A DNA stretch of 64,000 bases from a virus. A program made the translations under genes and the position numbers. The notes below the pieces were generated by a model. It saw only the letters and a program-made list of their open reading frames with translations. It was not told the origin of the DNA and searched no databases. Numbering within the stretch: the stretch's first letter is position 1; each line of letters opens with the position of its first letter. This document shows, one piece after another, positions 1 to 64,000 of this stretch. The DNA lies in IMG/VR virus record IMGVR_UViG_3300014502_000001, positions 28,772-92,771 of that record. One strand, written 5' to 3'.

Positions 1-789
1 TTCCACCAATTCAGCACGCTCACGCTCCAGCTCCATCCGCTCAACATTCAAATCAGCCTGCTTTATTTCCAAGCCAGCCATATCCTGTTTAGCCTTCTGG
101 ATGCCAGCCACCGCCTGCTCACGCTCAGCGGCTAGGCGCAGGAGCTGTGGATTGATACTATCGTGAAGCGCATTGAATAAAGCCAGCGCTGCGGACGATT
201 GGCTAGCACGCTGGTTTGTATGCTGGGATATATCAGCCTCAATACTTTTGATCTCATCCTTTACCGCCCGCTGAGCTTCCAGATATTGCTGAAGCATCAG
301 GATCTCGTCGAATACCTTTTTCTTATCAGCTTCGGAAGCTTCAATAAAGCGCTGAGCCTTTTCACCAAATATGACCGCCGTAGAAAACAGCAACCAGCTC
401 ATCCCGATGTACTTGTCCAGCATTTCCTGGGTGGCAGCGGCTGAGCCCTGCGTCATGTCGTCGCCATCGACCGTCAGCGTCAGCAGAGGCATATTTTTGA
501 CATCACGCGTGCGAACGACTTCACACTCGTGATCGTGGTCGTCGCTGAATATGATAATAACTCCTGCGCCGCTAGATCCGCGCCTTACGAGCTTTTTGAC
601 TTCTCTAACAGTTTTGCCATACAGACCCCAACTGAGTGCTTCAAATATGGCAGACTTGCCAGCACCATTGCTGACGTTAGGCGAGCCGTTCACCTCACCT
701 CCGACGAAAAATAATCCTGACTCTGGGAAGTTGTAATCCAAAGCCGCAAAGGACATAAAATTGGTGGCACTGATAGTTTTGACTCTCAT
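1..789 (-). CDS. sbcC: SbcC/Rad50-type (T4 gp46-like) recombination nuclease ATPase, N-terminal 263 residues; cut by window edge
   Basis: I translated this by hand from the ATG at 789; the frame stays open to base 1, so the gene continues outside the window. An N-terminal P-loop (SNGAGKS, about residues 41-47) follows the usual SMC/Rad50 start (KTISATNFMSF). From about residue 165 the sequence becomes a charged coiled coil (EADKKKVFDEIL onward), as in SbcC. It would be the ATPase partner of the nuclease encoded just upstream, resecting DNA ends for recombination-dependent replication. Its ATG overlaps the stop of that gene (ATGA), with GGAG 8 nt before the start, which indicates translational coupling. 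Family call is firm; only the head domain and start of the coil can be seen. Confidence 0.9.
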   Translation of the reverse strand, partial: MRVKTISATNFMSFAALDYNFPESGLFFVGGEVNGSPNVSNGAGKSAIFEALSWGLYGKTVREVKKLVRRGSSGAGVIIIFSDDHDHECEVVRTRDVKNMPLLTLTVDGDDMTQGSAAATQEMLDKYIGMSWLLFSTAVIFGEKAQRFIEASEADKKKVFDEILMLQQYLEAQRAVKDEIKSIEADISQHTNQRASQSSAALALFNALHDSINPQLLRLAAEREQAVAGIQKAKQDMAGLEIKQADLNVERMELERERAELVE

Positions 790-1817
790 TTTAAGAACTC
801 CATTCCTACCTTATAAAGCCGCTCTGCATCCAGTCCCTCATTGCGAGCCTCAATATATTTCTTAACCACCTGCTCGCGCGAGTCGCCCGCCACTAGCTGA
901 GCACGCACCTTTGCTGCCTTGCTAGATATGAGCGACACTCGTTTCCACTTAATCGTATTCACCCAATCAGGAATTTTATTGCCAGCCACCCTGATCCTGA
1001 AATAGTCCACGTCTGCCCGTCCACCATTGAGATCAGGCACTCGCATATTTTCATCTATGTCAAGAGTTATAAACTGTGGCGACTTGGTGTTCTCCAGAAA
1101 CTGAACAGTATTTTTGTCGGTGTCCAAAAGCCACCAGCCTTTTTTCTGTCCCTCTTCACCGAAATTCTGCATCGTGGGACTGCCAATGCTGATGACATTT
1201 CTTAACACTTTATTTGCGCCGTGAAAATGACCCACAAAACACCAGTCAAATTTCGCTCCTATTTGCTCGGCCGCTAGCCCGCGCTTGGCCACGATGCCAC
1301 TGTACTTCATTCCATATATATCATTGTGAAACACACCAATGGTCTTTGCACTTCCACGCATGTCTGGAATAACTGATATAATGGCATTGGTCTCTTCAAC
1401 GTTCCTGGCAAAGGGATAACATTTGATAGTCCAGCCGTCACGCACCAGCGCTGGAGATCCTGGCATATCAACTATCGTCACCTCTTCAAGAAGATCACGA
1501 AACATCCAAAGCAAAAATGAATTCTTGCTCCAGCCTTTATAGTCGTGATTGCCTGGCACGATGATGAGCTTGGCCAGACCAGAAAGGATGGCAAACTTAT
1601 CAGCGATCAGATATATAACCTGCGAGTCAACGAAATTTTTCAAATGGAAAACGTCGCCAGCAAACACGACACAGTCAGCCTGGTGTTTCCTGATGTCACT
1701 TTCCAGAGCGTCAAATGTCTGGAGCTGTTCATCCAGTCGAGAATTGACCTCATCATCTATCGTGGCAAACTCTTCAAAGTTGTGCCCGTGAAGGTCTGAA
1801 AAAAATATGGCTCTCAT
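786..1817 (-). CDS. sbcD: SbcD/Mre11-type metallophosphoesterase (T4 gp47-like nuclease subunit)
   Basis: 343 residues with the calcineurin-like phosphoesterase motifs in order: D8-x-H10 (FSDLHGH), G54-D55 (AGDVFH), G89-N90-H91-D92 (PGNHDYKG) and a late G-H-x-H (VGHFHG). These bind the two metals used for exonuclease and endonuclease activity. Together with the adjacent SbcC-type gene it would form the end-processing complex that makes 3' single strands for UvsX. The ATG at 1817 overlaps the stop of the flap-nuclease gene (ATGA) and has GGGAGATAGT before it. Length fits the phage gp47 family. Confidence 0.92.
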   Translation of the reverse strand: MRAIFFSDLHGHNFEEFATIDDEVNSRLDEQLQTFDALESDIRKHQADCVVFAGDVFHLKNFVDSQVIYLIADKFAILSGLAKLIIVPGNHDYKGWSKNSFLLWMFRDLLEEVTIVDMPGSPALVRDGWTIKCYPFARNVEETNAIISVIPDMRGSAKTIGVFHNDIYGMKYSGIVAKRGLAAEQIGAKFDWCFVGHFHGANKVLRNVISIGSPTMQNFGEEGQKKGWWLLDTDKNTVQFLENTKSPQFITLDIDENMRVPDLNGGRADVDYFRIRVAGNKIPDWVNTIKWKRVSLISSKAAKVRAQLVAGDSREQVVKKYIEARNEGLDAERLYKVGMEFLK

Positions 1818-2749
1818 ACTATCTCCCTTCCTCTTTTTATCAGCTCCCTTTCCATCTTTATCAACTGCTCAAAAGGCGTCAGAAATATAGCCAGATTCTC
1901 CATGATCTGGTCAAAGCCATATTTCTGGCACACCTCAATCACGCCCGTTGTCAGCTCGTCCTCATTAAAGCCGCCGCCGCTAGCGCCAGCCTGCATCTCA
2001 TCACGCGGGATATAACGAAACTCCATAAGCTGTAACATAAGCGGAAGCTGCTCTTCCATGCGATCCAGAATTTTCATGTCGCTTTCGCTGGGCACCGCTC
2101 CGCGCAGAAATGTTCTGACTAGCCGCCGCGCTGCTACTGGCCCAACACCGCGCACCCCAGGAAGATTGTCCGAGCCGTCACCAACCATGGCCTTGTAATA
2201 TAAATACTCGTTGGCCTCAACACCAAACTCCTTGAGCACCCGCGCTGAGTCATATTCAGCTTTTTTTATTGGGCTCCACACTCTGGTGTTTGGGTATAGG
2301 CCAATCAGCTGGTACATATCCTGATCGGTGCTAATCACCTCAACATCCCATCCACGGATGGGATGTTGATAATAGCTGCAAAGTGTATAAATGACGTCAT
2401 CAGCCTCACGCCCGCGCAGCTTATACTGTTTCAGCCCCATCGCCTCAAATACCTTTTTGGTGCAGCGCAGCTGTTCGAAGAAACATTCCTTCTCGGTTTT
2501 TTCAACCTCAGTCAGCTCGCGAGCCTTTTTCTTTTTTTTGTAATCAGGATATAAAGCCAATCGTGAAGCGTCACGCCCGCCGTCCCAAGTGATGATCAGG
2601 CTGTCGGGATGAAACTTCTCCAAATATGATCTGACCATGGTCAGCGATATTTTCATGACTTCTGTACGCTGGCCTTCAAATTCCATTGGAGCCATTCCAA
2701 AAGCGCGAAAGCCTAGATTATTGCCGTCCAGGATCAGAACAAGCCTCAT
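1814..2749 (-). CDS. 5'-3' exonuclease / flap endonuclease (T4 RNase H-like)
   Basis: 311 residues from the ATG at 2749. The reading frame is open further upstream, but the 2749 start has AAAGGAG six bases before it and overlaps the recombinase stop as TGATG, which decides the start. The FEN family motifs are present: LDGNN around D8, the acidic READD cluster (114-118), STDQDM (140-145), and the helix-hairpin-helix with GDGSDN and GVRGVGPVAA (191-208). It would remove RNA primers and 5' flaps at the replication fork. The phage polymerase is DnaE-type with no Pol I-type 5' nuclease, so a separate enzyme makes sense. Confidence 0.88.
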   Translation of the reverse strand: MRLVLILDGNNLGFRAFGMAPMEFEGQRTEVMKISLTMVRSYLEKFHPDSLIITWDGGRDASRLALYPDYKKKKKARELTEVEKTEKECFFEQLRCTKKVFEAMGLKQYKLRGREADDVIYTLCSYYQHPIRGWDVEVISTDQDMYQLIGLYPNTRVWSPIKKAEYDSARVLKEFGVEANEYLYYKAMVGDGSDNLPGVRGVGPVAARRLVRTFLRGAVPSESDMKILDRMEEQLPLMLQLMEFRYIPRDEMQAGASGGGFNEDELTTGVIEVCQKYGFDQIMENLAIFLTPFEQLIKMERELIKRGREIV

Positions 2750-3720
2750 CACTTCTCCTTTACTACCCATTTCTCATAAGTCGCTGGGAAATCTTTCTCC
2801 AAGAAAACTCTCTTGGAATCAGCAAAGTTATATTCAGCGCCTTCCTTGTGAACGATACTGTGTCTCACAAAGTAATCTAGCAAGCCGCTATATTTGTCTA
2901 TGGGCTCGTCCACCGGCATGATAAAATTCACCTTGCCAAACGGTGGCCCGACCTTGCATTTTTCAACAACGAACATCCCTTCAAAGCCATTCACCTCATC
3001 TGTTTTCTTATTCTTCAGTTTGTGCGTGACAGTGCAGTGGATACGAACAGACGACGTAAATTTCAGTGCCCGCCCGCCGACCGTTGTCGACTTCTCGCCA
3101 TACATAACATTCATCTTATCTCGCAACTGGTTGATGAACACCAGCACGATGTTGTGGCGATATACCTCTGACATGAGTTTTTTCAGGCCATCAGATATAA
3201 CCTTGGCTCTGCGCATGGCCGCTGTGTTCATGCCAAGCTCATTTTCCAGATCTTCCAGTCCTGGTGTAGCTGCCACCGAGTCCCACACGATGGTCAGCAA
3301 AGCGTCTGGTGCATATGCGCGTATGCCTCCCACAGCATCCATCATCACAGTAAAAACGTCCTCAATGCTTTTTAGCTTTTTATTTGGATCGGGATAAATC
3401 AAAGTGCTCATATCCAGACCAGTCAGTGTAGCCAGCCCTGTGTCTAAGCTGCGCTCCACATCAATCAGGACGGCGATCCCCCCAGCCTTTTGTGTCTCGG
3501 CGAGTATGTGGCAGGCAATGCGACTTTTTCCGCTGGAGAAATCACCGAATATTTCGGTCAATCGGCGTGCTGGTATGCCTCCGCCTGTGACCATATCCAT
3601 AGCGATATTTCCTGTTGACACTCTGTAGCCAACTGCCTCTTCCATACGACCAGATAGATCTATCACACCCAGCTTGCTAGCTAGGAGCTTGGGGAGATTC
3701 GCCGTCCTGACTTGCTTCAA
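2749..3720 (-). CDS. uvsX: RecA/UvsX-type strand-exchange recombinase
   Basis: 323 residues. Walker A is GDFSSGKS (59-66), Walker B TIVWDS has D147, and the glutamine-containing motif FINQLRD and the downstream TTVGGRALKF segment match the RecA core. UvsX forms ATP-dependent filaments on single-stranded DNA and starts recombination-dependent replication. Genes for an ssDNA-binding protein and a probable mediator lie directly upstream and nucleases downstream, as expected for a complete pathway. The start codon appears to be TTG at 3720, with AAGGA 9 nt upstream; no better ATG is near. A weak start could hold its level below that of the ssDNA-binding protein. Confidence 0.93.
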   Translation of the reverse strand: MKQVRTANLPKLLASKLGVIDLSGRMEEAVGYRVSTGNIAMDMVTGGGIPARRLTEIFGDFSSGKSRIACHILAETQKAGGIAVLIDVERSLDTGLATLTGLDMSTLIYPDPNKKLKSIEDVFTVMMDAVGGIRAYAPDALLTIVWDSVAATPGLEDLENELGMNTAAMRRAKVISDGLKKLMSEVYRHNIVLVFINQLRDKMNVMYGEKSTTVGGRALKFTSSVRIHCTVTHKLKNKKTDEVNGFEGMFVVEKCKVGPPFGKVNFIMPVDEPIDKYSGLLDYFVRHSIVHKEGAEYNFADSKRVFLEKDFPATYEKWVVKEK

Positions 3721-3725
3721 GTTAT

Positions 3726-4901
3726 TTAGTCCTTTTTGGCATGCTTAGCGCGAATCGCTTCGATGCGAGCACGCACAGCATCCTTGGTGTTGGAAAGCGC
3801 CGACGCTTTGGGTGCAGGAGCAGCCGCTTTGGGCACAACCGCAGGCACAGGCTTCACCGCCGCCTTGATAGTCGCTTTGCTGACTTTGGGCGCAGGAGCT
3901 TCCTCTTCCTCTTCGGGAGCAGCTTCCTCGGCCTCGGGAGCCTCTTCCTCAGGCGTGTCTTCGGCGGGAGGCTCGGTGGACACTTCCTCTTCCTCAACGG
4001 GCTCGTCCTCTTCCTCAACGGGCTCTTCGGGCTCCGCTGCGGCAGGCTTGCGTCCAGGGATAGGCCGCGCTTTGGGAGGAGCAGGCTTTTCTTCTTCGGG
4101 CTCCGCGCCCTCGGCCTCAGCCAGATCACGCAGAGCCTTTCTCAGCTCAGTGCGTTCATCCAGCGTGCCAAAGGTTTTGGTGTGCGCCACGTCATAATCG
4201 ATGGGCGCATACATCTCAATGTTCTCGGGAATGAGCTCGGTGATCTGTTTGGCCCACTTAGCGATATGCTCCTTGGTGCCCAGCGGCGTCGGATCGGTGA
4301 CCTGGAGCTGATACATTCTGCTCGGATCCAGCAGAGGATTGAAAACCAGAATGATATCCCGGCCCGGAGCCTTGACAGTGCCGTCCTCGTTGAAGGTGTC
4401 GAAAATGTTGGACATGCGACCCTTGGTTTTCACCAGCCGCACGATCCACTCCCAAACCGACTTGATGGGAGCCTCGTACAGTTTCACTTCGGGGAACGGC
4501 GCGGTGCCTTCCAAATACTGCTGATAGAGCTGGCGATCGATGACGTTGAAGACGCCGTATCGCTTGACCTGATACAGACGCGCCTTAACTTTATTGGTCT
4601 TGATCAGCTCGGAGAACTCTTCGCAACCAGGGCACGGCTGGCCATAGGTCTCCTGCATACACACATAGCTCTCAATGTCCTTGCGCCCGTCCGGAAGGAA
4701 ACCATGATTGATGAAATGACGACCATAGCGCATATGCCAGCTGGCCTTGCTACCAGCCTTGCGCGGCAGCACGCGGATCAGATTTTCGACTTCCTTCTGC
4801 GGCTTCCAGAACATCTTGGCATATTTCGATTTGCGCTTGTCCTCGTCGGCCAGCGCCTTGCCGTCCTGTTCTTCGTCCGGTCGATCAAAATACTTTGGCA
4901 T
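3726..4901 (-). CDS. Single-stranded DNA-binding protein, T4 gp32-like, with long acidic tail
   Basis: 391 residues. A basic N-terminal arm is followed by a probable zinc site, H66-x14-C81-x8-C90-x2-C93, close to the H-x12-C-x9-C-x2-C zinc site of gp32. The last ~130 residues are low complexity (Glu, Pro, Ala) and strongly acidic, then end in a basic tail (RAKHAKKD). Acidic tails of phage and bacterial SSBs bind partner proteins; this one is unusually long. The start has AAGGAG before ATATATG. The gene sits between a UvsY-like gene and uvsX. Codons are mostly C/G-ending, as in the capsid gene, which fits high expression. Assignment rests on the zinc motif, acidic tail and context. Confidence 0.75.
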   Translation of the reverse strand: MPKYFDRPDEEQDGKALADEDKRKSKYAKMFWKPQKEVENLIRVLPRKAGSKASWHMRYGRHFINHGFLPDGRKDIESYVCMQETYGQPCPGCEEFSELIKTNKVKARLYQVKRYGVFNVIDRQLYQQYLEGTAPFPEVKLYEAPIKSVWEWIVRLVKTKGRMSNIFDTFNEDGTVKAPGRDIILVFNPLLDPSRMYQLQVTDPTPLGTKEHIAKWAKQITELIPENIEMYAPIDYDVAHTKTFGTLDERTELRKALRDLAEAEGAEPEEEKPAPPKARPIPGRKPAAAEPEEPVEEEDEPVEEEEVSTEPPAEDTPEEEAPEAEEAAPEEEEEAPAPKVSKATIKAAVKPVPAVVPKAAAPAPKASALSNTKDAVRARIEAIRAKHAKKD

Positions 4902-4912
4902 ATATTTCTCCT

Positions 4913-5419
4913 TTATGCCTTTGACGTGTTACGGCCCGGACCCATCTCTGGCTCATTCTCGGAATTCGGCTTGCGGATATAAAGTGTGGAGTCAGCTTGG
5001 ATGCGCATGTTCGATGCAAGCGTCACCAGCATATCCTTGCGGTGACGAAACGCCTCTTTAATAGCGCCTAGCAATCCCACATTTTTACGCGCCACATTCA
5101 CTCTGAGAACTGCCGCGATATAGTCCTCGTCAACCTTGACACTGTTGGCCACCAAATTTTCAGTGACCTTGCCCATCGATGCCAGCTGCTCACGATATTT
5201 CCCATCCAGGGAAGCTGTCGTTGTGTCCAGCTGGAGTTTTGCCTCCGCCAGTGCGGCCTCGGCCATTTCTCCGAGCACCGCATAATAAGCGTAAAGAGAC
5301 GGCTGGTCCCTTAGCTCATTGTTGATCTCCTCCTCTGATAATTTTAATTCGTCCTCATAATCCAGATTGACGGTCTGTTCCTCTGAGATGATGAGAGTCA
5401 GCGGTCCGAGCTTTTCCAT
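4913..5419 (-). CDS. Probable UvsY-like recombination mediator
   Basis: 168 residues, mostly helical. A central charged segment (YAYYAVLGEMAEAALAEAK, then LDGKYREQ) and a C-terminal helix pair (VDEDYIAAVLRVNVARK, then IKEAFRHRKDMLVTLAS) follow the general layout of T4 UvsY, which loads UvsX onto gp32-coated DNA. The gene is directly upstream of the gp32-like and UvsX genes, which supports this. Similarity is by layout and not by long identity, so the call is an inference. The ATG at 5419 has AAGGAG 7 nt upstream and overlaps the previous gene by 22 nt. Confidence 0.5.
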   Translation of the reverse strand: MEKLGPLTLIISEEQTVNLDYEDELKLSEEEINNELRDQPSLYAYYAVLGEMAEAALAEAKLQLDTTTASLDGKYREQLASMGKVTENLVANSVKVDEDYIAAVLRVNVARKNVGLLGAIKEAFRHRKDMLVTLASNMRIQADSTLYIRKPNSENEPEMGPGRNTSKA

Positions 5420-5736
5420 TCTTCACTCCTTGATTTTATTTTATCCTTCTCCGCATCAAGCGCTTCAAGCTGCTTAATGATCTCCTCGACAAAAGGATGT
5501 CTTTTGAAAACCTCCGACAGACAAACAGGGCACATCGCAAATATGTACCATCTTTTTTTGTCTAGAGCAGTGGGAACCTGGTCTGGGGTCATTCTTTTTT
5601 TGCAGTGAATGCACATAAGCTTTGCAATGGCCTCATCACGCGTCATGCCAAAGCTCCGCATCGCAACCAGGTCATTAAGGCTAGGAGTAGAGCCGCCGTT
5701 CTCTTTTTCCACGTTCTCCCCTTGTAATTCTCTCAT
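5398..5736 (-). CDS. Small zinc-ribbon protein of unknown function
   Basis: 112 residues with two Cys pairs, CIHC near residue 42 and CPVC near residue 70, which would bind one zinc. The N-terminal half has a helix with the pattern SLNDLVAMRSFGMTRDEAIAKL; the C-terminus is a charged helix. It lies between the polymerase and the probable UvsY gene. GAGGTG precedes the ATG. No function can be assigned; a nucleic-acid or partner-binding role in replication is possible from its position. Confidence 0.7.
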   Translation of the reverse strand: MRELQGENVEKENGGSTPSLNDLVAMRSFGMTRDEAIAKLMCIHCKKRMTPDQVPTALDKKRWYIFAMCPVCLSEVFKRHPFVEEIIKQLEALDAEKDKIKSRSEEWKSSDR

Positions 5737-5767
5737 TTCGCACCTCTATTATACTGTTCCCCAGCTT

Positions 5768-8700
5768 TTATTCAACCGGAATAATGCGCAAAAACATATC
5801 TGAAAACACCTTCACCGCCGCGTCCAACTCGGCCCTATGACTAGCATCATAGCTAACCATTGAAGGGTGGATACAATAGACCAGCCACGCACCCAGCGAC
5901 TCACTCCATTCAGCCGTGCCGTTACGATCCATAATGCTAGCCTTATTGTCACCTGTGACCCAATGAAGCGCTGTTTTGCCAAGCGACAATATCAGCCTTG
6001 GCTTTTGCACCGCTATTTCTTTCCTGAGCCACTGAGCACTGCAAAACGCAGGAACGCGCAGATCAACAATCTTATTATCCTTGGGTCTACATTTCAGAAC
6101 GTTGGTCACCCAGAAAAGATCTCTGCTCAGTCCATGCTTATCCAGAGAGCCCCAGAGCGTCCTACCCGCCTTGCCTACAAATGGAAGACCAGAAGCGTCC
6201 TCATCAGCGCCTGGAGCTTCACCAATAATCATGGTCTGGAATATGCCCGCTGAAAAGGGTGTTGGTCTTTTGCATATCTTGTACGCTGGGCAAAGCTCGC
6301 ACTTCTGAATATCAGCGGCCAGATTTATGGCCTCACGGCGTGTGTCAACATACGGCACTATGCCTCTGTAATCAAGCATTCCCAGATCGCCCTTTTTAAT
6401 GTAATCCATAAATTGGAATCGATCCATGAATATGTTTGACGTTTTGGCTGGCTTATTGGCACGCATGATGATCATACGGCTAGCAATTTCTTCAATCTCG
6501 CCCTTTAGCTCTGAATGATATAGCTTGCCAGTCACCGTTGAATAGGTCAGAGAAGTGTCGTCTCTAAATATGCCATAGCAGCCGCCCAGGTCTGACGCAT
6601 ATCCTTTAACATCCACATCACTGCCCGTGCCGTGCGACTGTTCCACCTTTTGCCTGAATCCAAACTTGATCTCATCATATTTGCCAATGTGATAAGAGTA
6701 TTCCGGTATGGCCTCGTTCTCTCGGCCGGACAGATATGAAAGCTTCTTCACGCGGAAGTGTCTGCTCAGCAGCTCCACAAGAGCCTTATTCTGGGTGAGA
6801 TATTCCTCTGGCATTTCATAGGCTAGCACGTCTGTCTCGACATATGCAGAAGCGTCAATATCCTTATATTGCTTCTCGCTGGTGGGAAACTTTTTCTTAG
6901 TCTCAAGATGCAGAACAAGCTTTTTGCGATCCTCTTCAGATATGATTGAATCCAGAGCCTTGGAGCGCAGCAGGACTCTGATCTTTCCGATGTTGATCAA
7001 GCGCCTAGGAATATTGGCCGCAAAGTCAAATATGTCCTCAAATTTACCGCCGTGCGCCTCCCGCGCCTTTACCAGCTCCAGGGCGGAGTTGGTACTGATA
7101 CCTTTGATGATATCAAAGCCGCCGCGCAGCACGCCTGTATCTTCAATCGTCCATGAATATCCCGAGCAGTTAATGTCGGGAGATTTGATCTTCATGCCAT
7201 GACGCTGAGCATCAGACAACAGTGGCACGATGTCATCGTCCGAGGCTCGTACCAGAGTAGCATGGAAAAACTCTGTGGGATAATATACCTTTAACCACAT
7301 CGTCCAATATCCCAGCATCGTATATTCAACCGAGTGAGACTTATTGAAGCCATATGAATTATGGCTGACAAAATTGTTCGCGATGAAATTTGCAGGCTCT
7401 TCTTCCATCTCCATATCATAGGTCTCTCTCTCGCCTATAAACTTCTTCTCCACAATCTCCTCATCCTGAGTGAAATATCCTACACGATAGCGCCTGAACA
7501 AAGCGCTGTCAGTGTACGCTCTGTGATGCTTTCTGCAAAGAAGCATCGTGTTGTCCTCGGAATTGTCGGTCGTGTCGCCATTGATATGATGCATTTCAGG
7601 AAAACTCCCGGAGCCACAGACCTGGCAGCGACCACCATACTGATCCACAAGATGCTCACGACGCGCTTTTTCCTCATTAGTCGGACCCTCGCCTTTTCTG
7701 AATCTAGGACAAGTCTGGCCAAAGGACCCCGAGCCATATCCTTCTCCGTGTAATTTCTTCGGCAATTTCAGATCGCTGACTCTGATTCTGTCACCGACAC
7801 TGATCTCAGAAACTGTCTTCCACTCTCCACCAACCATAAAATGGTGCTCAGCGCTAGCGCGAACTGTTTTGTTACCGGCTGTCCTTATCAGATATACAGG
7901 CTTCATCCCTGTCTTCCATACTCTCTTTATCGTATTGTAACGGACAAATCCATCATCATGCATCGATAGAATTTTCAAGCCACGACGCTTGAAATTATAA
8001 TTATCCTGATACTTATACGCCTCCTCAATAGTCATCTCGGAATCTTTGTGCTGATTAGAAGCACACCTGTATATTTTTGTATCACCAGTCAGGCATCCGA
8101 AGAATTTCATCAGCGTAAAAACCTTCTGGGCATCAGCCACCGACATGGTTCCAAGCTTTTGAACGCCCGCCAGCCAGTCTTTTCTGAATGTCTCAAACTT
8201 ATCCTGGCCCTCAGATTTAGAAACTACCTTTCTGATGACATCCACCGTGCGCCAGGGGATGCCAGAAAGCTTATTCAGAATCCTCATCATCTGCTCTTGA
8301 TAAAGAACGATGCCATATGTCTCGCCCAGCAGCTCTTTCATCTGAGCATTGATATAAGTTGGCTTTTCCACGCCGTCTTTATAAAGAATGAATTTGCTAG
8401 CCATACCGCTGCGCAGCGTGCCAGGTCTAAATAATGAATTCACCTGCACGAGCTCGTTGAAATTTTTAGGCTTAAAGTTGCGGATATACTGAATCATGCC
8501 CGCTGAGCCAAACTGAAATATGCCCGCCGTATCAGCCTTTGTAAAAGCCTCAAGCACTTTTGGGTCATCCAGCGGCAGCGTTGAATAATCAGCGACCACA
8601 TTGTGACGGCGCTTTATCTCCTCTTTAGCTAGGCGCAGGATATTCAGCGTCTTCAGACCCAGAGCGTCTATCTTCATTACGCCGGCAAATTCAATATCAT

Positions 8701-10315
8701 GCTTGTCCCAGTTGACCGCTAAATCGCCAGACTTGGTTTTCACCACAACACATTTGTGGCCTGAATATAAGTCCTCGACATCCACAACCAGACCCGCCGC
8801 GTGAACACCTTTAGTCTTAATGTTACCTTCGATCTTTTTGCAGATCTGGATAACATAGGGATATTTCTTATTAAACTCCTTAGCATTTTCGAACAGTGCC
8901 ACTGTGTCCTCAACAGAAAAGTCAGCTCGCGCATCGCCGCCTGACCTGACCAGAATCTGTTTGGCTATTTGATCCACCTCAACCAGCGGCACCGAGAACA
9001 CTCGTGACACGTCACGCACTACGCCGCGCCCCTTCATCGTGGAAAAGGTGCTCACAGCCGTCACAGAACGCTCACCATATTTGTCACGCATGTGCTGAAT
9101 AACACGGTCGCGCTCAGCATCCTCAAAATCCAAATCGATATCTGGCAGATCGTGACGCTCTGGGGAAATGAAGCGCTCAAACATCAGCCCATACTCGAGT
9201 GGATTCACGTCGGTGATGCCCAGCAAATATGCCACCAGACTTCCACCCACAGAGCCGCGTCCAGGACCCACCATACAGCCATTGTGTTTAGCCCACAGAA
9301 CCATTTCCTGAACAAGCAGAAAATATTCCGCAAAGCCTAGCTTGATGATCTCTCCCAATTCATATTCACAGCGCTCTACCACTTCCTCTGTACCCAGGGA
9401 CTCAACATTCTCTATGACGTTGAAACACTGCTCACGCAAATATGCGCCAGGATCTTCACGCGCTTCCTCATAGGCTAGCGGCACACTGACCTTGCCCGCC
9501 TTAAATTCCCATGTGCACTTAGCCGCCACCTCATCCCAGATCTCTGCCATCATCAGCTCTGAGTTCTTGAACCCAAGCTCCTGCGCACAGACCACCATTT
9601 CCTCATATGTTTTAAGATGCAGATCAGCCATATCTGCGGGCGCGGGCTCGTTAGGTAGCATCTTCTGGTTGAAGCTCAAGCGCCTTATGACCTCACGCGC
9701 TTGCCAGTCCTCTGGCTTTATATAATGGACATCACCAGTGAATATGATCTTACCACCCATCAGCTCCTGCATATCTCTGAGCAGTTGACTATACTCCCTC
9801 TGGGGAAGATAGTTCTTGAGCATTGGAGCTTCCCAATAAAAGTCGTCACCAAATTTATCCATGATCTGCGGAACCAGGTCACCCATATTTGGATGAGCCA
9901 GCACACCCTCTGTGCAAGCCGTCAAATATACACAGTCCTGTATCTCGCTCAAGAGATATTTCCAGTCAATACGCGGACGGATATAAAAGCCTTCTGTATT
10001 GGCCTTTGTTAAGGCACGCATGATGGAGCTAAAGCCGTTGCTATTTTTGGCCAGCAGCACAGCATGCCAGCGCCGCTTATCGCTGCGGTCAGCCAAATCA
10101 TCAACGACATAAAACTCGCAACCCAAAATGGGATTTGCGCCTGCCTTTTTAACGGTCTGATAAAACTGAATAGCTCCATCCACCGTTCCATGATCAGTTA
10201 AGGCTATGTCCTTAATGCCATATCCCTTGATCACAGCATCAAGCTGATCAATGCGAATGATGGAATCTTGAATCGAGAACTCTGAATGGAAATGGAAAGC
10301 GCTAACAGGCTTCAT
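5768..10315 (-). CDS. dnaE: DNA polymerase III alpha (DnaE-type) with HNH intein and C-terminal family-4 uracil-DNA glycosylase
   Basis: 1515 residues. A PHP domain is at the N-terminus (H8-x-H10, TDHG at 40-43). The polymerase core follows, with GPGRGSVGGS (350-359), catalytic PDIDLDF (D392, D394) and KIDALGL (D550), all matching the C-family triad. An intein occupies 741-986, then the core resumes at SYGFNKSHS. A helix-hairpin-helix region (RRLINIGKIRVLL) is near 1104-1116. From about 1330 a separate domain carries every family-4 UDG mark: C1339/C1342, GEAPGADED (1365-1373), GLPFVGKAG, NVLKCRP with C1409, C1425 and IHPS (1482-1485). The four cysteines would hold a 4Fe-4S cluster. The polymerase part would be the phage replicase. 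No separate proofreading exonuclease is evident in this window. Confidence 0.95.
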   Translation of the reverse strand: MKPVSAFHFHSEFSIQDSIIRIDQLDAVIKGYGIKDIALTDHGTVDGAIQFYQTVKKAGANPILGCEFYVVDDLADRSDKRRWHAVLLAKNSNGFSSIMRALTKANTEGFYIRPRIDWKYLLSEIQDCVYLTACTEGVLAHPNMGDLVPQIMDKFGDDFYWEAPMLKNYLPQREYSQLLRDMQELMGGKIIFTGDVHYIKPEDWQAREVIRRLSFNQKMLPNEPAPADMADLHLKTYEEMVVCAQELGFKNSELMMAEIWDEVAAKCTWEFKAGKVSVPLAYEEAREDPGAYLREQCFNVIENVESLGTEEVVERCEYELGEIIKLGFAEYFLLVQEMVLWAKHNGCMVGPGRGSVGGSLVAYLLGITDVNPLEYGLMFERFISPERHDLPDIDLDFEDAERDRVIQHMRDKYGERSVTAVSTFSTMKGRGVVRDVSRVFSVPLVEVDQIAKQILVRSGGDARADFSVEDTVALFENAKEFNKKYPYVIQICKKIEGNIKTKGVHAAGLVVDVEDLYSGHKCVVVKTKSGDLAVNWDKHDIEFAGVMKIDALGLKTLNILRLAKEEIKRRHNVVADYSTLPLDDPKVLEAFTKADTAGIFQFGSAGMIQYIRNFKPKNFNELVQVNSLFRPGTLRSGMASKFILYKDGVEKPTYINAQMKELLGETYGIVLYQEQMMRILNKLSGIPWRTVDVIRKVVSKSEGQDKFETFRKDWLAGVQKLGTMSVADAQKVFTLMKFFGCLTGDTKIYRCASNQHKDSEMTIEEAYKYQDNYNFKRRGLKILSMHDDGFVRYNTIKRVWKTGMKPVYLIRTAGNKTVRASAEHHFMVGGEWKTVSEISVGDRIRVSDLKLPKKLHGEGYGSGSFGQTCPRFRKGEGPTNEEKARREHLVDQYGGRCQVCGSGSFPEMHHINGDTTDNSEDNTMLLCRKHHRAYTDSALFRRYRVGYFTQDEEIVEKKFIGERETYDMEMEEEPANFIANNFVSHNSYGFNKSHSVEYTMLGYWTMWLKVYYPTEFFHATLVRASDDDIVPLLSDAQRHGMKIKSPDINCSGYSWTIEDTGVLRGGFDIIKGISTNSALELVKAREAHGGKFEDIFDFAANIPRRLINIGKIRVLLRSKALDSIISEEDRKKLVLHLETKKKFPTSEKQYKDIDASAYVETDVLAYEMPEEYLTQNKALVELLSRHFRVKKLSYLSGRENEAIPEYSYHIGKYDEIKFGFRQKVEQSHGTGSDVDVKGYASDLGGCYGIFRDDTSLTYSTVTGKLYHSELKGEIEEIASRMIIMRANKPAKTSNIFMDRFQFMDYIKKGDLGMLDYRGIVPYVDTRREAINLAADIQKCELCPAYKICKRPTPFSAGIFQTMIIGEAPGADEDASGLPFVGKAGRTLWGSLDKHGLSRDLFWVTNVLKCRPKDNKIVDLRVPAFCSAQWLRKEIAVQKPRLILSLGKTALHWVTGDNKASIMDRNGTAEWSESLGAWLVYCIHPSMVSYDASHRAELDAAVKVFSDMFLRIIPVE
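5771..6328 (-). other. Family-4 uracil-DNA glycosylase domain fused to DnaE (residues about 1330-1515)
   Basis: Domain within the polymerase gene, in the same frame with no stop or frameshift between them. It has the full catalytic set of family-4 UDGs: the acidic GEAPG loop, the Asn of NVLKCRP and the His of IHPS, plus four Cys positioned for the iron-sulfur cluster. It should therefore be able to remove uracil, or at least bind it. Known UDG-polymerase fusions that I recall are in phage family-A polymerases of the SPO1 type; this one is on the C-terminus of a C-family polymerase. Confidence 0.88.
7358..8095 (-). mobile_element. Intein with HNH homing endonuclease inside dnaE (residues 741-986)
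   Basis: 246 residues, starting with C741 (block A CLTGDTKIY) and ending with H985-N986 before extein Ser987. A block-B-like segment has S821-x-x-H824. The insert contains an HNH endonuclease: CQVC at 897-900, MHHINGD at 908-914, then LCRKHH. It splits the exteins between G740 and the SYGFNKSHS motif of the polymerase, two residues from the insertion point of the cyanobacterial DnaE inteins as I remember it. All splice residues are present, so splicing should work and the endonuclease looks intact. Confidence 0.93.
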
Positions 10316-10318
10316 GCA

Positions 10319-10663
10319 TCACCATACCAATTCAAATTTGATGGGCTCTTCTCTCTTCACGTTTATTTTAGTGATTGACTCAATAGCAGCACAGGCCTGC
10401 CACCAAAGCGCCGTATCACTAATGGGAATCTTAGCGATCCAGAGATCATCATAGTCAGGATCTCTTTCCACGACAATCCTGCCAAATGTCCGACGAGTCT
10501 GCCAATAGGCTAGTCGCACAGTGACGATGCCGTCTCCCACATTTTCAATAAACGCCCTTATCCCTGGCAAGCGCTTAAATTCTGGAGTGGTATCATCGCG
10601 CCACTCAGCAGATTGTCGCACCTCTCTATTCACCAGCCTATTCACTGCCGCTTCTATTTCCAT
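10319..10663 (-). CDS. Phage protein of unknown function, paralogue of the next gene upstream
   Basis: 114 residues. It aligns with the protein at 10667-11029: both have P-x(2)-[FY]K-x-[LM]PG[IM], a central β-rich part, then WWQACAAI or FWHACRCV, and end in EPIKFELVW or WPIEALLRF. This suggests an old tandem duplication. No known domain recognised. The stop is 4 nt before the dnaE ATG, and the polymerase has no strong ribosome site of its own, so dnaE may depend on translation of this gene. Confidence 0.65.
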   Translation of the reverse strand: MEIEAAVNRLVNREVRQSAEWRDDTTPEFKRLPGIRAFIENVGDGIVTVRLAYWQTRRTFGRIVVERDPDYDDLWIAKIPISDTALWWQACAAIESITKINVKREEPIKFELVW

Positions 10664-10666
10664 AGG

Positions 10667-11029
10667 TCAGAATCTCAACAGAGCTTCAATGGGCCATTCC
10701 GGCTTGACGTCGAAATTGCCGTGCTCTTCAAGCACACATCTGCATGCGTGCCAGAAATTTTCGTCCTCATTTCGAAATACTCTGAGCACCCAAACATTTC
10801 TCGCCTTGCAGTCTTTCTCAAGGAAAGCCATAGCGACGCCCAGCAGAGAACCATTCAGGCGCTTTAGTGTCACAGGAACGTGATTTGGCGCTTTCTCTTC
10901 TGGACAATAAAAACCCAGCATTCCTGGCATCAGCTTGTAACGCTCAGGCAGCTGTTTCCACCACGCAGAGTTCTCCTTTTCTTCTCCGATCCGCTTGAAG
11001 AGTTTCACTTCTTTCATGATCATAATCAT
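10667..11029 (-). CDS. Phage protein of unknown function, paralogue of its downstream neighbour
   Basis: About 118-120 residues. Three ATGs lie close together at 11029, 11023 and 11017; AAAGGAG ends 2 nt before the first and 8 nt before the second, so 11023 may be the real start. The frame is open further upstream, but this would overlap the stop of the preceding gene, so I shortened it. It shares its layout with the 114-residue protein downstream (see there). No domain recognised. Confidence 0.65.
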   Translation of the reverse strand: MIMIMKEVKLFKRIGEEKENSAWWKQLPERYKLMPGMLGFYCPEEKAPNHVPVTLKRLNGSLLGVAMAFLEKDCKARNVWVLRVFRNEDENFWHACRCVLEEHGNFDVKPEWPIEALLRF

Positions 11030-11036
11030 TTCTCCT

Positions 11037-11237
11037 TTACAGATATCTTCCGTTTTCCCAAAGCACAGCTCCTGTCGTGGAGCTAACAACTCTCACCTTT
11101 TTGACTCTTGCACCGTCCCCAGAATCACGAATAGATATTGCAGCTTCTACTGCAGACTCTAGCGTATCTGTGACCTTAAAGTGAGCCCAGTTGAATTCTC
11201 TATTCCAGACTAATTCCACACAGAACTGATCTCTCAT
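11037..11237 (-). CDS. Small hypothetical protein
   Basis: 66 residues, probably an α/β fold (FCVELVWNREFNWAHFKV, then a helix TLESAVEAAISI, then KVRVVSSTTGAVLWEN). It lies 2 nt after the thyX stop and ends 8 nt before the next gene, so it is in the same transcript. No cysteines, membrane segment or recognised domain. Confidence 0.6.
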   Translation of the reverse strand: MRDQFCVELVWNREFNWAHFKVTDTLESAVEAAISIRDSGDGARVKKVRVVSSTTGAVLWENGRYL

Positions 11238-11239
11238 GA

Positions 11240-11977
11240 TCAGCTCTTCACGAAATCTTTGATGCTCTGGACATATTTGCCTTCCACCGTTTCCAGCTTA
11301 GGCTTAAAGCCGCAGCCCTCGGCGTGAGGACAAAAGCCGATATGCTCGCACGGCTTTTTGAACATGGGCCTGAATACGTCACCCATTTTCAGGCACACTT
11401 CCTCAATCATCAGAGCACTGACTTCTCGAATTTCTCCCTGAGCCATCAGACAAAGGCGCGAGGATAAAAATGTCGAGAGATTGCGGAAGTTGATTGCCAT
11501 CGTAATGGGTGAATGGATATTCAGCGGTAAAAGGCCGCGTGCCACTTGCACCTTTTCACCACGCTGAATAAGATGATTGTAGATGTCTTCGACCTTGAGC
11601 ATGGATTGCTCATAGGCCATAGGATCTATAACGTCGGGAGGCGTATGGTAGTCACCCGCCGTAGCAAAGCCTTCCTTGCTCACCACGCGCAAACTCTGGA
11701 TGGAATATGCGGCGGTGCGGTGACGCGTGAGCTGCTGCTGAAAGGCACGACTCACATTTCTGAACAGCCAGTTGGTCAGGATGAATTCCTGCACGCCGCC
11801 CGTCAGCGGCTCGGCAGCCATGTACTCGACAAAATCATTTTCCAGCTGCCGACTGACATGGCCCATAAACAGCGGATCATCAGAAACTTGACCGTGCATG
11901 TTCTTAAAAGCGAACAGCATTGTCCTCAAAGGCTCCGGCGTAAAATTGAAAAGAATGACCTGTGCGGTCTTACTCAT
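11240..11977 (-). CDS. thyX: Flavin-dependent thymidylate synthase ThyX
   Basis: 245 residues. The diagnostic ThyX motif RHR-x7-S is present (R85-H86-R87 to S95), with the following LR. ThyX makes dTMP from dUMP using FAD, NADPH and methylenetetrahydrofolate. The C-terminus has an additional Cys/His-rich stretch (CEHIGFCPHAEGC) that may be structural. It has its own promoter just upstream and AGGAG before the ATG. It supplies thymidine for phage DNA and fits with the MazG-like and UDG functions in this operon. Confidence 0.95.
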   Translation of the reverse strand: MSKTAQVILFNFTPEPLRTMLFAFKNMHGQVSDDPLFMGHVSRQLENDFVEYMAAEPLTGGVQEFILTNWLFRNVSRAFQQQLTRHRTAAYSIQSLRVVSKEGFATAGDYHTPPDVIDPMAYEQSMLKVEDIYNHLIQRGEKVQVARGLLPLNIHSPITMAINFRNLSTFLSSRLCLMAQGEIREVSALMIEEVCLKMGDVFRPMFKKPCEHIGFCPHAEGCGFKPKLETVEGKYVQSIKDFVKS

Positions 11978-11996
11978 GGTGTTCTCCTATGGTCAT

Positions 11997-12040
11997 ATTA
12001 TAGCCCAAACGAAAGACAAAGTAAATGGGAAACATCCTAT
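11997..12040 (-). promoter_or_regulatory. Sigma70-like promoter for thyX with upstream motif
   Basis: TATAAT (11997-12002) and TTTACT (12020-12025) are exactly 17 bp apart. Directly upstream of the -35 box, at 12026-12040, is ATAGGATGTTTCCCA, a variant of the motif found in the same place at two other promoters (26 kb and 30.6 kb). The motif overlaps the last codons of the radical SAM gene. Transcription would start near 11990, giving a short leader to thyX. Confidence 0.75.
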
Positions 12041-12981
12041 CGTTCCCACGACAATTTGACGGCTGCAGTATAAGGTTTTCCCCTTGAAGCCAGTCGCAAT
12101 ATCTTGTCGTCGCCAGGCAGCGGCTTGCGCGTCCGCTGAACAAGACCTATGCGCGGCTGCTTAGCGTCACAGCCTTTACAGACAGATATGTCACGCTGGC
12201 CCCAATAGAGCTTGCGCCGCGCCGCCGCGAATATGGGTGAGTCCCAGATCTTTTGTACGCCCTCTTTGGCCACGTTGCCTATTTTTAGCACACCTCTGAA
12301 ATCATTGCAACAAATGGCCACATTTCCGTCCCAGCGTATAGACAGCTCTCTGAAAGGAAGCACACACCGCTTGCCAGCCATTTTTTCATTGGGTGGAGCT
12401 CCGCAGCCGCAATGGTTGGACAGATATGAATGGGTGCCGCGCTTAGCCTTAGTGATATCGTCGATGATGACAAGAGTGTGATCATTCGGCCTGCGCCGCT
12501 TATGAGGATTAGCTATTTTTTCATCAGGATATAAACGCACATCAATAGCTGTCTCGCCAGCCAGAACCTGATCCAGGACATCAGCCACAGTCGTGCTGCC
12601 GGCATGACGATAGTCGCTCATGCCAATCGTGTTCAGGCCTGCTTGGAATATAGCGTTGATCTGCGCAGCGGCGTCCTTCACAAAGCCGTGACCGTTGGTC
12701 AGCATGAGCATGCTGGCCTTGGGCAACGCCGCCCTGAATATGGAGACGATCTCGTCCTTGTCAGGATTCAGGCTAGGCTCGCCGTGCATATTAAATTCAA
12801 TCCTGCTATTCCAGCCCGCCGCCGCTATGCTCTCAGCAATTTTCTGGGCAGTGGCTGGAGTCATATATTTGAAATCAGGACGCGTGCCTCTGATTCCATT
12901 TATGCCACAGTAGCTACACCGCCGCGAGCAGCCCTCTGTCAGCTCAACCTGGATGCTCCAAGGCGCTTTACTAGCCTTCAT
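12037..12981 (-). CDS. Radical SAM enzyme with SPASM-like C-terminus
   Basis: 314 residues. The radical SAM cluster motif C18-x3-C22-x2-C25 (CSRRCSYC) follows VELTEG. The C-terminal part has CVLPFRELSIRWDGNVAICC and later SVCKGC, the cysteine pattern of SPASM domains that bind auxiliary 4Fe-4S clusters. SPASM enzymes mostly modify peptides or small molecules. It is not a QueE, which is shorter and lacks SPASM cysteines. The ATG overlaps the stop of the upstream gene (ATGA). Substrate unknown; position among nucleotide genes allows, but does not prove, a role in DNA or nucleotide modification. Confidence 0.85.
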   Translation of the reverse strand: MKASKAPWSIQVELTEGCSRRCSYCGINGIRGTRPDFKYMTPATAQKIAESIAAAGWNSRIEFNMHGEPSLNPDKDEIVSIFRAALPKASMLMLTNGHGFVKDAAAQINAIFQAGLNTIGMSDYRHAGSTTVADVLDQVLAGETAIDVRLYPDEKIANPHKRRRPNDHTLVIIDDITKAKRGTHSYLSNHCGCGAPPNEKMAGKRCVLPFRELSIRWDGNVAICCNDFRGVLKIGNVAKEGVQKIWDSPIFAAARRKLYWGQRDISVCKGCDAKQPRIGLVQRTRKPLPGDDKILRLASRGKPYTAAVKLSWER

Positions 12982-13319
12982 GCGAGAGCCTTTTTTTTGA
13001 GCTCCTGCTGCTCGTAAAGCTTGGCAACGACTCTGGCTGCAGCACCCTGGCCCAGATCCCGATCATATCCCCACTCCTCAAACTGATCAGGATTTTCGAG
13101 ATTGACTTTCATGACTCGTCCGTACAGATAATCGAATTTTTTGCTTGGCCCCATGCCAGGATAATCAGGCAGAGTTTGTTTCCCTTCCAGCAGCTCAGCG
13201 GCCTGTTCCCTGGTCATATCCCCAGGACGAGCCTGCAGAAAGCCCATCCCCTGGACATGCGATGCGTTATACAGTGCGGCCAGAACATCAGCGGGCAGAA
13301 GTCCTTTTGTCGAAATCAT
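12978..13319 (-). CDS. Conserved small phage-type protein of unknown function
   Basis: 113 residues from the ATG at 13319, which overlaps the upstream stop (ATGA) with AAGGAG upstream. The open frame reaches further, but those residues are out-of-frame shadow of the neighbour. Distinct features are VLAALYNASHVQGMGFLQ, a DMTREQAAELL helix and FDYLYGRVMKVNL, a combination I associate with small conserved phage proteins of unknown role. It is the middle gene of a coupled trio with the radical SAM gene. Confidence 0.7.
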   Translation of the reverse strand: MISTKGLLPADVLAALYNASHVQGMGFLQARPGDMTREQAAELLEGKQTLPDYPGMGPSKKFDYLYGRVMKVNLENPDQFEEWGYDRDLGQGAAARVVAKLYEQQELKKKALA

Positions 13320-14293
13320 GATTGGTTCTCCTTGGATTTTTGCTGTTCCATTTTCTTCAGCCAGGTAGGAACATATATGACCTTTTTTGTGGCCAGGTCG
13401 ATCATAGGTCGCTGGCTCATTGTGGCCCAGCGATCCGACTTCATGCGCATTTCCTGCATGTAGTTGCAAACGTCTTTTGCAAAATTGCCCGTCTCTTTGT
13501 GAAAGGTATTCCACATCAGATCCAGCCACCGCGTGCCACCCGCGAAATATGGCGACCGCCCTAGCTGCTCAATTTCACAATGGCGCGTAAAAGCGCAGCG
13601 GCTGTTTGTGTACCACTTAGGCGAGAAAAATGCATTGACGTCGATATCACGCATGCCAAAGCCTAGACCAGGATTATACCAGTGATAGGCGCAGCCCGCG
13701 TAAAGAACATATCCTCGCACGTTGGCAATTTTCTTAGGATTCTTTTTGTGCAGGAACTCTTCCATCATAGATATGGCTTTCTTCCGAATGCGCGTCAGAT
13801 TCTTTTTGTCCTGATGCCAGTCGTAATTGCGATACGTGCTGAGTGTTTCAGCATCATATATTTTCTCTTCCAGCTGTGGATTGCCCAGCTTCACGATAAA
13901 CTCTTTCAGCTTAACTGGATTACCGGCAGGGTGTTTGCCATATCTGACAATGGTGGGGAATCCAGGCTTGACCGGGATGTTGGGATATTTCACCACATAG
14001 TCCACGTCATATAGCAGCGCTAGCTGGCGCATCTGATCCACCATTTCATAGCCCTTACGCGGGTGGATATAGTACCACAGAAAAACAAACTTGCGTGCCA
14101 TGCTAGTCAGCAGATCGAACATGGGCTTGCCATGCTCGTCCTGCGCATAAACGTGATCCTCGCCATCAATGTCGTTGACGACATAAACCTTAGACTCTGG
14201 GAAATGATCCTGAAATTTGACCGCCATCGCGATCGTCACATCCAGAATCTTTTCCTCGTCCTCATCAGGATTAACCACAATCACATCATTCAT
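13316..14293 (-). CDS. Hypothetical protein, possibly nucleotidyltransferase-like C-terminal part
   Basis: 325 residues. The N-terminal half is α/β. The C-terminal half contains GMRDIDVNAFFSPKW, where RDIDV resembles the metal-binding D-x-D of nucleotidyltransferases; this is weak evidence. Both ends overlap neighbours (ATGA at 14290-14293 and 13316-13319), so it is translated with the flavoprotein and the 113-residue gene. No confident family. Confidence 0.55.
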   Translation of the reverse strand: MNDVIVVNPDEDEEKILDVTIAMAVKFQDHFPESKVYVVNDIDGEDHVYAQDEHGKPMFDLLTSMARKFVFLWYYIHPRKGYEMVDQMRQLALLYDVDYVVKYPNIPVKPGFPTIVRYGKHPAGNPVKLKEFIVKLGNPQLEEKIYDAETLSTYRNYDWHQDKKNLTRIRKKAISMMEEFLHKKNPKKIANVRGYVLYAGCAYHWYNPGLGFGMRDIDVNAFFSPKWYTNSRCAFTRHCEIEQLGRSPYFAGGTRWLDLMWNTFHKETGNFAKDVCNYMQEMRMKSDRWATMSQRPMIDLATKKVIYVPTWLKKMEQQKSKENQS

Positions 14294-15519
14294 TTGTACT
14301 TCTCCACGACCTTAGCAGATTTTTCCCAATACATTTTTTCAAAGTCCGCTGTATCAAAACCAAACAGCAGATATATTGAAAGTAGGAACTTGAAGATATC
14401 CGTCAGCTCCTCAAGGATCCTTTCCCTGTCCAGCTTTACCGCACCAGGCTTGCTGCCGAACTTCCAGTTGATGGTGTCCAGGAAGTCATTGCTCTCGCTG
14501 AATAGATGGAGAACGTAGTTTTTAGCCGCCCGTTGGACGGCCTCTAAATCTGGCGCATAGCTAACAAACTTCCTGTTGAACGCTTTCTGATCGCTGAATA
14601 TGCTCTCCATAAAAAATTTATTGGAGCTGCGCTGAATAACTGCCTTCATCGTGATGTCAGGATTCCACTCGCCATAGCGCCCGAGGAACATCACGTTGGG
14701 TGGAGCTATGTTTTCATGGCTGCGCAGAATCCGAGCTCCAGGCATAATAATGGAATCCTGAAAAGGCAAAGAACCTTCAATGGCGATGACGTCTCCTTGT
14801 AGCACCTTGGAACGCCGCACTCGATCAAAGCCAAATTTCTCCTCAGGGAAATATACCATGGACTCTTCGGGCAGCTCCGGATAGCCACATCCTAGCCACT
14901 GGTCATCTGACATCGTGCCCGTATAAAGTGGAAACGACATCAGCACCTTATGCTCGGCGTGTGGGCCTTCATAAATCTTCCAGAATACATTCGCAGGAAT
15001 CGTACTCACCAGATGGCTGTATTCCAGCGCCTTATCATTATCCAGAACAATCTGCTTTTCAGATATGGAGACAACCTTTCTGTTAATCACTCTTTTCTCA
15101 GCCAGCCTATAGTGAAGCAAATCCAGCAGTGTTTTGGCACTAAGATGATATGTGTGCATAAGGCCGCGATCACCGCTCACGTATGGGCCGGCAAGGATGT
15201 CCTCAGCAGGGAATAAAGACGGTGGCCGCTCATGGCCGCTGAGCTTTTTCTTCATCAGGTCACGCTTTACATCATCAGGTGGTTCACCCTGATTATATTT
15301 TCCGTCCTTGAAATATCCGATGGTGATGTCCAACTGCGACGAGCTTATATCCAGGTCAGCCAGGAACTCGTCGCACGCCTTACACTTAGGCAGGATAAGG
15401 CTGTGTTGAAAGCTAGCCACGTCCGACTGCGCGCCCGCCGCTGGAGCAATTCTGGTGTACTCTGGATTGTAAAACTGAAAAATTTTAGCACTCAACCCAT
15501 TACCAAGTATAATCTTCAT
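14290..15519 (-). CDS. Flavoprotein-like domain fused to MazG/dUTPase-like domain
   Basis: 409 residues from the ATG at 15519, which overlaps the endonuclease stop (TGATG) with AAGGAG upstream. The N-terminus has a dinucleotide-binding loop (MKIILGNGLSA) and later the THLSAKTLL and LVSTIPANVFW-type segments seen in FAD-dependent oxidoreductases of the amine-oxidase/galactopyranose-mutase type. The last 45 residues (365-409) hold EELTDIFKFLLSIYLLFGF then EKSAKVVEKY, the metal-binding helix pattern of all-alpha NTP pyrophosphatases (MazG/dUTPase-2). The fusion is unusual. A role in cleaning the nucleotide pool is likely for the C-terminal part; the substrate of the flavin part is unknown. Confidence 0.6.
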   Translation of the reverse strand: MKIILGNGLSAKIFQFYNPEYTRIAPAAGAQSDVASFQHSLILPKCKACDEFLADLDISSSQLDITIGYFKDGKYNQGEPPDDVKRDLMKKKLSGHERPPSLFPAEDILAGPYVSGDRGLMHTYHLSAKTLLDLLHYRLAEKRVINRKVVSISEKQIVLDNDKALEYSHLVSTIPANVFWKIYEGPHAEHKVLMSFPLYTGTMSDDQWLGCGYPELPEESMVYFPEEKFGFDRVRRSKVLQGDVIAIEGSLPFQDSIIMPGARILRSHENIAPPNVMFLGRYGEWNPDITMKAVIQRSSNKFFMESIFSDQKAFNRKFVSYAPDLEAVQRAAKNYVLHLFSESNDFLDTINWKFGSKPGAVKLDRERILEELTDIFKFLLSIYLLFGFDTADFEKMYWEKSAKVVEKYK

Positions 15520-16064
15520 CACACTTCTCCTTGCAAAAGAATCGCTGGAGAAAAATACTCTCCGACTATAATCCATCTGAAATATTCCTTCCAGCGTTTT
15601 CTATTTGAATTAACTTTAATATTACAACCAGTACAAAGCTCTATCAAATTATTAGACCAATTATGCTTTTTATTGTAATCAATATGATGAACAGGATGTC
15701 TTCTTTTTCCCTCTTTAGTGTTACAAAGCTGACATATATGACCGTCACGATCACGAATTTGCTCTCGCAATTCAGGCGTCCATCTTGTACCATATTTTTC
15801 AGAGCTCTTGCCGCCCAGCCAGCTAGGATGATTCACAGGATCTACAAAACGTCGTATCTGAGCTAAACTCTGTTTTGCAATTGTTTCTTCACTATGCTGC
15901 TTACCGAGATTACCGTGTGCATTCACATTACCAAGTTTTGCAAGACTCATCTTTGCTCGTGTATTCTTGCTGTGTTTTCTGCCATAGAAAGGATTATTTG
16001 CACCAGCAGTAATCAGACTTATTTTAATCTTGGCCTCTTTGCTGTGGTGACTTCCCTTTCTCAC
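15519..16064 (-). mobile_element. Free-standing HNH homing endonuclease with NUMOD3 repeats (HNH-1)
   Basis: 181 residues. Three NUMOD3-type DNA-binding segments are at the N-terminus (HSKEAKIKIS, HSKNTRAKMS, HSEETIAKQS). An HNH domain follows: CQLC, HHIDYNKKHNWSNNL and CTGC. It starts with GTG at 16064, overlapping the upstream stop as GTGA, with AAGGAG before it. It ends at TGATG with the flavoprotein gene. It is related to the genes at 54.2 and 63.1 kb. It is a separate gene, not in an intron: both neighbours are complete. Confidence 0.9.
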
Positions 16065-16402
16065 AGCTTCTCCTTTTCTATTTGCGCATCGATGTCCAGC
16101 GCATAATATAGAACCGCAAAATTGATGATATCAATAACTGAGTCGCGCACATCAGCACCGACATCACGCTTGCAATTACTCAGAGATATAAGGCGACTCG
16201 TCTTTTTGATGATCTCGTAAAGCGCCCTATGCGCTGGAATATCCATGTTCAGCTTCAGCAGCTTGCATATTTCAGCGTCACGCTTGAACGAGTCCAAGAA
16301 ATCGGAGTTGATGGCATTATAGCGCCCGCCTTTATCCACCAGCATATCTGCGCAGTTTTTGAGCAGCCCGTCAGCGATGGGTTTGAATTCCTGATACTTC
16401 AT
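16061..16402 (-). CDS. MazG-like/DUF1599-type small protein, possible nucleotide-related
   Basis: 113 residues, helical. The segment KKTSRLISL then DVGADVRDSVIDIINFAVLYYAL resembles the DUF1599/Nmad-type all-alpha family, in which a D-x2-D-x2-N helix may bind metal; members associate with phage nucleotide modification. It starts at TAATG overlapping the helicase stop with GAGGTG upstream. Family assignment from pattern only. Confidence 0.55.
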   Translation of the reverse strand: MKYQEFKPIADGLLKNCADMLVDKGGRYNAINSDFLDSFKRDAEICKLLKLNMDIPAHRALYEIIKKTSRLISLSNCKRDVGADVRDSVIDIINFAVLYYALDIDAQIEKEKL

Positions 16403-17772
16403 TATTTCACCTCTGGATCTGGAGTGGCTTCAACATCTGCGGCGATTGCGTCCTCGTCAGAAACGCGCTCGCCGATGATATGGCACAATTCCCTTTCAAT
16501 GATAACATGCGCAGTACGACGATCCTTAGCCTTGCGCCCACCGGCCAAGAATATTCTTAGCTTTTTTACCTTGGCCTCTTCGATATCCTGATTCAACGTC
16601 AGGATCATATCTGCGTCACGCATCGGCTCAAGGGAATCCGCTGAATCATCCAGATCAACAGTGTGCTTTTTCTTTGCACCACGAGTAGCTTGATGGAGCA
16701 GCCAGACGGGAACGTGATAGCGCTGAGCCAAGGAGATCAGCTCTTTGCATATTTGACCAAGCACTTCATAGCGCTCTCCTGGTCGCGACACCCATCTTCC
16801 ATTAGTGATCATCAGCGTCAGATAATCAACAATGACCAAAGCTGGAATAAACTTTTCCCTTGCCCGCATGCGAGCTAAGTGGTTTTCAATCGCCAGCGTG
16901 TTACACGTCAGCGCTGGGAAATGCTTAATGACCAAGCGCCCGTTAGCCGCGTCGGCACGATGGGCCTCAACTCTTTCGCGCACTTCATCCTCGTGCGCCC
17001 TAAGCTGGTCTCTGGGGATACCAGATATGAGACAATCATAATTGTCGGTGATGTCGGTTGGTGTGCCTTCCATAATATAGTGGGCTACATTTTTCTGATT
17101 CCATACGGCGTTGGCACCCAGGTTCACCGACAATGTGGTCTTACCTTTTTTAGCAAAGCCAAGGATAACGCCCAATTCACCTGGAGCTAGCCCGCCGCCT
17201 AATATGTAATCCAAATGCTGAATGCCTGTGCTGATAGCCAACTGGGCACGCGTGATGCCGCTGCGCCTGTCCTCTAGGCGCTTTTCCAAGTCCTCATAAT
17301 ATAGCGTCCCAAGGTCTTTACTGTTTTCTCCGATGGCCAGGGCCACGCGTACCTTTTCCAGGATATCGTTGTAATTCTTTTTCTTGCGAATGATGTCAGC
17401 GCTTTCAGCCATAGCCGCTTTGATGCCCTGATACCGCGCAAATTCTACCGCCTTATCTTTAACATATGAAAAGTCCGCAGAGTCCACCATGCTGGTCACT
17501 TCCTGATAGACGGTCAGGTACTCGTCCACAGGGAGCTTTTTCTTACTCTCCAGAAATGTTTCAAACTCCGTCGTCAGCTCATCCAAGTCTGGCAAGCGAT
17601 TATATTTACCATGGAAGGCATAGACGATCACCATGATGTCAGACACCGCTGGGTTGTCAAACATTTCTGGAGTTATAGACTCCGCCGTATCAAGAAATTC
17701 CTCATCAGTGGAAAGGATCCACGCCGCTATTTTTTTCTGGATAGGATCTGAAAAAGGAAACTGTTCAGACAT
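16402..17772 (-). CDS. Replicative DNA helicase, DnaB/gp41-type
   Basis: 456 residues. A helical N-terminal domain (1-150) is followed by the RecA-like helicase core: Walker A GFAKKGKT (205-212), an Asp-containing Walker B (ALVIVDYLTLM), a glutamine motif (WLLHQATRGAK) and an arginine-rich end (LAGGRKAKDRR). It would unwind the fork ahead of the DnaE polymerase. The ATG has AAGGA before it and overlaps the upstream gene by 8 nt. No primase is seen in the window. Confidence 0.9.
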   Translation of the reverse strand: MSEQFPFSDPIQKKIAAWILSTDEEFLDTAESITPEMFDNPAVSDIMVIVYAFHGKYNRLPDLDELTTEFETFLESKKKLPVDEYLTVYQEVTSMVDSADFSYVKDKAVEFARYQGIKAAMAESADIIRKKKNYNDILEKVRVALAIGENSKDLGTLYYEDLEKRLEDRRSGITRAQLAISTGIQHLDYILGGGLAPGELGVILGFAKKGKTTLSVNLGANAVWNQKNVAHYIMEGTPTDITDNYDCLISGIPRDQLRAHEDEVRERVEAHRADAANGRLVIKHFPALTCNTLAIENHLARMRAREKFIPALVIVDYLTLMITNGRWVSRPGERYEVLGQICKELISLAQRYHVPVWLLHQATRGAKKKHTVDLDDSADSLEPMRDADMILTLNQDIEEAKVKKLRIFLAGGRKAKDRRTAHVIIERELCHIIGERVSDEDAIAADVEATPDPEVK

Positions 17773-18466
17773 ATTGCGCCATCCTTACTTTGGCAAACTT
17801 TTCTTCCAGCGCCACGCGTGCCTCGGCCAGCTTATCCTTTTCCTTGGGTCTGAGCTTAGCATATACCTGCTGCTGAATAATGACCAGATATTCAGGCGTC
17901 CCCTCTTCCCACAGCAACGGATGAGTGGCAATATAAGTCTTGGCCAGTTTTCCCAACCGCGCTGCCTGCTCCAGCTGCGCTATTGCTATTGTTTTATTCA
18001 TTTCCCCATAAACCTTCTCCACGTGTTCCAGGCGTGCCGTGAAAATCTCCGCTGAGGCAATCAGAGGATTCAGATATCCTTTGAAAGGAACGCTCATCTC
18101 TGCCTTCACTCGTTCATCGTCCAGCTCATAACTCTGGGCCAGCCGCTCTTTCCAGGCCTTTACCCGCTTTATAGCCGCTGGAGAAGCCAGCATCGACAAC
18201 GGCGGATATTTGAGACTGGGATTAACATTTTTCAGCCACGGCATTATTTGCTCAAATTGAACCTTGATATAAAGCTCCAGCGATAGCCCACAATCCATAG
18301 CCTGTCTTATGATGCGTTCAAACATTTTGATATTGCGCTGGCCTTTAGGTGTGCTCTCTCTGAAAGAGAATCTGAAAATAGCTTCTGGAAAAAATCTGCG
18401 AGCATAACTTTCATAAATTTGGGCCACTGATAAGCACTCATCAATCGAGATAACGCTGGTCTTCAT
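17765..18466 (-). CDS. Hypothetical protein before the helicase; possible helicase loader
   Basis: 233 residues, mainly helical, basic (SYARRFFPEAIFRFSFRES, MFERIIRQAM, KRVKAWKERLAQSYE). No P-loop or zinc motif. Its stop overlaps the helicase start, and helicase loaders often sit next to the helicase gene, so a loader role is a reasonable guess from context only. Confidence 0.55.
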   Translation of the reverse strand: MKTSVISIDECLSVAQIYESYARRFFPEAIFRFSFRESTPKGQRNIKMFERIIRQAMDCGLSLELYIKVQFEQIMPWLKNVNPSLKYPPLSMLASPAAIKRVKAWKERLAQSYELDDERVKAEMSVPFKGYLNPLIASAEIFTARLEHVEKVYGEMNKTIAIAQLEQAARLGKLAKTYIATHPLLWEEGTPEYLVIIQQQVYAKLRPKEKDKLAEARVALEEKFAKVRMAQYV

Positions 18467-18684
18467 TTCTTCCCAGCGTCTTTTTCTGGAATTGTCTTTG
18501 CCGAAGGCTCTCCGGTCCGCAACGCGGACGGAGAGTGGGACTTATTATGTTTATTGGATTCCATCCTATCGACTATCTCGCATGACAATACTATCTCGCT
18601 TTGCTCGATAGCATTATCATGCTCGATTTTCATATTTTCCATAGTGACTGAATGCATTCTATTCCAGTTATAATTTTTATTCAA
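18463..18684 (-). CDS. Doubtful small protein encoded in a hairpin-rich region
   Basis: 73 residues if started at TTG 18684; ATGs at 18657 and 18642 are alternatives and none has a good ribosome site. It ends with an ATGA overlap to the next gene, which argues for coding. The composition is polar and low in structure. The DNA carries a strong hairpin at 18508-18535 and a GGATGGAATCC palindrome near 18556-18568, which argues that part of the stretch has an RNA or DNA function. Confidence 0.35.
   Translation of the reverse strand: MNKNYNWNRMHSVTMENMKIEHDNAIEQSEIVLSCEIVDRMESNKHNKSHSPSALRTGEPSAKTIPEKDAGKK
18508..18535 (-). promoter_or_regulatory. Strong hairpin
   Basis: CTCTCCGTCCGC (minus strand, from 18535) pairs with GCGGAC-C-GGAGAG, a 12 bp GC-rich stem with one bulge and a 3 nt loop. 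There is no T-run after it, so it is not a normal intrinsic terminator. It may slow or protect the transcript entering the helicase operon. Confidence 0.5.
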
Positions 18685-18881
18685 TCTATTCTTCTATGGT
18701 TTCAACTGATATATGCTTTCCACGCGTACCGCGCCCGCGCCCGCGCTAGCGCGAACCTTTATTATATGGCGACAATAGGATGGTATCCGTCCTCGGAGGA
18801 TATAGGATGATAGCCAGCCTGCATAGGCTGGGATCCGTCCTCGGGACGATTCGCTATATAAACGTGAAAACAAAGAAGATA
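18685..18881. promoter_or_regulatory. Intergenic region with repeats, hairpins and a -10 box
   Basis: 197 bp without a convincing gene. A 22 bp direct repeat (20 of 22 identical) lies at 18775-18796 and 18823-18844, starting ATAGG and ending ATCCGTCCTCGG on the plus strand. Between them CCAGCCT-GCAT-AGGCTGG (18814-18831) is a perfect hairpin. On the minus strand a TATAAT (18761-18766) lies 8 nt after one repeat with no -35 box, so the repeat may be an activator or repressor site. A GC-rich run with GCGCTAGCGC follows near 18744-18753. It could be a promoter/operator region or a replication origin. Confidence 0.5.
18775..18844 (+). repeat. Two 22-bp direct repeats around a perfect hairpin
   Basis: Copies at 18775-18796 and 18823-18844, 48 bp apart, differing at two positions. 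The left half of each is a version of the ATAGG[AC]TGG element seen beside three promoters elsewhere in the window. Confidence 0.7.
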
Positions 18882-19190
18882 TCATATGCTTTTGAGCAGT
18901 TTATAAACCATTGTATGGCCGGCAATACCTTTAAGCTCTCGAATAATATATTCAGATTTCTCAAGAGCCGAAAGGCAGGCTTGGACTTTCCAGCGGCTAT
19001 ATCCGCATAGCTTCACGATCTCCGTCAAAGACATTTCGCTGTAGTCCTCAGCGTCAGCCGCCGACAGCAGAATAAGAAATACCTCAAGAGCTCCTTCCCT
19101 GATGCGGATGAATTTCTTGATGGTTCCACTGGTGGCGATGTCCTCTTCGCGCAAGAGGCATTTGTTTTCCTTCTTCTTGGTGATAGTCAC
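18882..19190 (-). CDS. Small winged-helix/HTH protein, probable regulator
   Basis: 102 residues. SLTEIVKLCGYSRWKVQACLSALEKSEYIIREL reads as a winged helix-turn-helix DNA-binding unit with recognition helix around SRWKVQACL. It starts with GTG at 19190 preceded by AAAAGGAG. Immediately downstream is the repeat/hairpin region, a natural operator site for it. The regulator role is inferred. Confidence 0.6.
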   Translation of the reverse strand: MTITKKKENKCLLREEDIATSGTIKKFIRIREGALEVFLILLSAADAEDYSEMSLTEIVKLCGYSRWKVQACLSALEKSEYIIRELKGIAGHTMVYKLLKSI

Positions 19191-19202
19191 GGCGTGCTCC
19201 TT

Positions 19203-19658
19203 TTAATATGCTACAGAACTTTTTTCAAACATGACTTTGTAAAGCATCTTATCGTCGTTCTGGATAGGCTCCTGAACAAGCAATGCTTTGGCTTCCAGGG
19301 CATCAAATTTTCCTTTCAGATCAATAACAGTTGCCAGTCCTGTTACGGTGATACGAAAACCACTAGCGTCCTCAAAAACATGATAGATGCCATTTTTACG
19401 ATCTGATCTGCTAGCATCAGAGAACCAGAATGCTAGCCCTATAACTTTGTCCTGTGACGACTCTGGGTCTGTAATGCCATAGACCATGCAAGTGGAATGA
19501 TAGCCAATCATATTGAGAGCCGCTTTGTTGAATCTCAAGGCTCTAGAGCGACTGTGTTTCTTACCAGCATTGGCAATGTGAACACAAGGAAGTGGAAAAA
19601 TAGCACCACTGTTTTTCTCCATCTCGATGTTCGTGAACAGCGTTAGTTTTTCACTCAT
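19203..19658 (-). CDS. Hypothetical protein
   Basis: 151 residues, mixed α/β, with no recognised domain. The centre (STCMVYGITDPESSQDKVIGLAFWFSDAS) looks like a small globular sheet protein. It starts next to the stop of the membrane protein gene and lies in the UvsW transcript. Confidence 0.6.
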   Translation of the reverse strand: MSEKLTLFTNIEMEKNSGAIFPLPCVHIANAGKKHSRSRALRFNKAALNMIGYHSTCMVYGITDPESSQDKVIGLAFWFSDASRSDRKNGIYHVFEDASGFRITVTGLATVIDLKGKFDALEAKALLVQEPIQNDDKMLYKVMFEKSSVAY

Positions 19659-19981
19659 TTGGGATCCTCCTTGATCCTGATGTAATAGTCAGTCCCTTTT
19701 CGATATACATCTACCAGCTTTCCTACAGGAAAACCATGTAAATCTGGACTGCCATATCCTGATTTGGTGATGATTTTAATATCACCAATTTTCAGCTCAT
19801 AAACGCCCATTTCCTTTTGCTGCTCGGCGCTTAGCCTATAGGTGCCAACATAATCAGCCGCTGAAAGATGTTCCCCTATAGGCGTCCTCATAAAGACTGC
19901 AATCACCCAGGCAAAAAATAGAGTGCCAAATATAACGGTCGCAATCCCACTAAATAATTCTTTTAGCTTTTCTTTTTTCAC
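19655..19981 (-). CDS. Small membrane-anchored protein
   Basis: 108 residues from a GTG at 19981, with AAGGA 7 nt upstream; the first 32 nt overlap the end of the helicase gene. One transmembrane helix is near the N-terminus (SGIATVIFGTLFFAWVIAVF, residues about 10-29) after a lysine-rich start. The C-terminal ~75 residues (YVGTYRLSAEQQKEMGVYEL onward) would lie outside the membrane. Function unknown. Confidence 0.6.
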   Translation of the reverse strand: MKKEKLKELFSGIATVIFGTLFFAWVIAVFMRTPIGEHLSAADYVGTYRLSAEQQKEMGVYELKIGDIKIITKSGYGSPDLHGFPVGKLVDVYRKGTDYYIRIKEDPK

Positions 19982-21347
19982 AGGGAAATCCTTCGGCCTT
20001 ATAAATGGCCACGCGCTCGGCGCTATGATCACAGAGATATTTGCTGCTATCCAAAAAGTCATAGACCTTTAGCTTTGATCCATCAGCCTTGGGCCTCAGT
20101 CCTCGGCCTATACGTTGAATGGTCAGGACTTCTGACTTCCCGCCCGCCGCTATAATAAGAGTGTTAATCTCAGGGATATCTACACCTTCGCTGAATATAG
20201 GCGAGGCGATCAGTACAAAATTCCCTGTCTCATTGAAATCAATCATGGCATATTCACGCGCCTCAGAGCTGTCCTTACCTGTTAGAAAAATAGATGACAC
20301 TCCACGCGCTGATAGCATATCTGTTATTTCATTGCCGTGCTCAATTATGCGGATAAGGATCAGAACCTTATTTCCCGCCTTGTGCTCCTCGGCCGCTATT
20401 TGGGCTATGGTATTGTTACGACTCCACGAGTGCACAATACCATTCTCATATATGTCTGGCCAGCGATAGCCGCTCACCTGCTCAGGATTTGATACCAGCT
20501 CAATATTGATGCCAGACAGATATCCTTTGTCCATCAGTGCCTTTGATCTGATGCGCTGAATAGGCGCTCCAAAAACTGAAAGCATTTTCATGTTGGATAG
20601 CATGTCACGCCGTAGCACGGTGCCCGATAGGCCATATCTATAATACGCCGAGTGCGCATACATTCCAATTTTATACCAGGTTGAAGCGCTGGAATGATGA
20701 GCCTCATCCTGGAATAGAACAAAAAATGAATTGATCAGATTTTTGAATCCCTCAGGGTCGCGGTGAGAATATGCCGACAGGGACTGGACTGTGGCAACCA
20801 CCACTGCTGGGTTTGTGTTAAATTCACCATCACCGACCATTCCTATGGTTTGGCCCAGGCGCTCAGTGAAGCGCTTAGCTGTTTGACGCAGCAGGTCCTG
20901 GGTGTGAACGAGGAAAAGTGTTTTCAGTCCTAGGTGAATGATAATCCCTGCAGCGATCTCGGTTTTGCCTGAGCCCGTGGGCAGCTCCAGCACGCCGCGC
21001 TTAGCCTCTGCCGCTTCCTTTATAGCATCTAGTTGGTAGTCGCGCAGCGTAATGCCACCTAGCATGTCTGCAGAGATATCTTTCTTGCATGAATTTGGAA
21101 TTCTGCGCAGGTCAATGATTTCAAAATCAATATTGTTTCTTGCAAAATATCCAACCACATTGGGAAGCAGGCCGGTCGGGAATTTAAGTGATGGCACCTT
21201 TAAGGCGTGCCACATGCCATCCCACAGACCAGCTTTATATTTCGGGCTGTACTGATATCCCTCATAGGTGAATGTCAGTTCTTTTTCCAAAGCCATCGTA
21301 TAGCCGCTGAGTTGGCTTTGGACGTTGCTCACGAAGATCTTGTACAT
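19950..21347 (-). CDS. uvsW: UvsW-like superfamily 2 DNA helicase
   Basis: 465 residues. An N-terminal ~95-residue domain with GLWDGMWHAL resembles the UvsW DNA-binding domain. The helicase core has Walker A PTGSGKT (123-129), DEAH (214-217), SGTVLRRD and the C-terminal motif VI QRIGRGLRPK. UvsW unwinds R-loops and migrates branched recombination intermediates, switching the phage from origin-dependent to recombination-dependent replication. The gene is preceded by a promoter and a structured leader. Confidence 0.88.
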   Translation of the reverse strand: MYKIFVSNVQSQLSGYTMALEKELTFTYEGYQYSPKYKAGLWDGMWHALKVPSLKFPTGLLPNVVGYFARNNIDFEIIDLRRIPNSCKKDISADMLGGITLRDYQLDAIKEAAEAKRGVLELPTGSGKTEIAAGIIIHLGLKTLFLVHTQDLLRQTAKRFTERLGQTIGMVGDGEFNTNPAVVVATVQSLSAYSHRDPEGFKNLINSFFVLFQDEAHHSSASTWYKIGMYAHSAYYRYGLSGTVLRRDMLSNMKMLSVFGAPIQRIRSKALMDKGYLSGINIELVSNPEQVSGYRWPDIYENGIVHSWSRNNTIAQIAAEEHKAGNKVLILIRIIEHGNEITDMLSARGVSSIFLTGKDSSEAREYAMIDFNETGNFVLIASPIFSEGVDIPEINTLIIAAGGKSEVLTIQRIGRGLRPKADGSKLKVYDFLDSSKYLCDHSAERVAIYKAEGFPCEKRKAKRII

Positions 21348-21413
21348 ATGCTTTCCATCCTAGACGGCTGGAGAAAAATGATCTATGGAGAAAACTGTGT
21401 TCATGGTTTTACT

Positions 21414-21532
21414 GGATAGAGAAAAAACAGAGGAGGCAGAAAACTCTTAACTGGGAGGAAAAGAGTGTCGCGCTAGGCCGCGCAACTATGGGGAGACCGT
21501 TGGCCGTCATATTCCGCCTCCTCTTCCTATCC
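21414..21532 (-). ncRNA. Structured RNA, candidate riboswitch/attenuator or small RNA
   Basis: A 119 nt folded element begins about 3-5 nt after the predicted transcription start. The closing helix pairs GGATAG and AGAGGAGGC (5' side) with GCCTCCTCT and CTATCC (3' side): 21429-21437 with 21516-21524, and 21414-21419 with 21527-21532. Inside are hairpins GTTGCGC/GCGCGAC (21480-21486 with 21467-21473, one G-U), ACTCTT/AAGAGT (21461-21466 with 21443-21448) and a short GGCC/GGTC stem. GTTTTTTC follows the 9 bp closing helix, so termination there is possible. No T-loop consensus, so it is not a tRNA. Class unknown. Confidence 0.65.
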
Positions 21533-21540
21533 AAAGTCGT

Positions 21541-21569
21541 ATTATACTCTGCTACTTTTTTTAAGTAAA
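21541..21569 (-). promoter_or_regulatory. Sigma70-like promoter for the structured RNA and uvsW
   Basis: TATAAT (21541-21546) and TTTACT (21564-21569) with 17 bp between them. It overlaps the last codons of the 79-residue gene. The predicted start is near 21534-21537. Confidence 0.75.
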
Positions 21570-21781
21570 GGGCTCTGTACAAAACATTGAAAGCCTATTA
21601 CATGCTTTGCAGTTAGCACTTTACAGTCGTTTGCGCAGTGCAGGCATACGGCCATGACCTTTGTGCGTGAGTCAATCCTGGCCAGGATATCTCCAGCCAT
21701 CTCGCGCCGCAGCGGGTCGGCGTGCTGGAGAACGCCTATGATATGTCTCTTAATGGATTGGGAGCTGACTGCTCTTTTCAT
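21542..21781 (-). CDS. Small hypothetical protein
   Basis: 79 residues, basic, with a few cysteines (CLHCANDCK) but no complete zinc motif. Its ATG overlaps the upstream stop (ATGA). Its 3' end contains the uvsW promoter. No function recognised. Confidence 0.5.
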   Translation of the reverse strand: MKRAVSSQSIKRHIIGVLQHADPLRREMAGDILARIDSRTKVMAVCLHCANDCKVLTAKHVIGFQCFVQSPLLKKSSRV

Positions 21782-22224
21782 CTTCCATATCCTTTTGAGG
21801 AATCAGGCTTTTCCTCAGCGGCAAATTCGCTGGGCACCAGATCCTTTTCAGCCATAGCCGCCCGCGTAGCATCAGCGCCCAGTGCGTCCTCAGAAAAGTG
21901 GACAGAGGGAAACTGCGCAGACAGAAAGCTGCGCAGATGCATTGGACACTTGACGTATATGGCCAGCAGCATAGCGTCCCGCCGCATGACGGGAACTTTG
22001 CAAAGCTTGCGGATAGCGTTCCACTTATCGTTCTGCTCACGATAAACGGAAAGCACGGTGGACAGAGATGGCAGATTTTTCTTCACGCTTTTGCGCTGGC
22101 TGATAATCTCTCCAGTCTCTTTCAGCAATGCGACATAAAGATCAAGCACCGCCTTTTCCACTGTATCATCAGCTCCCTTAGACGGGGTCGCCAGATACTT
22201 GGCATAATACTCTTTTGCTTTCAT
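21778..22224 (-). CDS. Hypothetical helical protein
   Basis: 148 residues, mostly helical, starting MKAKEYYAKYL with AAGGAG upstream. The C-terminus is acidic and flexible (SEFAAEEKPDSSKGYGR). No recognised domain. It is coupled to the 79-residue gene downstream. Confidence 0.65.
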   Translation of the reverse strand: MKAKEYYAKYLATPSKGADDTVEKAVLDLYVALLKETGEIISQRKSVKKNLPSLSTVLSVYREQNDKWNAIRKLCKVPVMRRDAMLLAIYVKCPMHLRSFLSAQFPSVHFSEDALGADATRAAMAEKDLVPSEFAAEEKPDSSKGYGR

Positions 22225-22242
22225 CGTGTTACTCCTTTTTAT

Positions 22243-22530
22243 TTATCCAGCGCGAAATGATGCACAAATAATGCCCGCCTTGGTGCCTGTGGTAGCTCTG
22301 CCAAGATATCTCGCCTTGACATGGTCGGGACTTTCCACCCACGTCTCGCCGACCCATTGCTGATATCTGCCCGTCCACATTTCAGATTTAGGATCCCATT
22401 TCTGACTCTTGTCCGGGTGGATTCTTTTAGCCTCAGCCTCAGTGGTAGCTGCTACAACCATAGCGTCGTATGTGTCATAGTGCTTTGTCTCGTTAGTGGG
22501 ATAGACCAGCCATAGCTTCATAGTTTTCAT
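22243..22530 (-). CDS. Conserved small phage protein of unknown function
   Basis: 95 residues from the ATG at 22530, with AGGAG 7 nt upstream and an ATGA overlap with the previous gene. The layout WLVYPTNETKHYDTYDAMVVAATTE, AKRIHPDK, then a β-rich end with GIICASFRAG matches a small protein found in many phages, whose function I do not know. Conserved ends suggest a compact fold. Confidence 0.75.
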   Translation of the reverse strand: MKTMKLWLVYPTNETKHYDTYDAMVVAATTEAEAKRIHPDKSQKWDPKSEMWTGRYQQWVGETWVESPDHVKARYLGRATTGTKAGIICASFRAG

Positions 22531-22955
22531 ATCCTTACTCCTATTTTCAGCAGAACCATGATATCGAATTTCCTGGCATAGCGAATTTTGGCCCATGTAC
22601 TGGTGCTCAAAATTTCCTCTTCAACTTTAGGCGTAGTGATGAGCGCCTGGCAATTACTGATGATGTCCCTATTGCACTGGGCAAAAGGTTTTGCTGGCCA
22701 GTAATAGTCGCCCATGCATAGCGCCCGCATTTGGTCATTGTCGGAGGGATGAATGATAATCGTGTACCCAATTTCACGCGCAATTGCGTGAGCCTGTTTG
22801 TCGGAGCCGATACAGTCGCTGTGGTGAAACTCACAAAATCCTTTACCGTAAAGGCTCTGAAGAGTTTTCTGCACAAAGCGCTGCTGCTCGTCCGTCAAGC
22901 TATCACGCGTGCCAGCGAAGCCAACAGATTTGAATCCCTGACCTGATTGAGGCAT
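22527..22955 (-). CDS. SLOG/DprA-like nucleotide-binding Rossmann protein
   Basis: 142 residues from the ATG at 22955, with GGAG before it. FAGTRDSLTDEQ at the start, then HSDCIGSDKQAHAIAREIGYTIIIHPS and NCQALITTPKVEEEILSTSTWAKIRYARKF give the pattern of SLOG-superfamily proteins (GxR near the first strand, GSD loop, late [ST]-rich helix start). Such proteins bind nucleotides or their derivatives. Role in the phage unknown. Confidence 0.65.
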   Translation of the reverse strand: MPQSGQGFKSVGFAGTRDSLTDEQQRFVQKTLQSLYGKGFCEFHHSDCIGSDKQAHAIAREIGYTIIIHPSDNDQMRALCMGDYYWPAKPFAQCNRDIISNCQALITTPKVEEEILSTSTWAKIRYARKFDIMVLLKIGVRI

Positions 22956-22956
22956 T

Positions 22957-23187
22957 TTATCTCTCCGGACGAGAATTTGGATTGTACCGCTTGCCGCACT
23001 CAGGGCATTTGTAGGACTTCGGAAGCTGCTTGAGCTTGACGCGGCAGTCGGGACAAATCGGGATATCCCGCCAGTATGGCATGCAAACGCTGCAGTGGTC
23101 ATAGTCCACACCATAGCTGTGAGCCTCTCCACGGCAAACTGACCAAACGGGATTGGGCAGTATTTTTGCGACGCTGGTTTCACTCAT
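22957..23187 (-). CDS. Small double zinc-ribbon protein
   Basis: 76 residues from the ATG at 23187. It has CRGE, HCSVC, CPDC and CPECGKRY, giving two potential zinc ribbons. Highly basic C-terminus. Likely binds nucleic acid or a protein partner. The ribosome site is weak, so it may depend on translation of the upstream gene, with which it overlaps by 8 nt. Confidence 0.65.
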   Translation of the reverse strand: MSETSVAKILPNPVWSVCRGEAHSYGVDYDHCSVCMPYWRDIPICPDCRVKLKQLPKSYKCPECGKRYNPNSRPER

Positions 23188-23461
23188 ATCGCACCAGATG
23201 AAATACCTTGCGCGCAATGCTGACGGCCTGTTCATAAGGTAGCGAATTGCAAATCATAAAAGCTCCATCATCACCGCGACCCTTCATACGGTCAGCGTCC
23301 AGCACGACCTCAATGACCTCATCCCTGGTGCTCCAGCTGCGCCCGTCCTCGCGCGCGAGCGCCGCTAAATCACTGCCGACAGCTTCATAGGTGCGCCACA
23401 TCAGGCGCTTGATTCTGTCCAGTAGATCGGGCGAAAGCTTGATCTCTTTAATTTTTTTCAT
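23180..23461 (-). CDS. Small hypothetical protein
   Basis: 93 residues from the second ATG (23461), which has AGGAG 7 nt upstream; the first ATG is too near to this site. Charged α-helical protein (KLSPDLLDRIKRLMWRTYEA, TRDEVIEVVLDADRM). No domain recognised. Confidence 0.6.
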   Translation of the reverse strand: MKKIKEIKLSPDLLDRIKRLMWRTYEAVGSDLAALAREDGRSWSTRDEVIEVVLDADRMKGRGDDGAFMICNSLPYEQAVSIARKVFHLVRYE

Positions 23462-23651
23462 CGTCATTCTCCTCTACCAGTTTGAATTTTCTGCCTTCCA
23501 TAGTTTTGTCGATAAATTGGCCGTTATTTTCACCATAAGCCAAAAGGTAAAACTGGCGAGTCAGCACCCATGTTCTGCCGCCATCGTAGGACACCATCGA
23601 GCTTTTAAGCTTTACGGGAGTGATTGTTGCCACCGTCAGTCCTGGTGTCAT
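23448..23651 (-). CDS. Small β-rich hypothetical protein
   Basis: 67 residues from the ATG at 23651, 1 nt after the upstream stop. Content is mostly β (MTPGLTVATITPVKLKSSMV, TWVLTRQFYLLAYG). Function unknown. Confidence 0.5.
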   Translation of the reverse strand: MTPGLTVATITPVKLKSSMVSYDGGRTWVLTRQFYLLAYGENNGQFIDKTMEGRKFKLVEENDDEKN

Positions 23652-23652
23652 A

Positions 23653-24000
23653 TCAGTCCAGCCTGTCTTCCATCTCAGCGATAGCCGCCCGCGCCCGCCG
23701 CCACGCCGCCACACCGACGCTGAGGATATGAAGATTGTATTCCGTTTCCTCATATGCTTTTGTCGCCGTATCGATCCAGCTCAGGTTGGAGCCCCACTCC
23801 TCGTTGAGCGTTTTGATGGCGATGGCGATGTCCATATTGCGCGTCGACATCTTTTTGATGTCTTCCGCCATTTTCTTCAGGCTGGCTTCCATCATTTCCC
23901 GCTTGCCGTGATTCAGCGTCCAGGCGTTCTGTTCCTGCATCTCGCGGTTGTGCTGGCGCCACTGTTCCTTTGTCCAGTTTTTGCGATCTTCGATGATCAT
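23653..24000 (-). CDS. Helical hypothetical protein
   Basis: 115 residues, charged and probably coiled coil in the centre (MEASLKKMAEDIKKMSTRNMD). AAGGAG lies 6 nt before the ATG. No domain recognised. Confidence 0.6.
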   Translation of the reverse strand: MIIEDRKNWTKEQWRQHNREMQEQNAWTLNHGKREMMEASLKKMAEDIKKMSTRNMDIAIAIKTLNEEWGSNLSWIDTATKAYEETEYNLHILSVGVAAWRRARAAIAEMEDRLD

Positions 24001-24003
24001 GAT

Positions 24004-24519
24004 TTACTCCTTTTCTTCGGACTTCATTCCAGGAACTTCACCAGGCTCCAGCATTTCACTGCCAGGGAAAAGCTCGTGATCCTCTTCGGACAGAATCGGT
24101 CGCTCAGCTTTTTCTTCTTTACGATTTGCATGGACGACGAAATAAGGAACTCCGCCAGGAAGTATGCTCCAGATCTCCCGAGGAAGCTGGATGCTTGCCC
24201 AGCCCGCCGCCACGCCTAAAACCAGAAGAGCCTCGACATCTCTCTGTTGTCCCCAGAGCTCCCCATTTTTTGTCATGCAGGCGTTCAAGAAAGACCACCC
24301 GCCGCCGCCGCCTTCCGTCTCTTCGAGAAACTGCTGAGGAAGCTGATGGAGAAGCCATCCGATCCTTTCCGCATATTTCTCGATCTTGTCTTTGCTGAAA
24401 CAGAAGTTTCTGACAATACTATGCGCGATCACATAGCTGTCACCTTCAACCGGAGCGTGTCCCAGCAGACAGGCCAGGATAATTCCTTCGACTTCATTGG
24501 CCGTCAAATTCTCGTTCAT
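24004..24519 (-). CDS. Hypothetical phage protein
   Basis: 171 residues from the ATG at 24519 (AAGGAA upstream); the longer open frame above it has unrelated composition. Helical N-terminus, then a glycine run (TEGGGGGW) and a segment QLPREIWSILPGGVPYFVV, with an acidic tail. No function recognised. Confidence 0.65.
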   Translation of the reverse strand: MNENLTANEVEGIILACLLGHAPVEGDSYVIAHSIVRNFCFSKDKIEKYAERIGWLLHQLPQQFLEETEGGGGGWSFLNACMTKNGELWGQQRDVEALLVLGVAAGWASIQLPREIWSILPGGVPYFVVHANRKEEKAERPILSEEDHELFPGSEMLEPGEVPGMKSEEKE

Positions 24520-24532
24520 ATTTTTTTCCTTT

Positions 24533-24748
24533 TTATGAGATCTGTTTGATCGTACCCAGGCACCGCAAGCATGGAGTCCATTTCCGCGAAAAGGTTTTCG
24601 CCATCTTGCCCGCCCGCGCCTTACGCCCACAGCTACACCGTCCATGATTGGATGCGGTGCGCGCCCGCGCCTTGGTACAGTCCAGGCAAACGTCCCAGCG
24701 CAGCGCCTCAATCACACCTAGCGGCTTTCCACAGCCTGTGCAGTCCAT
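24533..24748 (-). CDS. Small zinc-binding protein
   Basis: 71 residues with four Cys pairs or near-pairs: CTGC, CLDC, CSC and CLRC. This fits two small zinc ribbons. AAGGAAGG precedes the ATG. Basic, so nucleic-acid binding is likely. Confidence 0.65.
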   Translation of the reverse strand: MDCTGCGKPLGVIEALRWDVCLDCTKARARTASNHGRCSCGRKARAGKMAKTFSRKWTPCLRCLGTIKQIS

Positions 24749-24749
24749 A

Positions 24750-25055
24750 TTAGCCTTCCTTCGGCTGGGTGGATTCCACAGCCTTTAGCGCTGAAAGATT
24801 CACGCGCCACTTGATTCCGCTGGCCTCAGAAATGTCGGCGCTGACTTGGTTGATCTTGGTGATACGACCCGTCACCCGTCCACGGTGCCGCCCGCTGAAA
24901 GTGACCTGCTGGCCGACTGCGAAGATGAATTTTGCCTCCAGCGCCCGCTGCCCGTTGATCGTTTTCCAGTGGTCGCGGATAGCGTTATTCACCGCCTTCA
25001 AATCGTCCAGGCTGTTCAGCTTGTAAATCTCGTTGATCAGATCTTGTTTGGTCAT
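24750..25055 (-). CDS. Small protein with KOW/SH3-like β segment
   Basis: 101 residues from the ATG at 25055. A helical N-terminus (KQDLINEIYKLNSLDDLKAV) is followed by FAVGQQVTFSGRHRGRVTGR, the pattern of KOW-type SH3 barrels that bind RNA or the ribosome/polymerase. Assignment is by pattern. Confidence 0.6.
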   Translation of the reverse strand: MTKQDLINEIYKLNSLDDLKAVNNAIRDHWKTINGQRALEAKFIFAVGQQVTFSGRHRGRVTGRITKINQVSADISEASGIKWRVNLSALKAVESTQPKEG

Positions 25056-25059
25056 ATTA

Positions 25060-26055
25060 TCATTCCTGACCAAGGATGGCGGCTTTGAAGGGAGCGACGA
25101 TTTCGTCCAGCCGCGCGATGGGGAACTCTGCACAATTCACGCCGGTCAGCAAGAAAAACTCTGAGCCGTCCGGGCTGACGAGAAAGCGCAGATCCAGATA
25201 ACTGGTGTATTCGGAATCTTTGAAGAAGAGCCGAACTGCCGCGCTATTGGTACCAGCGTTGGCCTTGAATTTATAGCCAGCGAACCTTTCCTTTAAGCGA
25301 ACGGCCATGGCCTTCACGCTCTCGGCCCGCGCGATCTCGGCGAGATGGTTTTCGATACGGCTGGAAAGCTCGGCCTGGAGTGCGGTGAGCATAGTGCTGA
25401 GCTTAAGAAAGTGGGCGTCATGCTGGCCGACGCGCTGGAAGCCATAGCGCATATCCACTTTTCCACGGTTGCGCCGGGTGGTGGCCGCGACGCTGTACCA
25501 CACATTGGTTTTGACCGTTGTGTCCTTGGCCGTATAGGTGGCCACGAGGGCGACCAGGTCCGCGCTGCTGGCGACCCATTCATCTTCCGTCATGGCGAGC
25601 TTGAATGATAATTCGCTCGGCCCCTGTCCGATGACATGAGTCGTCCACTCGGCCAGCGCCGCGTAAGAGGCTTTGCGCGCCATCAGCTTAGTGGCCGCTT
25701 CGGCGGTGTCCAGCATCAGGAAAAAGTCTTTGGCCTTTTCGATCAGCTCCGTCCAGTCCAGCTCCGCGCCTAAAAACGTTCTCGCGCCTTCGACGAGCTC
25801 CATTAATTCGCGAGTGGCATCGAAGCTGCCCGTGCCATGTTCGGTGGAGCTGTACTTGCCGTCCCAGGATTTTCCGATCACGACGGTGTACTCTTTGCTG
25901 CCGGCCACCGCCATGACCTTAAAGATGGCAGCGGTGCCACGGCGATTTCCCGGCGCTGCCGGTCCGCTCACGATGATGGGCTTGATGGTTTTGAGCGCCG
26001 CGTTCTGAGCAACCGCTTGCTCGGCCTGAGGAGTGTTGAGATTTGAGTTTGTCAT
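25060..26055 (-). CDS. Hypothetical protein with strong codon bias
   Basis: 331 residues, no recognised domain. AAAGGAA precedes the ATG. Alanine-rich α/β composition. Codons are unusually C/G-ending, like those of the capsid and ssDNA-binding protein genes and unlike the surrounding small genes, which suggests a protein made in quantity. It is transcribed with the small early-type genes. Confidence 0.65.
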   Translation of the reverse strand: MTNSNLNTPQAEQAVAQNAALKTIKPIIVSGPAAPGNRRGTAAIFKVMAVAGSKEYTVVIGKSWDGKYSSTEHGTGSFDATRELMELVEGARTFLGAELDWTELIEKAKDFFLMLDTAEAATKLMARKASYAALAEWTTHVIGQGPSELSFKLAMTEDEWVASSADLVALVATYTAKDTTVKTNVWYSVAATTRRNRGKVDMRYGFQRVGQHDAHFLKLSTMLTALQAELSSRIENHLAEIARAESVKAMAVRLKERFAGYKFKANAGTNSAAVRLFFKDSEYTSYLDLRFLVSPDGSEFFLLTGVNCAEFPIARLDEIVAPFKAAILGQE

Positions 26056-26064
26056 TTTATTCCT

Positions 26065-26256
26065 TTATATTTTTGAAATAGCTTTTTTGGACATCACGTC
26101 GTTGACGAGCTTAGCGCACCGATCGTGGATGCGCCGTACGAAATTTTCCTCGCCCTTGGAGTCGAAATAATCCAGCGGGCGCTGGAGCTGGCCGACCAGG
26201 ATATCCCGTATTACCCGCGCCTCAGCCACGCTCAGGGTCATGCGTTTTGTTCGCAT
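26065..26256 (-). CDS. Small hypothetical protein
   Basis: 63 residues, basic and helical (LSVAEARVIRDILVGQLQR). AAGGAA lies before the ATG. Unknown function. Confidence 0.55.
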   Translation of the reverse strand: MRTKRMTLSVAEARVIRDILVGQLQRPLDYFDSKGEENFVRRIHDRCAKLVNDVMSKKAISKI

Positions 26257-26257
26257 G

Positions 26258-26446
26258 TTAGTTTCCTTCGATCATGCCGCAGGTGGCCTTGAGAGTAGTG
26301 CGTCCGGGCTCGGGGTGAGCCATCTCATATTTCCTAGCCCGCTCGCAATTCACACAAGGATCAAAGCCGAAGCAGGAATCGCTGCAGTCCACACAGGGGT
26401 GAACGTCCAGCGCCGCCGGAGCCGTTTTCATCGCTTTGGTTTTCAT
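26258..26446 (-). CDS. Small cysteine-rich protein
   Basis: 62 residues with CVDC, C, CVNC and a late C, suggesting zinc binding. It is the first gene after the promoter at 26.5 kb. GGGAG precedes the ATG by 10 nt. Confidence 0.6.
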   Translation of the reverse strand: MKTKAMKTAPAALDVHPCVDCSDSCFGFDPCVNCERARKYEMAHPEPGRTTLKATCGMIEGN

Positions 26447-26467
26447 TTTTCTTTTTCTCCCACCTAT

Positions 26468-26512
26468 ATTATCCTCTTATCAGGCTATGGAGTCAAGTGG
26501 AATCCAGCCTAT
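26468..26512 (-). promoter_or_regulatory. Sigma70-like promoter with upstream motif (26.5 kb)
   Basis: GATAAT (26468-26473) and TTGACT (26491-26496) with a 17 bp spacer. ATAGGCTGGATTCCAC (26497-26512, minus strand) directly abuts the -35 box. The same 16-mer with one change, and the same TTGACTCC -35 region, occur at 30.6 kb. Confidence 0.8.
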
Positions 26513-26599
26513 TTAGAAAATAAGGTAAAATACCGAAACAAGCGAAATACAGCCCTTTTGGTGGCCCAAATAACCGCATGGCAGCGCATTTAAGACCAT
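26513..26599 (-). CDS. Possible 28-residue hydrophobic peptide
   Basis: A 28-codon frame from the ATG at 26599 with AGGAG 9 nt upstream; its stop abuts the promoter motif. The end is hydrophobic (ISLVSVFYLIF). It is the only content of the 26513-26604 gap. It could be real or chance. Confidence 0.25.
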   Translation of the reverse strand: MVLNALPCGYLGHQKGCISLVSVFYLIF

Positions 26600-26604
26600 A
26601 TCTT

Positions 26605-27075
26605 TTAGCTCCTCGTGGTATCGGGCGCACTTTTGCTGCGGAGCCTTTTAAGGCCGCAATGCGTATTTGGGTGGCACTGCGTACAGCCCTCTGAAATCAG
26701 ATATAAAGCGCCGCAGTCGATGCACCGCGTCATGTCATTTTTGACAGAAACACGCTCAATGCCAGCCGCCTCCGCCGCTAGCTTTTCCCGTTCAATGCGG
26801 GCGGACTCAGCTCTGGTGATGGCCAGCTTAGCTTCCCTCTCGGCACGAGCCTCGCGCCGCGCCTTGCATTTCTGCCGCTTTTTTTCGCGCTCAGATATGA
26901 CCGCCGCCTTAATCTCCTTTTTGATTGTCAGCCGTTTGCGCTTCAACTCGCGCTCCGCTCGGCGCTCATTGCGACCTTTGATCAGCGCCGCCCGCGCTAT
27001 GTGTCTGCGGAGCAGGTCGGCTTTCTTTGCCTTTATCTGCAGAGCTGTGAGCTGCTTGGCAATTTTGGCTTTCAT
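26605..27075 (-). CDS. Basic coiled-coil protein with C-terminal zinc ribbon
   Basis: 156 residues. The first ~110 are a Lys/Arg/Glu/Ala-rich helix, probably coiled coil. The C-terminus has CIDCGALY, CTQC and a nearby H/C, giving a zinc ribbon. Probably binds nucleic acid. The ATG overlaps the upstream stop (ATGA). Confidence 0.6.
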   Translation of the reverse strand: MKAKIAKQLTALQIKAKKADLLRRHIARAALIKGRNERRAERELKRKRLTIKKEIKAAVISEREKKRQKCKARREARAEREAKLAITRAESARIEREKLAAEAAGIERVSVKNDMTRCIDCGALYLISEGCTQCHPNTHCGLKRLRSKSAPDTTRS

Positions 27076-27641
27076 ATTTTCCCATCCATTAAGTCGGCCG
27101 CTAGCTTAGCCATTTTTGCCATGCGGTTTTTGTGGATCTTGGCCAAACAGATATGATCGTAAAGGCGCTTGATGCGACCACCTTCGAGCATTTTTGAGAA
27201 GTCCTCATTGCTCAGCCATTCACGATTCTTTTTGCGCCGCTCGATCTCGCCGAACTTTTTGGAATATGCAGCCAGGAACAACTGCTTGATCTCACAGAAC
27301 TCGGCCACCCGCGCCTTTGCCGCCTTACAGCGTTCTGTGGTGACAGGATTCATTTCCTGCGCCGCACCGCGATCACGCTCAACCTTTATAATAAGGTTGC
27401 TACCATGGTTTGCGCCGCCGCAGTGGCAGTTGCACTTTGGTCCCTGCGCACCCGTACAGCGATCATCACAGGGTGTCAGGAATTGCGTTTCCACTACGCG
27501 CTCGCGCTCGACCTGGCCCATGTAGCTTAGCCGCCCACCGCAGAAAACGCAGGGCTGCTCGTAGAGATACTTTTCCGTGGTCATGACTTCCAAGCAGTCC
27601 AGACACTTGTAGTAATGAAGCTGCCGCACATTATCATTCAT
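27072..27641 (-). CDS. Zinc-binding phage protein with CDDRCTGA motif
   Basis: 189 residues from the ATG at 27641. An N-terminal ribbon (CLDC, CVFCGG) is followed by CDDRCTGAQGPKCNCHCGG, a segment I recognise from hypothetical proteins of many phages, and then a helical basic C-terminus. Function unknown; zinc binding is clear from the cysteines. Confidence 0.7.
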   Translation of the reverse strand: MNDNVRQLHYYKCLDCLEVMTTEKYLYEQPCVFCGGRLSYMGQVERERVVETQFLTPCDDRCTGAQGPKCNCHCGGANHGSNLIIKVERDRGAAQEMNPVTTERCKAAKARVAEFCEIKQLFLAAYSKKFGEIERRKKNREWLSNEDFSKMLEGGRIKRLYDHICLAKIHKNRMAKMAKLAADLMDGKI

Positions 27642-27648
27642 GGCGACC

Positions 27649-27891
27649 TCAGTTGTCCTTGCTGACCAGCCGCGCCTGGGCCTTAATGCTGACGACGTAG
27701 TCGTCGCCGAATTCCCAGCCACCGAAAGTGTACGGCGACTTCACAGCCACCAGCCAACGAGCAAAAGGATTGCTCAGCTCCTTTTCAGGAGACTGGTACT
27801 TTTTCAGCACCCGCCATTCCCAGCCAGGTGCCACCCAGATCTCATACGGCTTTTCCACAGGCCGCGTTTTAGCACAAAGATTTTTGCTCAC
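27649..27891 (-). CDS. Small hypothetical protein
   Basis: 80 residues, Trp-rich (EIWVAPGWEWRVLKKYQSP, RWLVAV, GGWEFGDDY). Probably a small β-barrel. It overlaps the upstream gene by 4 nt. Function unknown. Confidence 0.55.
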   Translation of the reverse strand: MSKNLCAKTRPVEKPYEIWVAPGWEWRVLKKYQSPEKELSNPFARWLVAVKSPYTFGGWEFGDDYVVSIKAQARLVSKDN

Positions 27892-28256
27892 AGCGCACTC
27901 CTCTGATTCCCCATAACGGGATTATCATTGCGCCGCGCCGCCGCCTCCGCGTGCGGGATGAGCTGGCGCCAGTAGTGAACCATGCGCCGCTTCACGATTG
28001 CCATCTGTTTAGGACTGAGAGGAGAATCATGCCGACCCGCGCCCGCGCTATTCCAGCGCTGTACCTGTTTAGCAAAGCTGGTGAGGATCTCCGCGTCCGC
28101 TGAGCTAAAGCCCACACCGTTGAGCATGTAGGTGCTCTCGGCGTTTTTCTCCATCAGTGTCTGCTGCTCAAATACGAGCATCAGTGCCCGCACCGCCGCT
28201 TTGTCGTTGGACAGGATTGCGTTCACGATCACCGCCTTCAAATCTTTTTTGGTCAT
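27888..28256 (-). CDS. Conserved small phage protein
   Basis: 122 residues. The segment NGVGFSSADAEILTSFAKQ followed by LSPKQMAIVKRRMVHY recurs in small phage proteins and resembles a DNA- or enzyme-binding helix set; function unknown. GAAGGAG precedes the ATG, which overlaps the metalloprotease-like stop (ATGA). Confidence 0.65.
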   Translation of the reverse strand: MTKKDLKAVIVNAILSNDKAAVRALMLVFEQQTLMEKNAESTYMLNGVGFSSADAEILTSFAKQVQRWNSAGAGRHDSPLSPKQMAIVKRRMVHYWRQLIPHAEAAARRNDNPVMGNQRSAL

Positions 28257-28585
28257 AGCGTTTCTCCTTCATATCTTTTGGTTAGCTCTTTGCGTACCTC
28301 AGCCCATACCGACTGAAATACTTTTGACGAGCAGCAATCGCTGCGCAGCAGAACGTGAGTCAGCTCGTGGGCGATGCTGTCGGTGACGTCCGTCACATTT
28401 TTGTTGTAGCTTAAATTGATGAATATGGAAACAGCCGCGCCGTTGCGTTCCACCGCGCTCCGGATATTTGCCGGCAGCGCCGTGGTGCTTGCGTGAATGG
28501 AAATGACCACGTCTTCGCTCAGGCGCTCTTTTACCATCGTCGCGCAGAGCTCTTGGAGTCGCAGCCATTTAATATTGTTGTTCAT
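28253..28585 (-). CDS. Zincin-like putative metallopeptidase
   Basis: 110 residues from the ATG at 28585. H73-E74-L-T-H77 (IAHELTHVLL) is the HExxH zinc-peptidase signature after a β-strand pair (AVSIFINLSYNKN). Small size and single domain fit minimal zincins such as SprT/ImmA relatives. It is translated after a glutamine amidotransferase and an amidoligase-like gene, so it could trim or hydrolyse the product they make. Confidence 0.65.
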   Translation of the reverse strand: MNNNIKWLRLQELCATMVKERLSEDVVISIHASTTALPANIRSAVERNGAAVSIFINLSYNKNVTDVTDSIAHELTHVLLRSDCCSSKVFQSVWAEVRKELTKRYEGETL

Positions 28586-28592
28586 GACGTCC

Positions 28593-29402
28593 TCACTTTC
28601 CGCCGTACCGCACGTTGGCAAAAACATTGTAGTCCGGTCGGCGAGCCGTATCGATTTTTTTCTTATCGGGCCAGCTATTTTTGTCGGGCCAGCTGAACGA
28701 CGGCTTTGGGGTGAAATACTTATTGTCGTCATCCCGGTCCTGACTATATTTGAAATAGGTGGGATGGATGTTGGCCACCGCCGCCGTAACAACCGCGCTT
28801 TTTTTGCAGCCGTGCTGGATCGTATAAAGGCGCGGAAGCCAAGCTAAGCTTGAGAACTTGACTCCATTCCGATTTTCGAACGGCCCGATCAGCCGCATGG
28901 TCTTGACGCTGAAAACTGCCACACGACTTCCATGCGAGCAGTCGTTCAGACCATCAGGGCTCAGCGCTTGGACTAGGGCTAGCACCCGCGAGTCGCTCAT
29001 GGGAAGTTTGTCCACCTTTTCGGCCCACAGCGGTCCGAGATTGTCACCCAGGATTTTCAGCGCCGCGTCCCACTGGACAAAGACGCCGTTATGGAAAAGC
29101 GCCGACTGCGTGCCCTTATAAGATAAAGGTAGTGAGCCGTGCTTGTCGCACAGGTACGGGTGAGTGAGCTCCTGGCAGACGCCGCCGTGAGTGGCCCAGC
29201 GGAAATGAACCACGTGCGGGAAAGGAAGCTTTGCGCCGTAGTAGAATTCCTCAAAGTCCCTGCGCTTCATGAATCCCTTTTGGTAAAGGACTTCATTTCC
29301 TTCCCGCCACGCCGCGCCCGCGCCGTGGGGATTGTTGTCCCAGATGGCCTTGACCTCATCTCGGCTCAACCGCCGCTTTTGGCATACCGCGATAACACAC
29401 AT
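28593..29402 (-). CDS. Class II glutamine amidotransferase-like protein (Ntn hydrolase)
   Basis: 269 residues. The mature N-terminus would be C2 (MCVIAVC), the nucleophile of class II glutaminases. HGAGAAW, HFRWATHGG and LFHNGVF correspond to the usual PNGAR-like and HNG loops. It would release ammonia from glutamine for a partner synthetase; the amidoligase-type gene directly upstream is the obvious partner. GGGAG lies before the ATG. Confidence 0.75.
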   Translation of the reverse strand: MCVIAVCQKRRLSRDEVKAIWDNNPHGAGAAWREGNEVLYQKGFMKRRDFEEFYYGAKLPFPHVVHFRWATHGGVCQELTHPYLCDKHGSLPLSYKGTQSALFHNGVFVQWDAALKILGDNLGPLWAEKVDKLPMSDSRVLALVQALSPDGLNDCSHGSRVAVFSVKTMRLIGPFENRNGVKFSSLAWLPRLYTIQHGCKKSAVVTAAVANIHPTYFKYSQDRDDDNKYFTPKPSFSWPDKNSWPDKKKIDTARRPDYNVFANVRYGGK

Positions 29403-29404
29403 AA

Positions 29405-30553
29405 TTATCTCCCTTGGCCGTCACGCGTCAGAGCCGTGATAAGCCTGTTTTGAAATTCGTTGGCCTGAGCCGTCGTGCAAGTACCCATGCGGAAGGCGCG
29501 AGGAACACCAACCGATGCCCGCCCGTCGTTCATATTCCAATAAGCGTTGGCCTGAGAAACCAAATTCATGGATTCGATCGAACCGGGAGTGCCCACAAAC
29601 GTGGTTGCCCAACCGCGATCCTCGCGCAGCCCGAAAAGGTTAAGCTCAAGATTCCTGCTAGGCCGCACCCGCGCTAGCGCCGTGCGCACACGAGTGGCAA
29701 CCGCCGGAAGCCACTCATCGCTGAAATTGACTCGTACCGAATTCGCCTCAGTACCAGGCTCCACGCCCGTAGTGTGGTGCGGTGCGGGCACCGACCAGAG
29801 CGCCATCAGATCCTTACAGCTCCGGTCGGCCAGGTCATCAGCGATGCAGCGGCGGAAGGCGCTCAGGTCAGCCGTGCTGATCCGGGCGATCCGTTTGTAA
29901 TCCGAGTCGGAAGGAGTGGACTCATAAGTGATTTTGTCGTGGACCAAGCACATCCAAAAAATGCGCTTGACCATTTTCAGAACGGTCTCAGCCATTTCCT
30001 TATTCCGCCACAGGTTAGTGGGCGGAACGCGGTACTCAACACCCCAGGTCTGCCGCCGCCACGCGCCGAGGCTGTCATAGCCCGAGCCGCGCCGCGCTGA
30101 GCCAGCCAGATCGCGCAGAGGCTTGCCGATGAAATCGTCCAGCACCTTTACGATCTCATTCATCTGGCCGTCGTTGAGATATACGCTTGTCTCTTCCTTG
30201 AGGCCCAGGTGGATATGGCCACCCAGCGAATATCGATCGCCTCGGATGCTCAGCGTGTAATTGGCATAGCGCCTATTAAAGCCACGCAGCAGCCGCGCAA
30301 AGTCGTGAACCACGCGCCGAGTGGAATGATGAAAACGCGGGCGGAACTCAACCTGGTCGCCGGAGCCGTCCACTCCGATCTGAGCATGGGTGCCGCCGCT
30401 GACCAAACGGCTAGCGCTGACGACCCGCTGACTGGAACGCTCCATCAGCTCAAACTCAGGATCCGCTCCAACCGTAATCTGGCTGGCCGAAAGGCTGCGC
30501 AGCTTAGGAGCCTGGTCCTCCGTCTTCCGAATGTTACGAGTGACTTTTGGCAT
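29405..30553 (-). CDS. Putative COOH-NH2 ligase (amidoligase, phiEco32 type 2)
   Basis: 382 residues. GADPEFEL (29-36), VEFRP (68-72) and GGHIHLG (111-117) match the metal- and ATP-binding positions of the phage amidoligase family related to glutamine synthetase. These enzymes join a carboxyl to an amine, and have been predicted to modify peptides or cell-wall parts in combination with class II amidotransferases. It is the first gene after its own promoter and is followed by the amidotransferase. Product unknown. Confidence 0.7.
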   Translation of the reverse strand: MPKVTRNIRKTEDQAPKLRSLSASQITVGADPEFELMERSSQRVVSASRLVSGGTHAQIGVDGSGDQVEFRPRFHHSTRRVVHDFARLLRGFNRRYANYTLSIRGDRYSLGGHIHLGLKEETSVYLNDGQMNEIVKVLDDFIGKPLRDLAGSARRGSGYDSLGAWRRQTWGVEYRVPPTNLWRNKEMAETVLKMVKRIFWMCLVHDKITYESTPSDSDYKRIARISTADLSAFRRCIADDLADRSCKDLMALWSVPAPHHTTGVEPGTEANSVRVNFSDEWLPAVATRVRTALARVRPSRNLELNLFGLREDRGWATTFVGTPGSIESMNLVSQANAYWNMNDGRASVGVPRAFRMGTCTTAQANEFQNRLITALTRDGQGR

Positions 30554-30574
30554 TTTCTTTTCCTCCCGAGTATG

Positions 30575-30637
30575 ATTATACTCCGTTATTAACAGGAGTC
30601 AAGTGGATTCCAGCCTATTGGGTGGATTCCAGCCTAT
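30575..30637 (-). promoter_or_regulatory. Sigma70-like promoter with two upstream motif copies (30.6 kb)
   Basis: TATAAT (30575-30580) and TTGACT (30597-30602), spacer 16. Two perfect copies of ATAGGCTGGAATCCAC lie at 30603-30618, touching the -35 box, and 30622-30637, 19 bp apart (close to two helical turns). This drives the amidoligase operon. The arrangement suggests an activator bound next to the -35 element. Confidence 0.82.
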
Positions 30638-30667
30638 ATACTGCTGAAAATAAATGAGATAAAAAGA

Positions 30668-30682
30668 TGTGAAAATTTCACA
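30668..30682. promoter_or_regulatory. 15-bp inverted repeat, operator or weak terminator
   Basis: TGTGAAAATTTCACA is a perfect 7+1+7 palindrome, with a related TTGTGAA half-site 8 bp away. On the minus strand it is followed by TCTTTTT, so it could end the GIY-YIG transcript weakly. It lies about 65 bp upstream of the -35 box of the amidoligase promoter, so a regulator site is the other option. Confidence 0.4.
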
Positions 30683-30719
30683 ATTTTACTTGTGAATTTG
30701 GGGAGGAATTCTGTAAATT

Positions 30720-31184
30720 TTAGGCTATATACGGCTGATGATTCTTGCGCCAGACCTTTAGCTTAGTCTGCCATTCGGATTTTTCTTTTCTTCTTTGCCT
30801 GGAACACGAATCTTTTTCAGATAGAAAATTTTTTCTGTAATATGCAGTCAGCAAAGCCTGATAATGTTTCCGACAGTTCTTGCGATTAGCAGTGAACGCT
30901 CCCTGGCCGCCGCTTGTTGAATTGACTAAATTATATCCAAGCTCTATATATTTCTTGATCTGCTCTTTTTCCGTTACACCCCAAACAGCATTAGATTTTA
31001 GCAAACATATTTTAATCTTATGTCCTTTGTCAGTGACTGATCTTATCCACTCATTACAGCTATTCGCGCCCGTCACCAGGATGTGCTGTTTCAGTCTCTC
31101 CTCTAACAATCTGCTGGTCTGTCCAATATATCGCATAGCAGAATTACCAGGCTCTGTGGAATAGAGGAAATAAACTTTGGTCAC
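30720..31184 (-). mobile_element. Free-standing GIY-YIG homing endonuclease (GIY-1)
   Basis: 154 residues. YFLYS then MRYIGQTSR is the GIY-YIG core start, followed by the conserved Arg/His region (RLLEERLKQH) and the Glu helix (TEKEQIKKYIELGYNLVN). The C-terminus is basic without NUMOD3 repeats. It is close to the enzyme at 51.6 kb over the first ~90 residues. Start is GTG at 31184 with no ribosome site; a promoter bracketed by inverted repeats is placed so that the RNA would begin at this codon. Confidence 0.88.
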
Positions 31185-31233
31185 GATCTGATTATAACTA
31201 TTACACGAATATATTACAACCAGATCGTGACCA
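31178..31233 (-). promoter_or_regulatory. Promoter enclosed by 13-bp inverted repeats, GIY-1 start inside one arm
   Basis: TGGTCACGATCTG (31178-31190) and CAGATCGTGACCA (31221-31233) are perfect inverted copies 30 bp apart. Between them lie TTGTAA (31214-31219) and TATAAT (31191-31196), 17 bp apart. The likely transcription start is at or near 31184, the first base of the GTG start codon, giving a leaderless message. Confidence 0.65.
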
Positions 31234-31249
31234 GCAAATGGAAGCAGAT

Positions 31250-31504
31250 TCAGCCGCCGACGCGGGCGGAGTGCCTCATATTGTCACGTACCACTGAGAG
31301 AAATCTGTCCAGCTCATTTTTGGCTTTTCTGAGATGGCAGATTGTCTCTTCATAAACCGTTCCAACGCCCACTAGCTTTGCATAGTCCATGCCAAGCTTT
31401 GTTTCCAGTTCTTTGTTGCGCAGCCGCATTTGCTCCAGCGTCTCGTTCACAAAGCGAACCTGCGCCAGCGCAAGCTGCTCCGCCTCAGGCAGCGAGATTG
31501 TCAT
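31250..31504 (-). CDS. Small coiled-coil protein
   Basis: 84 residues, helical with heptad character (ALAQVRFVNETLEQMRLRNKE). AAGGGG precedes the ATG. Last gene of the tail/lysis transcript before the endonuclease. Function unknown. Confidence 0.6.
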   Translation of the reverse strand: MTISLPEAEQLALAQVRFVNETLEQMRLRNKELETKLGMDYAKLVGVGTVYEETICHLRKAKNELDRFLSVVRDNMRHSARVGG

Positions 31505-31518
31505 TATTCACCCCTTCA

Positions 31519-32901
31519 TTATTTTCCCGCTAAAGCTTTCAGCACGTTCCACGGATCGCTGTCGGGATTGGCAGCATCACCAGCGAGAGCATTATCGATA
31601 GACTCCCACAGTGGGTCTTTATTCTCGCCGTAGTTGTTGAAGAAGTTGTAATCCTGAATTACTTCGGAAATGAAAATGCTGTACATTTCCTTGGCTTGCG
31701 GAACGGTTGGTCCGGTTGACCAGCCGGAGAAATGACCTTGGGCCAGTGGGTCCTGGCTGTCACCATCAATGCGAATAGGCCAGCCCATTGTTTTAGCCTG
31801 CCCAATCATTTTTCTCAGCGACTCCGGACTGTTGGGCAAATGCCATTCAACGCGCAGTCCGGGATAATCCTTGAACAGCACAGGCATGAACAGGGTCATG
31901 TCATGCGCGCCAGCGGCTGAAATGATAATCTTGTTGTTAGCCGCGCCCGCCGCTGAAACATTCTGCACAAACCATCGCAGAAAATCTCCAAAGATTTTGT
32001 CGTTCTGCTCTTTGGTCTCATAGGATTCTTGGCCACGGCTGACCTCGTTGGTGCTGATCTCGTACTGGACGCCCGAGGAGACAATCCTTTTAGTGATCCA
32101 CTGAAAATAAATACCCATGTATTCTTTCTGGGTTCCGGTGTCCGCGCCGAAGCCACCAAACATGCCGCCCGTATGGATGCGGAGGCCGTGCTTGATGCTG
32201 CCGTCCAGTCCGAAATATTCGCCCGGATCACTAGCGCTCTCAGCACCGATATGCTGATGGCAAACGATCCACGGGTGATGCCTAGAATCCCAAGGAGCGT
32301 TAGGACCTGAGTAATTCAATCCACAAGCGATTGAAACATTGAGCAGGATATCTCGTTCCTTACAGAGCTGAATAAGATAATCCAGCTTGTCGATGAAATT
32401 GGGATCCCAAGGCTCGCCATATTCGTCGGACTGCGCAATCGTAAAGACCGGAAAATGCTCATCACCGAATTTAGGCTCAGTGAAATATCCCACAATCTTA
32501 TAGACTGTATTTTTCCAGCCTTCTACTGGAGCAATGCCCCAGACATCATTCAGCATGATGCGCAAGCGCGAGCCTTTATATTTTACCATCTTGTCCACGT
32601 ATTGTTTCATCTGGGGTTTGCTCCAGGCATAAAGATGATAGGAGTCCAGGCCAATACGAGGAATAGACTGATCTGCTTTTTCAATCGGCGGCGTGGGCGG
32701 AATGACTGAGTGCATTTTGCAGATCTCAGCAGGAGCCGCTTGGTCGGCGGGCGGCTTAGCGTCCTTGTAATATCTGCGATCCGCCTTGTGAGGACAGGCC
32801 GGATTGGACAGGAACAGTGGATTGTCCAGGCAGATGTTCACGACGACCGTGGGACGCTTGGGACAGAACCATCCAAGATGCTTACAGAACCAATTGCTCA
32901 T
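31519..32901 (-). CDS. TIM-barrel glycoside hydrolase-like virion or lysis protein
   Basis: 460 residues. After a Cys-rich N-terminus (residues 1-55, eight Cys including CKHLGWFC) comes a β/α repeat protein with RIMLNDVWG, LLNVSIACGLN, then YEISTNEVSRG, in which N-E resembles the acid/base position of clan GH-A enzymes, and a late LRVEWHLPN with a possible nucleophile Glu. It may degrade a host glycan. AGGAG precedes the ATG. Its position next to fibre and membrane genes fits a tail-associated or lytic enzyme. Confidence 0.55.
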   Translation of the reverse strand: MSNWFCKHLGWFCPKRPTVVVNICLDNPLFLSNPACPHKADRRYYKDAKPPADQAAPAEICKMHSVIPPTPPIEKADQSIPRIGLDSYHLYAWSKPQMKQYVDKMVKYKGSRLRIMLNDVWGIAPVEGWKNTVYKIVGYFTEPKFGDEHFPVFTIAQSDEYGEPWDPNFIDKLDYLIQLCKERDILLNVSIACGLNYSGPNAPWDSRHHPWIVCHQHIGAESASDPGEYFGLDGSIKHGLRIHTGGMFGGFGADTGTQKEYMGIYFQWITKRIVSSGVQYEISTNEVSRGQESYETKEQNDKIFGDFLRWFVQNVSAAGAANNKIIISAAGAHDMTLFMPVLFKDYPGLRVEWHLPNSPESLRKMIGQAKTMGWPIRIDGDSQDPLAQGHFSGWSTGPTVPQAKEMYSIFISEVIQDYNFFNNYGENKDPLWESIDNALAGDAANPDSDPWNVLKALAGK

Positions 32902-32903
32902 TG

Positions 32904-33089
32904 CTATCTCCTATAGGCAAGAAATACTGGAATGATAATCCCGACCACAATAAACAGAACTATGGCCAGGACTCTCCCTGACTGATGTGGCGCTGTTAGC
33001 TCTGAGATAGAGGCATAACACCCTGTCATAGGCAGCAGCACCACCACAGGCCATTTCAATTGCTTGCGCAACTGACTTTTGAATATCAC
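32904..33089 (-). CDS. Small membrane protein with possible lipobox (spanin- or holin-like)
   Basis: 61 residues, GTG start with GAGG upstream. A basic N-terminus is followed by VVVLLPMTGC, which resembles a lipobox ending at C23, and a second hydrophobic helix LAIVLFIVVGIIIPVFLAY at the C-terminus. A lipoprotein with a C-terminal transmembrane helix is the layout of unimolecular spanins; a two-helix holin is the alternative. It lies next to the hydrolase-like gene. Confidence 0.5.
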   Translation of the reverse strand: MIFKSQLRKQLKWPVVVLLPMTGCYASISELTAPHQSGRVLAIVLFIVVGIIIPVFLAYRR

Positions 33090-33123
33090 TTAGTCCTCTG
33101 ATCTGGAATAATTGTTAGAAGCA

Positions 33124-33153
33124 GGGCTGACAGCCCAACTGGACTGCCAGCCC
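33124..33153 (-). terminator. Strong hairpin, possible terminator or attenuator
   Basis: GGGCTGGCAGTCC-AGTT-GGGCTGTCAGCCC on the minus strand: 13 bp stem with two G-T pairs, 4 nt loop. It follows the gene ending at 33176. The next bases are TGCTTCT, a poor T-run, so termination may be partial. Confidence 0.5.
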
Positions 33154-33175
33154 CACCATGCGTCGCGCTCTCCCG

Positions 33176-33487
33176 TCAAACGCCCGGTTCGGCAGGAGTG
33201 TTGGCGACGACCGCAGCGGCCAGGTTGTCGGCGGACGTCTTCAAAGAATCAGCGAGAGCCTGAATCTTTGCAGGGTCGTCCTTGATCGCAACCAGCTCGG
33301 TCGCGATTCCTTGAATGAGGACGAGCGCGGACTGCTCAGCGTCTTCATTCGCTTTGACCTGGAGTGTGAGGGCATCGAGTTCCTTGGACATTTGTATCTC
33401 CTTTCGCTGGATGGATTCCAGAATAGCCAAAATCCTGTCCAGCTTATTTTGTGACGCGTCTTCGTGAATATGAATGTGGATATTCAT
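33176..33487 (-). CDS. Small phage protein with two in-frame starts
   Basis: 103 residues from 33487 (AAGGAG upstream). A second perfect site, AAAGGAG then ATG at 33391, would make a 71-residue form starting MSKELDALTLQV. The C-terminal part (ALVLIQGIATELVAIK, then SADNLAAAVVANTP) is a common helical module of small phage proteins near fibre and lysis genes. The His-rich start (MNIHIHIHE) is found only on the long form. Confidence 0.7.
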   Translation of the reverse strand: MNIHIHIHEDASQNKLDRILAILESIQRKEIQMSKELDALTLQVKANEDAEQSALVLIQGIATELVAIKDDPAKIQALADSLKTSADNLAAAVVANTPAEPGV

Positions 33488-33498
33488 AGTTGTTCTCC

Positions 33499-34044
33499 TT
33501 ACTTTCCTTTGGCCTCAAAGCTTATAACTTCGGGCTGCTTGTTTGCTTGAGCTCGTGTCTTATATACACTAACACCAAGGCCGGCAATGCTAATTATTAT
33601 TGCGATTATCATGGACGTTTGTGATGCTTTTCCTGTGGCTACATCGCGGATCTTATTCAGCTCATCCAGATTTGTCTGAATCTTATTCATAATAAGGGTC
33701 AGCTCAGCTCTGGTAACAAAAGTTGCGCTCTGGTCTTTAAGTGTAGCACGAAATTCATTCATGCCAGTCAAGCGTTCGTTCATCGTGGCCTCGGCTTTAT
33801 CAATAGCCCGCTGAGTCTCGGTGAACCGAAGATCGATGTACTCTCGCAGAGTAGGATTCTGCGTCATAGGAGCATTAAGCTCTGCGGCAAGGATCTGTGT
33901 CGACTCGGAGCTCCAGGAAATTGGGTATTTTTCACTCCCAAAATAGGATCCTCCGAAAAGTGCAGAAGCTGTATGAAACAACACAGATCCAAGAATAACC
34001 GAGAGCAGACCGGCCATAAAAGCTTTTATATTGTTAGACCTCAT
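33499..34044 (-). CDS. Membrane protein, holin-like
   Basis: 181 residues. Transmembrane helix near residues 8-30 (FMAGLLSVILGSVLFHTASALF) and another near the C-terminus (SMIIAIIISIAGLGVSV), with a charged coiled coil between (ETQRAIDKAEATMNERLTGM). The MNERLTGMNEFRATLKDQ segment is seen in many phage membrane proteins next to lysis genes. Holin function is likely but not shown. Confidence 0.55.
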   Translation of the reverse strand: MRSNNIKAFMAGLLSVILGSVLFHTASALFGGSYFGSEKYPISWSSESTQILAAELNAPMTQNPTLREYIDLRFTETQRAIDKAEATMNERLTGMNEFRATLKDQSATFVTRAELTLIMNKIQTNLDELNKIRDVATGKASQTSMIIAIIISIAGLGVSVYKTRAQANKQPEVISFEAKGK

Positions 34045-34051
34045 TTGCTCC

Positions 34052-34921
34052 TCACCACTCTACCGACATAAGATTGAATTTCAGACTTTTCGGCTCATCA
34101 ACCATTATCCAGATGCAAGGCCAAAGACCTATGAATGGAATATCCGCAGAAACCGTTGCCACGACAGCCCCATTAATTTTGTAGACGACCGTGGTCGCGG
34201 TGGCGACAATCTCGAATTCATAGACAGTGTTTGGAAGAATGGTGATATTTGAATCTACTTCATTGTGTCCAGCTCCAGCTCTGGAACACGAGAAGAAATG
34301 ACCACCATCATGTGACACGAAACAGAGAGCGTCGCTGTCGGGATAATCAGCGTCGTTTGCACCGGAAGTTCTCATTCCTAGCATGAAGCGCCAGTTGCTC
34401 ACAGAGGCTTGAGTTTTCACTCTGCAAAAGAAAGAAAAGTTAAAGGAAGCTCTGACATGCTCCTGTGCCATATAAAGCGCTCCAGCTGGAGTGAAATCAG
34501 ACCACAGCTCCCACAAAAAATCTGCATCCGGCGAGGATGTTTTTGATCCTGTTCCATGGATTGATGGTGCCAGGCAACCGTAGTAGTACATGGATCCCGG
34601 CTGGCTAGGACTAGGCATGACCACCAGTTTTCTTCTAGGAATAACTACAGCTGTGACTGGAGCAGAATATGGAGCTCTATTTTCCCAGCGTGCAAGAATA
34701 GCATTCCAGGTCAGGACGTTTGCTTCTGCTGGGGTGGGCACTTCCACGTCGGTCAGATCGTCAAGCTTTTGAGCACCGCCGCCGCTGGCTGGAACAGGAA
34801 CGTGATCATCAACCTGGATTGTGGAAGTCTCGCCAGGAGCAAGCGTATGGGCTCTTCCAAGGTAATCGTAATACACCTGCATGATCAAACTGTGGTTGGT
34901 CACCGTCTGTGTGATAATCAT
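34052..34921 (-). CDS. Tail fibre-type protein with lectin-like C-terminal domain
   Basis: 289 residues. KLDDLTDVEVPTPAEANVLT is the short repeat common in phage fibres. From about residue 120 the sequence is β-rich and resembles concanavalin-type folds (SFNFSFFCRVKT, FEIVATATTVVYKINGAVV). AGGAG precedes the ATG. It may contact host or environmental glycans. Confidence 0.6.
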   Translation of the reverse strand: MIITQTVTNHSLIMQVYYDYLGRAHTLAPGETSTIQVDDHVPVPASGGGAQKLDDLTDVEVPTPAEANVLTWNAILARWENRAPYSAPVTAVVIPRRKLVVMPSPSQPGSMYYYGCLAPSIHGTGSKTSSPDADFLWELWSDFTPAGALYMAQEHVRASFNFSFFCRVKTQASVSNWRFMLGMRTSGANDADYPDSDALCFVSHDGGHFFSCSRAGAGHNEVDSNITILPNTVYEFEIVATATTVVYKINGAVVATVSADIPFIGLWPCIWIMVDEPKSLKFNLMSVEW

Positions 34922-34930
34922 ATTTTTCTC

Positions 34931-35680
34931 CTATGCTCTGATTCCTCTCGGACGAATTGCCTTGAACCATTCCACATCACAGGATATGGCATGATAGGCT
35001 CCACCATCACTCCAATTTTTCAGACAGAAGCCTGCCCACCACGGCTGACTGCCGGCATAAATGTTTGTCCACGTGATAGGATTGCCGCCGTTCATCAACT
35101 GAGACCAGGACACTCCATCTGTCGATATCCAGAATGTAAATTGGTTCTTTACAATTCCTCCGATCATTCTGATCTTCAGATATATGGTTGTAGATGAGCT
35201 AGCAAATGTGCCGGGCAGGCCTGATGTACCAGGATTTTCAGCATAAGTCAGAAAAGTTGACGACCCGTCGCCATAGTAGAAAAGAAACATCGAACGATCA
35301 CCACTATCAGAGGAGAAGGGCTCTTGGCTGGCAAATAAAACGCAGCCCGTATTTTTACTCATTACGATATTTGAAAGCTTGCAAATATACTCAACCGGAG
35401 TAGCAAAGCTGCCTGTATAAAATCCAAGATGCCGTCCATTTTGCGAGTCAGAAAGAGTGCCTTCGGTAACAGCCATAGAGACTTTACTTGAAGCTATACT
35501 GATCGTCTTACCCGCGCCCGCTCCAAATGCTCGCCACATCCAATCAAAGGAAGTGCCAATGAATTCATCATAGAAGGCGATGTCGTCCTCAGTTACAGCT
35601 CCGCCGCCGCCGCCACCACCAGCAACTCCTCCGAAGACCTGAGTCCAAACACCGCCGACTTTCGTCCACACACCACTCAT
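34931..35680 (-). CDS. Tail structural protein with LamG/ConA-like domain
   Basis: 249 residues. A short Trp/Gly-rich N-terminus (VWTKVGGVWTQVFGG, then a run of Gly) is typical of fibre-tip proteins. The rest (DEFIGTSFDWMWRAFGAGAG, KISTDGVSWSQLM-like segment FWISTDGVSWSQLM) resembles concanavalin-A-like glycan-binding domains. Confidence 0.6.
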   Translation of the reverse strand: MSGVWTKVGGVWTQVFGGVAGGGGGGGAVTEDDIAFYDEFIGTSFDWMWRAFGAGAGKTISIASSKVSMAVTEGTLSDSQNGRHLGFYTGSFATPVEYICKLSNIVMSKNTGCVLFASQEPFSSDSGDRSMFLFYYGDGSSTFLTYAENPGTSGLPGTFASSSTTIYLKIRMIGGIVKNQFTFWISTDGVSWSQLMNGGNPITWTNIYAGSQPWWAGFCLKNWSDGGAYHAISCDVEWFKAIRPRGIRA

Positions 35681-35691
35681 TATCAGATTCC

Positions 35692-36423
35692 TTATGGATT
35701 ATAATGCCGCGTTGCTAACCAAGAGACTGTTATGCCACCCATAGGCATTCCACTGTTTGATCTGGTTTGAATATCGAACCCAGAAGCAGTCAGATTAAAC
35801 TTGAATGCCAAAGGTATCATAAATTCTGTTTGTGAGGCCACAACAGTTCCTATTGGCTCAATGCCATTATCAGAAGTCGTCCATGTTTCATCTTCTGGGT
35901 CATCGCTGGTGTTGATATAATAGGAAGCCTGGATCGGAGGCGGAGGAAGATGCGGAGGGTGCGCTTCTCTCTGAATTCTTTGCAGAAGCTCCCATACACT
36001 TCTGTTATAAAGAAGAAGAACGGTTGGATCATTATCATTCATATATCGCCGTTTGTCATTCTCTATTGAAACACCATCCCAGTGATAGACTCCGTTGACA
36101 AGATTTGAGCCGAATCCAGTGATCACAAAAGGTGAAACTGGATTTTCAACGCAGGACAAAGCAACTGAATACAAATCATCAACAAAAGGCGTAACAAAAT
36201 CTACATGATAAGTTCCGTCTTCTTCGGTTGTAATGCGTCCTGATTTAGTGGCAGCGATGAATGATAATCCAACATCCATGCTTTCCCATTCACCATACCG
36301 CCGTACCCATTGAAGACCTGTATCAAGCTCTTTCAAAAAATGTCCATCTCTAGCGCCCTGAGCATAGGTCGGTTTTCCCTCTGCTGAAGTGCTTTCCCAC
36401 ACAATATTGCTGCGTAGAATCAT
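35692..36423 (-). CDS. Tail structural protein
   Basis: 243 residues, β-rich. It begins WESTSAEGKPTYAQGARDGHF, includes a proline-rich linker (PPHLPPPPIQ) and ends in a β domain. Located between two fibre-type genes. Likely a receptor-binding or fibre-accessory protein. Confidence 0.5.
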   Translation of the reverse strand: MILRSNIVWESTSAEGKPTYAQGARDGHFLKELDTGLQWVRRYGEWESMDVGLSFIAATKSGRITTEEDGTYHVDFVTPFVDDLYSVALSCVENPVSPFVITGFGSNLVNGVYHWDGVSIENDKRRYMNDNDPTVLLLYNRSVWELLQRIQREAHPPHLPPPPIQASYYINTSDDPEDETWTTSDNGIEPIGTVVASQTEFMIPLAFKFNLTASGFDIQTRSNSGMPMGGITVSWLATRHYNP

Positions 36424-36430
36424 GGCTTAC

Positions 36431-38587
36431 TCACACACAGATATTGCATCCAACCAGAGCTGCTCTAAGCTGATTACACAGAGCAATGACTGTTGCTGGA
36501 TCAGTACAATCTGCATTTACAGAATATGGAACCGAAGCGTCATATTGAATATGAATGTCGCCATCATTGCCGCCCGAAGGAGCTGCCGCCGAAATTGTGA
36601 TCTTAGGCCCAAACTCTATGCCGTTATAAGCCGCATTAACGCGGACAATCTTCAAAGCGTCTCCAGCCACATATGCCGAAGGAGCGTCAGACAAATCGAT
36701 GAATGCCGAAGCGCCGCCGCTGCTACCAGAAACAAATTCCAGCCCGTTATGAGCTGCATTCACTTTGACAAACTTTCCTCCGTCTCCCGCTCCATAAGTC
36801 GCAGGAACATCAGAGAGTCCAATGAATGAGCCGCCACCACCTGGAGCAACCCAAGAGCGCACACCAGCTATGGATGAGGAAAGAACATATCCCTCTCCAA
36901 TGGGATTGCCAAGTACAGGCTCATATACGCCCGCGTGTGTATGAGTCGCCGCTGAAAAGGCTGCGGCATGATTGCCGTCCAGCATATCTGCATTCAGATT
37001 TGGACACATTGTTGTGGAGACAGGTTGGAACGGCGCTGTGCCAATAGCGACCTCAGATATGACTGAGCCCACGACTTCCAGATTTAAGTGCTGAGAAGTT
37101 AGGCGCATTCCTTCCGTCACCACACCTAGCTTATTCACCCACCATCGGAGCACACCTGCCTCTGTGCTGGCGGAGCCCAAAGGATTCAAGTGGCGGCGGT
37201 CAACTCCAACTCCATACGGAGCGTTATAAGCCACGTAGAGCCAAACACCATCTGTAACCGTATTGACTGAATTATGAGGCAGAGCAACCGTGCTGTAGTA
37301 CCTGGTGCAGGTGGATGGATTTATCTTCACTGCCACATTCTGGTAGCCGCCGTAAATTCTTTCTTCGCTACCAGATTTCAAATATGTGGGCCTCTCTCCA
37401 AACAAAGATTCTTCTTGAGGCACATTTCCACTATCCGTCACAATAGAAAGATCGGAAAGAAGCATTTTTAGAAGATGAAACTCAAGTACGACATCCGTAG
37501 TGGCTGCGCCAGACCAAACGTAAGTCCCTGTGTCATCAATAGCAAAGCTGGAAAGCTCAAACTTATGTCCTGGCGAGTATTCCGGCCAGTCCACTGAAGA
37601 GCCAGTTCCCGTCATGGTGGTGGCATCAACAACAAACATCTTTTTCAGTCCAGAATCCCCCATATAAAGCAGGCCCGCATGATATCTGAGACCATAGGGA
37701 TACATAACTGTAGGCCATGCGGGAGACCAGGCGGAAACGTAAGAATAATCCGACAGAAGATATTTCTTTATGATCGCGCCTGTGCCGGTTATAAAGCCAG
37801 CAACATAAAAATATGTCCCATCTGAAGTTATGCCTTTCTCCCAATGAAGACCATGAGCGGCTGTCATCCCATCGAGCGATCCGTCCGACGCCTTGAATCC
37901 CTTTATCTTTCCATCACTGAGATCGTTATAAAGCAGGATACCATTTACATGACAAGCACCGATGTCGGGCTGAAAACCAGACGGATTTATGAAACTAGCT
38001 GTGTCTAAATCCCACTCCGTCCCACGCACGGTCGGAACATCCGGCGTACCACCCGCCTCCGCGCCTGTGCCTTCGCCCGTCATCCAGCCTGCCACGAGAG
38101 GAAGCACGTTTGTCGGGGAATCGAAATATGCTTTTAATTCCAGCTTCGTCTTAGCCTCAGAGATTTCAGGCCCAAGCGTCATGCCCTGGAATAGCGGCTT
38201 GGCCTCGATGTGAATGTCCTGAGGCAAAGCCAAAGTGACTTGTCCTACAGCATGAGCCACAGAAACTTGATGCTCTGTACCCAGGAGCTGCTTATATTCC
38301 CAGGCGTCCGCGCCCGCGTTGACACCTAGCAAATAGTCCGCCGTACCAATGGACGAAAGACCAGCTAATGATAATGTCAGATCAGCAGTGAGATCTCCAC
38401 CGCCCGCTAACGGCGCAGTCGCATTGATCAAGCGTTCTGGTGGCACCGAGGGAGGAACGACAACCGACCCGCCGCCGCCGCTGCCACTCGCGCCCCATTT
38501 TTTAAGCTCAAGCGCAGTGATACGAGCATTCAAGTTTTTGGCAAATATGCCCTGCGCTTGTTTCGTCCAGTAGCCTTCACCAGCCAT
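36431..38587 (-). CDS. Tail fibre/spike protein with β-propeller-like centre
   Basis: 718 residues. A helical N-terminus with GSGGGG linker is followed by LAGGGDLTADLTLSLA, a typical fibre repeat. The middle (about 220-440) has repeated YVSAWSPAWPTVM, LYMGDSGLKKMFVVD-type strands that suggest a β-propeller. The C-terminus has two related repeats, FIGLSDVPATYGAGDGGKFV and FIDLSDAPSAYVAGDALKIV, each followed by RVNAAYNGIEF-like text. Main fibre candidate. Confidence 0.7.
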   Translation of the reverse strand: MAGEGYWTKQAQGIFAKNLNARITALELKKWGASGSGGGGSVVVPPSVPPERLINATAPLAGGGDLTADLTLSLAGLSSIGTADYLLGVNAGADAWEYKQLLGTEHQVSVAHAVGQVTLALPQDIHIEAKPLFQGMTLGPEISEAKTKLELKAYFDSPTNVLPLVAGWMTGEGTGAEAGGTPDVPTVRGTEWDLDTASFINPSGFQPDIGACHVNGILLYNDLSDGKIKGFKASDGSLDGMTAAHGLHWEKGITSDGTYFYVAGFITGTGAIIKKYLLSDYSYVSAWSPAWPTVMYPYGLRYHAGLLYMGDSGLKKMFVVDATTMTGTGSSVDWPEYSPGHKFELSSFAIDDTGTYVWSGAATTDVVLEFHLLKMLLSDLSIVTDSGNVPQEESLFGERPTYLKSGSEERIYGGYQNVAVKINPSTCTRYYSTVALPHNSVNTVTDGVWLYVAYNAPYGVGVDRRHLNPLGSASTEAGVLRWWVNKLGVVTEGMRLTSQHLNLEVVGSVISEVAIGTAPFQPVSTTMCPNLNADMLDGNHAAAFSAATHTHAGVYEPVLGNPIGEGYVLSSSIAGVRSWVAPGGGGSFIGLSDVPATYGAGDGGKFVKVNAAHNGLEFVSGSSGGASAFIDLSDAPSAYVAGDALKIVRVNAAYNGIEFGPKITISAAAPSGGNDGDIHIQYDASVPYSVNADCTDPATVIALCNQLRAALVGCNICV

Positions 38588-38592
38588 GAAAT

Positions 38593-39051
38593 TTATTCCC
38601 CTTGTTCAGGCTCAATATACATCAGCGCCTGTCCAACGATAAGCGCTGTGAATATCCTTTTGTTATACGCCCTGGCCAGCAGCTCTCTGAGCAGAACGAT
38701 ATCTGCAGACTTAGGCTCAAAGGGCTCAGCTGCGCCATATATTTTATCTGCCAGCCAGCGCCGATGTGTCAGTGTGGTGGCATCCAGCTCTTTTTCATCG
38801 TCTGCTCTTTTGCCAATCAGCAACGATATCAAGCAAACCTTTAGTGTGAAAACATTACCCTGTTTTGTCAGGATCTCTGAGAACTTTATATCGTGATCGT
38901 CCAGAATTTTGCAGCAGCCACTTGTACTTGGGGCTGCACCTTCATGCTTGATCAAGGAATGAGCAAATCCTTGCAAGGCCGCTTCATATCCTTGTTCTCT
39001 GATAGGCTCTCCGTCCATCGTTCTTAATGGCTGAGAAAAATCAATCTTCAC
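38593..39051 (-). CDS. Tail-associated hypothetical protein
   Basis: 152 residues; GTG start at 39051 with AGGAGG upstream. Helical. The segment FTLKVCLISLLIGKR then DATTLTHRRWLADKIY resembles small tail-region proteins of other phages but I cannot name it. Confidence 0.5.
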   Translation of the reverse strand: MKIDFSQPLRTMDGEPIREQGYEAALQGFAHSLIKHEGAAPSTSGCCKILDDHDIKFSEILTKQGNVFTLKVCLISLLIGKRADDEKELDATTLTHRRWLADKIYGAAEPFEPKSADIVLLRELLARAYNKRIFTALIVGQALMYIEPEQGE

Positions 39052-39060
39052 ACTGTCCTC

Positions 39061-40686
39061 CTAATATGTTTGGGTGTTAATAATGGCAGTAATCGTCACT
39101 GTGGTTGCTGGTATATTTTTATTGACCTCAAGCACTCTGAATGGAACAGCGTTCATATATCCGCCAGTCCAGTCAGCCCGCTTGCGGCTTAGCAATATGA
39201 CGTCCCAGGGAAACACATCAAAGCCTGATCCACACGACACTTCAAAAGTAGCTAGCCGCGCTGGATATTCCAGGATAGCGCCGTACCTGACAGACAACGC
39301 GTCGGCACTTTCCTTTAGCTGAAGAACAGTCTCCATGGACAACGTCTCACGGTTGCCATATAGTGCCATTGCTATTTCAGAGACGGTTTCTGCAGTTTTC
39401 CATATTTGAGTCTCTGGATCAGGATCATACTGAATGATGATATGCTGATAAATGGCATCACATTTGCGCGTCATCGTGAATGACAAGAAATCCTCATCTC
39501 TGTAATGAGGCGCATCAGCAGGAACAACTGCTGACCCAAATTTGACTGTATATTTCCTGGCATAAGTCGGGACAAATTTGAACATCTGACTGCGTTCCAT
39601 GACTTCAAGGAACTGTCCAAATGTAATTTCCTTGTCCTGATATATGCAAAGATCATCAGTCTTTGCAGCCTTTAGCGCCGCAAAGCCAGCAGCATCCAGG
39701 TCATCAATAGAGCCGGAGCACAACGCGCCGCCTATTGAATTTATATAAGCATCAGATATAATGTCTGCTACATTTTTTATCGAGTCCGCGCCCGTACCTG
39801 GTACGCCGTCCGCATCAACAAGAATTTTAGTCGGCGCTCCCGACACCAGCCACGAGTGCTGACCATCTATGCCCCAAGCAAGTCCACCCACTCCAACAGA
39901 TTGTGAATTTGTTCCCACTTTTACTTTTGGAGTGCCATCTGTCCAAATAGACAACCAGCTATTTCCAGATGGATCGCCCTGACGATTGTAGAACATCTGA
40001 ACACGAGTTATGTGCCAAGGACCACCTACTGGAGTCACGAATGGAACAGCTACCGCAGCCAGATCGTGGGTTGAACGTAGTTGAATGCCCTCCCTGGGTC
40101 CTGGGTATTGAGAAACTACAATGATCTCGTCCGCGCTCGCAGGATCTATCTTCCCCCAAATAACATAAAACAAAGTCCGATATCCACCGCCGCTGCCCTG
40201 ACTACCAAGAGCCCATTCTTCTGGGTCAGCATCAGATATTTTATAGAACGGGAAAAGAGAACCTGTGGGCTCTTTCTCTGTGGCCACAATAAGCTGTCCC
40301 CAGCTACCAATAGGATAGTCAGCGTCCAAACGAAGCCAGTATTTGGTGCTCGGCTGCAGAACGGGCGAGCCGTGAAAGGTAAAACCGACAAACACGCCGT
40401 CTTCAATCCACGGCAAATAATCGACCGTTGGCACAAGAGCATCAGCGTCGGTGCCTTCTCCAACGGGAGATATCCTGATTTGATTTATTGCATTCAGCGG
40501 ACGACGGCTAAGCTTATATTTCAGATCAACCGTATCCACCAGCGCTGGGACAATATTTTTCTTCAGACCCCAGAGTTCTGGAATAGGTGTGCCTTCTAGT
40601 CCGTCAGCCAGATTTGGATAGAAAGGCATATCGTCGCCCTGGTCTTCCTTCCAGAATTTGAAATTAGGAATTTTCTCGTTTAGCAT
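39061..40686 (-). CDS. Tail hub/baseplate-type protein
   Basis: 541 residues from the ATG at 40686 (TGATG overlap with the upstream stop). β-rich throughout, with a FN3-like middle, and a C-terminal part (YQHIIIQYDPDPETQIWKTA, LATFEVSCGSGFDVFPWDVI) that resembles tail-hub ends. Position after the distal tail protein fits. Specific function inferred from order. Confidence 0.55.
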   Translation of the reverse strand: MLNEKIPNFKFWKEDQGDDMPFYPNLADGLEGTPIPELWGLKKNIVPALVDTVDLKYKLSRRPLNAINQIRISPVGEGTDADALVPTVDYLPWIEDGVFVGFTFHGSPVLQPSTKYWLRLDADYPIGSWGQLIVATEKEPTGSLFPFYKISDADPEEWALGSQGSGGGYRTLFYVIWGKIDPASADEIIVVSQYPGPREGIQLRSTHDLAAVAVPFVTPVGGPWHITRVQMFYNRQGDPSGNSWLSIWTDGTPKVKVGTNSQSVGVGGLAWGIDGQHSWLVSGAPTKILVDADGVPGTGADSIKNVADIISDAYINSIGGALCSGSIDDLDAAGFAALKAAKTDDLCIYQDKEITFGQFLEVMERSQMFKFVPTYARKYTVKFGSAVVPADAPHYRDEDFLSFTMTRKCDAIYQHIIIQYDPDPETQIWKTAETVSEIAMALYGNRETLSMETVLQLKESADALSVRYGAILEYPARLATFEVSCGSGFDVFPWDVILLSRKRADWTGGYMNAVPFRVLEVNKNIPATTVTITAIINTQTY

Positions 40687-41357
40687 CAGAGCATTGTCCT
40701 GCGAATGTCTGTGGTGCCAACAGTGATAGCGTCCTCTGCCCAGTCTATATTTCCACTCCAGCCCTCCCAATAAACACGAAATGTATCATACGGCTTGGGT
40801 ACGACAACATCATTTTCCATATGATCTATTTCACCCTGCAACAGCCGCATATATTTACCTTCATAGATATAGGCAGAAAGCCGCGCATCAAAATATCCAT
40901 CTCCATTCAGCAGCTTTACCGCACCGAAGCTCTGTTTCATTCCACCTTCGTGATATGGCGAGCAGCCCGTTGTGACCTGCTGTATTGAATCAGCGCTGAG
41001 GATGGGTAGATAATCGTGTCCGTTGAAAGTGATGGGACTGTGCGATGCAAAGTATTCCCAATTATGGGAGAGATAGATATGATTGGCAGGTGTATCGTCG
41101 GCGGATGTGTGGACATAAAGCACGCCCGTATCCCACCACCACGTGCCCGTTGTAGCTTGACACTCAGCCAAGGAGTTTTTCTTTGCAGTGCGCTGACCTG
41201 TTTCTCTGAGTCTTGAAGGCGCGGCAGCAGTGGGCAGACCCCAGCAATTAGCATAAGGACTGGACTGCTGTGTCCAGACTAGCTCATCTATGCGCAAGCC
41301 AACTTCCCATTCGAGCAGCCAGCAAGGCTGAATGTCTGGAGACGGGACGATTGTCAT
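40686..41357 (-). CDS. Tail tip protein
   Basis: 223 residues. Starts with TAATG overlapping the distal tail gene. Trp-rich β protein (WLLEWEVGLRIDELVWTQ, YWEGWSGNIDW). Lies between the distal tail and hub genes, so a tail-tip part. Confidence 0.5.
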   Translation of the reverse strand: MTIVPSPDIQPCWLLEWEVGLRIDELVWTQQSSPYANCWGLPTAAAPSRLRETGQRTAKKNSLAECQATTGTWWWDTGVLYVHTSADDTPANHIYLSHNWEYFASHSPITFNGHDYLPILSADSIQQVTTGCSPYHEGGMKQSFGAVKLLNGDGYFDARLSAYIYEGKYMRLLQGEIDHMENDVVVPKPYDTFRVYWEGWSGNIDWAEDAITVGTTDIRRTML

Positions 41358-42148
41358 TATTGAGACTCTTTCACTTCAACATCCAGAGAATAAATCGTGT
41401 CCATGCCTGTGATGTCTGGGAACGTCCAGTCCTTGACGTTCTCATAATAGCCGCTTGTAATAAGAGGCTGGTCGGCATCCCTACATATCCAATATGGTGT
41501 ATTCTGGCCAGCATAGTCCTCATACATTGCCTGGAATGTAATCATATCTGCAGCGGTCACTGCACCGAATGTAAAGCGCCAGCCGCGATAAATACCTTTT
41601 TTGGTCACCGACAGCTGACCACCCATAGAATATTTTTTAGGGCTGGCATCAACAAGAGTAACAGAGTTGCCTGTGAAGAAATTATAAAAGGGCTGAAAAT
41701 ATGCACCACCAAAAGGCCTGCCCAGCTCCAGATATGACGAGGACTGAGGCGCGGCCTGTACCCACAGGAACCACCAGCGATAATTCTGAGCCGCCTCCCA
41801 TATTTTTACCAGCCTCTTCAGATTCCAATCTGTGCCATAAACCAAAGGCACTTTAAGGCTAGCTCCCGAATGCCAAGCGGAGGGACTCGTGCCAAGATCA
41901 GATGCGTGAGCATATAAAGCCACTGTAGCAGCCGCAGGGAAATTGTGGTATTCAAACATAGTGGCCCAGATATCCCGAGCAGATCCAAGATCCCACTTCC
42001 ACCACTCTGAGGCATTGCCAGTGGTACGCGCCGCCCGCGTGCGCCATGGATGCTTAAGATTTGTCAGTGGAAATTCAGCATCCACAGAAGAGGCCGTCAC
42101 CGTGGCGGCATCAAAAAGATTATCATACATGAACCTTATATTCTTCAT
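41357..42148 (-). CDS. Distal tail-type protein
   Basis: 263 residues from the ATG at 42148, overlapping the tape-measure stop (ATGA). WWKWDLGSARDIWATMFEY resembles discoidin-type galactose-binding strands. The first gene after the tape measure is normally the distal tail protein; the later half (YRGWRFTFGAVTAADMITF) is consistent with one. Confidence 0.55.
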   Translation of the reverse strand: MKNIRFMYDNLFDAATVTASSVDAEFPLTNLKHPWRTRAARTTGNASEWWKWDLGSARDIWATMFEYHNFPAAATVALYAHASDLGTSPSAWHSGASLKVPLVYGTDWNLKRLVKIWEAAQNYRWWFLWVQAAPQSSSYLELGRPFGGAYFQPFYNFFTGNSVTLVDASPKKYSMGGQLSVTKKGIYRGWRFTFGAVTAADMITFQAMYEDYAGQNTPYWICRDADQPLITSGYYENVKDWTFPDITGMDTIYSLDVEVKESQ

Positions 42149-45100
42149 GATCCCTCTACACTGGTGGCTGGTATTTTCCAATTGCCAGAGCCGTACTGTG
42201 TTCTGATAAAGCTGATAATTCTCTTGTCGTCTTTCTCAATCACAATAGGCTCTATGGCTATATTTGCGCCAGCCTTTGTGGCTTCAAGCTGCTGTGCCAT
42301 AAGATCTCTCATCTTCTCCTGATCCTGAATTGCCTTGCTTCTATCCACTTCGCTAGCCGCGCTGGCGCTGGTAGTTTGTATCGGCTTGACAACCTCGACT
42401 CCAACACCGACTCTCATTCCGTCGCCGTCGGCCATGGCTTGAGTGAGATCGTGAATTCTTTTCTGCGCACCCGCCGCTTGATCTCCTATGGTTGAAAAGC
42501 CATCAGCAACACGAGTGCTCATGTCGTCACTGGTTTTTGCTATAGCAGCTAAATCGTCACCCAGTTTTACAGAGTGGACATTTGCGGCATCGATCAAAGA
42601 TTTCTGAAGTTTATCAGTTCCCTCCCTGGCTTCTGCCACTTTAGTGGTAAGAGTATCAAATGTCTTTGGTGCCAGCTCTCCTACGCGCTCCAGCGCTCCA
42701 CCGACGCCTGAGCCATAGGTGGCTTTTTGGAGAGCGCCCATATTTCCGACAGCACTCATAGCAGCGTTAGCTAGACCAGATATGACAGATCCACCCTTTG
42801 CTCCCAGTCTATCAAACGCTCCACCAATATTGCCAACAGCCGTTGTCATGAGGCCCAATTTATCCACACTGAGCTGAGTGCCGTTGGCAACTGTGTCCGC
42901 CGCATCAGAGCCGCTTTTGCCCAGCTCATTCATCTTATCCATGGCTGTTTGCATGGCCGCTGGAATTGCTCCACCCAAAGCTTTCACAATAGCGCCGAAG
43001 CCAGCCAGCATCGTGTCGTTGGTGGACAGCTCCTCGTCCTTTAGCAGCCCTTGCTCGCCCGCCTGCTTGATAAGGCTCTGGGTGGCATCATCAATAGCTA
43101 GGCCGTGCTCCTTGGCCAGATATCTTATGCGCTCCAGCGTTGGGGCCATCTGGGCAAGCGCCTGATTGCCAGTCAGACCCGCCGTCGTCAGCTGGTTATA
43201 GAATTCAGAGGCCTGAGTTGTGGAGTCAGTAAATGTTTGCTGCGTTAGCGAACCAGTATTGGCCAGCGCATTCATGACTCCAAGATTGCCGCTGATAGCA
43301 TCAAATAGCTCTTTATTTGCAGAAGTGACATTGCGAATTGCCATCAGCTCATCAATGCCTGAGCCCGCAGTCATTTTCAGCTTTTTATAATTTACATCCA
43401 GCTGATCCAGCGTTGGGCCCAGAGCATCCATAGCCTCTGAATATGAAGCGCCATTTTTGATCATGGCATTAAAGGTAGCCATGGCCTGTCGCTCCAGCCG
43501 TCCCATGGACTCCACGGTTTGGTTGGGAGCCTTTGCCATAGCCAGCAGTCCGTCGGACGCTGACATGCTGCCCTTTTTAACTACGCCCAGCTGGTTGTTG
43601 ATATAGTCGGTGACTTCCTTGACCTTGAGCCCAGAGGCCTGGGTCTTATTGATAAAGTCACTCATGGCCTTAGAGCCTTCTGTGCCTAGCGCCTGCGCGC
43701 CCGCGAGCATGGCTGTAAAGTTGTCGCCCGTGGCCTTGGTAGCAGTGGCGGCATCCATCAGGCCTTGCTTGTATAGATCTATAGCGCCGCCGGATCCCTT
43801 CCACAGATCGTTGACATTTTTCTGGTTAACACCAACATCGGCAATAACCTTGGCAAAGTTTTTAGCCTCTGCCGCCGCTCCAGACATCGTCTTGCGATCC
43901 TCGGCAATTGCCTTAGCGGTGGCATCGCTGATGACACCATATTTGGACATAGCCTGAGTGGCTTCCTTAACCTGGTTGGCCATTTGCTCGGCAGCTTTCT
44001 GCTCAGCTGTTTTGGCTGGCTTAGAGCTGAATAAGCCGCCTATCAGTCCGCCTAGCAAGCTTCCCGCTATGGCACCAACAGGTCCAAATAACGCTCCCAC
44101 AGAGCCGCCTAAAGCCGACCCTGTTCCACTCAGATTATCTTTCTTGCCACTGATGGCACCACCAATCATTCCACCAATAGCGCCCGCAGGTGCCTTGGCA
44201 ACATCAGCTATATCCTGCATTGACAACTTAGCGCCCGCCGCTAGGCCGGCAATCTTTGTACCCAGAGCCTCTATTCCTGTTGCGACAGATACAGTGACAG
44301 CTTTCCAGCCAGCGCTCATGTGATCAGAAGCTGCCATCATAACAGCGCTGATGACAGAGAATGCAGTTGTCCAATCCTTTTTAACTGTCGCTGCTGCGGT
44401 GGTGGACTTGGCTGTTATGGCTGCAAAGTTGAGAGGCGGCAACGGAATGCCCATCATGTTATATATGCCGCGAATGATATCGTACAACTTTTGGAATTGG
44501 GCACAGGCCTGATCTGTCGTGATACCATTTATATTTGACAGCGACTTTAGCATGTCATCAAAGGTCGTTTTCCAAGAAGCCACATCCATCGTCTTGCCCA
44601 GCAGCATAAATGCAACACCAATACGCTGGATGTTCTTGATATCCTCTTCTGGGCTGACGATATTGAATTTGGCTTTCAGGCCAGCTTTCAGCCGTATCAT
44701 CATACCTGTGATGATGTCGGGCAGCATTATCATTGTGGGAACAAAAGCATTCTTTATATTTGCCTCAAGCTCCTGAGCCGCCGCCACTGCAGCTTTCATA
44801 GCGGGTGGCAGATCAATGCCAAACAGTTTCAGCAGCGGCTGCCATTCAGTATTCCAGGCAACGATCTCCTTCGAATTCTGCTGAACAAACTGATTCAGAT
44901 TTATACCTTTTTTAGTCGACTCCTGCATAGCTATGCCAAGGCCAGCTATGGCATTTCTGACATCATCGGCTGTCTTAGGCTTGAATTTATCCGCGATCGC
45001 CATAGCCGCATTCCAGCTCTTAGCGCCTTCAACGGCGTCTCTGAAAGCCTTGGGAATAACAATTCCCATCATCTCAGCCAGCTTTATGGTTTTATCTCCA

Positions 45101-47283
45101 ACCTCGGCAATGCCAGGACCCATGATTCTCATCGTGTCAGAGTAGCTGAGTCCCGCCTTATTTGCCTCGGCCATTCCTTCCGCAACATTTTTGAAATTTT
45201 TATTGATGTCGGTTCTTGATATCAGACCAGCCGACACAGACCACTTTTCCCCAGCATCCTCAACCGCTCTGCCCCATTTTGCAATCTCAGGCGTACCCAT
45301 GTTGAAGAAATCCATAGCAGGCTTAGACTTTTTTAAGAACTCAGCAATCTGAGTACCCAACAATGAAAATACATCAGCGTCTGTGCCAGTCTTTTTAATC
45401 AATGTGACAGCCGCTTCAAAATCTTTGATCTGCTGCTCTATTGCCTTACTATCCACAAAGCCGCCTTCGGTGGCTATTTTTTTGGCTCCCTCACTCATCG
45501 TTTCAAAAAATTCAGCAACACTCTGGTGTGCCGCTTTCCAGGCAGGATCCAGATCCTGAATCTTAGCAAGCAGAGTGAACATAAAATTAGAGCTGAGTGA
45601 ATCCAAGGTGCCCTGGAATTCTTTGGCCCTAGAATCGATCGTACCAAAGCCGTCGTACACTTGATCAAAAACAGACTTTGTTGTCGTGCCAAAACCTTGC
45701 ACCGCTTCCTGCTGACCGACCCAGTGCTTCATCATCTCGTCTGTAGCAGCGTTGCCCGTGGTGCCTGTCTTGATATATCTAGCGCCTAGCAGAGCTATGG
45801 CTTCATCAACAGTTTTTACTTCCTTGCCTGTGAGCTTGAATGCAGCGGCCAGTACCAATACATTGTCACTCTTATATGCTGCCACGACCGCAATCGTCTT
45901 TTTGCCAGCATCTGCTATAGCATCATTCTGCTTTTTGATTTGATCCCAGCCGCCGCTGAAAACCTCATCAAAGAAATTTGAGAGCGCCGTATCCACAGCA
46001 GGAAGCACTCCAATGAGATCCAGGAATTTACGAATAAGAATGCTAAGACCATATCCTGCTAGCGCCACCACTCCTGCCGTCAGCAGAGGGAAGGCGTTAG
46101 CTAGCGACATCAGTCTGGTGCCCAAAGCCATAGATGTCATATTTGTGGCCAGCACCGTACCATTGAGTGTGGTGAGCGTAGCATTAGCAGTCGTAAATGT
46201 CCTCACCACTTCCATAATTTTAGTGCCAGCACCAACAACTATTGGGGCCAGCATAGAAAATCCTTGTATCAGCTTTCCTATTAAAAGCATTACAGGACTG
46301 AGCATCGTCACGAGCACTACCGCTGTGGCTGCAAACTTCAGAAATCCACCAATCAGTCCTTCATGCTCTCTGGTAAAATCTTTGAATGCAACGATGGCAT
46401 CTCGAATATGGTTTATCAGCTTGCTCAAGGTTGGCAGGATTGTCGTGGCAATCATTTGGAATGTAGATCTGCCCGCGCCCGAGAGCTCGGCCAATGTGTC
46501 GTTGAACTCATCAGCCGCCTTAGCGGTCTCCTGGGACATTATCATTCCAAGCTTCCTGGCCATGTCGGCGTTTTCTTTTAGACCTGCGCTCCCCAGATTC
46601 AGCATGGGAATAAGCTCCATGCCCGAGCGCCCGAAGATCTTCATGGCCAGGGCGGTTTTCTCAGCGCCGTCATCCATTTTAGATATGCTTTCAGCAACGT
46701 CATAGAAAACTGCATCCAGGTCACGCAGCTTTCCGCTGCTGTCCTTGGTTTCTACACCCATCTCTGAAAACATATTTGATGTAGACTTCCCAGACTTCTG
46801 TGCAGCCATCAAATCTCTGGACAAATAACGCAGCGCAAAAGCTACACCATTCAAGGATGTCCCGCTTTTTTCAGCACTCAGCTTGAACGTGCTCAGCATC
46901 TCGGTGCCAACGCCTGTCTTTTGCGACAGGTCATGCATGCTGTCACCGAACTCAATTATTTTACGAGTGCTGAGTATAGCGCCGCCTAACAGCGCTCCCA
47001 TGGTAAGAGTCAGATTGCGACCTGCGTCACTGACCTTTTTGCCAAGAGTATCCCACTGGGTGCCATGCTGAAGAACAGACTGCTTTAATTTATCCAGACC
47101 AGATATGGCCTGTACAGAACTGCTACTGATACCAGGACCAACAGCTGTACTCGTTTTGCCAGCGACTTGAGCAAGACCGTCTAGCGACTTTTCCGTGCTA
47201 TCGATAACAGTCTTGATTTGTGCAGAGCCCTGGTCATCAAATGCTAGGACTAGCTGGATATCCTTCCGCTCACCTGCTGCCAT
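42145..47283 (-). CDS. Tail tape measure protein
   Basis: 1712 residues, the longest gene. An N-terminal TP901-type domain (about 90-240, FGDSMHDLSQKTGVGTEML to KIFGRSGMELIPML) is followed by hydrophobic segments (FAATAVVLVTMLSPVMLLIG near 315-335; LFGPVGAIAGSLLGGLIGGL near 1070-1090) and long helical Ala/Lys/Thr-rich regions. The tape measure sets tail length; at roughly 0.15 nm per residue this predicts a tail near 250 nm. It follows the chaperone pair, as usual. Confidence 0.93.
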   Translation of the reverse strand: MAAGERKDIQLVLAFDDQGSAQIKTVIDSTEKSLDGLAQVAGKTSTAVGPGISSSSVQAISGLDKLKQSVLQHGTQWDTLGKKVSDAGRNLTLTMGALLGGAILSTRKIIEFGDSMHDLSQKTGVGTEMLSTFKLSAEKSGTSLNGVAFALRYLSRDLMAAQKSGKSTSNMFSEMGVETKDSSGKLRDLDAVFYDVAESISKMDDGAEKTALAMKIFGRSGMELIPMLNLGSAGLKENADMARKLGMIMSQETAKAADEFNDTLAELSGAGRSTFQMIATTILPTLSKLINHIRDAIVAFKDFTREHEGLIGGFLKFAATAVVLVTMLSPVMLLIGKLIQGFSMLAPIVVGAGTKIMEVVRTFTTANATLTTLNGTVLATNMTSMALGTRLMSLANAFPLLTAGVVALAGYGLSILIRKFLDLIGVLPAVDTALSNFFDEVFSGGWDQIKKQNDAIADAGKKTIAVVAAYKSDNVLVLAAAFKLTGKEVKTVDEAIALLGARYIKTGTTGNAATDEMMKHWVGQQEAVQGFGTTTKSVFDQVYDGFGTIDSRAKEFQGTLDSLSSNFMFTLLAKIQDLDPAWKAAHQSVAEFFETMSEGAKKIATEGGFVDSKAIEQQIKDFEAAVTLIKKTGTDADVFSLLGTQIAEFLKKSKPAMDFFNMGTPEIAKWGRAVEDAGEKWSVSAGLISRTDINKNFKNVAEGMAEANKAGLSYSDTMRIMGPGIAEVGDKTIKLAEMMGIVIPKAFRDAVEGAKSWNAAMAIADKFKPKTADDVRNAIAGLGIAMQESTKKGINLNQFVQQNSKEIVAWNTEWQPLLKLFGIDLPPAMKAAVAAAQELEANIKNAFVPTMIMLPDIITGMMIRLKAGLKAKFNIVSPEEDIKNIQRIGVAFMLLGKTMDVASWKTTFDDMLKSLSNINGITTDQACAQFQKLYDIIRGIYNMMGIPLPPLNFAAITAKSTTAAATVKKDWTTAFSVISAVMMAASDHMSAGWKAVTVSVATGIEALGTKIAGLAAGAKLSMQDIADVAKAPAGAIGGMIGGAISGKKDNLSGTGSALGGSVGALFGPVGAIAGSLLGGLIGGLFSSKPAKTAEQKAAEQMANQVKEATQAMSKYGVISDATAKAIAEDRKTMSGAAAEAKNFAKVIADVGVNQKNVNDLWKGSGGAIDLYKQGLMDAATATKATGDNFTAMLAGAQALGTEGSKAMSDFINKTQASGLKVKEVTDYINNQLGVVKKGSMSASDGLLAMAKAPNQTVESMGRLERQAMATFNAMIKNGASYSEAMDALGPTLDQLDVNYKKLKMTAGSGIDELMAIRNVTSANKELFDAISGNLGVMNALANTGSLTQQTFTDSTTQASEFYNQLTTAGLTGNQALAQMAPTLERIRYLAKEHGLAIDDATQSLIKQAGEQGLLKDEELSTNDTMLAGFGAIVKALGGAIPAAMQTAMDKMNELGKSGSDAADTVANGTQLSVDKLGLMTTAVGNIGGAFDRLGAKGGSVISGLANAAMSAVGNMGALQKATYGSGVGGALERVGELAPKTFDTLTTKVAEAREGTDKLQKSLIDAANVHSVKLGDDLAAIAKTSDDMSTRVADGFSTIGDQAAGAQKRIHDLTQAMADGDGMRVGVGVEVVKPIQTTSASAASEVDRSKAIQDQEKMRDLMAQQLEATKAGANIAIEPIVIEKDDKRIISFIRTQYGSGNWKIPATSVEGS

Positions 47284-47346
47284 AGGCTCTTCTAACTGCC
47301 GCTGCGCGGCGCTGATAGTCCAGTCTGATGCTCTGTCTAAAGAATA

Positions 47347-47742
47347 TTATTTAGCAGAGCCGCCGCCGGAATGGGCTTCTCTGATTGCCTCAATAGCACT
47401 TATGAGCTGCTCGTGAAAAAACTTTAACCTAAAGTAAAAATCCTCGCGCAGCTCTTTCAGCACACCAATGAGATCAAACAAGCCCATGATGTCACTAAAT
47501 GAGATGATCCTATATCCGCTGAATCCATCAAAATTCTGAGGCAGCATATTGTATAGCTCCATTATTGGCTCATTATCCGATGATGGAGTGGACAGTGCAA
47601 CTTCGCATGTCTCACAATTGCCTACCTCAGCAATATGCACTTGGGATCCTAGCGCAAACGACTGTGGCGAAGTTAGCAGTTTGCAAAGCTTGCAATTCAT
47701 CCGAGACTTTTCTGGCTTTGCTTGCCACTTCGCCACCATCAC
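47347..47742 (-). CDS. Tail assembly chaperone, second frame (GT-like extension)
   Basis: 131 codons from GTG 47742, or 130 from ATG 47739, which overlaps the upstream stop as TGATG. It is in the -1 frame relative to the preceding gene and begins exactly at a slippery heptamer, so most of the product is expected as a fusion with the 161-residue chaperone (292 residues). It has CKLC and CETC zinc-type pairs and a helical, acidic C-terminus. It precedes the tape measure, the place of gpGT in lambda. Confidence 0.7.
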   Translation of the reverse strand: MMVAKWQAKPEKSRMNCKLCKLLTSPQSFALGSQVHIAEVGNCETCEVALSTPSSDNEPIMELYNMLPQNFDGFSGYRIISFSDIMGLFDLIGVLKELREDFYFRLKFFHEQLISAIEAIREAHSGGGSAK

Positions 47743-48224
47743 AAATTTTCAAGCTGCTCCTTTTTGATCTCGGCGATCCGGGTGTAGTTGCTCGAGTTGG
47801 TCGCGATGTCGATGATCCACGATTCGAAATCCAGCGAATTGCGCATGATGACATTCGCCAGAGCCTGATCATAGGGAATCTCGACATCCAGTTCGGCCGC
47901 CACGCCGCCTTCCTTTTCCATGACAATGTCCAGCCCAGGCACGAGCAGATTCAGAACCTTGACGGTCAGGCCGCGCCAGCCCTTCATGATGATTCTGGCA
48001 TACTCGTTGCGGAGCTTGTCCTCGTTGATGCGGTCTTCCGACTGCCGCGTGCGAGGATTCATGAACGTCTCCTTGCTGGCTTCCCTGATTTGGTTAAGCA
48101 GGAACTTGCTGGCATAGGCCACGCTCACGAAAAACGTGGACGCAAACGGATACTGGAATTCCGACACCCGCTGCGACTCACCCGCCTTCTTGATGAAGGC
48201 TCCGAGATCTTCAACCTTGATCAT
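47739..48224 (-). CDS. Tail assembly chaperone, first frame (G-like)
   Basis: 161 residues, helical with an acidic/basic mix (FAKKAGESQRVSEFQ-like start, AIIMKGWRGLTVKVLNLL centre). Its position between tail tube and tape measure and the overlapping -1 frame identify it as the gpG-type chaperone that coats the tape measure during tail assembly. AGGAG precedes the ATG. Codons are C/G-ending. Confidence 0.75.
   Translation of the reverse strand: MIKVEDLGAFIKKAGESQRVSEFQYPFASTFFVSVAYASKFLLNQIREASKETFMNPRTRQSEDRINEDKLRNEYARIIMKGWRGLTVKVLNLLVPGLDIVMEKEGGVAAELDVEIPYDQALANVIMRNSLDFESWIIDIATNSSNYTRIAEIKKEQLENL
47742..47748 (-). promoter_or_regulatory. -1 ribosomal frameshift site A-AAT-TTG
   Basis: Codons read GAA-AAT-TTG-TGA, so A-AAT-TTG has the X-XXY-YYZ form and the stop codon follows at once. 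AAGGAG (47757-47762) lies 8 nt upstream, the distance at which internal Shine-Dalgarno sequences stimulate -1 slippage in E. coli dnaX. Slipping joins the upstream frame straight to V-M-V-A-K-W of the downstream one. Confidence 0.75.
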
Positions 48225-48250
48225 AGAACTCTCCTAACCTTTAATATGGT

Positions 48251-48287
48251 AAAGGGCAGCTCCCGCGCTCGCGCGCGAGAGCCGCCC
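48251..48287 (-). terminator. Very stable hairpin after the tail tube gene
   Basis: GGGCGGCTCTCGCGC pairs with GCGCGGGAGCTGCCC (15 bp with G-T pairs, loop GCGA), followed by only TTTA. It probably reduces but does not stop transcription into the chaperone genes, giving more tube than chaperone, or blocks 3' decay. Confidence 0.55.
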
Positions 48288-48298
48288 GCACCCTCATG

Positions 48299-49468
48299 TT
48301 ACTTCAGCGTGATGACAGCCTCATCGTTGCCGGCCACCGTCGGGCTGATGCCCTTGAAATCCACGTCCACCAGGAACTCCTCCGTCCCGGAGAGCTTGGG
48401 GGAACCATATTCAGCATATGGCACCGAGATCTCCATGATTTTCCCACTCTCATCACCAGCCGGAATGACGATCGCATTGGTGATGAAATAGTCGGAACGG
48501 TAGTAATAGCTCAATGCGCTCTGCAGGAAATGCATCTGGAATTTTCCAGTCACAGCCCTGCGGCCCGGACGCGCAAAGCTCTCAGCCGTCCAGACGCCGT
48601 TCTTGAGATTGTCGTAATACTTGATGTTGTTGGAGATGGAAAAGTCGGCGCTCAGAACGATCGCATTCTGGCCGCCGATGGTGACCAGTCCGATCTTGCC
48701 GTGAACAGGTGTGCCGACCTCAGCAGCAGGCGTCGGCAACCACGGAGACACCGTCGCCCCAGAGCCCGCCCCAACCGCCAGAGCCGTATCCAGCGTGATG
48801 GTGTTGAGAGTATAGTTGACGCTCTTGATCAGATAGCCCGCGCCCGCGTTGTCGTCAGCGCCGACCACCACATATGTGCCAGGCTGATAGCGCAGAGCGC
48901 CCGTGGCAACAAGCGTCAGCGTGGTTGCGCCCAGAGCTGCTACACCTGAAACAGTGGCTGTTCCAGCATAGAGCCGTTCCATGCCCAGGCCACTCCACTT
49001 GACTTCCACCATCTTGTCAGCGCCGATGCTGAAATCAGCCTTGTCCACGGTGCAGCCGCGCATGGCGAAAACGGTGTGACCCTTTTTCAGCCAGATGCTG
49101 AAAGAGTCCAGCTGGTCGGTCAGGTTGTACATGACCTTTGTATTCGGAGTGATGGTTTTCAGACCCATGAGGCACTGAAGAAGAACATCCTCCTCGCACG
49201 GCGTACCCAGAATGCCCGAAGGCTTGATGTACGTGCCCAGGCTCCACGGACCAGGCTGCAGCCGTCCCTTGATAGACGCATGCTCCGAAGCGCCCGCCCG
49301 TACCTGATCGTCTTTGAGTTTTTCACGCTCCTGCTGGATATCAGCAGGGCCGACAGTGTACACGACGCTGGTGGGGGTGGGCTTTTTGAGCACACCGCAA
49401 ATGTCTTCCAGCACAATGAAGCACTGCTCTTGATTTGCGAAAGAATAATCTGACGCGCAGTTGGCCAT
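48299..49468 (-). CDS. Major tail tube-type protein
   Basis: 389 residues. β-rich, with a central segment resembling an inserted Ig-like domain (GTATVSGVAALGATTLTLVA, TYVVVGADDNAGAGYLIK). C/G-ending codons and a strong AGAGGAG site indicate high expression. It lies upstream of the chaperone and tape-measure genes, the standard place of the tube gene. No sheath gene lies next to it. Confidence 0.7.
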   Translation of the reverse strand: MANCASDYSFANQEQCFIVLEDICGVLKKPTPTSVVYTVGPADIQQEREKLKDDQVRAGASEHASIKGRLQPGPWSLGTYIKPSGILGTPCEEDVLLQCLMGLKTITPNTKVMYNLTDQLDSFSIWLKKGHTVFAMRGCTVDKADFSIGADKMVEVKWSGLGMERLYAGTATVSGVAALGATTLTLVATGALRYQPGTYVVVGADDNAGAGYLIKSVNYTLNTITLDTALAVGAGSGATVSPWLPTPAAEVGTPVHGKIGLVTIGGQNAIVLSADFSISNNIKYYDNLKNGVWTAESFARPGRRAVTGKFQMHFLQSALSYYYRSDYFITNAIVIPAGDESGKIMEISVPYAEYGSPKLSGTEEFLVDVDFKGISPTVAGNDEAVITLK

Positions 49469-49523
49469 TGTAAATCTCCTCTATGCTCTTGCCATCACGA
49501 GAGTTTTTTCTTTCGTCATGGCT

Positions 49524-49961
49524 TTATGCATCCAGCATATCCAAATAATACAGAGTCCGCAAGGAAATGCTGAAATCAAATAGTGGCATCGTGCCACTGA
49601 CTATGCTCACTCCCGTCACCCAGCAACCGACCGCCGTACCAGCGACCGTAAAGTTGCCTCCTATTTTATTGCGTATATTTTTGACCAGCGCTTCATAAGC
49701 CGCGCTGGGCTCTGGCGACCAGCATACAAACCAGACCCTGATGCCAGGATCCAGATTCATCATCTGTCGCCTGCCCGTCAACGCCTTATCCTCGGACTCG
49801 GCTGGCTCAGCGATATAAAGTAGTGGCAGCTGAGCTTCGGTGTACTGCTTGATGTCTGGCTCATTATATCCACGCACAACCGTTGTGATACCAGTGACAG
49901 TGCGCAGCAGTGTTTCCAGCCCTTCAAGGATATCGCGTCTGTTAAGAGTTGCGGAGCTCAT
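49524..49961 (-). CDS. Tail terminator/completion-type protein
   Basis: 145 residues. α/β pattern LEGLETLLRTVTGITTVVRG, PLLYIAEPAES, IRVWFVCWSPEPSAAYEALV and a long terminal β strand, similar to the layout of tail terminators (lambda gpU). Position just before the tail tube supports this. GGAAGGA before ATG. Confidence 0.6.
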   Translation of the reverse strand: MSSATLNRRDILEGLETLLRTVTGITTVVRGYNEPDIKQYTEAQLPLLYIAEPAESEDKALTGRRQMMNLDPGIRVWFVCWSPEPSAAYEALVKNIRNKIGGNFTVAGTAVGCWVTGVSIVSGTMPLFDFSISLRTLYYLDMLDA

Positions 49962-50396
49962 TTAAGTCCTTCCATAATAAACGATGTCCAAAGCGATTGT
50001 GAAAACACCCACTGGAAAACGTGTTCCCATATCTGTATTGCAACGAGTGGGTGTAGTATCATAGGCCTGGTTGCCACGTGTGCCATCCACCATCAGTGCT
50101 GTCAGAATGCTCAGCGAAAGCGCATCCTGCTTAGCCCAAAGATTATCATTAGCCGCCACGCGCAGCCAGCCAACTATTCCAATCGTCAAAGTATTCCTGA
50201 ACACGTCGGCCAGGATCTGCTCCTTGACCTCAACGACATCATTGATGAAAGCGCCCGGATATTTTTCAGGCCCAATACTGGCCGCAGCATAATCGCGCTG
50301 GTAATCTACCTTGCCGCTGAGTCCAGAGATCAACTCCATGACATCATGGACATTCTTCATGATCAGCGCTTTGCTGCCGAGACCATAATATGGCAT
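49962..50396 (-). CDS. Neck/tail completion protein
   Basis: 144 residues with a related pattern to its neighbour (helix, strand, LTIGIVGWLRVAANDNLWAKQ, VGVFTIALDIVYYG). Possibly another head-tail joining or tail-terminator-fold protein. AAAGG before the ATG. Confidence 0.5.
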   Translation of the reverse strand: MPYYGLGSKALIMKNVHDVMELISGLSGKVDYQRDYAAASIGPEKYPGAFINDVVEVKEQILADVFRNTLTIGIVGWLRVAANDNLWAKQDALSLSILTALMVDGTRGNQAYDTTPTRCNTDMGTRFPVGVFTIALDIVYYGRT

Positions 50397-50406
50397 GTTA
50401 AACCTT

Positions 50407-51600
50407 TTATCTAGCGTTTGGCCAACCGCGCACAGGCAGACCCTGAGAACGCTTCTGCATCTTCAGCTGGAATCCACCCATTCTTTCTGCATGGGTTTTG
50501 AGAGTGCGCATGGCAAGCTTATTTATCTTGTTCTCAGCTTTAGCCTTAACACCAGCCATCTGAATTTTGGCTTTTGCATCATTGTGAATTTTTACCATCT
50601 TAGGAGATGACTTCCACTGGCTCAGCCATCTTTTCTTTGATATGCCAGCAGGAGCGCCGTGCTCCTTATTCATGTTCTTGCTAGATATGCCCCACTTCAT
50701 GCCTGGAACGCCGTACTCCTGAACAGCATTCTCGCTAGGTCCTTGCAGAGCTTTCACCTTATCAATTCTGGTTCTGAGAGTACCAGCCCTTTTGCTGAAA
50801 CGCTGAATTTTTTTATCAGCCCGCTGAGCAGCGAATCCACCTCTGGCCGCATTGAGTTCTCTGTTAGCGGTGCTAAGATAAAATTTATTTGTATTTATGT
50901 GACCTTGGATATTTCTCAGAAGCTCTTTTTTTCGCTGACCCCATTTCATGCCTTGAACGCCGTACTCGTTTATTTTAGATTCACGTGCCATCCGACCGGA
51001 ATAGAAGCGTGACATGGAACCTGGCGCATGACGTACCACCGTCACTCCATTCATTCTGGTTTTAGATATGACTGCACCCTTTGGTCCCATACGGAATCCT
51101 GTATTGACATTGGCTGTCCTTTTCTCGAGACCAACCTTATAAAGAAATACACTAGCATTTTTGAGTCTATCCAGAGCTGAGCCGTGACCCAATGACTGAG
51201 GATTCCGCAATGCAGTCATCTGCTTGTGCAGACCTCCCTTGGCTAACCACGCAGCCCGACCAGCAGTGACACCCCATTTCATGCCTTGAACGCCGTACTC
51301 GGAGAGCTTGGATTCATAATATGTACCACCAAGATTGCCCTTGACCTTTGTCATGCCAAGTTCTTTATACATAGCGGCCATTTGCCCACGATTCTGGATA
51401 GCACGGATGCGGCCTATCATCTTTTTATTCACTTGTAATATGCGAGTCTGGCCTAGCTTGGTGCGAGCGCTCTTCAGACTTTGTCTTGTCCTGACAGCAA
51501 TGCGTGTAGCTGTCTGAAGATTGTTCTCGCCCGCCCGCCGCGTTCCCCATTTCATTCCTTGAACGCCGTACTCGTGAAGGATTATATTTGCAAGTTGCAT
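50407..51600 (-). CDS. Basic head polyprotein with four EYGVxGMKWG motifs
   Basis: 397 residues from the ATG at 51600 (AAAGGAG six nt upstream; overlaps the GIY-2 end by 19 nt). EYGV[QP]GMKWG occurs at 10-19, 101-110, 212-221 and 295-304, dividing the protein into four Lys/Arg-rich helical segments of 83-111 residues. In front of each is [L/I/V]-x-E (LHE, LSE, INE, VQE), resembling the T4 gp21 cleavage consensus. The YGVxGMKWG motif occurs in head-region proteins of other phages, without a function that I know. The most likely picture is an internal head protein cut into basic pieces by the prohead protease. Confidence 0.7.
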   Translation of the reverse strand: MQLANIILHEYGVQGMKWGTRRAGENNLQTATRIAVRTRQSLKSARTKLGQTRILQVNKKMIGRIRAIQNRGQMAAMYKELGMTKVKGNLGGTYYESKLSEYGVQGMKWGVTAGRAAWLAKGGLHKQMTALRNPQSLGHGSALDRLKNASVFLYKVGLEKRTANVNTGFRMGPKGAVISKTRMNGVTVVRHAPGSMSRFYSGRMARESKINEYGVQGMKWGQRKKELLRNIQGHINTNKFYLSTANRELNAARGGFAAQRADKKIQRFSKRAGTLRTRIDKVKALQGPSENAVQEYGVPGMKWGISSKNMNKEHGAPAGISKKRWLSQWKSSPKMVKIHNDAKAKIQMAGVKAKAENKINKLAMRTLKTHAERMGGFQLKMQKRSQGLPVRGWPNAR

Positions 51601-52253
51601 TCTAGACTCCTTTGCGCCCATGCTCGCTCTGCAGACACGCTCATTCTGTGGCGCGTCTCTTGAGAAAAAATTTGCCTGCTACGTGATTCACGCAGTTTCT
51701 TGCAAGTTCTGAGGGAGACAATCTTTCCTTTTTGCGTTTCACTTATTTTTCTTCTGGTCTCTTTAGAGACGCAATGACCCTTTAGTGATTCACTCATCTT
51801 TATACGCGTCTCATGAGAAATAATTTTTCCTTTGTGCGCCTTACTTATTTTTCTTTTAGTCTCTTTGCAAAGATGCTTACCAAACAAATAATGTTTTTGG
51901 CCAGATACGATTGCACTCAGCTTCAATCTTGTCTCAGTACTAGGATTCAGAATACCATCACCGCCGTCGGTGGAATTAGTTAGTCTGTAACCTAGCGCTC
52001 TATACTTTTTAATCATTGCCATTTCATCAGTATTCCATATTGCATTGCCTTTCAGCAATCCAATTCTAACTTCGTAGCCTTTAGCATAAACAGATCTGAT
52101 CCAGCGAGCAGCATAAGTATCAGATTCATCAGTCAGATTTCTCCTGTGGCCTCTCAATCTCACAGTCAAACGATGCTTAGTCTGACCAATATATCTCATT
52201 CCAGAATTACCAGGCTCTGTGGAATAGAGATAATAAACTTTGATATCACTCAT
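51582..52253 (-). mobile_element. Free-standing GIY-YIG homing endonuclease with NUMOD3 repeats (GIY-2)
   Basis: 223 residues. YYLYS then MRYIGQTKHR is the GIY-YIG core; from about 110 onward four or more NUMOD3-type repeats follow (KETKRKISKAHKGK, HETRIKMSESLKG, KETRRKISETQKGK, QETRHRMS), which bind DNA along the minor groove. ATG overlaps the upstream stop (ATGA). The gene end overlaps the start of the motif-repeat gene, whose ribosome site is inside it. Confidence 0.92.
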
Positions 52254-52762
52254 CGGCTTGCTCGTGTCGCCGCCTCCGCTAATAGCTGATCTATCATTGC
52301 AAAGGTCTCCTGGATGTACTGTTCAATCTTTACCAGCAATTCACTGCGCGTTTGTAGCACCATGAGATAGGCCGGAGTACCAGGGTGATGCACAAGCTTG
52401 GTGAATATCTCATCACCTTCATAGGTCGTGAAGTGCAAAAACTTTGCCGTCTTTGGTCTGATCTCATGCGGCTTAGTGCCCTCTTCAAAAAACCGGATCA
52501 CGTCTGGATTGGGATATAAATTGTGAATAACAAATTCCACAACACGATCTCTGCTATCAGCCGCCGGACCATCCATTACCCAAAAGTCACGAATTGTGGT
52601 ACTGCCGTCATGCTGCTTTGGAGTGTGGATTTTAACGGTGTCCAGAGCCCAGCGTGCAATTTTGCGCTGGGATACGCGCATGCGCGGAATGACTTTATTG
52701 TAAAGTGCACCCATGCGTGCACGGAACACTTCATAATCCACAGTCCACTTCATCTGTATCAT
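52250..52762 (-). CDS. HK97 gp10-type head-tail joining protein
   Basis: 170 residues. The segment FFEEGTKPHEIRPKTAKFLHF then GDEIFTKLVHHPGTPAYLM is the conserved core of HK97 gp10-like head-tail completion proteins. The ATG overlaps the upstream stop (ATGA). Confidence 0.85.
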   Translation of the reverse strand: MIQMKWTVDYEVFRARMGALYNKVIPRMRVSQRKIARWALDTVKIHTPKQHDGSTTIRDFWVMDGPAADSRDRVVEFVIHNLYPNPDVIRFFEEGTKPHEIRPKTAKFLHFTTYEGDEIFTKLVHHPGTPAYLMVLQTRSELLVKIEQYIQETFAMIDQLLAEAATRASR

Positions 52763-53478
52763 ATTGAGTACAGCATTGCCTTGCCGTCCAGAGCCTTTTC
52801 GAACTCGGATTTACGACCATCAATAAATGGCTTCATGCGATCCGCTGGATAATCGATCTGTCCGCCGCTGCGCTGAATGCCACCTTCCTGGCTGCGGCGC
52901 AGCATGACGACTTCTAAACATCGCCACACCGTTCCATCCAGCATCATAACCTGAAAATCCTCGGGCACCGTGGCTAGCGTCCAGGAGCTTTTCTCCACCG
53001 ACAGATACCACACTGGCACATTCACCACGACAGGCATTGGGATAATACGCACGGTGCGCGCAATGGGATCATATTCAAAGCGCAGCCGCTGTGTACCGCG
53101 CCGCCGCCGTAAAGCATCTATCGTGGCCAAGGACGGGAACTCATAGGCATTCTCTGGATCGTCTGAGCCAGTATTCACTATTATCCCAGTCATGGCTGGA
53201 TCGTTGAATCCGTCCGATGTGGCCGAGAGCACATTGCTGGGATACACCTCAGCCACGCGCAAGGTATTATCATTCACTGGATAGACGTCAGTGTAGGCAA
53301 TGGTCGTTAAAGAGCGCAGAACCTTTTTGGTGATCTTGTCAGCGATGAGCTTTAACACCCGCCCGTTTTCAGCAATGATGTCAGCGTCTAAAATATCCAC
53401 TACATTTTCGACAGGTATTTTTCCCAGCTCCAGCCGCACTGCATCGATCAGTGCTTGCTCGGTGGTAGTATAGCTCAT
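52759..53478 (-). CDS. Head-tail connector/adaptor-type protein
   Basis: 239 residues. A helical start (ALIDAVRLELGKIPVENVVD, LKLIADKITKKVLR) is followed by a β part (VYPVNDNTLRVAEVYP, RTVRIIPMPVVVNVPVWYLS). Position between glycosyltransferase and gp10-type gene suggests a connector. GGAGAG before the ATG. Confidence 0.5.
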   Translation of the reverse strand: MSYTTTEQALIDAVRLELGKIPVENVVDILDADIIAENGRVLKLIADKITKKVLRSLTTIAYTDVYPVNDNTLRVAEVYPSNVLSATSDGFNDPAMTGIIVNTGSDDPENAYEFPSLATIDALRRRRGTQRLRFEYDPIARTVRIIPMPVVVNVPVWYLSVEKSSWTLATVPEDFQVMMLDGTVWRCLEVVMLRRSQEGGIQRSGGQIDYPADRMKPFIDGRKSEFEKALDGKAMLYSI

Positions 53479-54236
53479 AATTGCTCTCCAAAAATCTCCA
53501 GCGAATGGCGCTTTATAGCCTCTGGGTGCTCACCCGTAAATGGAACAGCAGGAGAGCTCCCAAGCGGGTCGTTCTCATATTTTTCCCAGACCTCTTTGTA
53601 ATAAACTTCCCACGGCGTGTCGGCAGGATAGCCGTCCTTAGCGTATTCTCCACGCTTTAGATATTCCTGCACCCTAAAACGCTGACGCTCTTTGGACTGC
53701 GCCATTGAGTAGTGGTACACATATACACCAGGAATCAAAACCTTATACCTTAAGACTTTGCCCAGCTGCTCATGTCTAAATATAGGCGTCCTGCCGGCAG
53801 TGTGCCAGTACTCGTCTCCTCCGATAAAATGCGGACTGCCAATAAAATGATTCCAGCGAACACTGAAAGAGCCCACATCATCAGGAGCCGACTGGATGGC
53901 CTCAACCACCCGCCGTATGCCGTCCTCTGAATATGCCTCATCAGCGTCTTGTGACAGTACCCAGCAGTCGAACTCTTTGGGGATTCCTTTCAGATATACT
54001 TTTTCCTGTCCAAAGAAGTCGTGCGCCCCACTGGGAAGCTTCCACGTTCCCGCTTCATAAAAAGTTATCTTGCTACCGAATTTCTTTATGATGTCCAGGG
54101 AGCCGTCGGTGGAAGGACCAAAGCGTGAGCCGTCCACAATACAGAATCCATCGACATGATTGATGGTGCTTTCAATACATGATTGCAGTATAGGACCAGC
54201 ATTATAGACCATCATACCAACATACAGCTTGTTCAT
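53475..54236 (-). CDS. Glycosyltransferase family 2
   Basis: 253 residues. GT-A fold: VGMMVYNAGPILQSCIESTI at the start and SQDADEAY, a D-x-D sugar-nucleotide/metal site, near residue 94. It belongs to the glycan island between capsid and connector genes. Overlaps both neighbours (ATGA). Acceptor unknown; virion proteins or host surface glycans are candidates. Confidence 0.82.
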   Translation of the reverse strand: MNKLYVGMMVYNAGPILQSCIESTINHVDGFCIVDGSRFGPSTDGSLDIIKKFGSKITFYEAGTWKLPSGAHDFFGQEKVYLKGIPKEFDCWVLSQDADEAYSEDGIRRVVEAIQSAPDDVGSFSVRWNHFIGSPHFIGGDEYWHTAGRTPIFRHEQLGKVLRYKVLIPGVYVYHYSMAQSKERQRFRVQEYLKRGEYAKDGYPADTPWEVYYKEVWEKYENDPLGSSPAVPFTGEHPEAIKRHSLEIFGEQL

Positions 54237-54802
54237 ACTGCTAACTCCTCAGATTCCTTTTGTCCTTTTAGCCATTGGAAAAATGCTGGCCAGTAGGATC
54301 TATGATAGTTAGCTTTAGTGTTACAAGCAATACAAAGCGTGATAAGATTTTCGTGACTGCAATTCTTCTTGTCATAATCAATATGATGCACGTCGTGTCT
54401 TTTGCCATTCTCTGACACACTACATATCTGACAAATCCTGCCATCCCTTTCACGAATTTGCTCTTTAAGTCTTTCACTCCAATCAAGACTATAAGGCTCA
54501 AAACTTTTGCCGCCTTGCCAGCAACCATTACCAGCACCACTTCTCTTCTCGCGAGTTTCTTCGCTGACAGGAGGCCTGCTAGCTGCAGACAGTCTCATTT
54601 TTTCTTTAGTATATTCACTATGGTGTTTCCCCAGCATGCCTACATTCTCATTGCCCAGCGCATTCTTGTTACCTGTAGCAGCAAGACTCATTCTCTCTAA
54701 CCACTCAGAAGAAAAAGGTGGTCTCTTCTTGCCAGCCCAATAGCCTATACGACCAGCCATTTTGGCTATTGCCTTTCTATTATGGTGACTACCTTTTATC
54801 AT
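54233..54802 (-). mobile_element. Free-standing HNH homing endonuclease with NUMOD3 repeats (HNH-2)
   Basis: 189 residues from the ATG at 54802, 1 nt after the methyltransferase stop, with AAGGAA upstream. NUMOD3-type units (HHNRKAIAKMAG, HSEYTKEKMRLSA) and HNH core: CQICSVSENGKRHDVHHIDY, then CIACN. Very similar to HNH-3 at 63.1 kb, including the WPAFFQWLKGQKES segment. Ends with ATGA to the glycosyltransferase. Confidence 0.9.
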
Positions 54803-54803
54803 A

Positions 54804-55535
54804 TCAGCCGTTCCTTGTAAGACCAAAAGCAATCCACCCTTCTGCAACTGGTGCATGAAGCTCTTCAGAGTTATTCCAGATCTGTGAAAACCAAAAACGA
54901 AATTTGTTTCTCTCGTGAAATCGTCGTGCCCACCACATCGTATCATACATCGAGACATGCTCTCTCGTCAGTCCTTCATGAGAAAGATCAGCCTGACCAG
55001 GCTCAGCCCCGAATGATGGAACAGGCAAACGAAGAAGAATGCTATATTTAGCTACACGACTAATTTCGCTAACAGCAGGCATTATTTCTTCAATGTAAAG
55101 ATGTTCCAGCACATCAAAGGCGCAGACGAGATCAAAGCTGCTGTCTGCAAACATATTCATGTCGGTGATGCTGACAGGATATATCTTGTCGCGCACGCGC
55201 TCGGGAGCATGCTCGATGGCGGCTTTTGAAATATCCACACCCGCCGCCCGCCAGCCTATGTCCTGAAATGCTGCTGGAATAAATCCGAAGCTGCAGGCAC
55301 AGTCCAGTATGCTTTGGCACCTGGTGAAATAGCGCTTGATGAACTCAACCTTTTTCAGGGTCTCGTTCTTGGTGACTGGATCATTTTCATCAGGGAAGGA
55401 GTTGAATCTGGCACCCCAGTATTCGCCCCAATAATCGGCGTCGTAAAAAGCCGCCGTAGAACGCACCTTCCGCGATTCGGCTTGCTTGCGGCACTGAATT
55501 TCCAGAAGCTCTTTTTCCTGCTTTTCAGTCATCAT
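54804..55535 (-). CDS. Class I SAM-dependent methyltransferase
   Basis: 243 residues. ILDCACSFGFIPAAFQDIGW is motif I with the following GVDIS as acidic loop, and FDLVCAFDVLEHLY is the motif II/III region. The sequence resembles small-molecule or glycan methyltransferases more than DNA ones (no NPPY/DPPY). Being inside the glycan island, it may O-methylate a sugar. ATGA overlap with the glycosyltransferase fusion. Confidence 0.82.
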   Translation of the reverse strand: MMTEKQEKELLEIQCRKQAESRKVRSTAAFYDADYWGEYWGARFNSFPDENDPVTKNETLKKVEFIKRYFTRCQSILDCACSFGFIPAAFQDIGWRAAGVDISKAAIEHAPERVRDKIYPVSITDMNMFADSSFDLVCAFDVLEHLYIEEIMPAVSEISRVAKYSILLRLPVPSFGAEPGQADLSHEGLTREHVSMYDTMWWARRFHERNKFRFWFSQIWNNSEELHAPVAEGWIAFGLTRNG

Positions 55536-58237
55536 TGTACGATCTCCTTTACGATCTCATAAACTCGTTTCGGAGTAATGCTGCTCATGCAGTCGGTTAC
55601 ACGAATGTTTTCTTTCAGGCGGTGCGCACCGCCGCCTAGACAGTTGACGGTGAAATCACAGCCGCCCTGTTTGTTGTGAAGGGAGCATTGGCCCTGAATG
55701 ATAATCATGGATGGGAACATCTTTTCAAACACATCCCCATTCCTGTATCCAAACAACGTCACCGTTGGCACGCCTAGCGCCGCTGCCACGTTGGATGTCC
55801 CTGTGTCCGGCGAAACGACAACGTCTGCCGCTTTAGCTAGCGCCGCCATCTGGCGGAAAGTATATCTGGTCTCGTTCTCCAGTGCTATTACAGCGCCCAG
55901 TGTAGGCATATAATTCTTGACCAGATCGTCGGTGTGAATCCATTCCTTCATTTTATTGCTGCCACGCAGCGAGACCAGAATGTTCTTGGTGCCACCATGT
56001 GGATTGCTGCTGCTGCGCACCATATTTAGCCACACACTTTGGGCCCAGGAGTCCTCAGCAGATGTGGTGAAATACTCTGGGGTGATGTCGTCGACGGGCA
56101 GTCCCAGCACATTCAAATATATTTCCGTGCGCGGCGTGAGCACCCGCCCGTGATTATGGCATTCCTGATTTTCAACGCGGAACTCTAGGTCTGTAATATC
56201 AATGTAAAAATCAGGACGCGGCAGTGTCTCTGTCTGCTCAATGTAGGGATAGGCTTGTAGCAGAGATCTGAATTTTTCAGGCACCGCATAGCTCACAGCC
56301 ACATGGCTGCCCATTTCACGCTTTAGGATCTTTGCGATGATGGTGGAAAATATGATGTCGCCGTATCCACCCATGCGCCGCACGACTTGAACATGTGGAA
56401 AATTAGCCGCCTTGATCTTTTCATAGGTCACCGCGTGCGTCCACTCCAGGCCTAGCTTTTGCAGCGCCTGATACTCGTGCGGATCAATGCCCCACTTTTC
56501 CACATACAGAGCTTTGTTAGCGCCCCACGCGTGATCAAATGTCAGTTTGCGCTCAGCCTCGTCCGACTTGACCAGCGCCCCTAACACGTGGAAATATATA
56601 GCCCCAGCATACTTTGCAAACTTGCCGCCTAGCAGCCGAGTGCGCAGAGCATAGTCGTTGTCGTCGATATAACGCGGCACAAAACGAGTGTCATAATCGC
56701 CGACCTTGAGTATGCATTCCCTGGTAATCAGCGTGCACGAAAATGAGCTGGATGGAATATCAATGATGTTAACAAAGTCCTCGCCAGACGGCTGCGCCTT
56801 GTCAATAGCCCAAGGCGGAACACCGTTGGTCTCGGCCGCTGTGGTGATCCAGAATTCTGGATGCTGCTGCTGAAAGGCGATCAGCTTATCTGTAGTGTCA
56901 TAGCGCAGCGCCACATCATTGTTCAGCAGCAGCAGATATTCATAATCACGCTCGCGCAGACGTTTGTTCAGAACATTTTGCGCCGCTGAAACAGGCATCC
57001 GTCCTTCTATATATTCAACGCCGTTGTCTTTGAGCCATTGCTGGGTGCCGTCGGTAGAGGCGTTGTCCACCACCAGCAGATCATAGTCGTGCCACGAGCG
57101 CACCGACTCCACTGCTACCTTTGTCCAATGGAGCAGATTGAATGTGAGCATGCCAATCAGAACTTTTTTGATCTTAGCCTGAGCCGCCTTGATCTGAATG
57201 ATAATCTCTTCCGGCGTCAGCGCTGACATGCAAGGCGTATAGTCCAGCTGTTCCTTTTCTTTATAGGTACTGCCACCCGCTAGGCATTTCACTTCCCACC
57301 AGCAAGGCATTGCGCTCGGTTCCAGCGAACATTTACCTTTTATGATGACAGCCTTTTCATAATTCTCAGCAGCCTTGACGCCGTCGGTGTGACCAAATAT
57401 GGCATACACCCTTTTCTTCATAGCGCCGGCAATATGAAGAATAGCCGTATCCACCGTGACCACCGATTCGCACTGTTCTATCAAAGCTGCAATTTTTCGG
57501 ATCCCAATACCTTTGGGCAGATCCAGCACATTCCAGCCCAAATCCTCTTTCAGCCGTCCGGCTAGCGCTGCCGCCTGGGGATAGCTGCGCACCATCGCGA
57601 CGGAGATCACATGGAATGCTACGAGCGGCCCCTTCTCGGTCGGACGGCTTGCGATGAAGCCTTGGGCCCATTTGCGCTCCTCATCCGTCACGCGCCACAT
57701 AGGCGTTTTATTGATAAGATTCAGCCCTAACCGTTCAAGGATAAGATCGGTACAATTTTTATCGGACTGGAATTTGAGCTCTATTTTATTGGCATCAATG
57801 GTGACGTCATATTTCTGGTCTGTGGGTGCAGCATCATAATATAACTGACGCACGTTGGGATTATTTTCCCAAACGGCAGCGGGCTCACCCTTAGTGACCA
57901 AAACATCCACAGTCGCTTGATCACCATAGGCCATTTTATAGGCTTTTGGAATGGTCGTCATAATGACCATATCCCCAATGCGATCCGTTTTGCTGACGTC
58001 CAGCAGCACTGCCACTTTGCCCGTACCAGCAATAACACTTTCCAGCTCTTTACGATGTTCCCAAAAAGCCGGATACATCAGATACTGTACCAGCTCGGAC
58101 GGCCCGCCCGCGCCCAGGTATTTCACGCCTTTAGGCTTGAGCGTGTGCAACGTGCCCTGAATATAAAAGCTCTGCTCAATGGGACTCTCGTTGATATAAA
58201 CAGTCCCACAGGGCAGATGGATCTCGCGCATACTCAT
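55532..58237 (-). CDS. Three-domain glycosyltransferase fusion GT9-GT2-GT9
   Basis: 901 residues. Domain 1 (about 70-350) is GT9/heptosyltransferase-like: DRIGDMVIMT, VTVDTAILHIAGAM and a Cys-rich end (CSLEPSAMPC, CLAGG). Domain 2 (about 358-610) is GT2: VVDNASTDGTQQW, LLLLNNDVAL, RYIDDNDY. Domain 3 (about 640-901) is a second GT9: MGGYGDIIFST, VSPDTGTSNVAAALGVPTV and the same Cys-rich end (CSLHNKQGGC, CLGGG). Such a fusion would add several sugars in succession. GT9 enzymes commonly use ADP-heptose but the donor here is unknown. Confidence 0.85.
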   Translation of the reverse strand: MSMREIHLPCGTVYINESPIEQSFYIQGTLHTLKPKGVKYLGAGGPSELVQYLMYPAFWEHRKELESVIAGTGKVAVLLDVSKTDRIGDMVIMTTIPKAYKMAYGDQATVDVLVTKGEPAAVWENNPNVRQLYYDAAPTDQKYDVTIDANKIELKFQSDKNCTDLILERLGLNLINKTPMWRVTDEERKWAQGFIASRPTEKGPLVAFHVISVAMVRSYPQAAALAGRLKEDLGWNVLDLPKGIGIRKIAALIEQCESVVTVDTAILHIAGAMKKRVYAIFGHTDGVKAAENYEKAVIIKGKCSLEPSAMPCWWEVKCLAGGSTYKEKEQLDYTPCMSALTPEEIIIQIKAAQAKIKKVLIGMLTFNLLHWTKVAVESVRSWHDYDLLVVDNASTDGTQQWLKDNGVEYIEGRMPVSAAQNVLNKRLRERDYEYLLLLNNDVALRYDTTDKLIAFQQQHPEFWITTAAETNGVPPWAIDKAQPSGEDFVNIIDIPSSSFSCTLITRECILKVGDYDTRFVPRYIDDNDYALRTRLLGGKFAKYAGAIYFHVLGALVKSDEAERKLTFDHAWGANKALYVEKWGIDPHEYQALQKLGLEWTHAVTYEKIKAANFPHVQVVRRMGGYGDIIFSTIIAKILKREMGSHVAVSYAVPEKFRSLLQAYPYIEQTETLPRPDFYIDITDLEFRVENQECHNHGRVLTPRTEIYLNVLGLPVDDITPEYFTTSAEDSWAQSVWLNMVRSSSNPHGGTKNILVSLRGSNKMKEWIHTDDLVKNYMPTLGAVIALENETRYTFRQMAALAKAADVVVSPDTGTSNVAAALGVPTVTLFGYRNGDVFEKMFPSMIIIQGQCSLHNKQGGCDFTVNCLGGGAHRLKENIRVTDCMSSITPKRVYEIVKEIVQ

Positions 58238-59265
58238 CGGATAAACTCTTCAACACATTCCAACACGGTTTTGGCCAGAGCTTCTGTGTCCACCTTCACC
58301 AGACAATCATACCTGCCCGCGCAGGCCTCAGCTTTTTCTCTGCAAGGTTTGCAGCCGATGCGCTGTTCCAGCTGAATGGCGCGCACGCCTTCGGGCGCTA
58401 GCGGGTGTAATGATAATCTCTGCTGCCACGCCGTGGGCCCAAGCATCGCAATCACCGGAGTGGTTGTAAAGTGGGTGATCCATAGCGGCGCTGAGTCCAT
58501 AACCACAGCACATTCCGCTCCAGCTATCAGGCTGAATAACTGTGGAAGAGAGAGCTTGCTAGCGAAATGCTTGACCGGAATAGAGGAGGCGATCTTTTCT
58601 TCCGGAGGGCCAACGTGACAAACTTTTATGCCCGCAGCATTCAGCCTGACAGCTATTTTCTCCAGTGCCTGGAGCGGAAGGCACTTGCGGGTGTTGGCAC
58701 CCTGCGTTTGGAGAACAATATATTTCTCTCCCACGAGGGCTGGGATTTCTGGCAATTTTGAAATGTCCATGCTCCAGTCTATTTCAGAGGCTGGAGGCAT
58801 TTTCACGCCCGCCGCCTTTGCATAAATATGAACACGATGAAGAGCGCCGCGCTCCTCGTCGGTGTGATCCTGTTCTAACATCCAGTCGGCCACCAGTCCG
58901 ACATCACCGATGGTGGTATTTTTCTTCATGCTCTGAAAAGGAATATCCAGATATGGCATGATAGAGGCATACTGATCGCTGGCACGCAGGTAGCAATCCC
59001 AGCCCAGTTTCTTTATCTCGCGCAGCACAGGTATAGCCATCAGCGTATCACCCAGCGCCCAGGAGCGCTGAATATAAATCCGCTTTGCTTCTAGCTTCTG
59101 CGCCTCTTCTAAAAACTCGCCACTGATAGGTTCAAAACCAGTGGGCAGACCTGGACGGCCTAAAAAGTCAGCCACTCCATTGTGATCTACCCAGATCATG
59201 GTACGGCTGTTCTGAGGATAAAAACCTTGGGCGATGCGGCCCCTGTTGATCGCTAGCTTGAACAT
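58234..59265 (-). CDS. GT9/heptosyltransferase-like glycosyltransferase
   Basis: 343 residues. RSWALGDTLMAIPVLREIKK, VMDSAPLWITHFTTTPVIAM and the Cys-rich end (CKPCREKAEAC, RYDCL) match the GT9 fold and the two GT9 domains of the next gene. AGGAG precedes the ATG at 59265. First gene after the capsid terminator. Confidence 0.82.
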   Translation of the reverse strand: MFKLAINRGRIAQGFYPQNSRTMIWVDHNGVADFLGRPGLPTGFEPISGEFLEEAQKLEAKRIYIQRSWALGDTLMAIPVLREIKKLGWDCYLRASDQYASIMPYLDIPFQSMKKNTTIGDVGLVADWMLEQDHTDEERGALHRVHIYAKAAGVKMPPASEIDWSMDISKLPEIPALVGEKYIVLQTQGANTRKCLPLQALEKIAVRLNAAGIKVCHVGPPEEKIASSIPVKHFASKLSLPQLFSLIAGAECAVVMDSAPLWITHFTTTPVIAMLGPTAWQQRLSLHPLAPEGVRAIQLEQRIGCKPCREKAEACAGRYDCLVKVDTEALAKTVLECVEEFIR

Positions 59266-59288
59266 TTGATGCTCCTCATATCACTCGT

Positions 59289-59330
59289 GAAAAAGACTGG
59301 TGGGGTCGGCGTTAGCTTTCCCCACCAGTC
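59289..59330 (-). terminator. Rho-independent terminator after the major capsid gene
   Basis: GACTGGTGGGG (59320-59330) pairs perfectly with CCCCACCAGTC (59295-59305), 11 bp, followed by TTTTTC. It would cap capsid transcription, so the glycosyltransferases below would be read only by escape. Confidence 0.88.
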
Positions 59331-59357
59331 CACTACTCATGACGCTCAGGCGTCTGT

Positions 59358-60593
59358 TTAGCTCTGGTTGATGGAAACGGTGGCCAGCCCGTAGTTGAGC
59401 GGGTCGGTGTCGCTGTCCGGAATGACCCCAGAGAAGCTCCGCGTCATGGCGCCACGCGCACGCTGCGTGAAGTCGCCGTTGACGATGTACTCTTCGCTGA
59501 GGAAGATGGGGACATACGGCGCATAATATGCGCAGGCATATTTCCAGTCCGTGCCGCGATAGCCCAGGAGAATCTTGTTGTCGACGAACCAGGGGTCGAC
59601 ATAGATTTTGTACTTGCCGGCCAGCACGCCTTCATAGCGCCAGCCAATCTGGCTCATCTGGTCAGGGCCGAGATTGGGGTCTGCCATGAATTTGTCCATC
59701 TTGGCAAACCGCGTGAAGGTGTCGCCGTTCATCAGCAGCCAGTTGGGCTGGACGAATTTGTGCTTGAAGATCTTGGCACCAGCGTCGATGACGGCGTTGT
59801 AGAGCGACTCGTCGTACGCCTTTCTCATCATCGTGTACTTGATGTCTTCGGACAGATAGCCGTTGGCATTCCAGTTGACGTTGCCAGCGCCCGCGCCCGC
59901 GAGCATGAGATTGATCAGGTTGCGATCGATCTCGCGCGCGATCTGGTTGATGACTTCGGGCTGCAGCTCAGTCCAAATATCCAGCTTCCACTGGGAATTC
60001 AGATCCTGCTGCGCCTCAAGAGTCCAGCCCGCCTTGAGCTTCTTGGTGGTGGCGGTGATGGGCTTCTTCTTGAGCGTCATTTCCAGATCGTTGATCGGAC
60101 CCTTTTCGTAGCTGTCCGAGTAGGTCGGATAGTCGGCGTCGCCGATACGGTCGCCCTTGGCAGGAGCGTTGGTGTTGATGGCGGTGCCATACACGAAGTC
60201 CATCCACCAGATATAGCCGGTCGGCCCCATCTGCGGCTGGACGCTCACCAGCTGCATTGCCATCAGCTGGGAGTAAATCCGCCGCACGGCCGGAAGCAGG
60301 CTCGTGGTGAACGTGGGGAACGCCGTGGTCATGACGTCCTCATTCAGGACGCCCGGCATGCTGAGCTGCATCATTTCAGGGAGCAGGATCTTGGACGCTT
60401 CGCTTCTGATCCACTGAATGGTGTTTTCGTACAGGATCTCACGCATGCCGATCCTGCGGCCCGTGTTCTCTTCCTTCAGAGAAAAATCGTATCCCGAGTC
60501 CTCGCGCTTGCGAAGACCCTCGGCCTCGTCCAACCGGAGCATGTGCTCCTTCTGCTTGGTGAGAAAACGATCGACGTTTTCAAAAATCTTCAT
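59358..60593 (-). CDS. Major capsid protein, T4 gp23-like
   Basis: 411 residues. TTSLLPAVRRIYSQLMAMQL, VSVQPQMGPTGYIWWMDFVY and the SRSFSGV-like end match gp23-type major capsid proteins. The N-terminal ~70 residues are a charged region with several L-x-E sites (LDE 21-23, LKE 39-41, LYE 54-56, LPE 71-73) where the gp21-like protease could remove a propeptide. Strong AGAGGAAC site and codons that are almost all C/G-ending indicate the most highly expressed gene of the window. Confidence 0.9.
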   Translation of the reverse strand: MKIFENVDRFLTKQKEHMLRLDEAEGLRKREDSGYDFSLKEENTGRRIGMREILYENTIQWIRSEASKILLPEMMQLSMPGVLNEDVMTTAFPTFTTSLLPAVRRIYSQLMAMQLVSVQPQMGPTGYIWWMDFVYGTAINTNAPAKGDRIGDADYPTYSDSYEKGPINDLEMTLKKKPITATTKKLKAGWTLEAQQDLNSQWKLDIWTELQPEVINQIAREIDRNLINLMLAGAGAGNVNWNANGYLSEDIKYTMMRKAYDESLYNAVIDAGAKIFKHKFVQPNWLLMNGDTFTRFAKMDKFMADPNLGPDQMSQIGWRYEGVLAGKYKIYVDPWFVDNKILLGYRGTDWKYACAYYAPYVPIFLSEEYIVNGDFTQRARGAMTRSFSGVIPDSDTDPLNYGLATVSINQS

Positions 60594-60603
60594 GATGTTC
60601 CTC

Positions 60604-61389
60604 TTACTTGGTTTTCAGGACGGTCTGCTTGTACTCGTTCAGATCGCCCTTGTATCCGGCTGCTTTGGCTTCTGACCATAGAGCCTTCGCTTGTTCCTCG
60701 GTGATGGCCTTGGCCTCGGAAGCCACATGGCCTTTCTCGCCAGGTGCGCCGCCGCCGACGATTTTCTGGCGCTCGATTTCGATAATGGTGTTGCCGACCT
60801 TGGTCTTAGCGGCGGCAAAACTCTCCTTGAGTTTTTCAACCGTATCCACCAACGGCGCACCGTCCTTGTCCACGAGCTCGGCGCGCACGAGCCCGCGCCG
60901 TCCCTCGTCCTCAGCGGCCAGGAGCGTATTCATCTCGGCCAGCACGGCGGCGATACGCTTGTCTTTAGCCAGCGACTCTTTCAGAGTGGCCAGCTCAGCA
61001 ATAGCCGCTGCGCCCGCGTCCAGAGCTTTCTGAAGATCTTTCAGCTGCTCTTCCGTGGGCTCCTCGTCGCCTTCGGGCTCACCCTCACCCTCGGGCTCTT
61101 CAGCCTCAGGCTCATCACCCTCGGGCTGCTTGCCCTTGTGCCCTTCCTCCTCCTCGTCGTCGTCTCCCGGAATGACACCGTTCATCTCGATGAGGAAACC
61201 AACGGCTTCACGCACGCCGCCGATAATTCCCTCATACTCTTCCAGGAGAGTCGCAGCGTCCTCGGAGAGCTGGGTGAGCTCTTCTTCCATCGCCTCAACC
61301 TTGCTCTTGAGAGCAGCGTTCTCCTCGTCGATCGGCTTGACCAGCGCAGGATATGCAGCCCTCAACTCGTCCAGATTTTTGATGTCCAT
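60604..61389 (-). CDS. Probable nested scaffold protein from internal start
   Basis: 261 residues, in frame with the protease gene, from ATG 61389 (MDIKNLDELRAAYP). AAAGGAG (61402-61408) and AAAGG (61397-61401) lie upstream, the latter at 7 nt. Producing scaffold in excess of protease by an internal start is known from lambda C/Nu3. It contains the coiled-coil and acidic segments. Confidence 0.55.
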   Translation of the reverse strand: MDIKNLDELRAAYPALVKPIDEENAALKSKVEAMEEELTQLSEDAATLLEEYEGIIGGVREAVGFLIEMNGVIPGDDDEEEEGHKGKQPEGDEPEAEEPEGEGEPEGDEEPTEEQLKDLQKALDAGAAAIAELATLKESLAKDKRIAAVLAEMNTLLAAEDEGRRGLVRAELVDKDGAPLVDTVEKLKESFAAAKTKVGNTIIEIERQKIVGGGAPGEKGHVASEAKAITEEQAKALWSEAKAAGYKGDLNEYKQTVLKTK

Positions 61390-61989
61390 CGCGATACCTT
61401 TCTCCTTTGACTCTCTGGAATCCGAGTTGTCATTCCAACGGGATTCCATTATTTGCCTTGTACCCGCGTCAATGACGCTGGGTGATAGCACAAAGTCACC
61501 AGGGCTCTGCATGCGGTAATCGTCAGCGACTTCCTCATACTCGATAGTCTTGCCCTCGTCGGCGCGAGACTTTTTAACCAGCGTACCTTTACCGCGCGAG
61601 CTCATGCCAAGCTTGCCGCCGTTGTTAAGAATGACAATCGCATTCTTACCTCTGGTGGTTGGCAGCACCTTCACCACACCTGTGCATTCACCATTGGCAT
61701 CCATGGCGATGCTTTCCCACATGTGGCTGACATCATCCACCTCGGCCTGCTCAGGCGGATGATATGAAGCGCCGTAAAGTGAGCGCTCATCGATGGCAGG
61801 CTTCAGCTTATTCATCTCGCGCTGAATAAGCTCCTTGCGGTAGAGGCGGTTGTTGGCATTGATCTTGTCGGCCTGCTGCCACTTCACCTCAACACGCAGA
61901 GCCCGCTCGCCCGTTTTTTCATCAACAATGCTCTCCAGCACTTTAGTCTGGGGAGTGAAGAACTCGAGTAGTGTTTGCGGCTTGTTCAT
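60604..61989 (-). CDS. Prohead core protease (T4 gp21-like) fused to scaffold
   Basis: 461 residues. Protease part (1-190): NANNRLYRKEL, YHPPEQ with H77, and GMSSRGKGTL with S130, the His/Ser positions of the gp21/assemblin-type family, followed by DFVLSPSVIDAG. The second half (201-461) is a charged coiled coil with an acidic Glu/Gly/Asp run (about 275-310), typical of scaffolds. An internal ATG (M201) has its own ribosome site, so scaffold may also be made alone. A possible self-cleavage site IME (180-182) lies at the junction. Confidence 0.85.
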   Translation of the reverse strand: MNKPQTLLEFFTPQTKVLESIVDEKTGERALRVEVKWQQADKINANNRLYRKELIQREMNKLKPAIDERSLYGASYHPPEQAEVDDVSHMWESIAMDANGECTGVVKVLPTTRGKNAIVILNNGGKLGMSSRGKGTLVKKSRADEGKTIEYEEVADDYRMQSPGDFVLSPSVIDAGTRQIMESRWNDNSDSRESKEKGIAMDIKNLDELRAAYPALVKPIDEENAALKSKVEAMEEELTQLSEDAATLLEEYEGIIGGVREAVGFLIEMNGVIPGDDDEEEEGHKGKQPEGDEPEAEEPEGEGEPEGDEEPTEEQLKDLQKALDAGAAAIAELATLKESLAKDKRIAAVLAEMNTLLAAEDEGRRGLVRAELVDKDGAPLVDTVEKLKESFAAAKTKVGNTIIEIERQKIVGGGAPGEKGHVASEAKAITEEQAKALWSEAKAAGYKGDLNEYKQTVLKTK

Positions 61990-61991
61990 GG

Positions 61992-63116
61992 TTATCTCAC
62001 TGCTGATCGTCTGTGACCACCGAAGGCTCTCATGAGTCGAAGATTATCAGAAGACAGTCCCTTTCCTGTCGCTGATCTCCAGGACTTGGGTGTGCCGCCG
62101 CTCTTTGCTGTTTTAGCAGCAGCCTGCGCCTTGTTGCTCTGGCCAATGGTGGTGCGCTGGCTCTGCGGCATTCTGCCATACTTGCCGGCATCGGGAAATC
62201 CCTTTCCGCCAGTTTTGGCATATTCCTTTTTATAGAATTTGTCGCTGGCCTTGGCCATTTTGGCCTGCGCAATATTCTTTTCCAGTCCTCTATTCAGTGG
62301 ATTATGCGTGCCCCACTTCATGCCTGGAACGCCGTACTCGGAGACCGCAGATTCTGCGGCTGGCTTAGCGCCCTTCTTCTTAGCCAGATATGCAGCAAAA
62401 CCTGGATTCATGCCTTTCTTTTTCTTGCCACCTTTGGCAGCAGGAGCAGCCGCCGCTTTAGGGTCGGCAGCGGCAGCGGCTGGCTTAGCGCCCTTTTTCT
62501 TAGCCAGATATGCAGCAAAGCCTGGATTCATGCCTTTTTCTGCTACAGCCGCCGCGCCGCCCTTAGCCCGCGCCAGAGCGCGATGCTTAGCCGCTGAGCG
62601 ATGGAATTTGTATTTGGTCGTAGAATCGGACGCAGCAGCTTTCTTTTTCTCTAGACCTTTGGCTATTGCCACGTGGTCCTTGGCCTTGAGATTGGCAAAT
62701 GCCTCACTGACGGCAGCTGCAGTCTGGAGCAGATGTTCAGTCCTGTTCTTTATTACAGATCTTGCATAGGAATTTCTTTCTCCTCTTGCAATTCCATGCT
62801 CTCTGCCATAATTTCTGGAAGCTTTTGCCGAGCGTGCCGCCGAAAAACGAGCTAGTATTTTATTTCCCTGGCCGTGACGATCGACAAATGTCTTTACAAG
62901 ACCAGAGAATTTTGCCTTCATCCCAGGAGTTTTTGCAGCATGCAATTTATCAGAAGCTCTGTTGAATCCCTTAAGACCGCGATCAGCTCTTCTCAGACCA
63001 GAAGCTTCTGATGGTCTTCTGCTCCCCCACTTCATGCCTGTTACGCCGTACTCCGCCAGTGCGGGAGCGCACTTTTGGAGTGTGTTGCAGATGCGCTCAG
63101 ATATAAGCTGGTTCAT
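61992..63116 (-). CDS. Lys/Ala-rich head protein with two EYGVxGMKWG motifs
   Basis: 374 residues, very basic. EYGVTGMKWG at 22-31 and EYGVPGMKWG at 260-269, preceded by LAE and VSE, again like gp21 cleavage sites. An internal 20-residue repeat starting GMNPGFAAYLAKKKGAK lies at 195-214 and 235-254, with an Ala/Lys linker. The composition resembles histone-like DNA-packing proteins. It is upstream of the protease gene. ATGA overlap with HNH-3 end, AGGAG before the ATG. Confidence 0.7.
   Translation of the reverse strand: MNQLISERICNTLQKCAPALAEYGVTGMKWGSRRPSEASGLRRADRGLKGFNRASDKLHAAKTPGMKAKFSGLVKTFVDRHGQGNKILARFSAARSAKASRNYGREHGIARGERNSYARSVIKNRTEHLLQTAAAVSEAFANLKAKDHVAIAKGLEKKKAAASDSTTKYKFHRSAAKHRALARAKGGAAAVAEKGMNPGFAAYLAKKKGAKPAAAAADPKAAAAPAAKGGKKKKGMNPGFAAYLAKKKGAKPAAESAVSEYGVPGMKWGTHNPLNRGLEKNIAQAKMAKASDKFYKKEYAKTGGKGFPDAGKYGRMPQSQRTTIGQSNKAQAAAKTAKSGGTPKSWRSATGKGLSSDNLRLMRAFGGHRRSAVR
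62355..62534 (-). repeat. Two near-identical 60-bp direct repeats in the Lys/Ala-rich head gene
   Basis: 62475-62534 and 62355-62414 encode the same 20 residues, 40 codons apart. The DNA differs at a few third positions, so the duplication is recent or kept alike. Confidence 0.85.
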
Positions 63117-63658
63117 ATTGAATTCTCCTGCAAGTATTCACCACTCAGCGTTTCCTCTGATAAAAGAAACGCAGATTCCTTCTGTCCCTTCAACCACTGG
63201 AAAAATGCTGGCCAGTACCAGCGATTGAAATTAGTGGATTTGTGGCAAGGATCCTTGCACAAGCTGACCAGATTATCTGGTCTGTGATTGTCTTTATCAC
63301 AATCGATGTGATGCACATCAAGCTTCTTACCATTTTCTGGTTTGCCACACATCTGACAGACTCTGCCATCACGATTACGAATCTGCTCTCTGAGTCTCTC
63401 GTGCCAGCCGTCGCCATATGGCTCAGAGCATTTTCCACCTTGCCAATTCCAATGATTAGGACCACTAGCTGCTAAACTTGCTTTCTCTATTGCCTCTGCG
63501 CTTTTGCACCAGCGACTGCCAAAAGCATTTTTATTTCCAAGCTTAGCAAGACTCAGATTCGCCTTCCACTCAGCAGAAAAAGGCAATCTACTTTTTCCAG
63601 TTTTGGACAGACTTATCCTATTCTTCAGATCCTCACTGCAATGCTGTCCTTTTCTCAT
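63113..63658 (-). mobile_element. Free-standing HNH homing endonuclease with NUMOD3 repeats (HNH-3)
   Basis: 181 residues from the ATG at 63658, which overlaps the upstream stop (TGATG). NUMOD3-like start (HCSEDLKNRISLSKTGK, AEWKANLSLAKLGNKNAFG) and HNH core CQMCGKPENGKKLDVHHIDC, then CKDPCH. It shares WPAFFQWLKGQKES with HNH-2, then has a unique tail to the ATGA overlap with the next gene. Confidence 0.9.
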
Positions 63659-63972
63659 CACTTTTTCTGTTCGGACACTTCAACGTACGACACGACGCGT
63701 TCCACTTTTACAGGAGTGCCAAAAGTGACTTCGCCATCCAGCACCATGTAGCTGGCCAAATAATAGACATCCATATCAGAGGGTGACATGGGTGCCATAG
63801 ACGGCTCACTGGAACGCAGCAGAACCGAGTCCTCGGAGAAGTCGGTCATGTAATATCCCGGCAGCTTTTCCCGCACAGCGTCGTTCATCATCTGGTTGAG
63901 GGAGTCAAATTGCTGCTCAAGCAGCATAGCGCCCGTATGACGTACACGAGCTGCAAGTTTGTTGTCGCTCAT
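63658..63972 (-). CDS. Small head-region hypothetical protein
   Basis: 104 residues. Helical start (LAARVRHTGAMLLEQQFDSL) then β part (TFGTPVKVERVVSYVEV). ATGGAG upstream. It lies at the window edge, next to the portal/terminase side that is not included. Function unknown. Confidence 0.6.
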   Translation of the reverse strand: MSDNKLAARVRHTGAMLLEQQFDSLNQMMNDAVREKLPGYYMTDFSEDSVLLRSSEPSMAPMSPSDMDVYYLASYMVLDGEVTFGTPVKVERVVSYVEVSEQKK

Positions 63973-64000
63973 TGTCCAATCTCCATTAACTGACCTGTAA

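What the first reader, a model, noticed from the sequence alone, without database searches (positions are those of the whole stretch)
5768..10315. Replicative DnaE polymerase fused to a family-4 uracil-DNA glycosylase
A single frame carries a full C-family polymerase (PHP, D392/D394/D550) and a complete family-4 UDG with FeS cysteines and catalytic loops. Fusion would bring uracil removal or sensing to the fork. I know of UDG-like domains on phage family-A polymerases but not on DnaE.
Basis: partly seen in the sequence, partly recalled or inferred. Interest (0 to 1): 0.82.

Follow-up and report, generated by a model that had tools for sequence, protein, structure and literature searches.

The report
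Phage replicase with built-in uracil remover
A phage DNA-copying enzyme carries in the same chain a domain that, by its conserved active site, should cut the wrong base uracil out of DNA; the fusion has been reported before, but here it belongs to a large phage family in which the uracil domain usually looks intact rather than worn out.

Summary
Window 5768-10315 (minus strand) is one open 1515-aa frame: PHP, C-family polymerase, HHH and OB-like regions and a family-4-type uracil-DNA glycosylase (UDG) at the C-terminus. Assembly error is excluded: the same DnaE-UDG architecture occurs in 91 distinct sequences from IMG/VR and named phages. In an E. coli-rooted DnaE tree they form one clade, with at least four losses of the UDG and several independent degenerations of its active site. 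The window's UDG keeps every residue shown to matter in Thermus UDGa and four iron-sulphur cysteines; its PHP domain keeps all nine metal ligands. The Pseudomonas/Rhizobium/SSU5-type branch has lost both sets. The architecture is not new: Timinskas et al. (PMC3919608) reported a DnaE with UDG replacing OB and CTD in Yersinia pestis and Salmonella strains; the SSU5-type phage form, tested here, is degenerate. Not found described: the intact form, its breadth and its single origin. Most likely mechanism, inferred: uracil excision coupled to phage replication. No activity was measured.

The parts
5768..10315 (-). DnaE-intein-UDG precursor gene, 1515 aa
9884..10297 (-). PHP domain (res 7-144 by Pfam); all nine metal ligands of the PHP consensus present (HHDHEHCDH: H8 H10 D17 H42 E67 H84 C134 D195 H197; the last two lie beyond the Pfam match)
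   Evidence: ligand list from PMC3666897
8657..9442 (-). DNA_pol3_alpha (res 292-553) with D392, D394, D550
8156..8650 (-). finger domain, first part (res 556-720); the conserved region continues after the intein
7358..8095 (-). Intein, res 741-986 (246 aa): FFG|CLTGDTKI...FIANNFVSHN|SYGFNKSHS
   Evidence: (TIGR01445 over cut-off)
7502..7678 (-). HNH endonuclease region inside the intein (about res 880-938)
   Evidence: several PHROG HNH families
6920..7198 (-). HHH_6 region (res 1040-1132)
6407..6709 (-). OB-like beta region (about res 1203-1303), absent from several relatives
   Evidence: weak Foldseek matches to ExoVII, PolD and lysyl-tRNA synthetase
5795..6328 (-). Family-4-type UDG domain (res 1330-1507): E1366, A1367, E1372, F1379, N1405, N1414, H1483; Cys 1339, 1342, 1409, 1425
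4913..5419 (-). Small conserved gene found downstream of DnaE-UDG in many relatives; homologous to a protein annotated UvsY in phage Cyrano
3726..4901 (-). gp32-like single-strand binding protein
2749..3720 (-). RecA/UvsX-like recombinase
1814..2770 (-). 5'-3' exonuclease
11240..11977 (-). ThyX thymidylate synthase
14290..15576 (-). Protein with a C-terminal dUTPase_2 / NTP pyrophosphohydrolase domain

Best explanation
A replicative phage DnaE polymerase that carries a catalytically competent family-4-type UDG as its C-terminal domain, where host DnaE has its tau-binding tail. After the intein splices out, one chain of about 1269 aa would combine synthesis, PHP proofreading and uracil excision. 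The UDG, held near the template and nascent duplex, would remove dU misincorporated from dUTP or made by cytosine deamination during replication; the abasic site would be finished by host repair or phage recombination. Shown: architecture, completeness of the active sites, clade, purifying selection. Inferred: splicing, activity, position at the fork, purpose.
For: One open frame with all domains over Pfam cut-offs. UDG model (pLDDT about 96 over most of that domain) best matches family-4 T. thermophilus UDG 1ui0, TM 0.88 on the target. Every residue with kinetic support in Tth UDGa (E41, E47, F54, N80, N89, H155; G42 as the natural Ala) is present (PMC5387724). About 20 diverged relatives keep the E/N/H set. 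UDG dN/dS is 0.04-0.20 in close pairs, like the polymerase core. The UDG sits in the DnaE frame in 27/27 records searched, and no record holds a separate one. The phage encodes ThyX and a dUTPase_2-like protein, so it probably makes thymine DNA. Full-length model of relative L056 matches DnaE and UDG structures in one chain. Precedent for UDG at forks: UNG2 through PCNA and RPA (PMC8053108).
Against: No assay. The UDG scores below NCBIfam's family-4 cut-off (84 bits against 125). Several relatives have dropped the domain or its catalytic residues, so it is dispensable in some phages. Excision in single-stranded template would block the fork, and no AP-endonuclease gene of two families was found in the record, which may be incomplete.
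Confidence: 0.6

Rival explanations
1. Read-ahead sensor: the UDG pocket recognises template uracil and stalls or signals, with excision minor or absent, in the manner of archaeal family-B polymerases.
For: The domain replaces the region (OB/CTD) that in bacterial DnaE contacts template or clamp loader (own knowledge). UDG domains with altered catalytic residues are kept under purifying selection.
Against: The window and about 20 relatives conserve H155, whose loss in Tth UDGa lowers k2 by over three orders of magnitude while leaving Km nearly unchanged (PMC5387724); a pure sensor would not need it. The degenerate forms lose N80 as well, the residue that reads uracil, so they should not sense uracil either.
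Confidence: 0.15
2. Structural or DNA-binding role: the UDG fold stands in for the missing OB/CTD as a DNA or partner-binding module, and catalysis is incidental.
For: The Nickie/SSU5/Rhizobium branch keeps the fold without E41, N80 or H155, and partly without iron-sulphur cysteines, at purifying dN/dS in the pairs tested. In that branch UDG follows HHH with no OB region between.
Against: Does not explain the conserved catalytic set in the window's branch, nor why the window keeps both an OB-like region and the UDG.
Confidence: 0.2
3. Policing of uracil-containing competitor or host DNA rather than repair of the phage's own DNA.
For: Some phages use uracil DNA (PMC7824862); a UDG would harm it.
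Against: A domain on the phage's own replicase acts first on its own template; ThyX next door points to thymine DNA.
Confidence: 0.03
4. Assembly or frameshift artefact joining two genes.
For: The window is from a metagenomic virus record.
Against: Same junction in 91 distinct sequences and in complete genomes of isolated phages.
Confidence: 0.01

Closest known systems
DnaEX with UDG in some Yersinia pestis and Salmonella enterica strains (Timinskas et al., PMC3919608, Fig. 3); Salmonella phage SSU5 and Escherichia phage Cyrano carry this type
   Same: C-family polymerase with a C-terminal PF03167 domain; in Cyrano DnaE-UDG is followed by UvsY-like, gp32-like and exonuclease genes, a set also found downstream in the window
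   Different: SSU5/Cyrano UDG lacks E41, N80, H155 and the iron-sulphur cysteines, and the SSU5 PHP metal set is gone. The window has both complete, an OB-like region before the UDG, and an intein. That SSU5 corresponds to the published bacterial copies is from memory, not tested.
Pseudomonas phage nickie/hairong and Rhizobium phage RHEph10-type DnaE
   Same: DnaE-UDG fusion in isolated phages
   Different: UDG active site and PHP ligands degenerate
Family-A phage polymerases with N-terminal UDG (Thermus phage phiLo, PDB 9qhs; Pseudomonas phage PMBT14)
   Same: UDG fused to a phage polymerase; their UDGs group with the DnaE-fused ones in a small tree (0.99)
   Different: Other polymerase family, and the UDG is at the N-terminus
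Family-4 UDG (T. thermophilus UDGa 1ui0)
   Same: Fold, uracil pocket, four iron-sulphur cysteines
   Different: Stand-alone enzyme; window domain about 29% identical over the structural alignment

Membership tests
C-family DNA polymerase (DnaE) | PHP, Pol3 alpha core with three catalytic Asp, fingers, HHH | tested here: met
   relative L056 by fold
C-family DNA polymerase (DnaE) | C-terminal tau-binding CTD (typical of DnaE1) | tested here: not met
   UDG lies there; no CTD match reported. The CTD is optional in the family (PMC3919608).
Active polymerase PHP | nine metal ligands | tested here: met
Family-4 UDG | UDG superfamily fold closest to family 4 | tested here: met
Family-4 UDG | four iron-sulphur cysteines | tested here: met
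   C1339, C1342, C1409, C1425
Family-4 UDG | E41, G/A42, E47, F54, N80, N89, H155 | tested here: met
Family-4 UDG | NCBIfam TIGR00758 curated cut-off (125 bits) | tested here: not met
   84 bits: filed as divergent, family-4-like
Family-4 UDG | uracil excision from ss and ds DNA | not testable with these tools
   needs assay
UdgX | extended motif-3 loop with the cross-linking His (H109) | tested here: not met
   motif-3 stretch KCRPKDNKIVDLRVPAFC has no insertion and no His
Intein | N- and C-terminal splicing motifs, Cys1, His-Asn end, Ser+1 | tested here: met
   splicing itself not tested

The most novel reading that the evidence does not exclude
A widespread phage replicase clade in which one chain polymerises, proofreads through PHP and excises uracil as it copies, so that base excision starts inside the replicase; the active site was later lost in several lineages that kept the fold for another role.
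Probability: 0.4. Interest if true: 0.75.

Novelty: new variant of a known kind. Interest (0 to 1): 0.5.

Why it matters
How uracil is dealt with at the fork, before or after copying, is debated and is usually studied through loose contacts (UNG2 with PCNA or RPA). A covalent polymerase-UDG makes that question directly testable in one protein, and the clade supplies natural active-looking and inactive-looking versions for comparison. It also corrects the impression, from a few bacterial records, that the DnaE-UDG fusion is a rare oddity.

Tried and rejected
Assembly error: rejected. UdgX-like cross-linking: rejected, no loop insertion or His. A scan of IMG/VR with the window's UDG sequence alone found nothing; alignments were needed. 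A link between intact UDG and lack of dUTPase: the three Rhizobium phages with degenerate UDG have a trimeric dUTPase and none of the intact-UDG records does, but the counts are small, shared by descent and from partial contigs; left as a lead. Cellular origin: of 19 hits in a collection of 84,980 cellular genomes, 18 are not fused to DnaE (one of these is cut by a contig end); the exception (L252, Syntrophaceae MAG) sits on a 4-kb contig and is probably phage. Full-text searches gave no description of the intact form; most subscription papers, including one on viral replicases that I looked for (10.1093/nar/gkr581), are not held. The window's own UDG is placed with weak support inside the UDG tree.

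Full report
Check. The gene is the minus-strand frame 10315-5768, 1515 aa, open throughout. Pfam gives PHP, DNA_pol3_alpha, finger, Intein_splicing, HHH_6 and UDG, all over their curated cut-offs.

The intein. Residues 741-986 (246 aa) begin CLTGDTKI and end VSHN before SYGFNKSHS; the insert has splicing motifs over the NCBIfam and Pfam cut-offs and an HNH core. Relatives carry inteins a few residues away at FNK|SHS and at two other sites. The mature polymerase-UDG should be about 1269 aa.

UDG. phmmer and Foldseek both place the domain nearest family-4 enzymes (1ui0, E 1.8e-21; TM 0.88 on the target, rmsd 2.4). The model of residues 1131-1515 has pTM 0.81, with pLDDT about 96 over most of the UDG and an OB-like beta region before it. 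Using residues with kinetic support in T. thermophilus UDGa (PMC5387724), the window has E1366, A1367, E1372, F1379, N1405, N1414 and H1483 at E41, G42, E47, F54, N80, N89 and H155, plus four cysteines. The UdgX His loop is absent. The domain scores below the NCBIfam family-4 cut-off, so I call it family-4-like.

Distribution. Named phages read here: nickie, hairong, RHEph10, V1VFA-S, RHph_Y2_11, SSU5, Cyrano, ANB28. IMG/VR scans with DnaE-based and UDG-based alignments, together with the first five named phages, the window itself and one cellular contig, give 116 loci, 91 distinct C-terminal sequences, with both domains in one frame. Of 77 new viral loci found by the UDG alone, 70 are fused in one frame, six are cut by a contig end and one has frame breaks. 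Pfam's own UDG model is over its cut-off inside the DnaE frame of 27 of 27 records, and no record has a separate UDG; one record has two DnaE-UDG copies.

Evolution. In a FastTree LG tree of 90 polymerase cores rooted on E. coli DnaE, all fusions fall in one clade (0.96; its first branch, L039, lacks UDG). Within it the UDG was lost at least four times (L105/L106; the L020-L028 group; L035; L043), and catalytic residues were lost in several places (L001; L031; L108; L014/L030; the Nickie-Rhizobium branch). SSU5 shares the last state by sequence but was not in that tree. Sampling favours UDG-bearing sequences, since scans kept the best 80 matches to fused queries. PHP ligands are complete in every member examined on the window's side and in L014, also where the UDG is degenerate, and lost throughout the Nickie/Rhizobium/SSU5 side. 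UDG dN/dS is 0.04-0.20, similar to the polymerase core, in pairs with intact and with degenerate UDG alike, so the degenerate domain still does something. UDGs on phage DnaE and PolA group together apart from the cellular ones sampled (0.99), a lead for a shared origin.

Context. Downstream of DnaE-UDG in the window come a small gene of no match, a small gene homologous to Cyrano's 'UvsY' (31%, 2e-11), a gp32-like SSB, RecA, a 5'-3' exonuclease and an SbcD-like phosphoesterase. SSU5, Cyrano and ANB28 share parts of that set in similar order. ThyX and a dUTPase_2-like domain lie on the other side. No AP endonuclease of two families was found.

Mechanism. Most likely the UDG excises dU produced or met during phage synthesis. 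Cleavage rather than sensing is favoured for this copy because H155 and N80 are conserved; the side of the fork on which it acts cannot be told from sequence. For the degenerate branch uracil reading itself is probably gone and a structural or DNA-binding role is likelier.

Known and new. Timinskas et al. wrote that in some Y. pestis and S. enterica strains an additional DnaE has OB and CTD replaced by an archaeal-type UDG domain (PMC3919608). The architecture is therefore known. Not found in the literature held: that a catalytically complete-looking version exists, that it is common in phages, that it has a single origin with repeated decay, and that its PHP is intact too.

Noticed in passing
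window 7358-8095; L014, L030, L037, L051, L119, L181, L224, L231, L242: Phage DnaE genes carry inteins at several closely spaced sites around FNKSHS (FG|SYGFNKSHS in the window, FNK|SHS in others), and at two more sites further upstream; L231 and L242 seem to hold two each.
   Followed up: partly
window 14290-15576: A 428-aa protein with a C-terminal dUTPase_2-like domain and an N-terminal part of another kind (flavoprotein-like by eye); a similar arrangement occurs in the record of L023.
   Followed up: partly
window 15519-16064, 51582-52253, 54233-54958, 63113-63661; L012 92-796, 3274-3984: Several small genes that look like free-standing homing endonucleases (GIY-YIG or HNH style by eye) are scattered through this phage.
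   Followed up: no
L110, L112, L114, L117, L120, L124, L129, L134: This part of the degenerate-UDG branch keeps its own conserved motif set (SDxPxWQEE and similar, T[TS]LVK, INxxQI), as if the pocket had been re-purposed.
   Followed up: partly
IMG/VR record of L115 (G017, 215,656 bases): Two DnaE-UDG genes in one viral record; possibly two phages in one contig.
   Followed up: no
records of L115, L120, L129, L009, L010: Divergent Thy1 (ThyX) matches in long ORFs of about 290-370 aa, in some degenerate-UDG phages.
   Followed up: no
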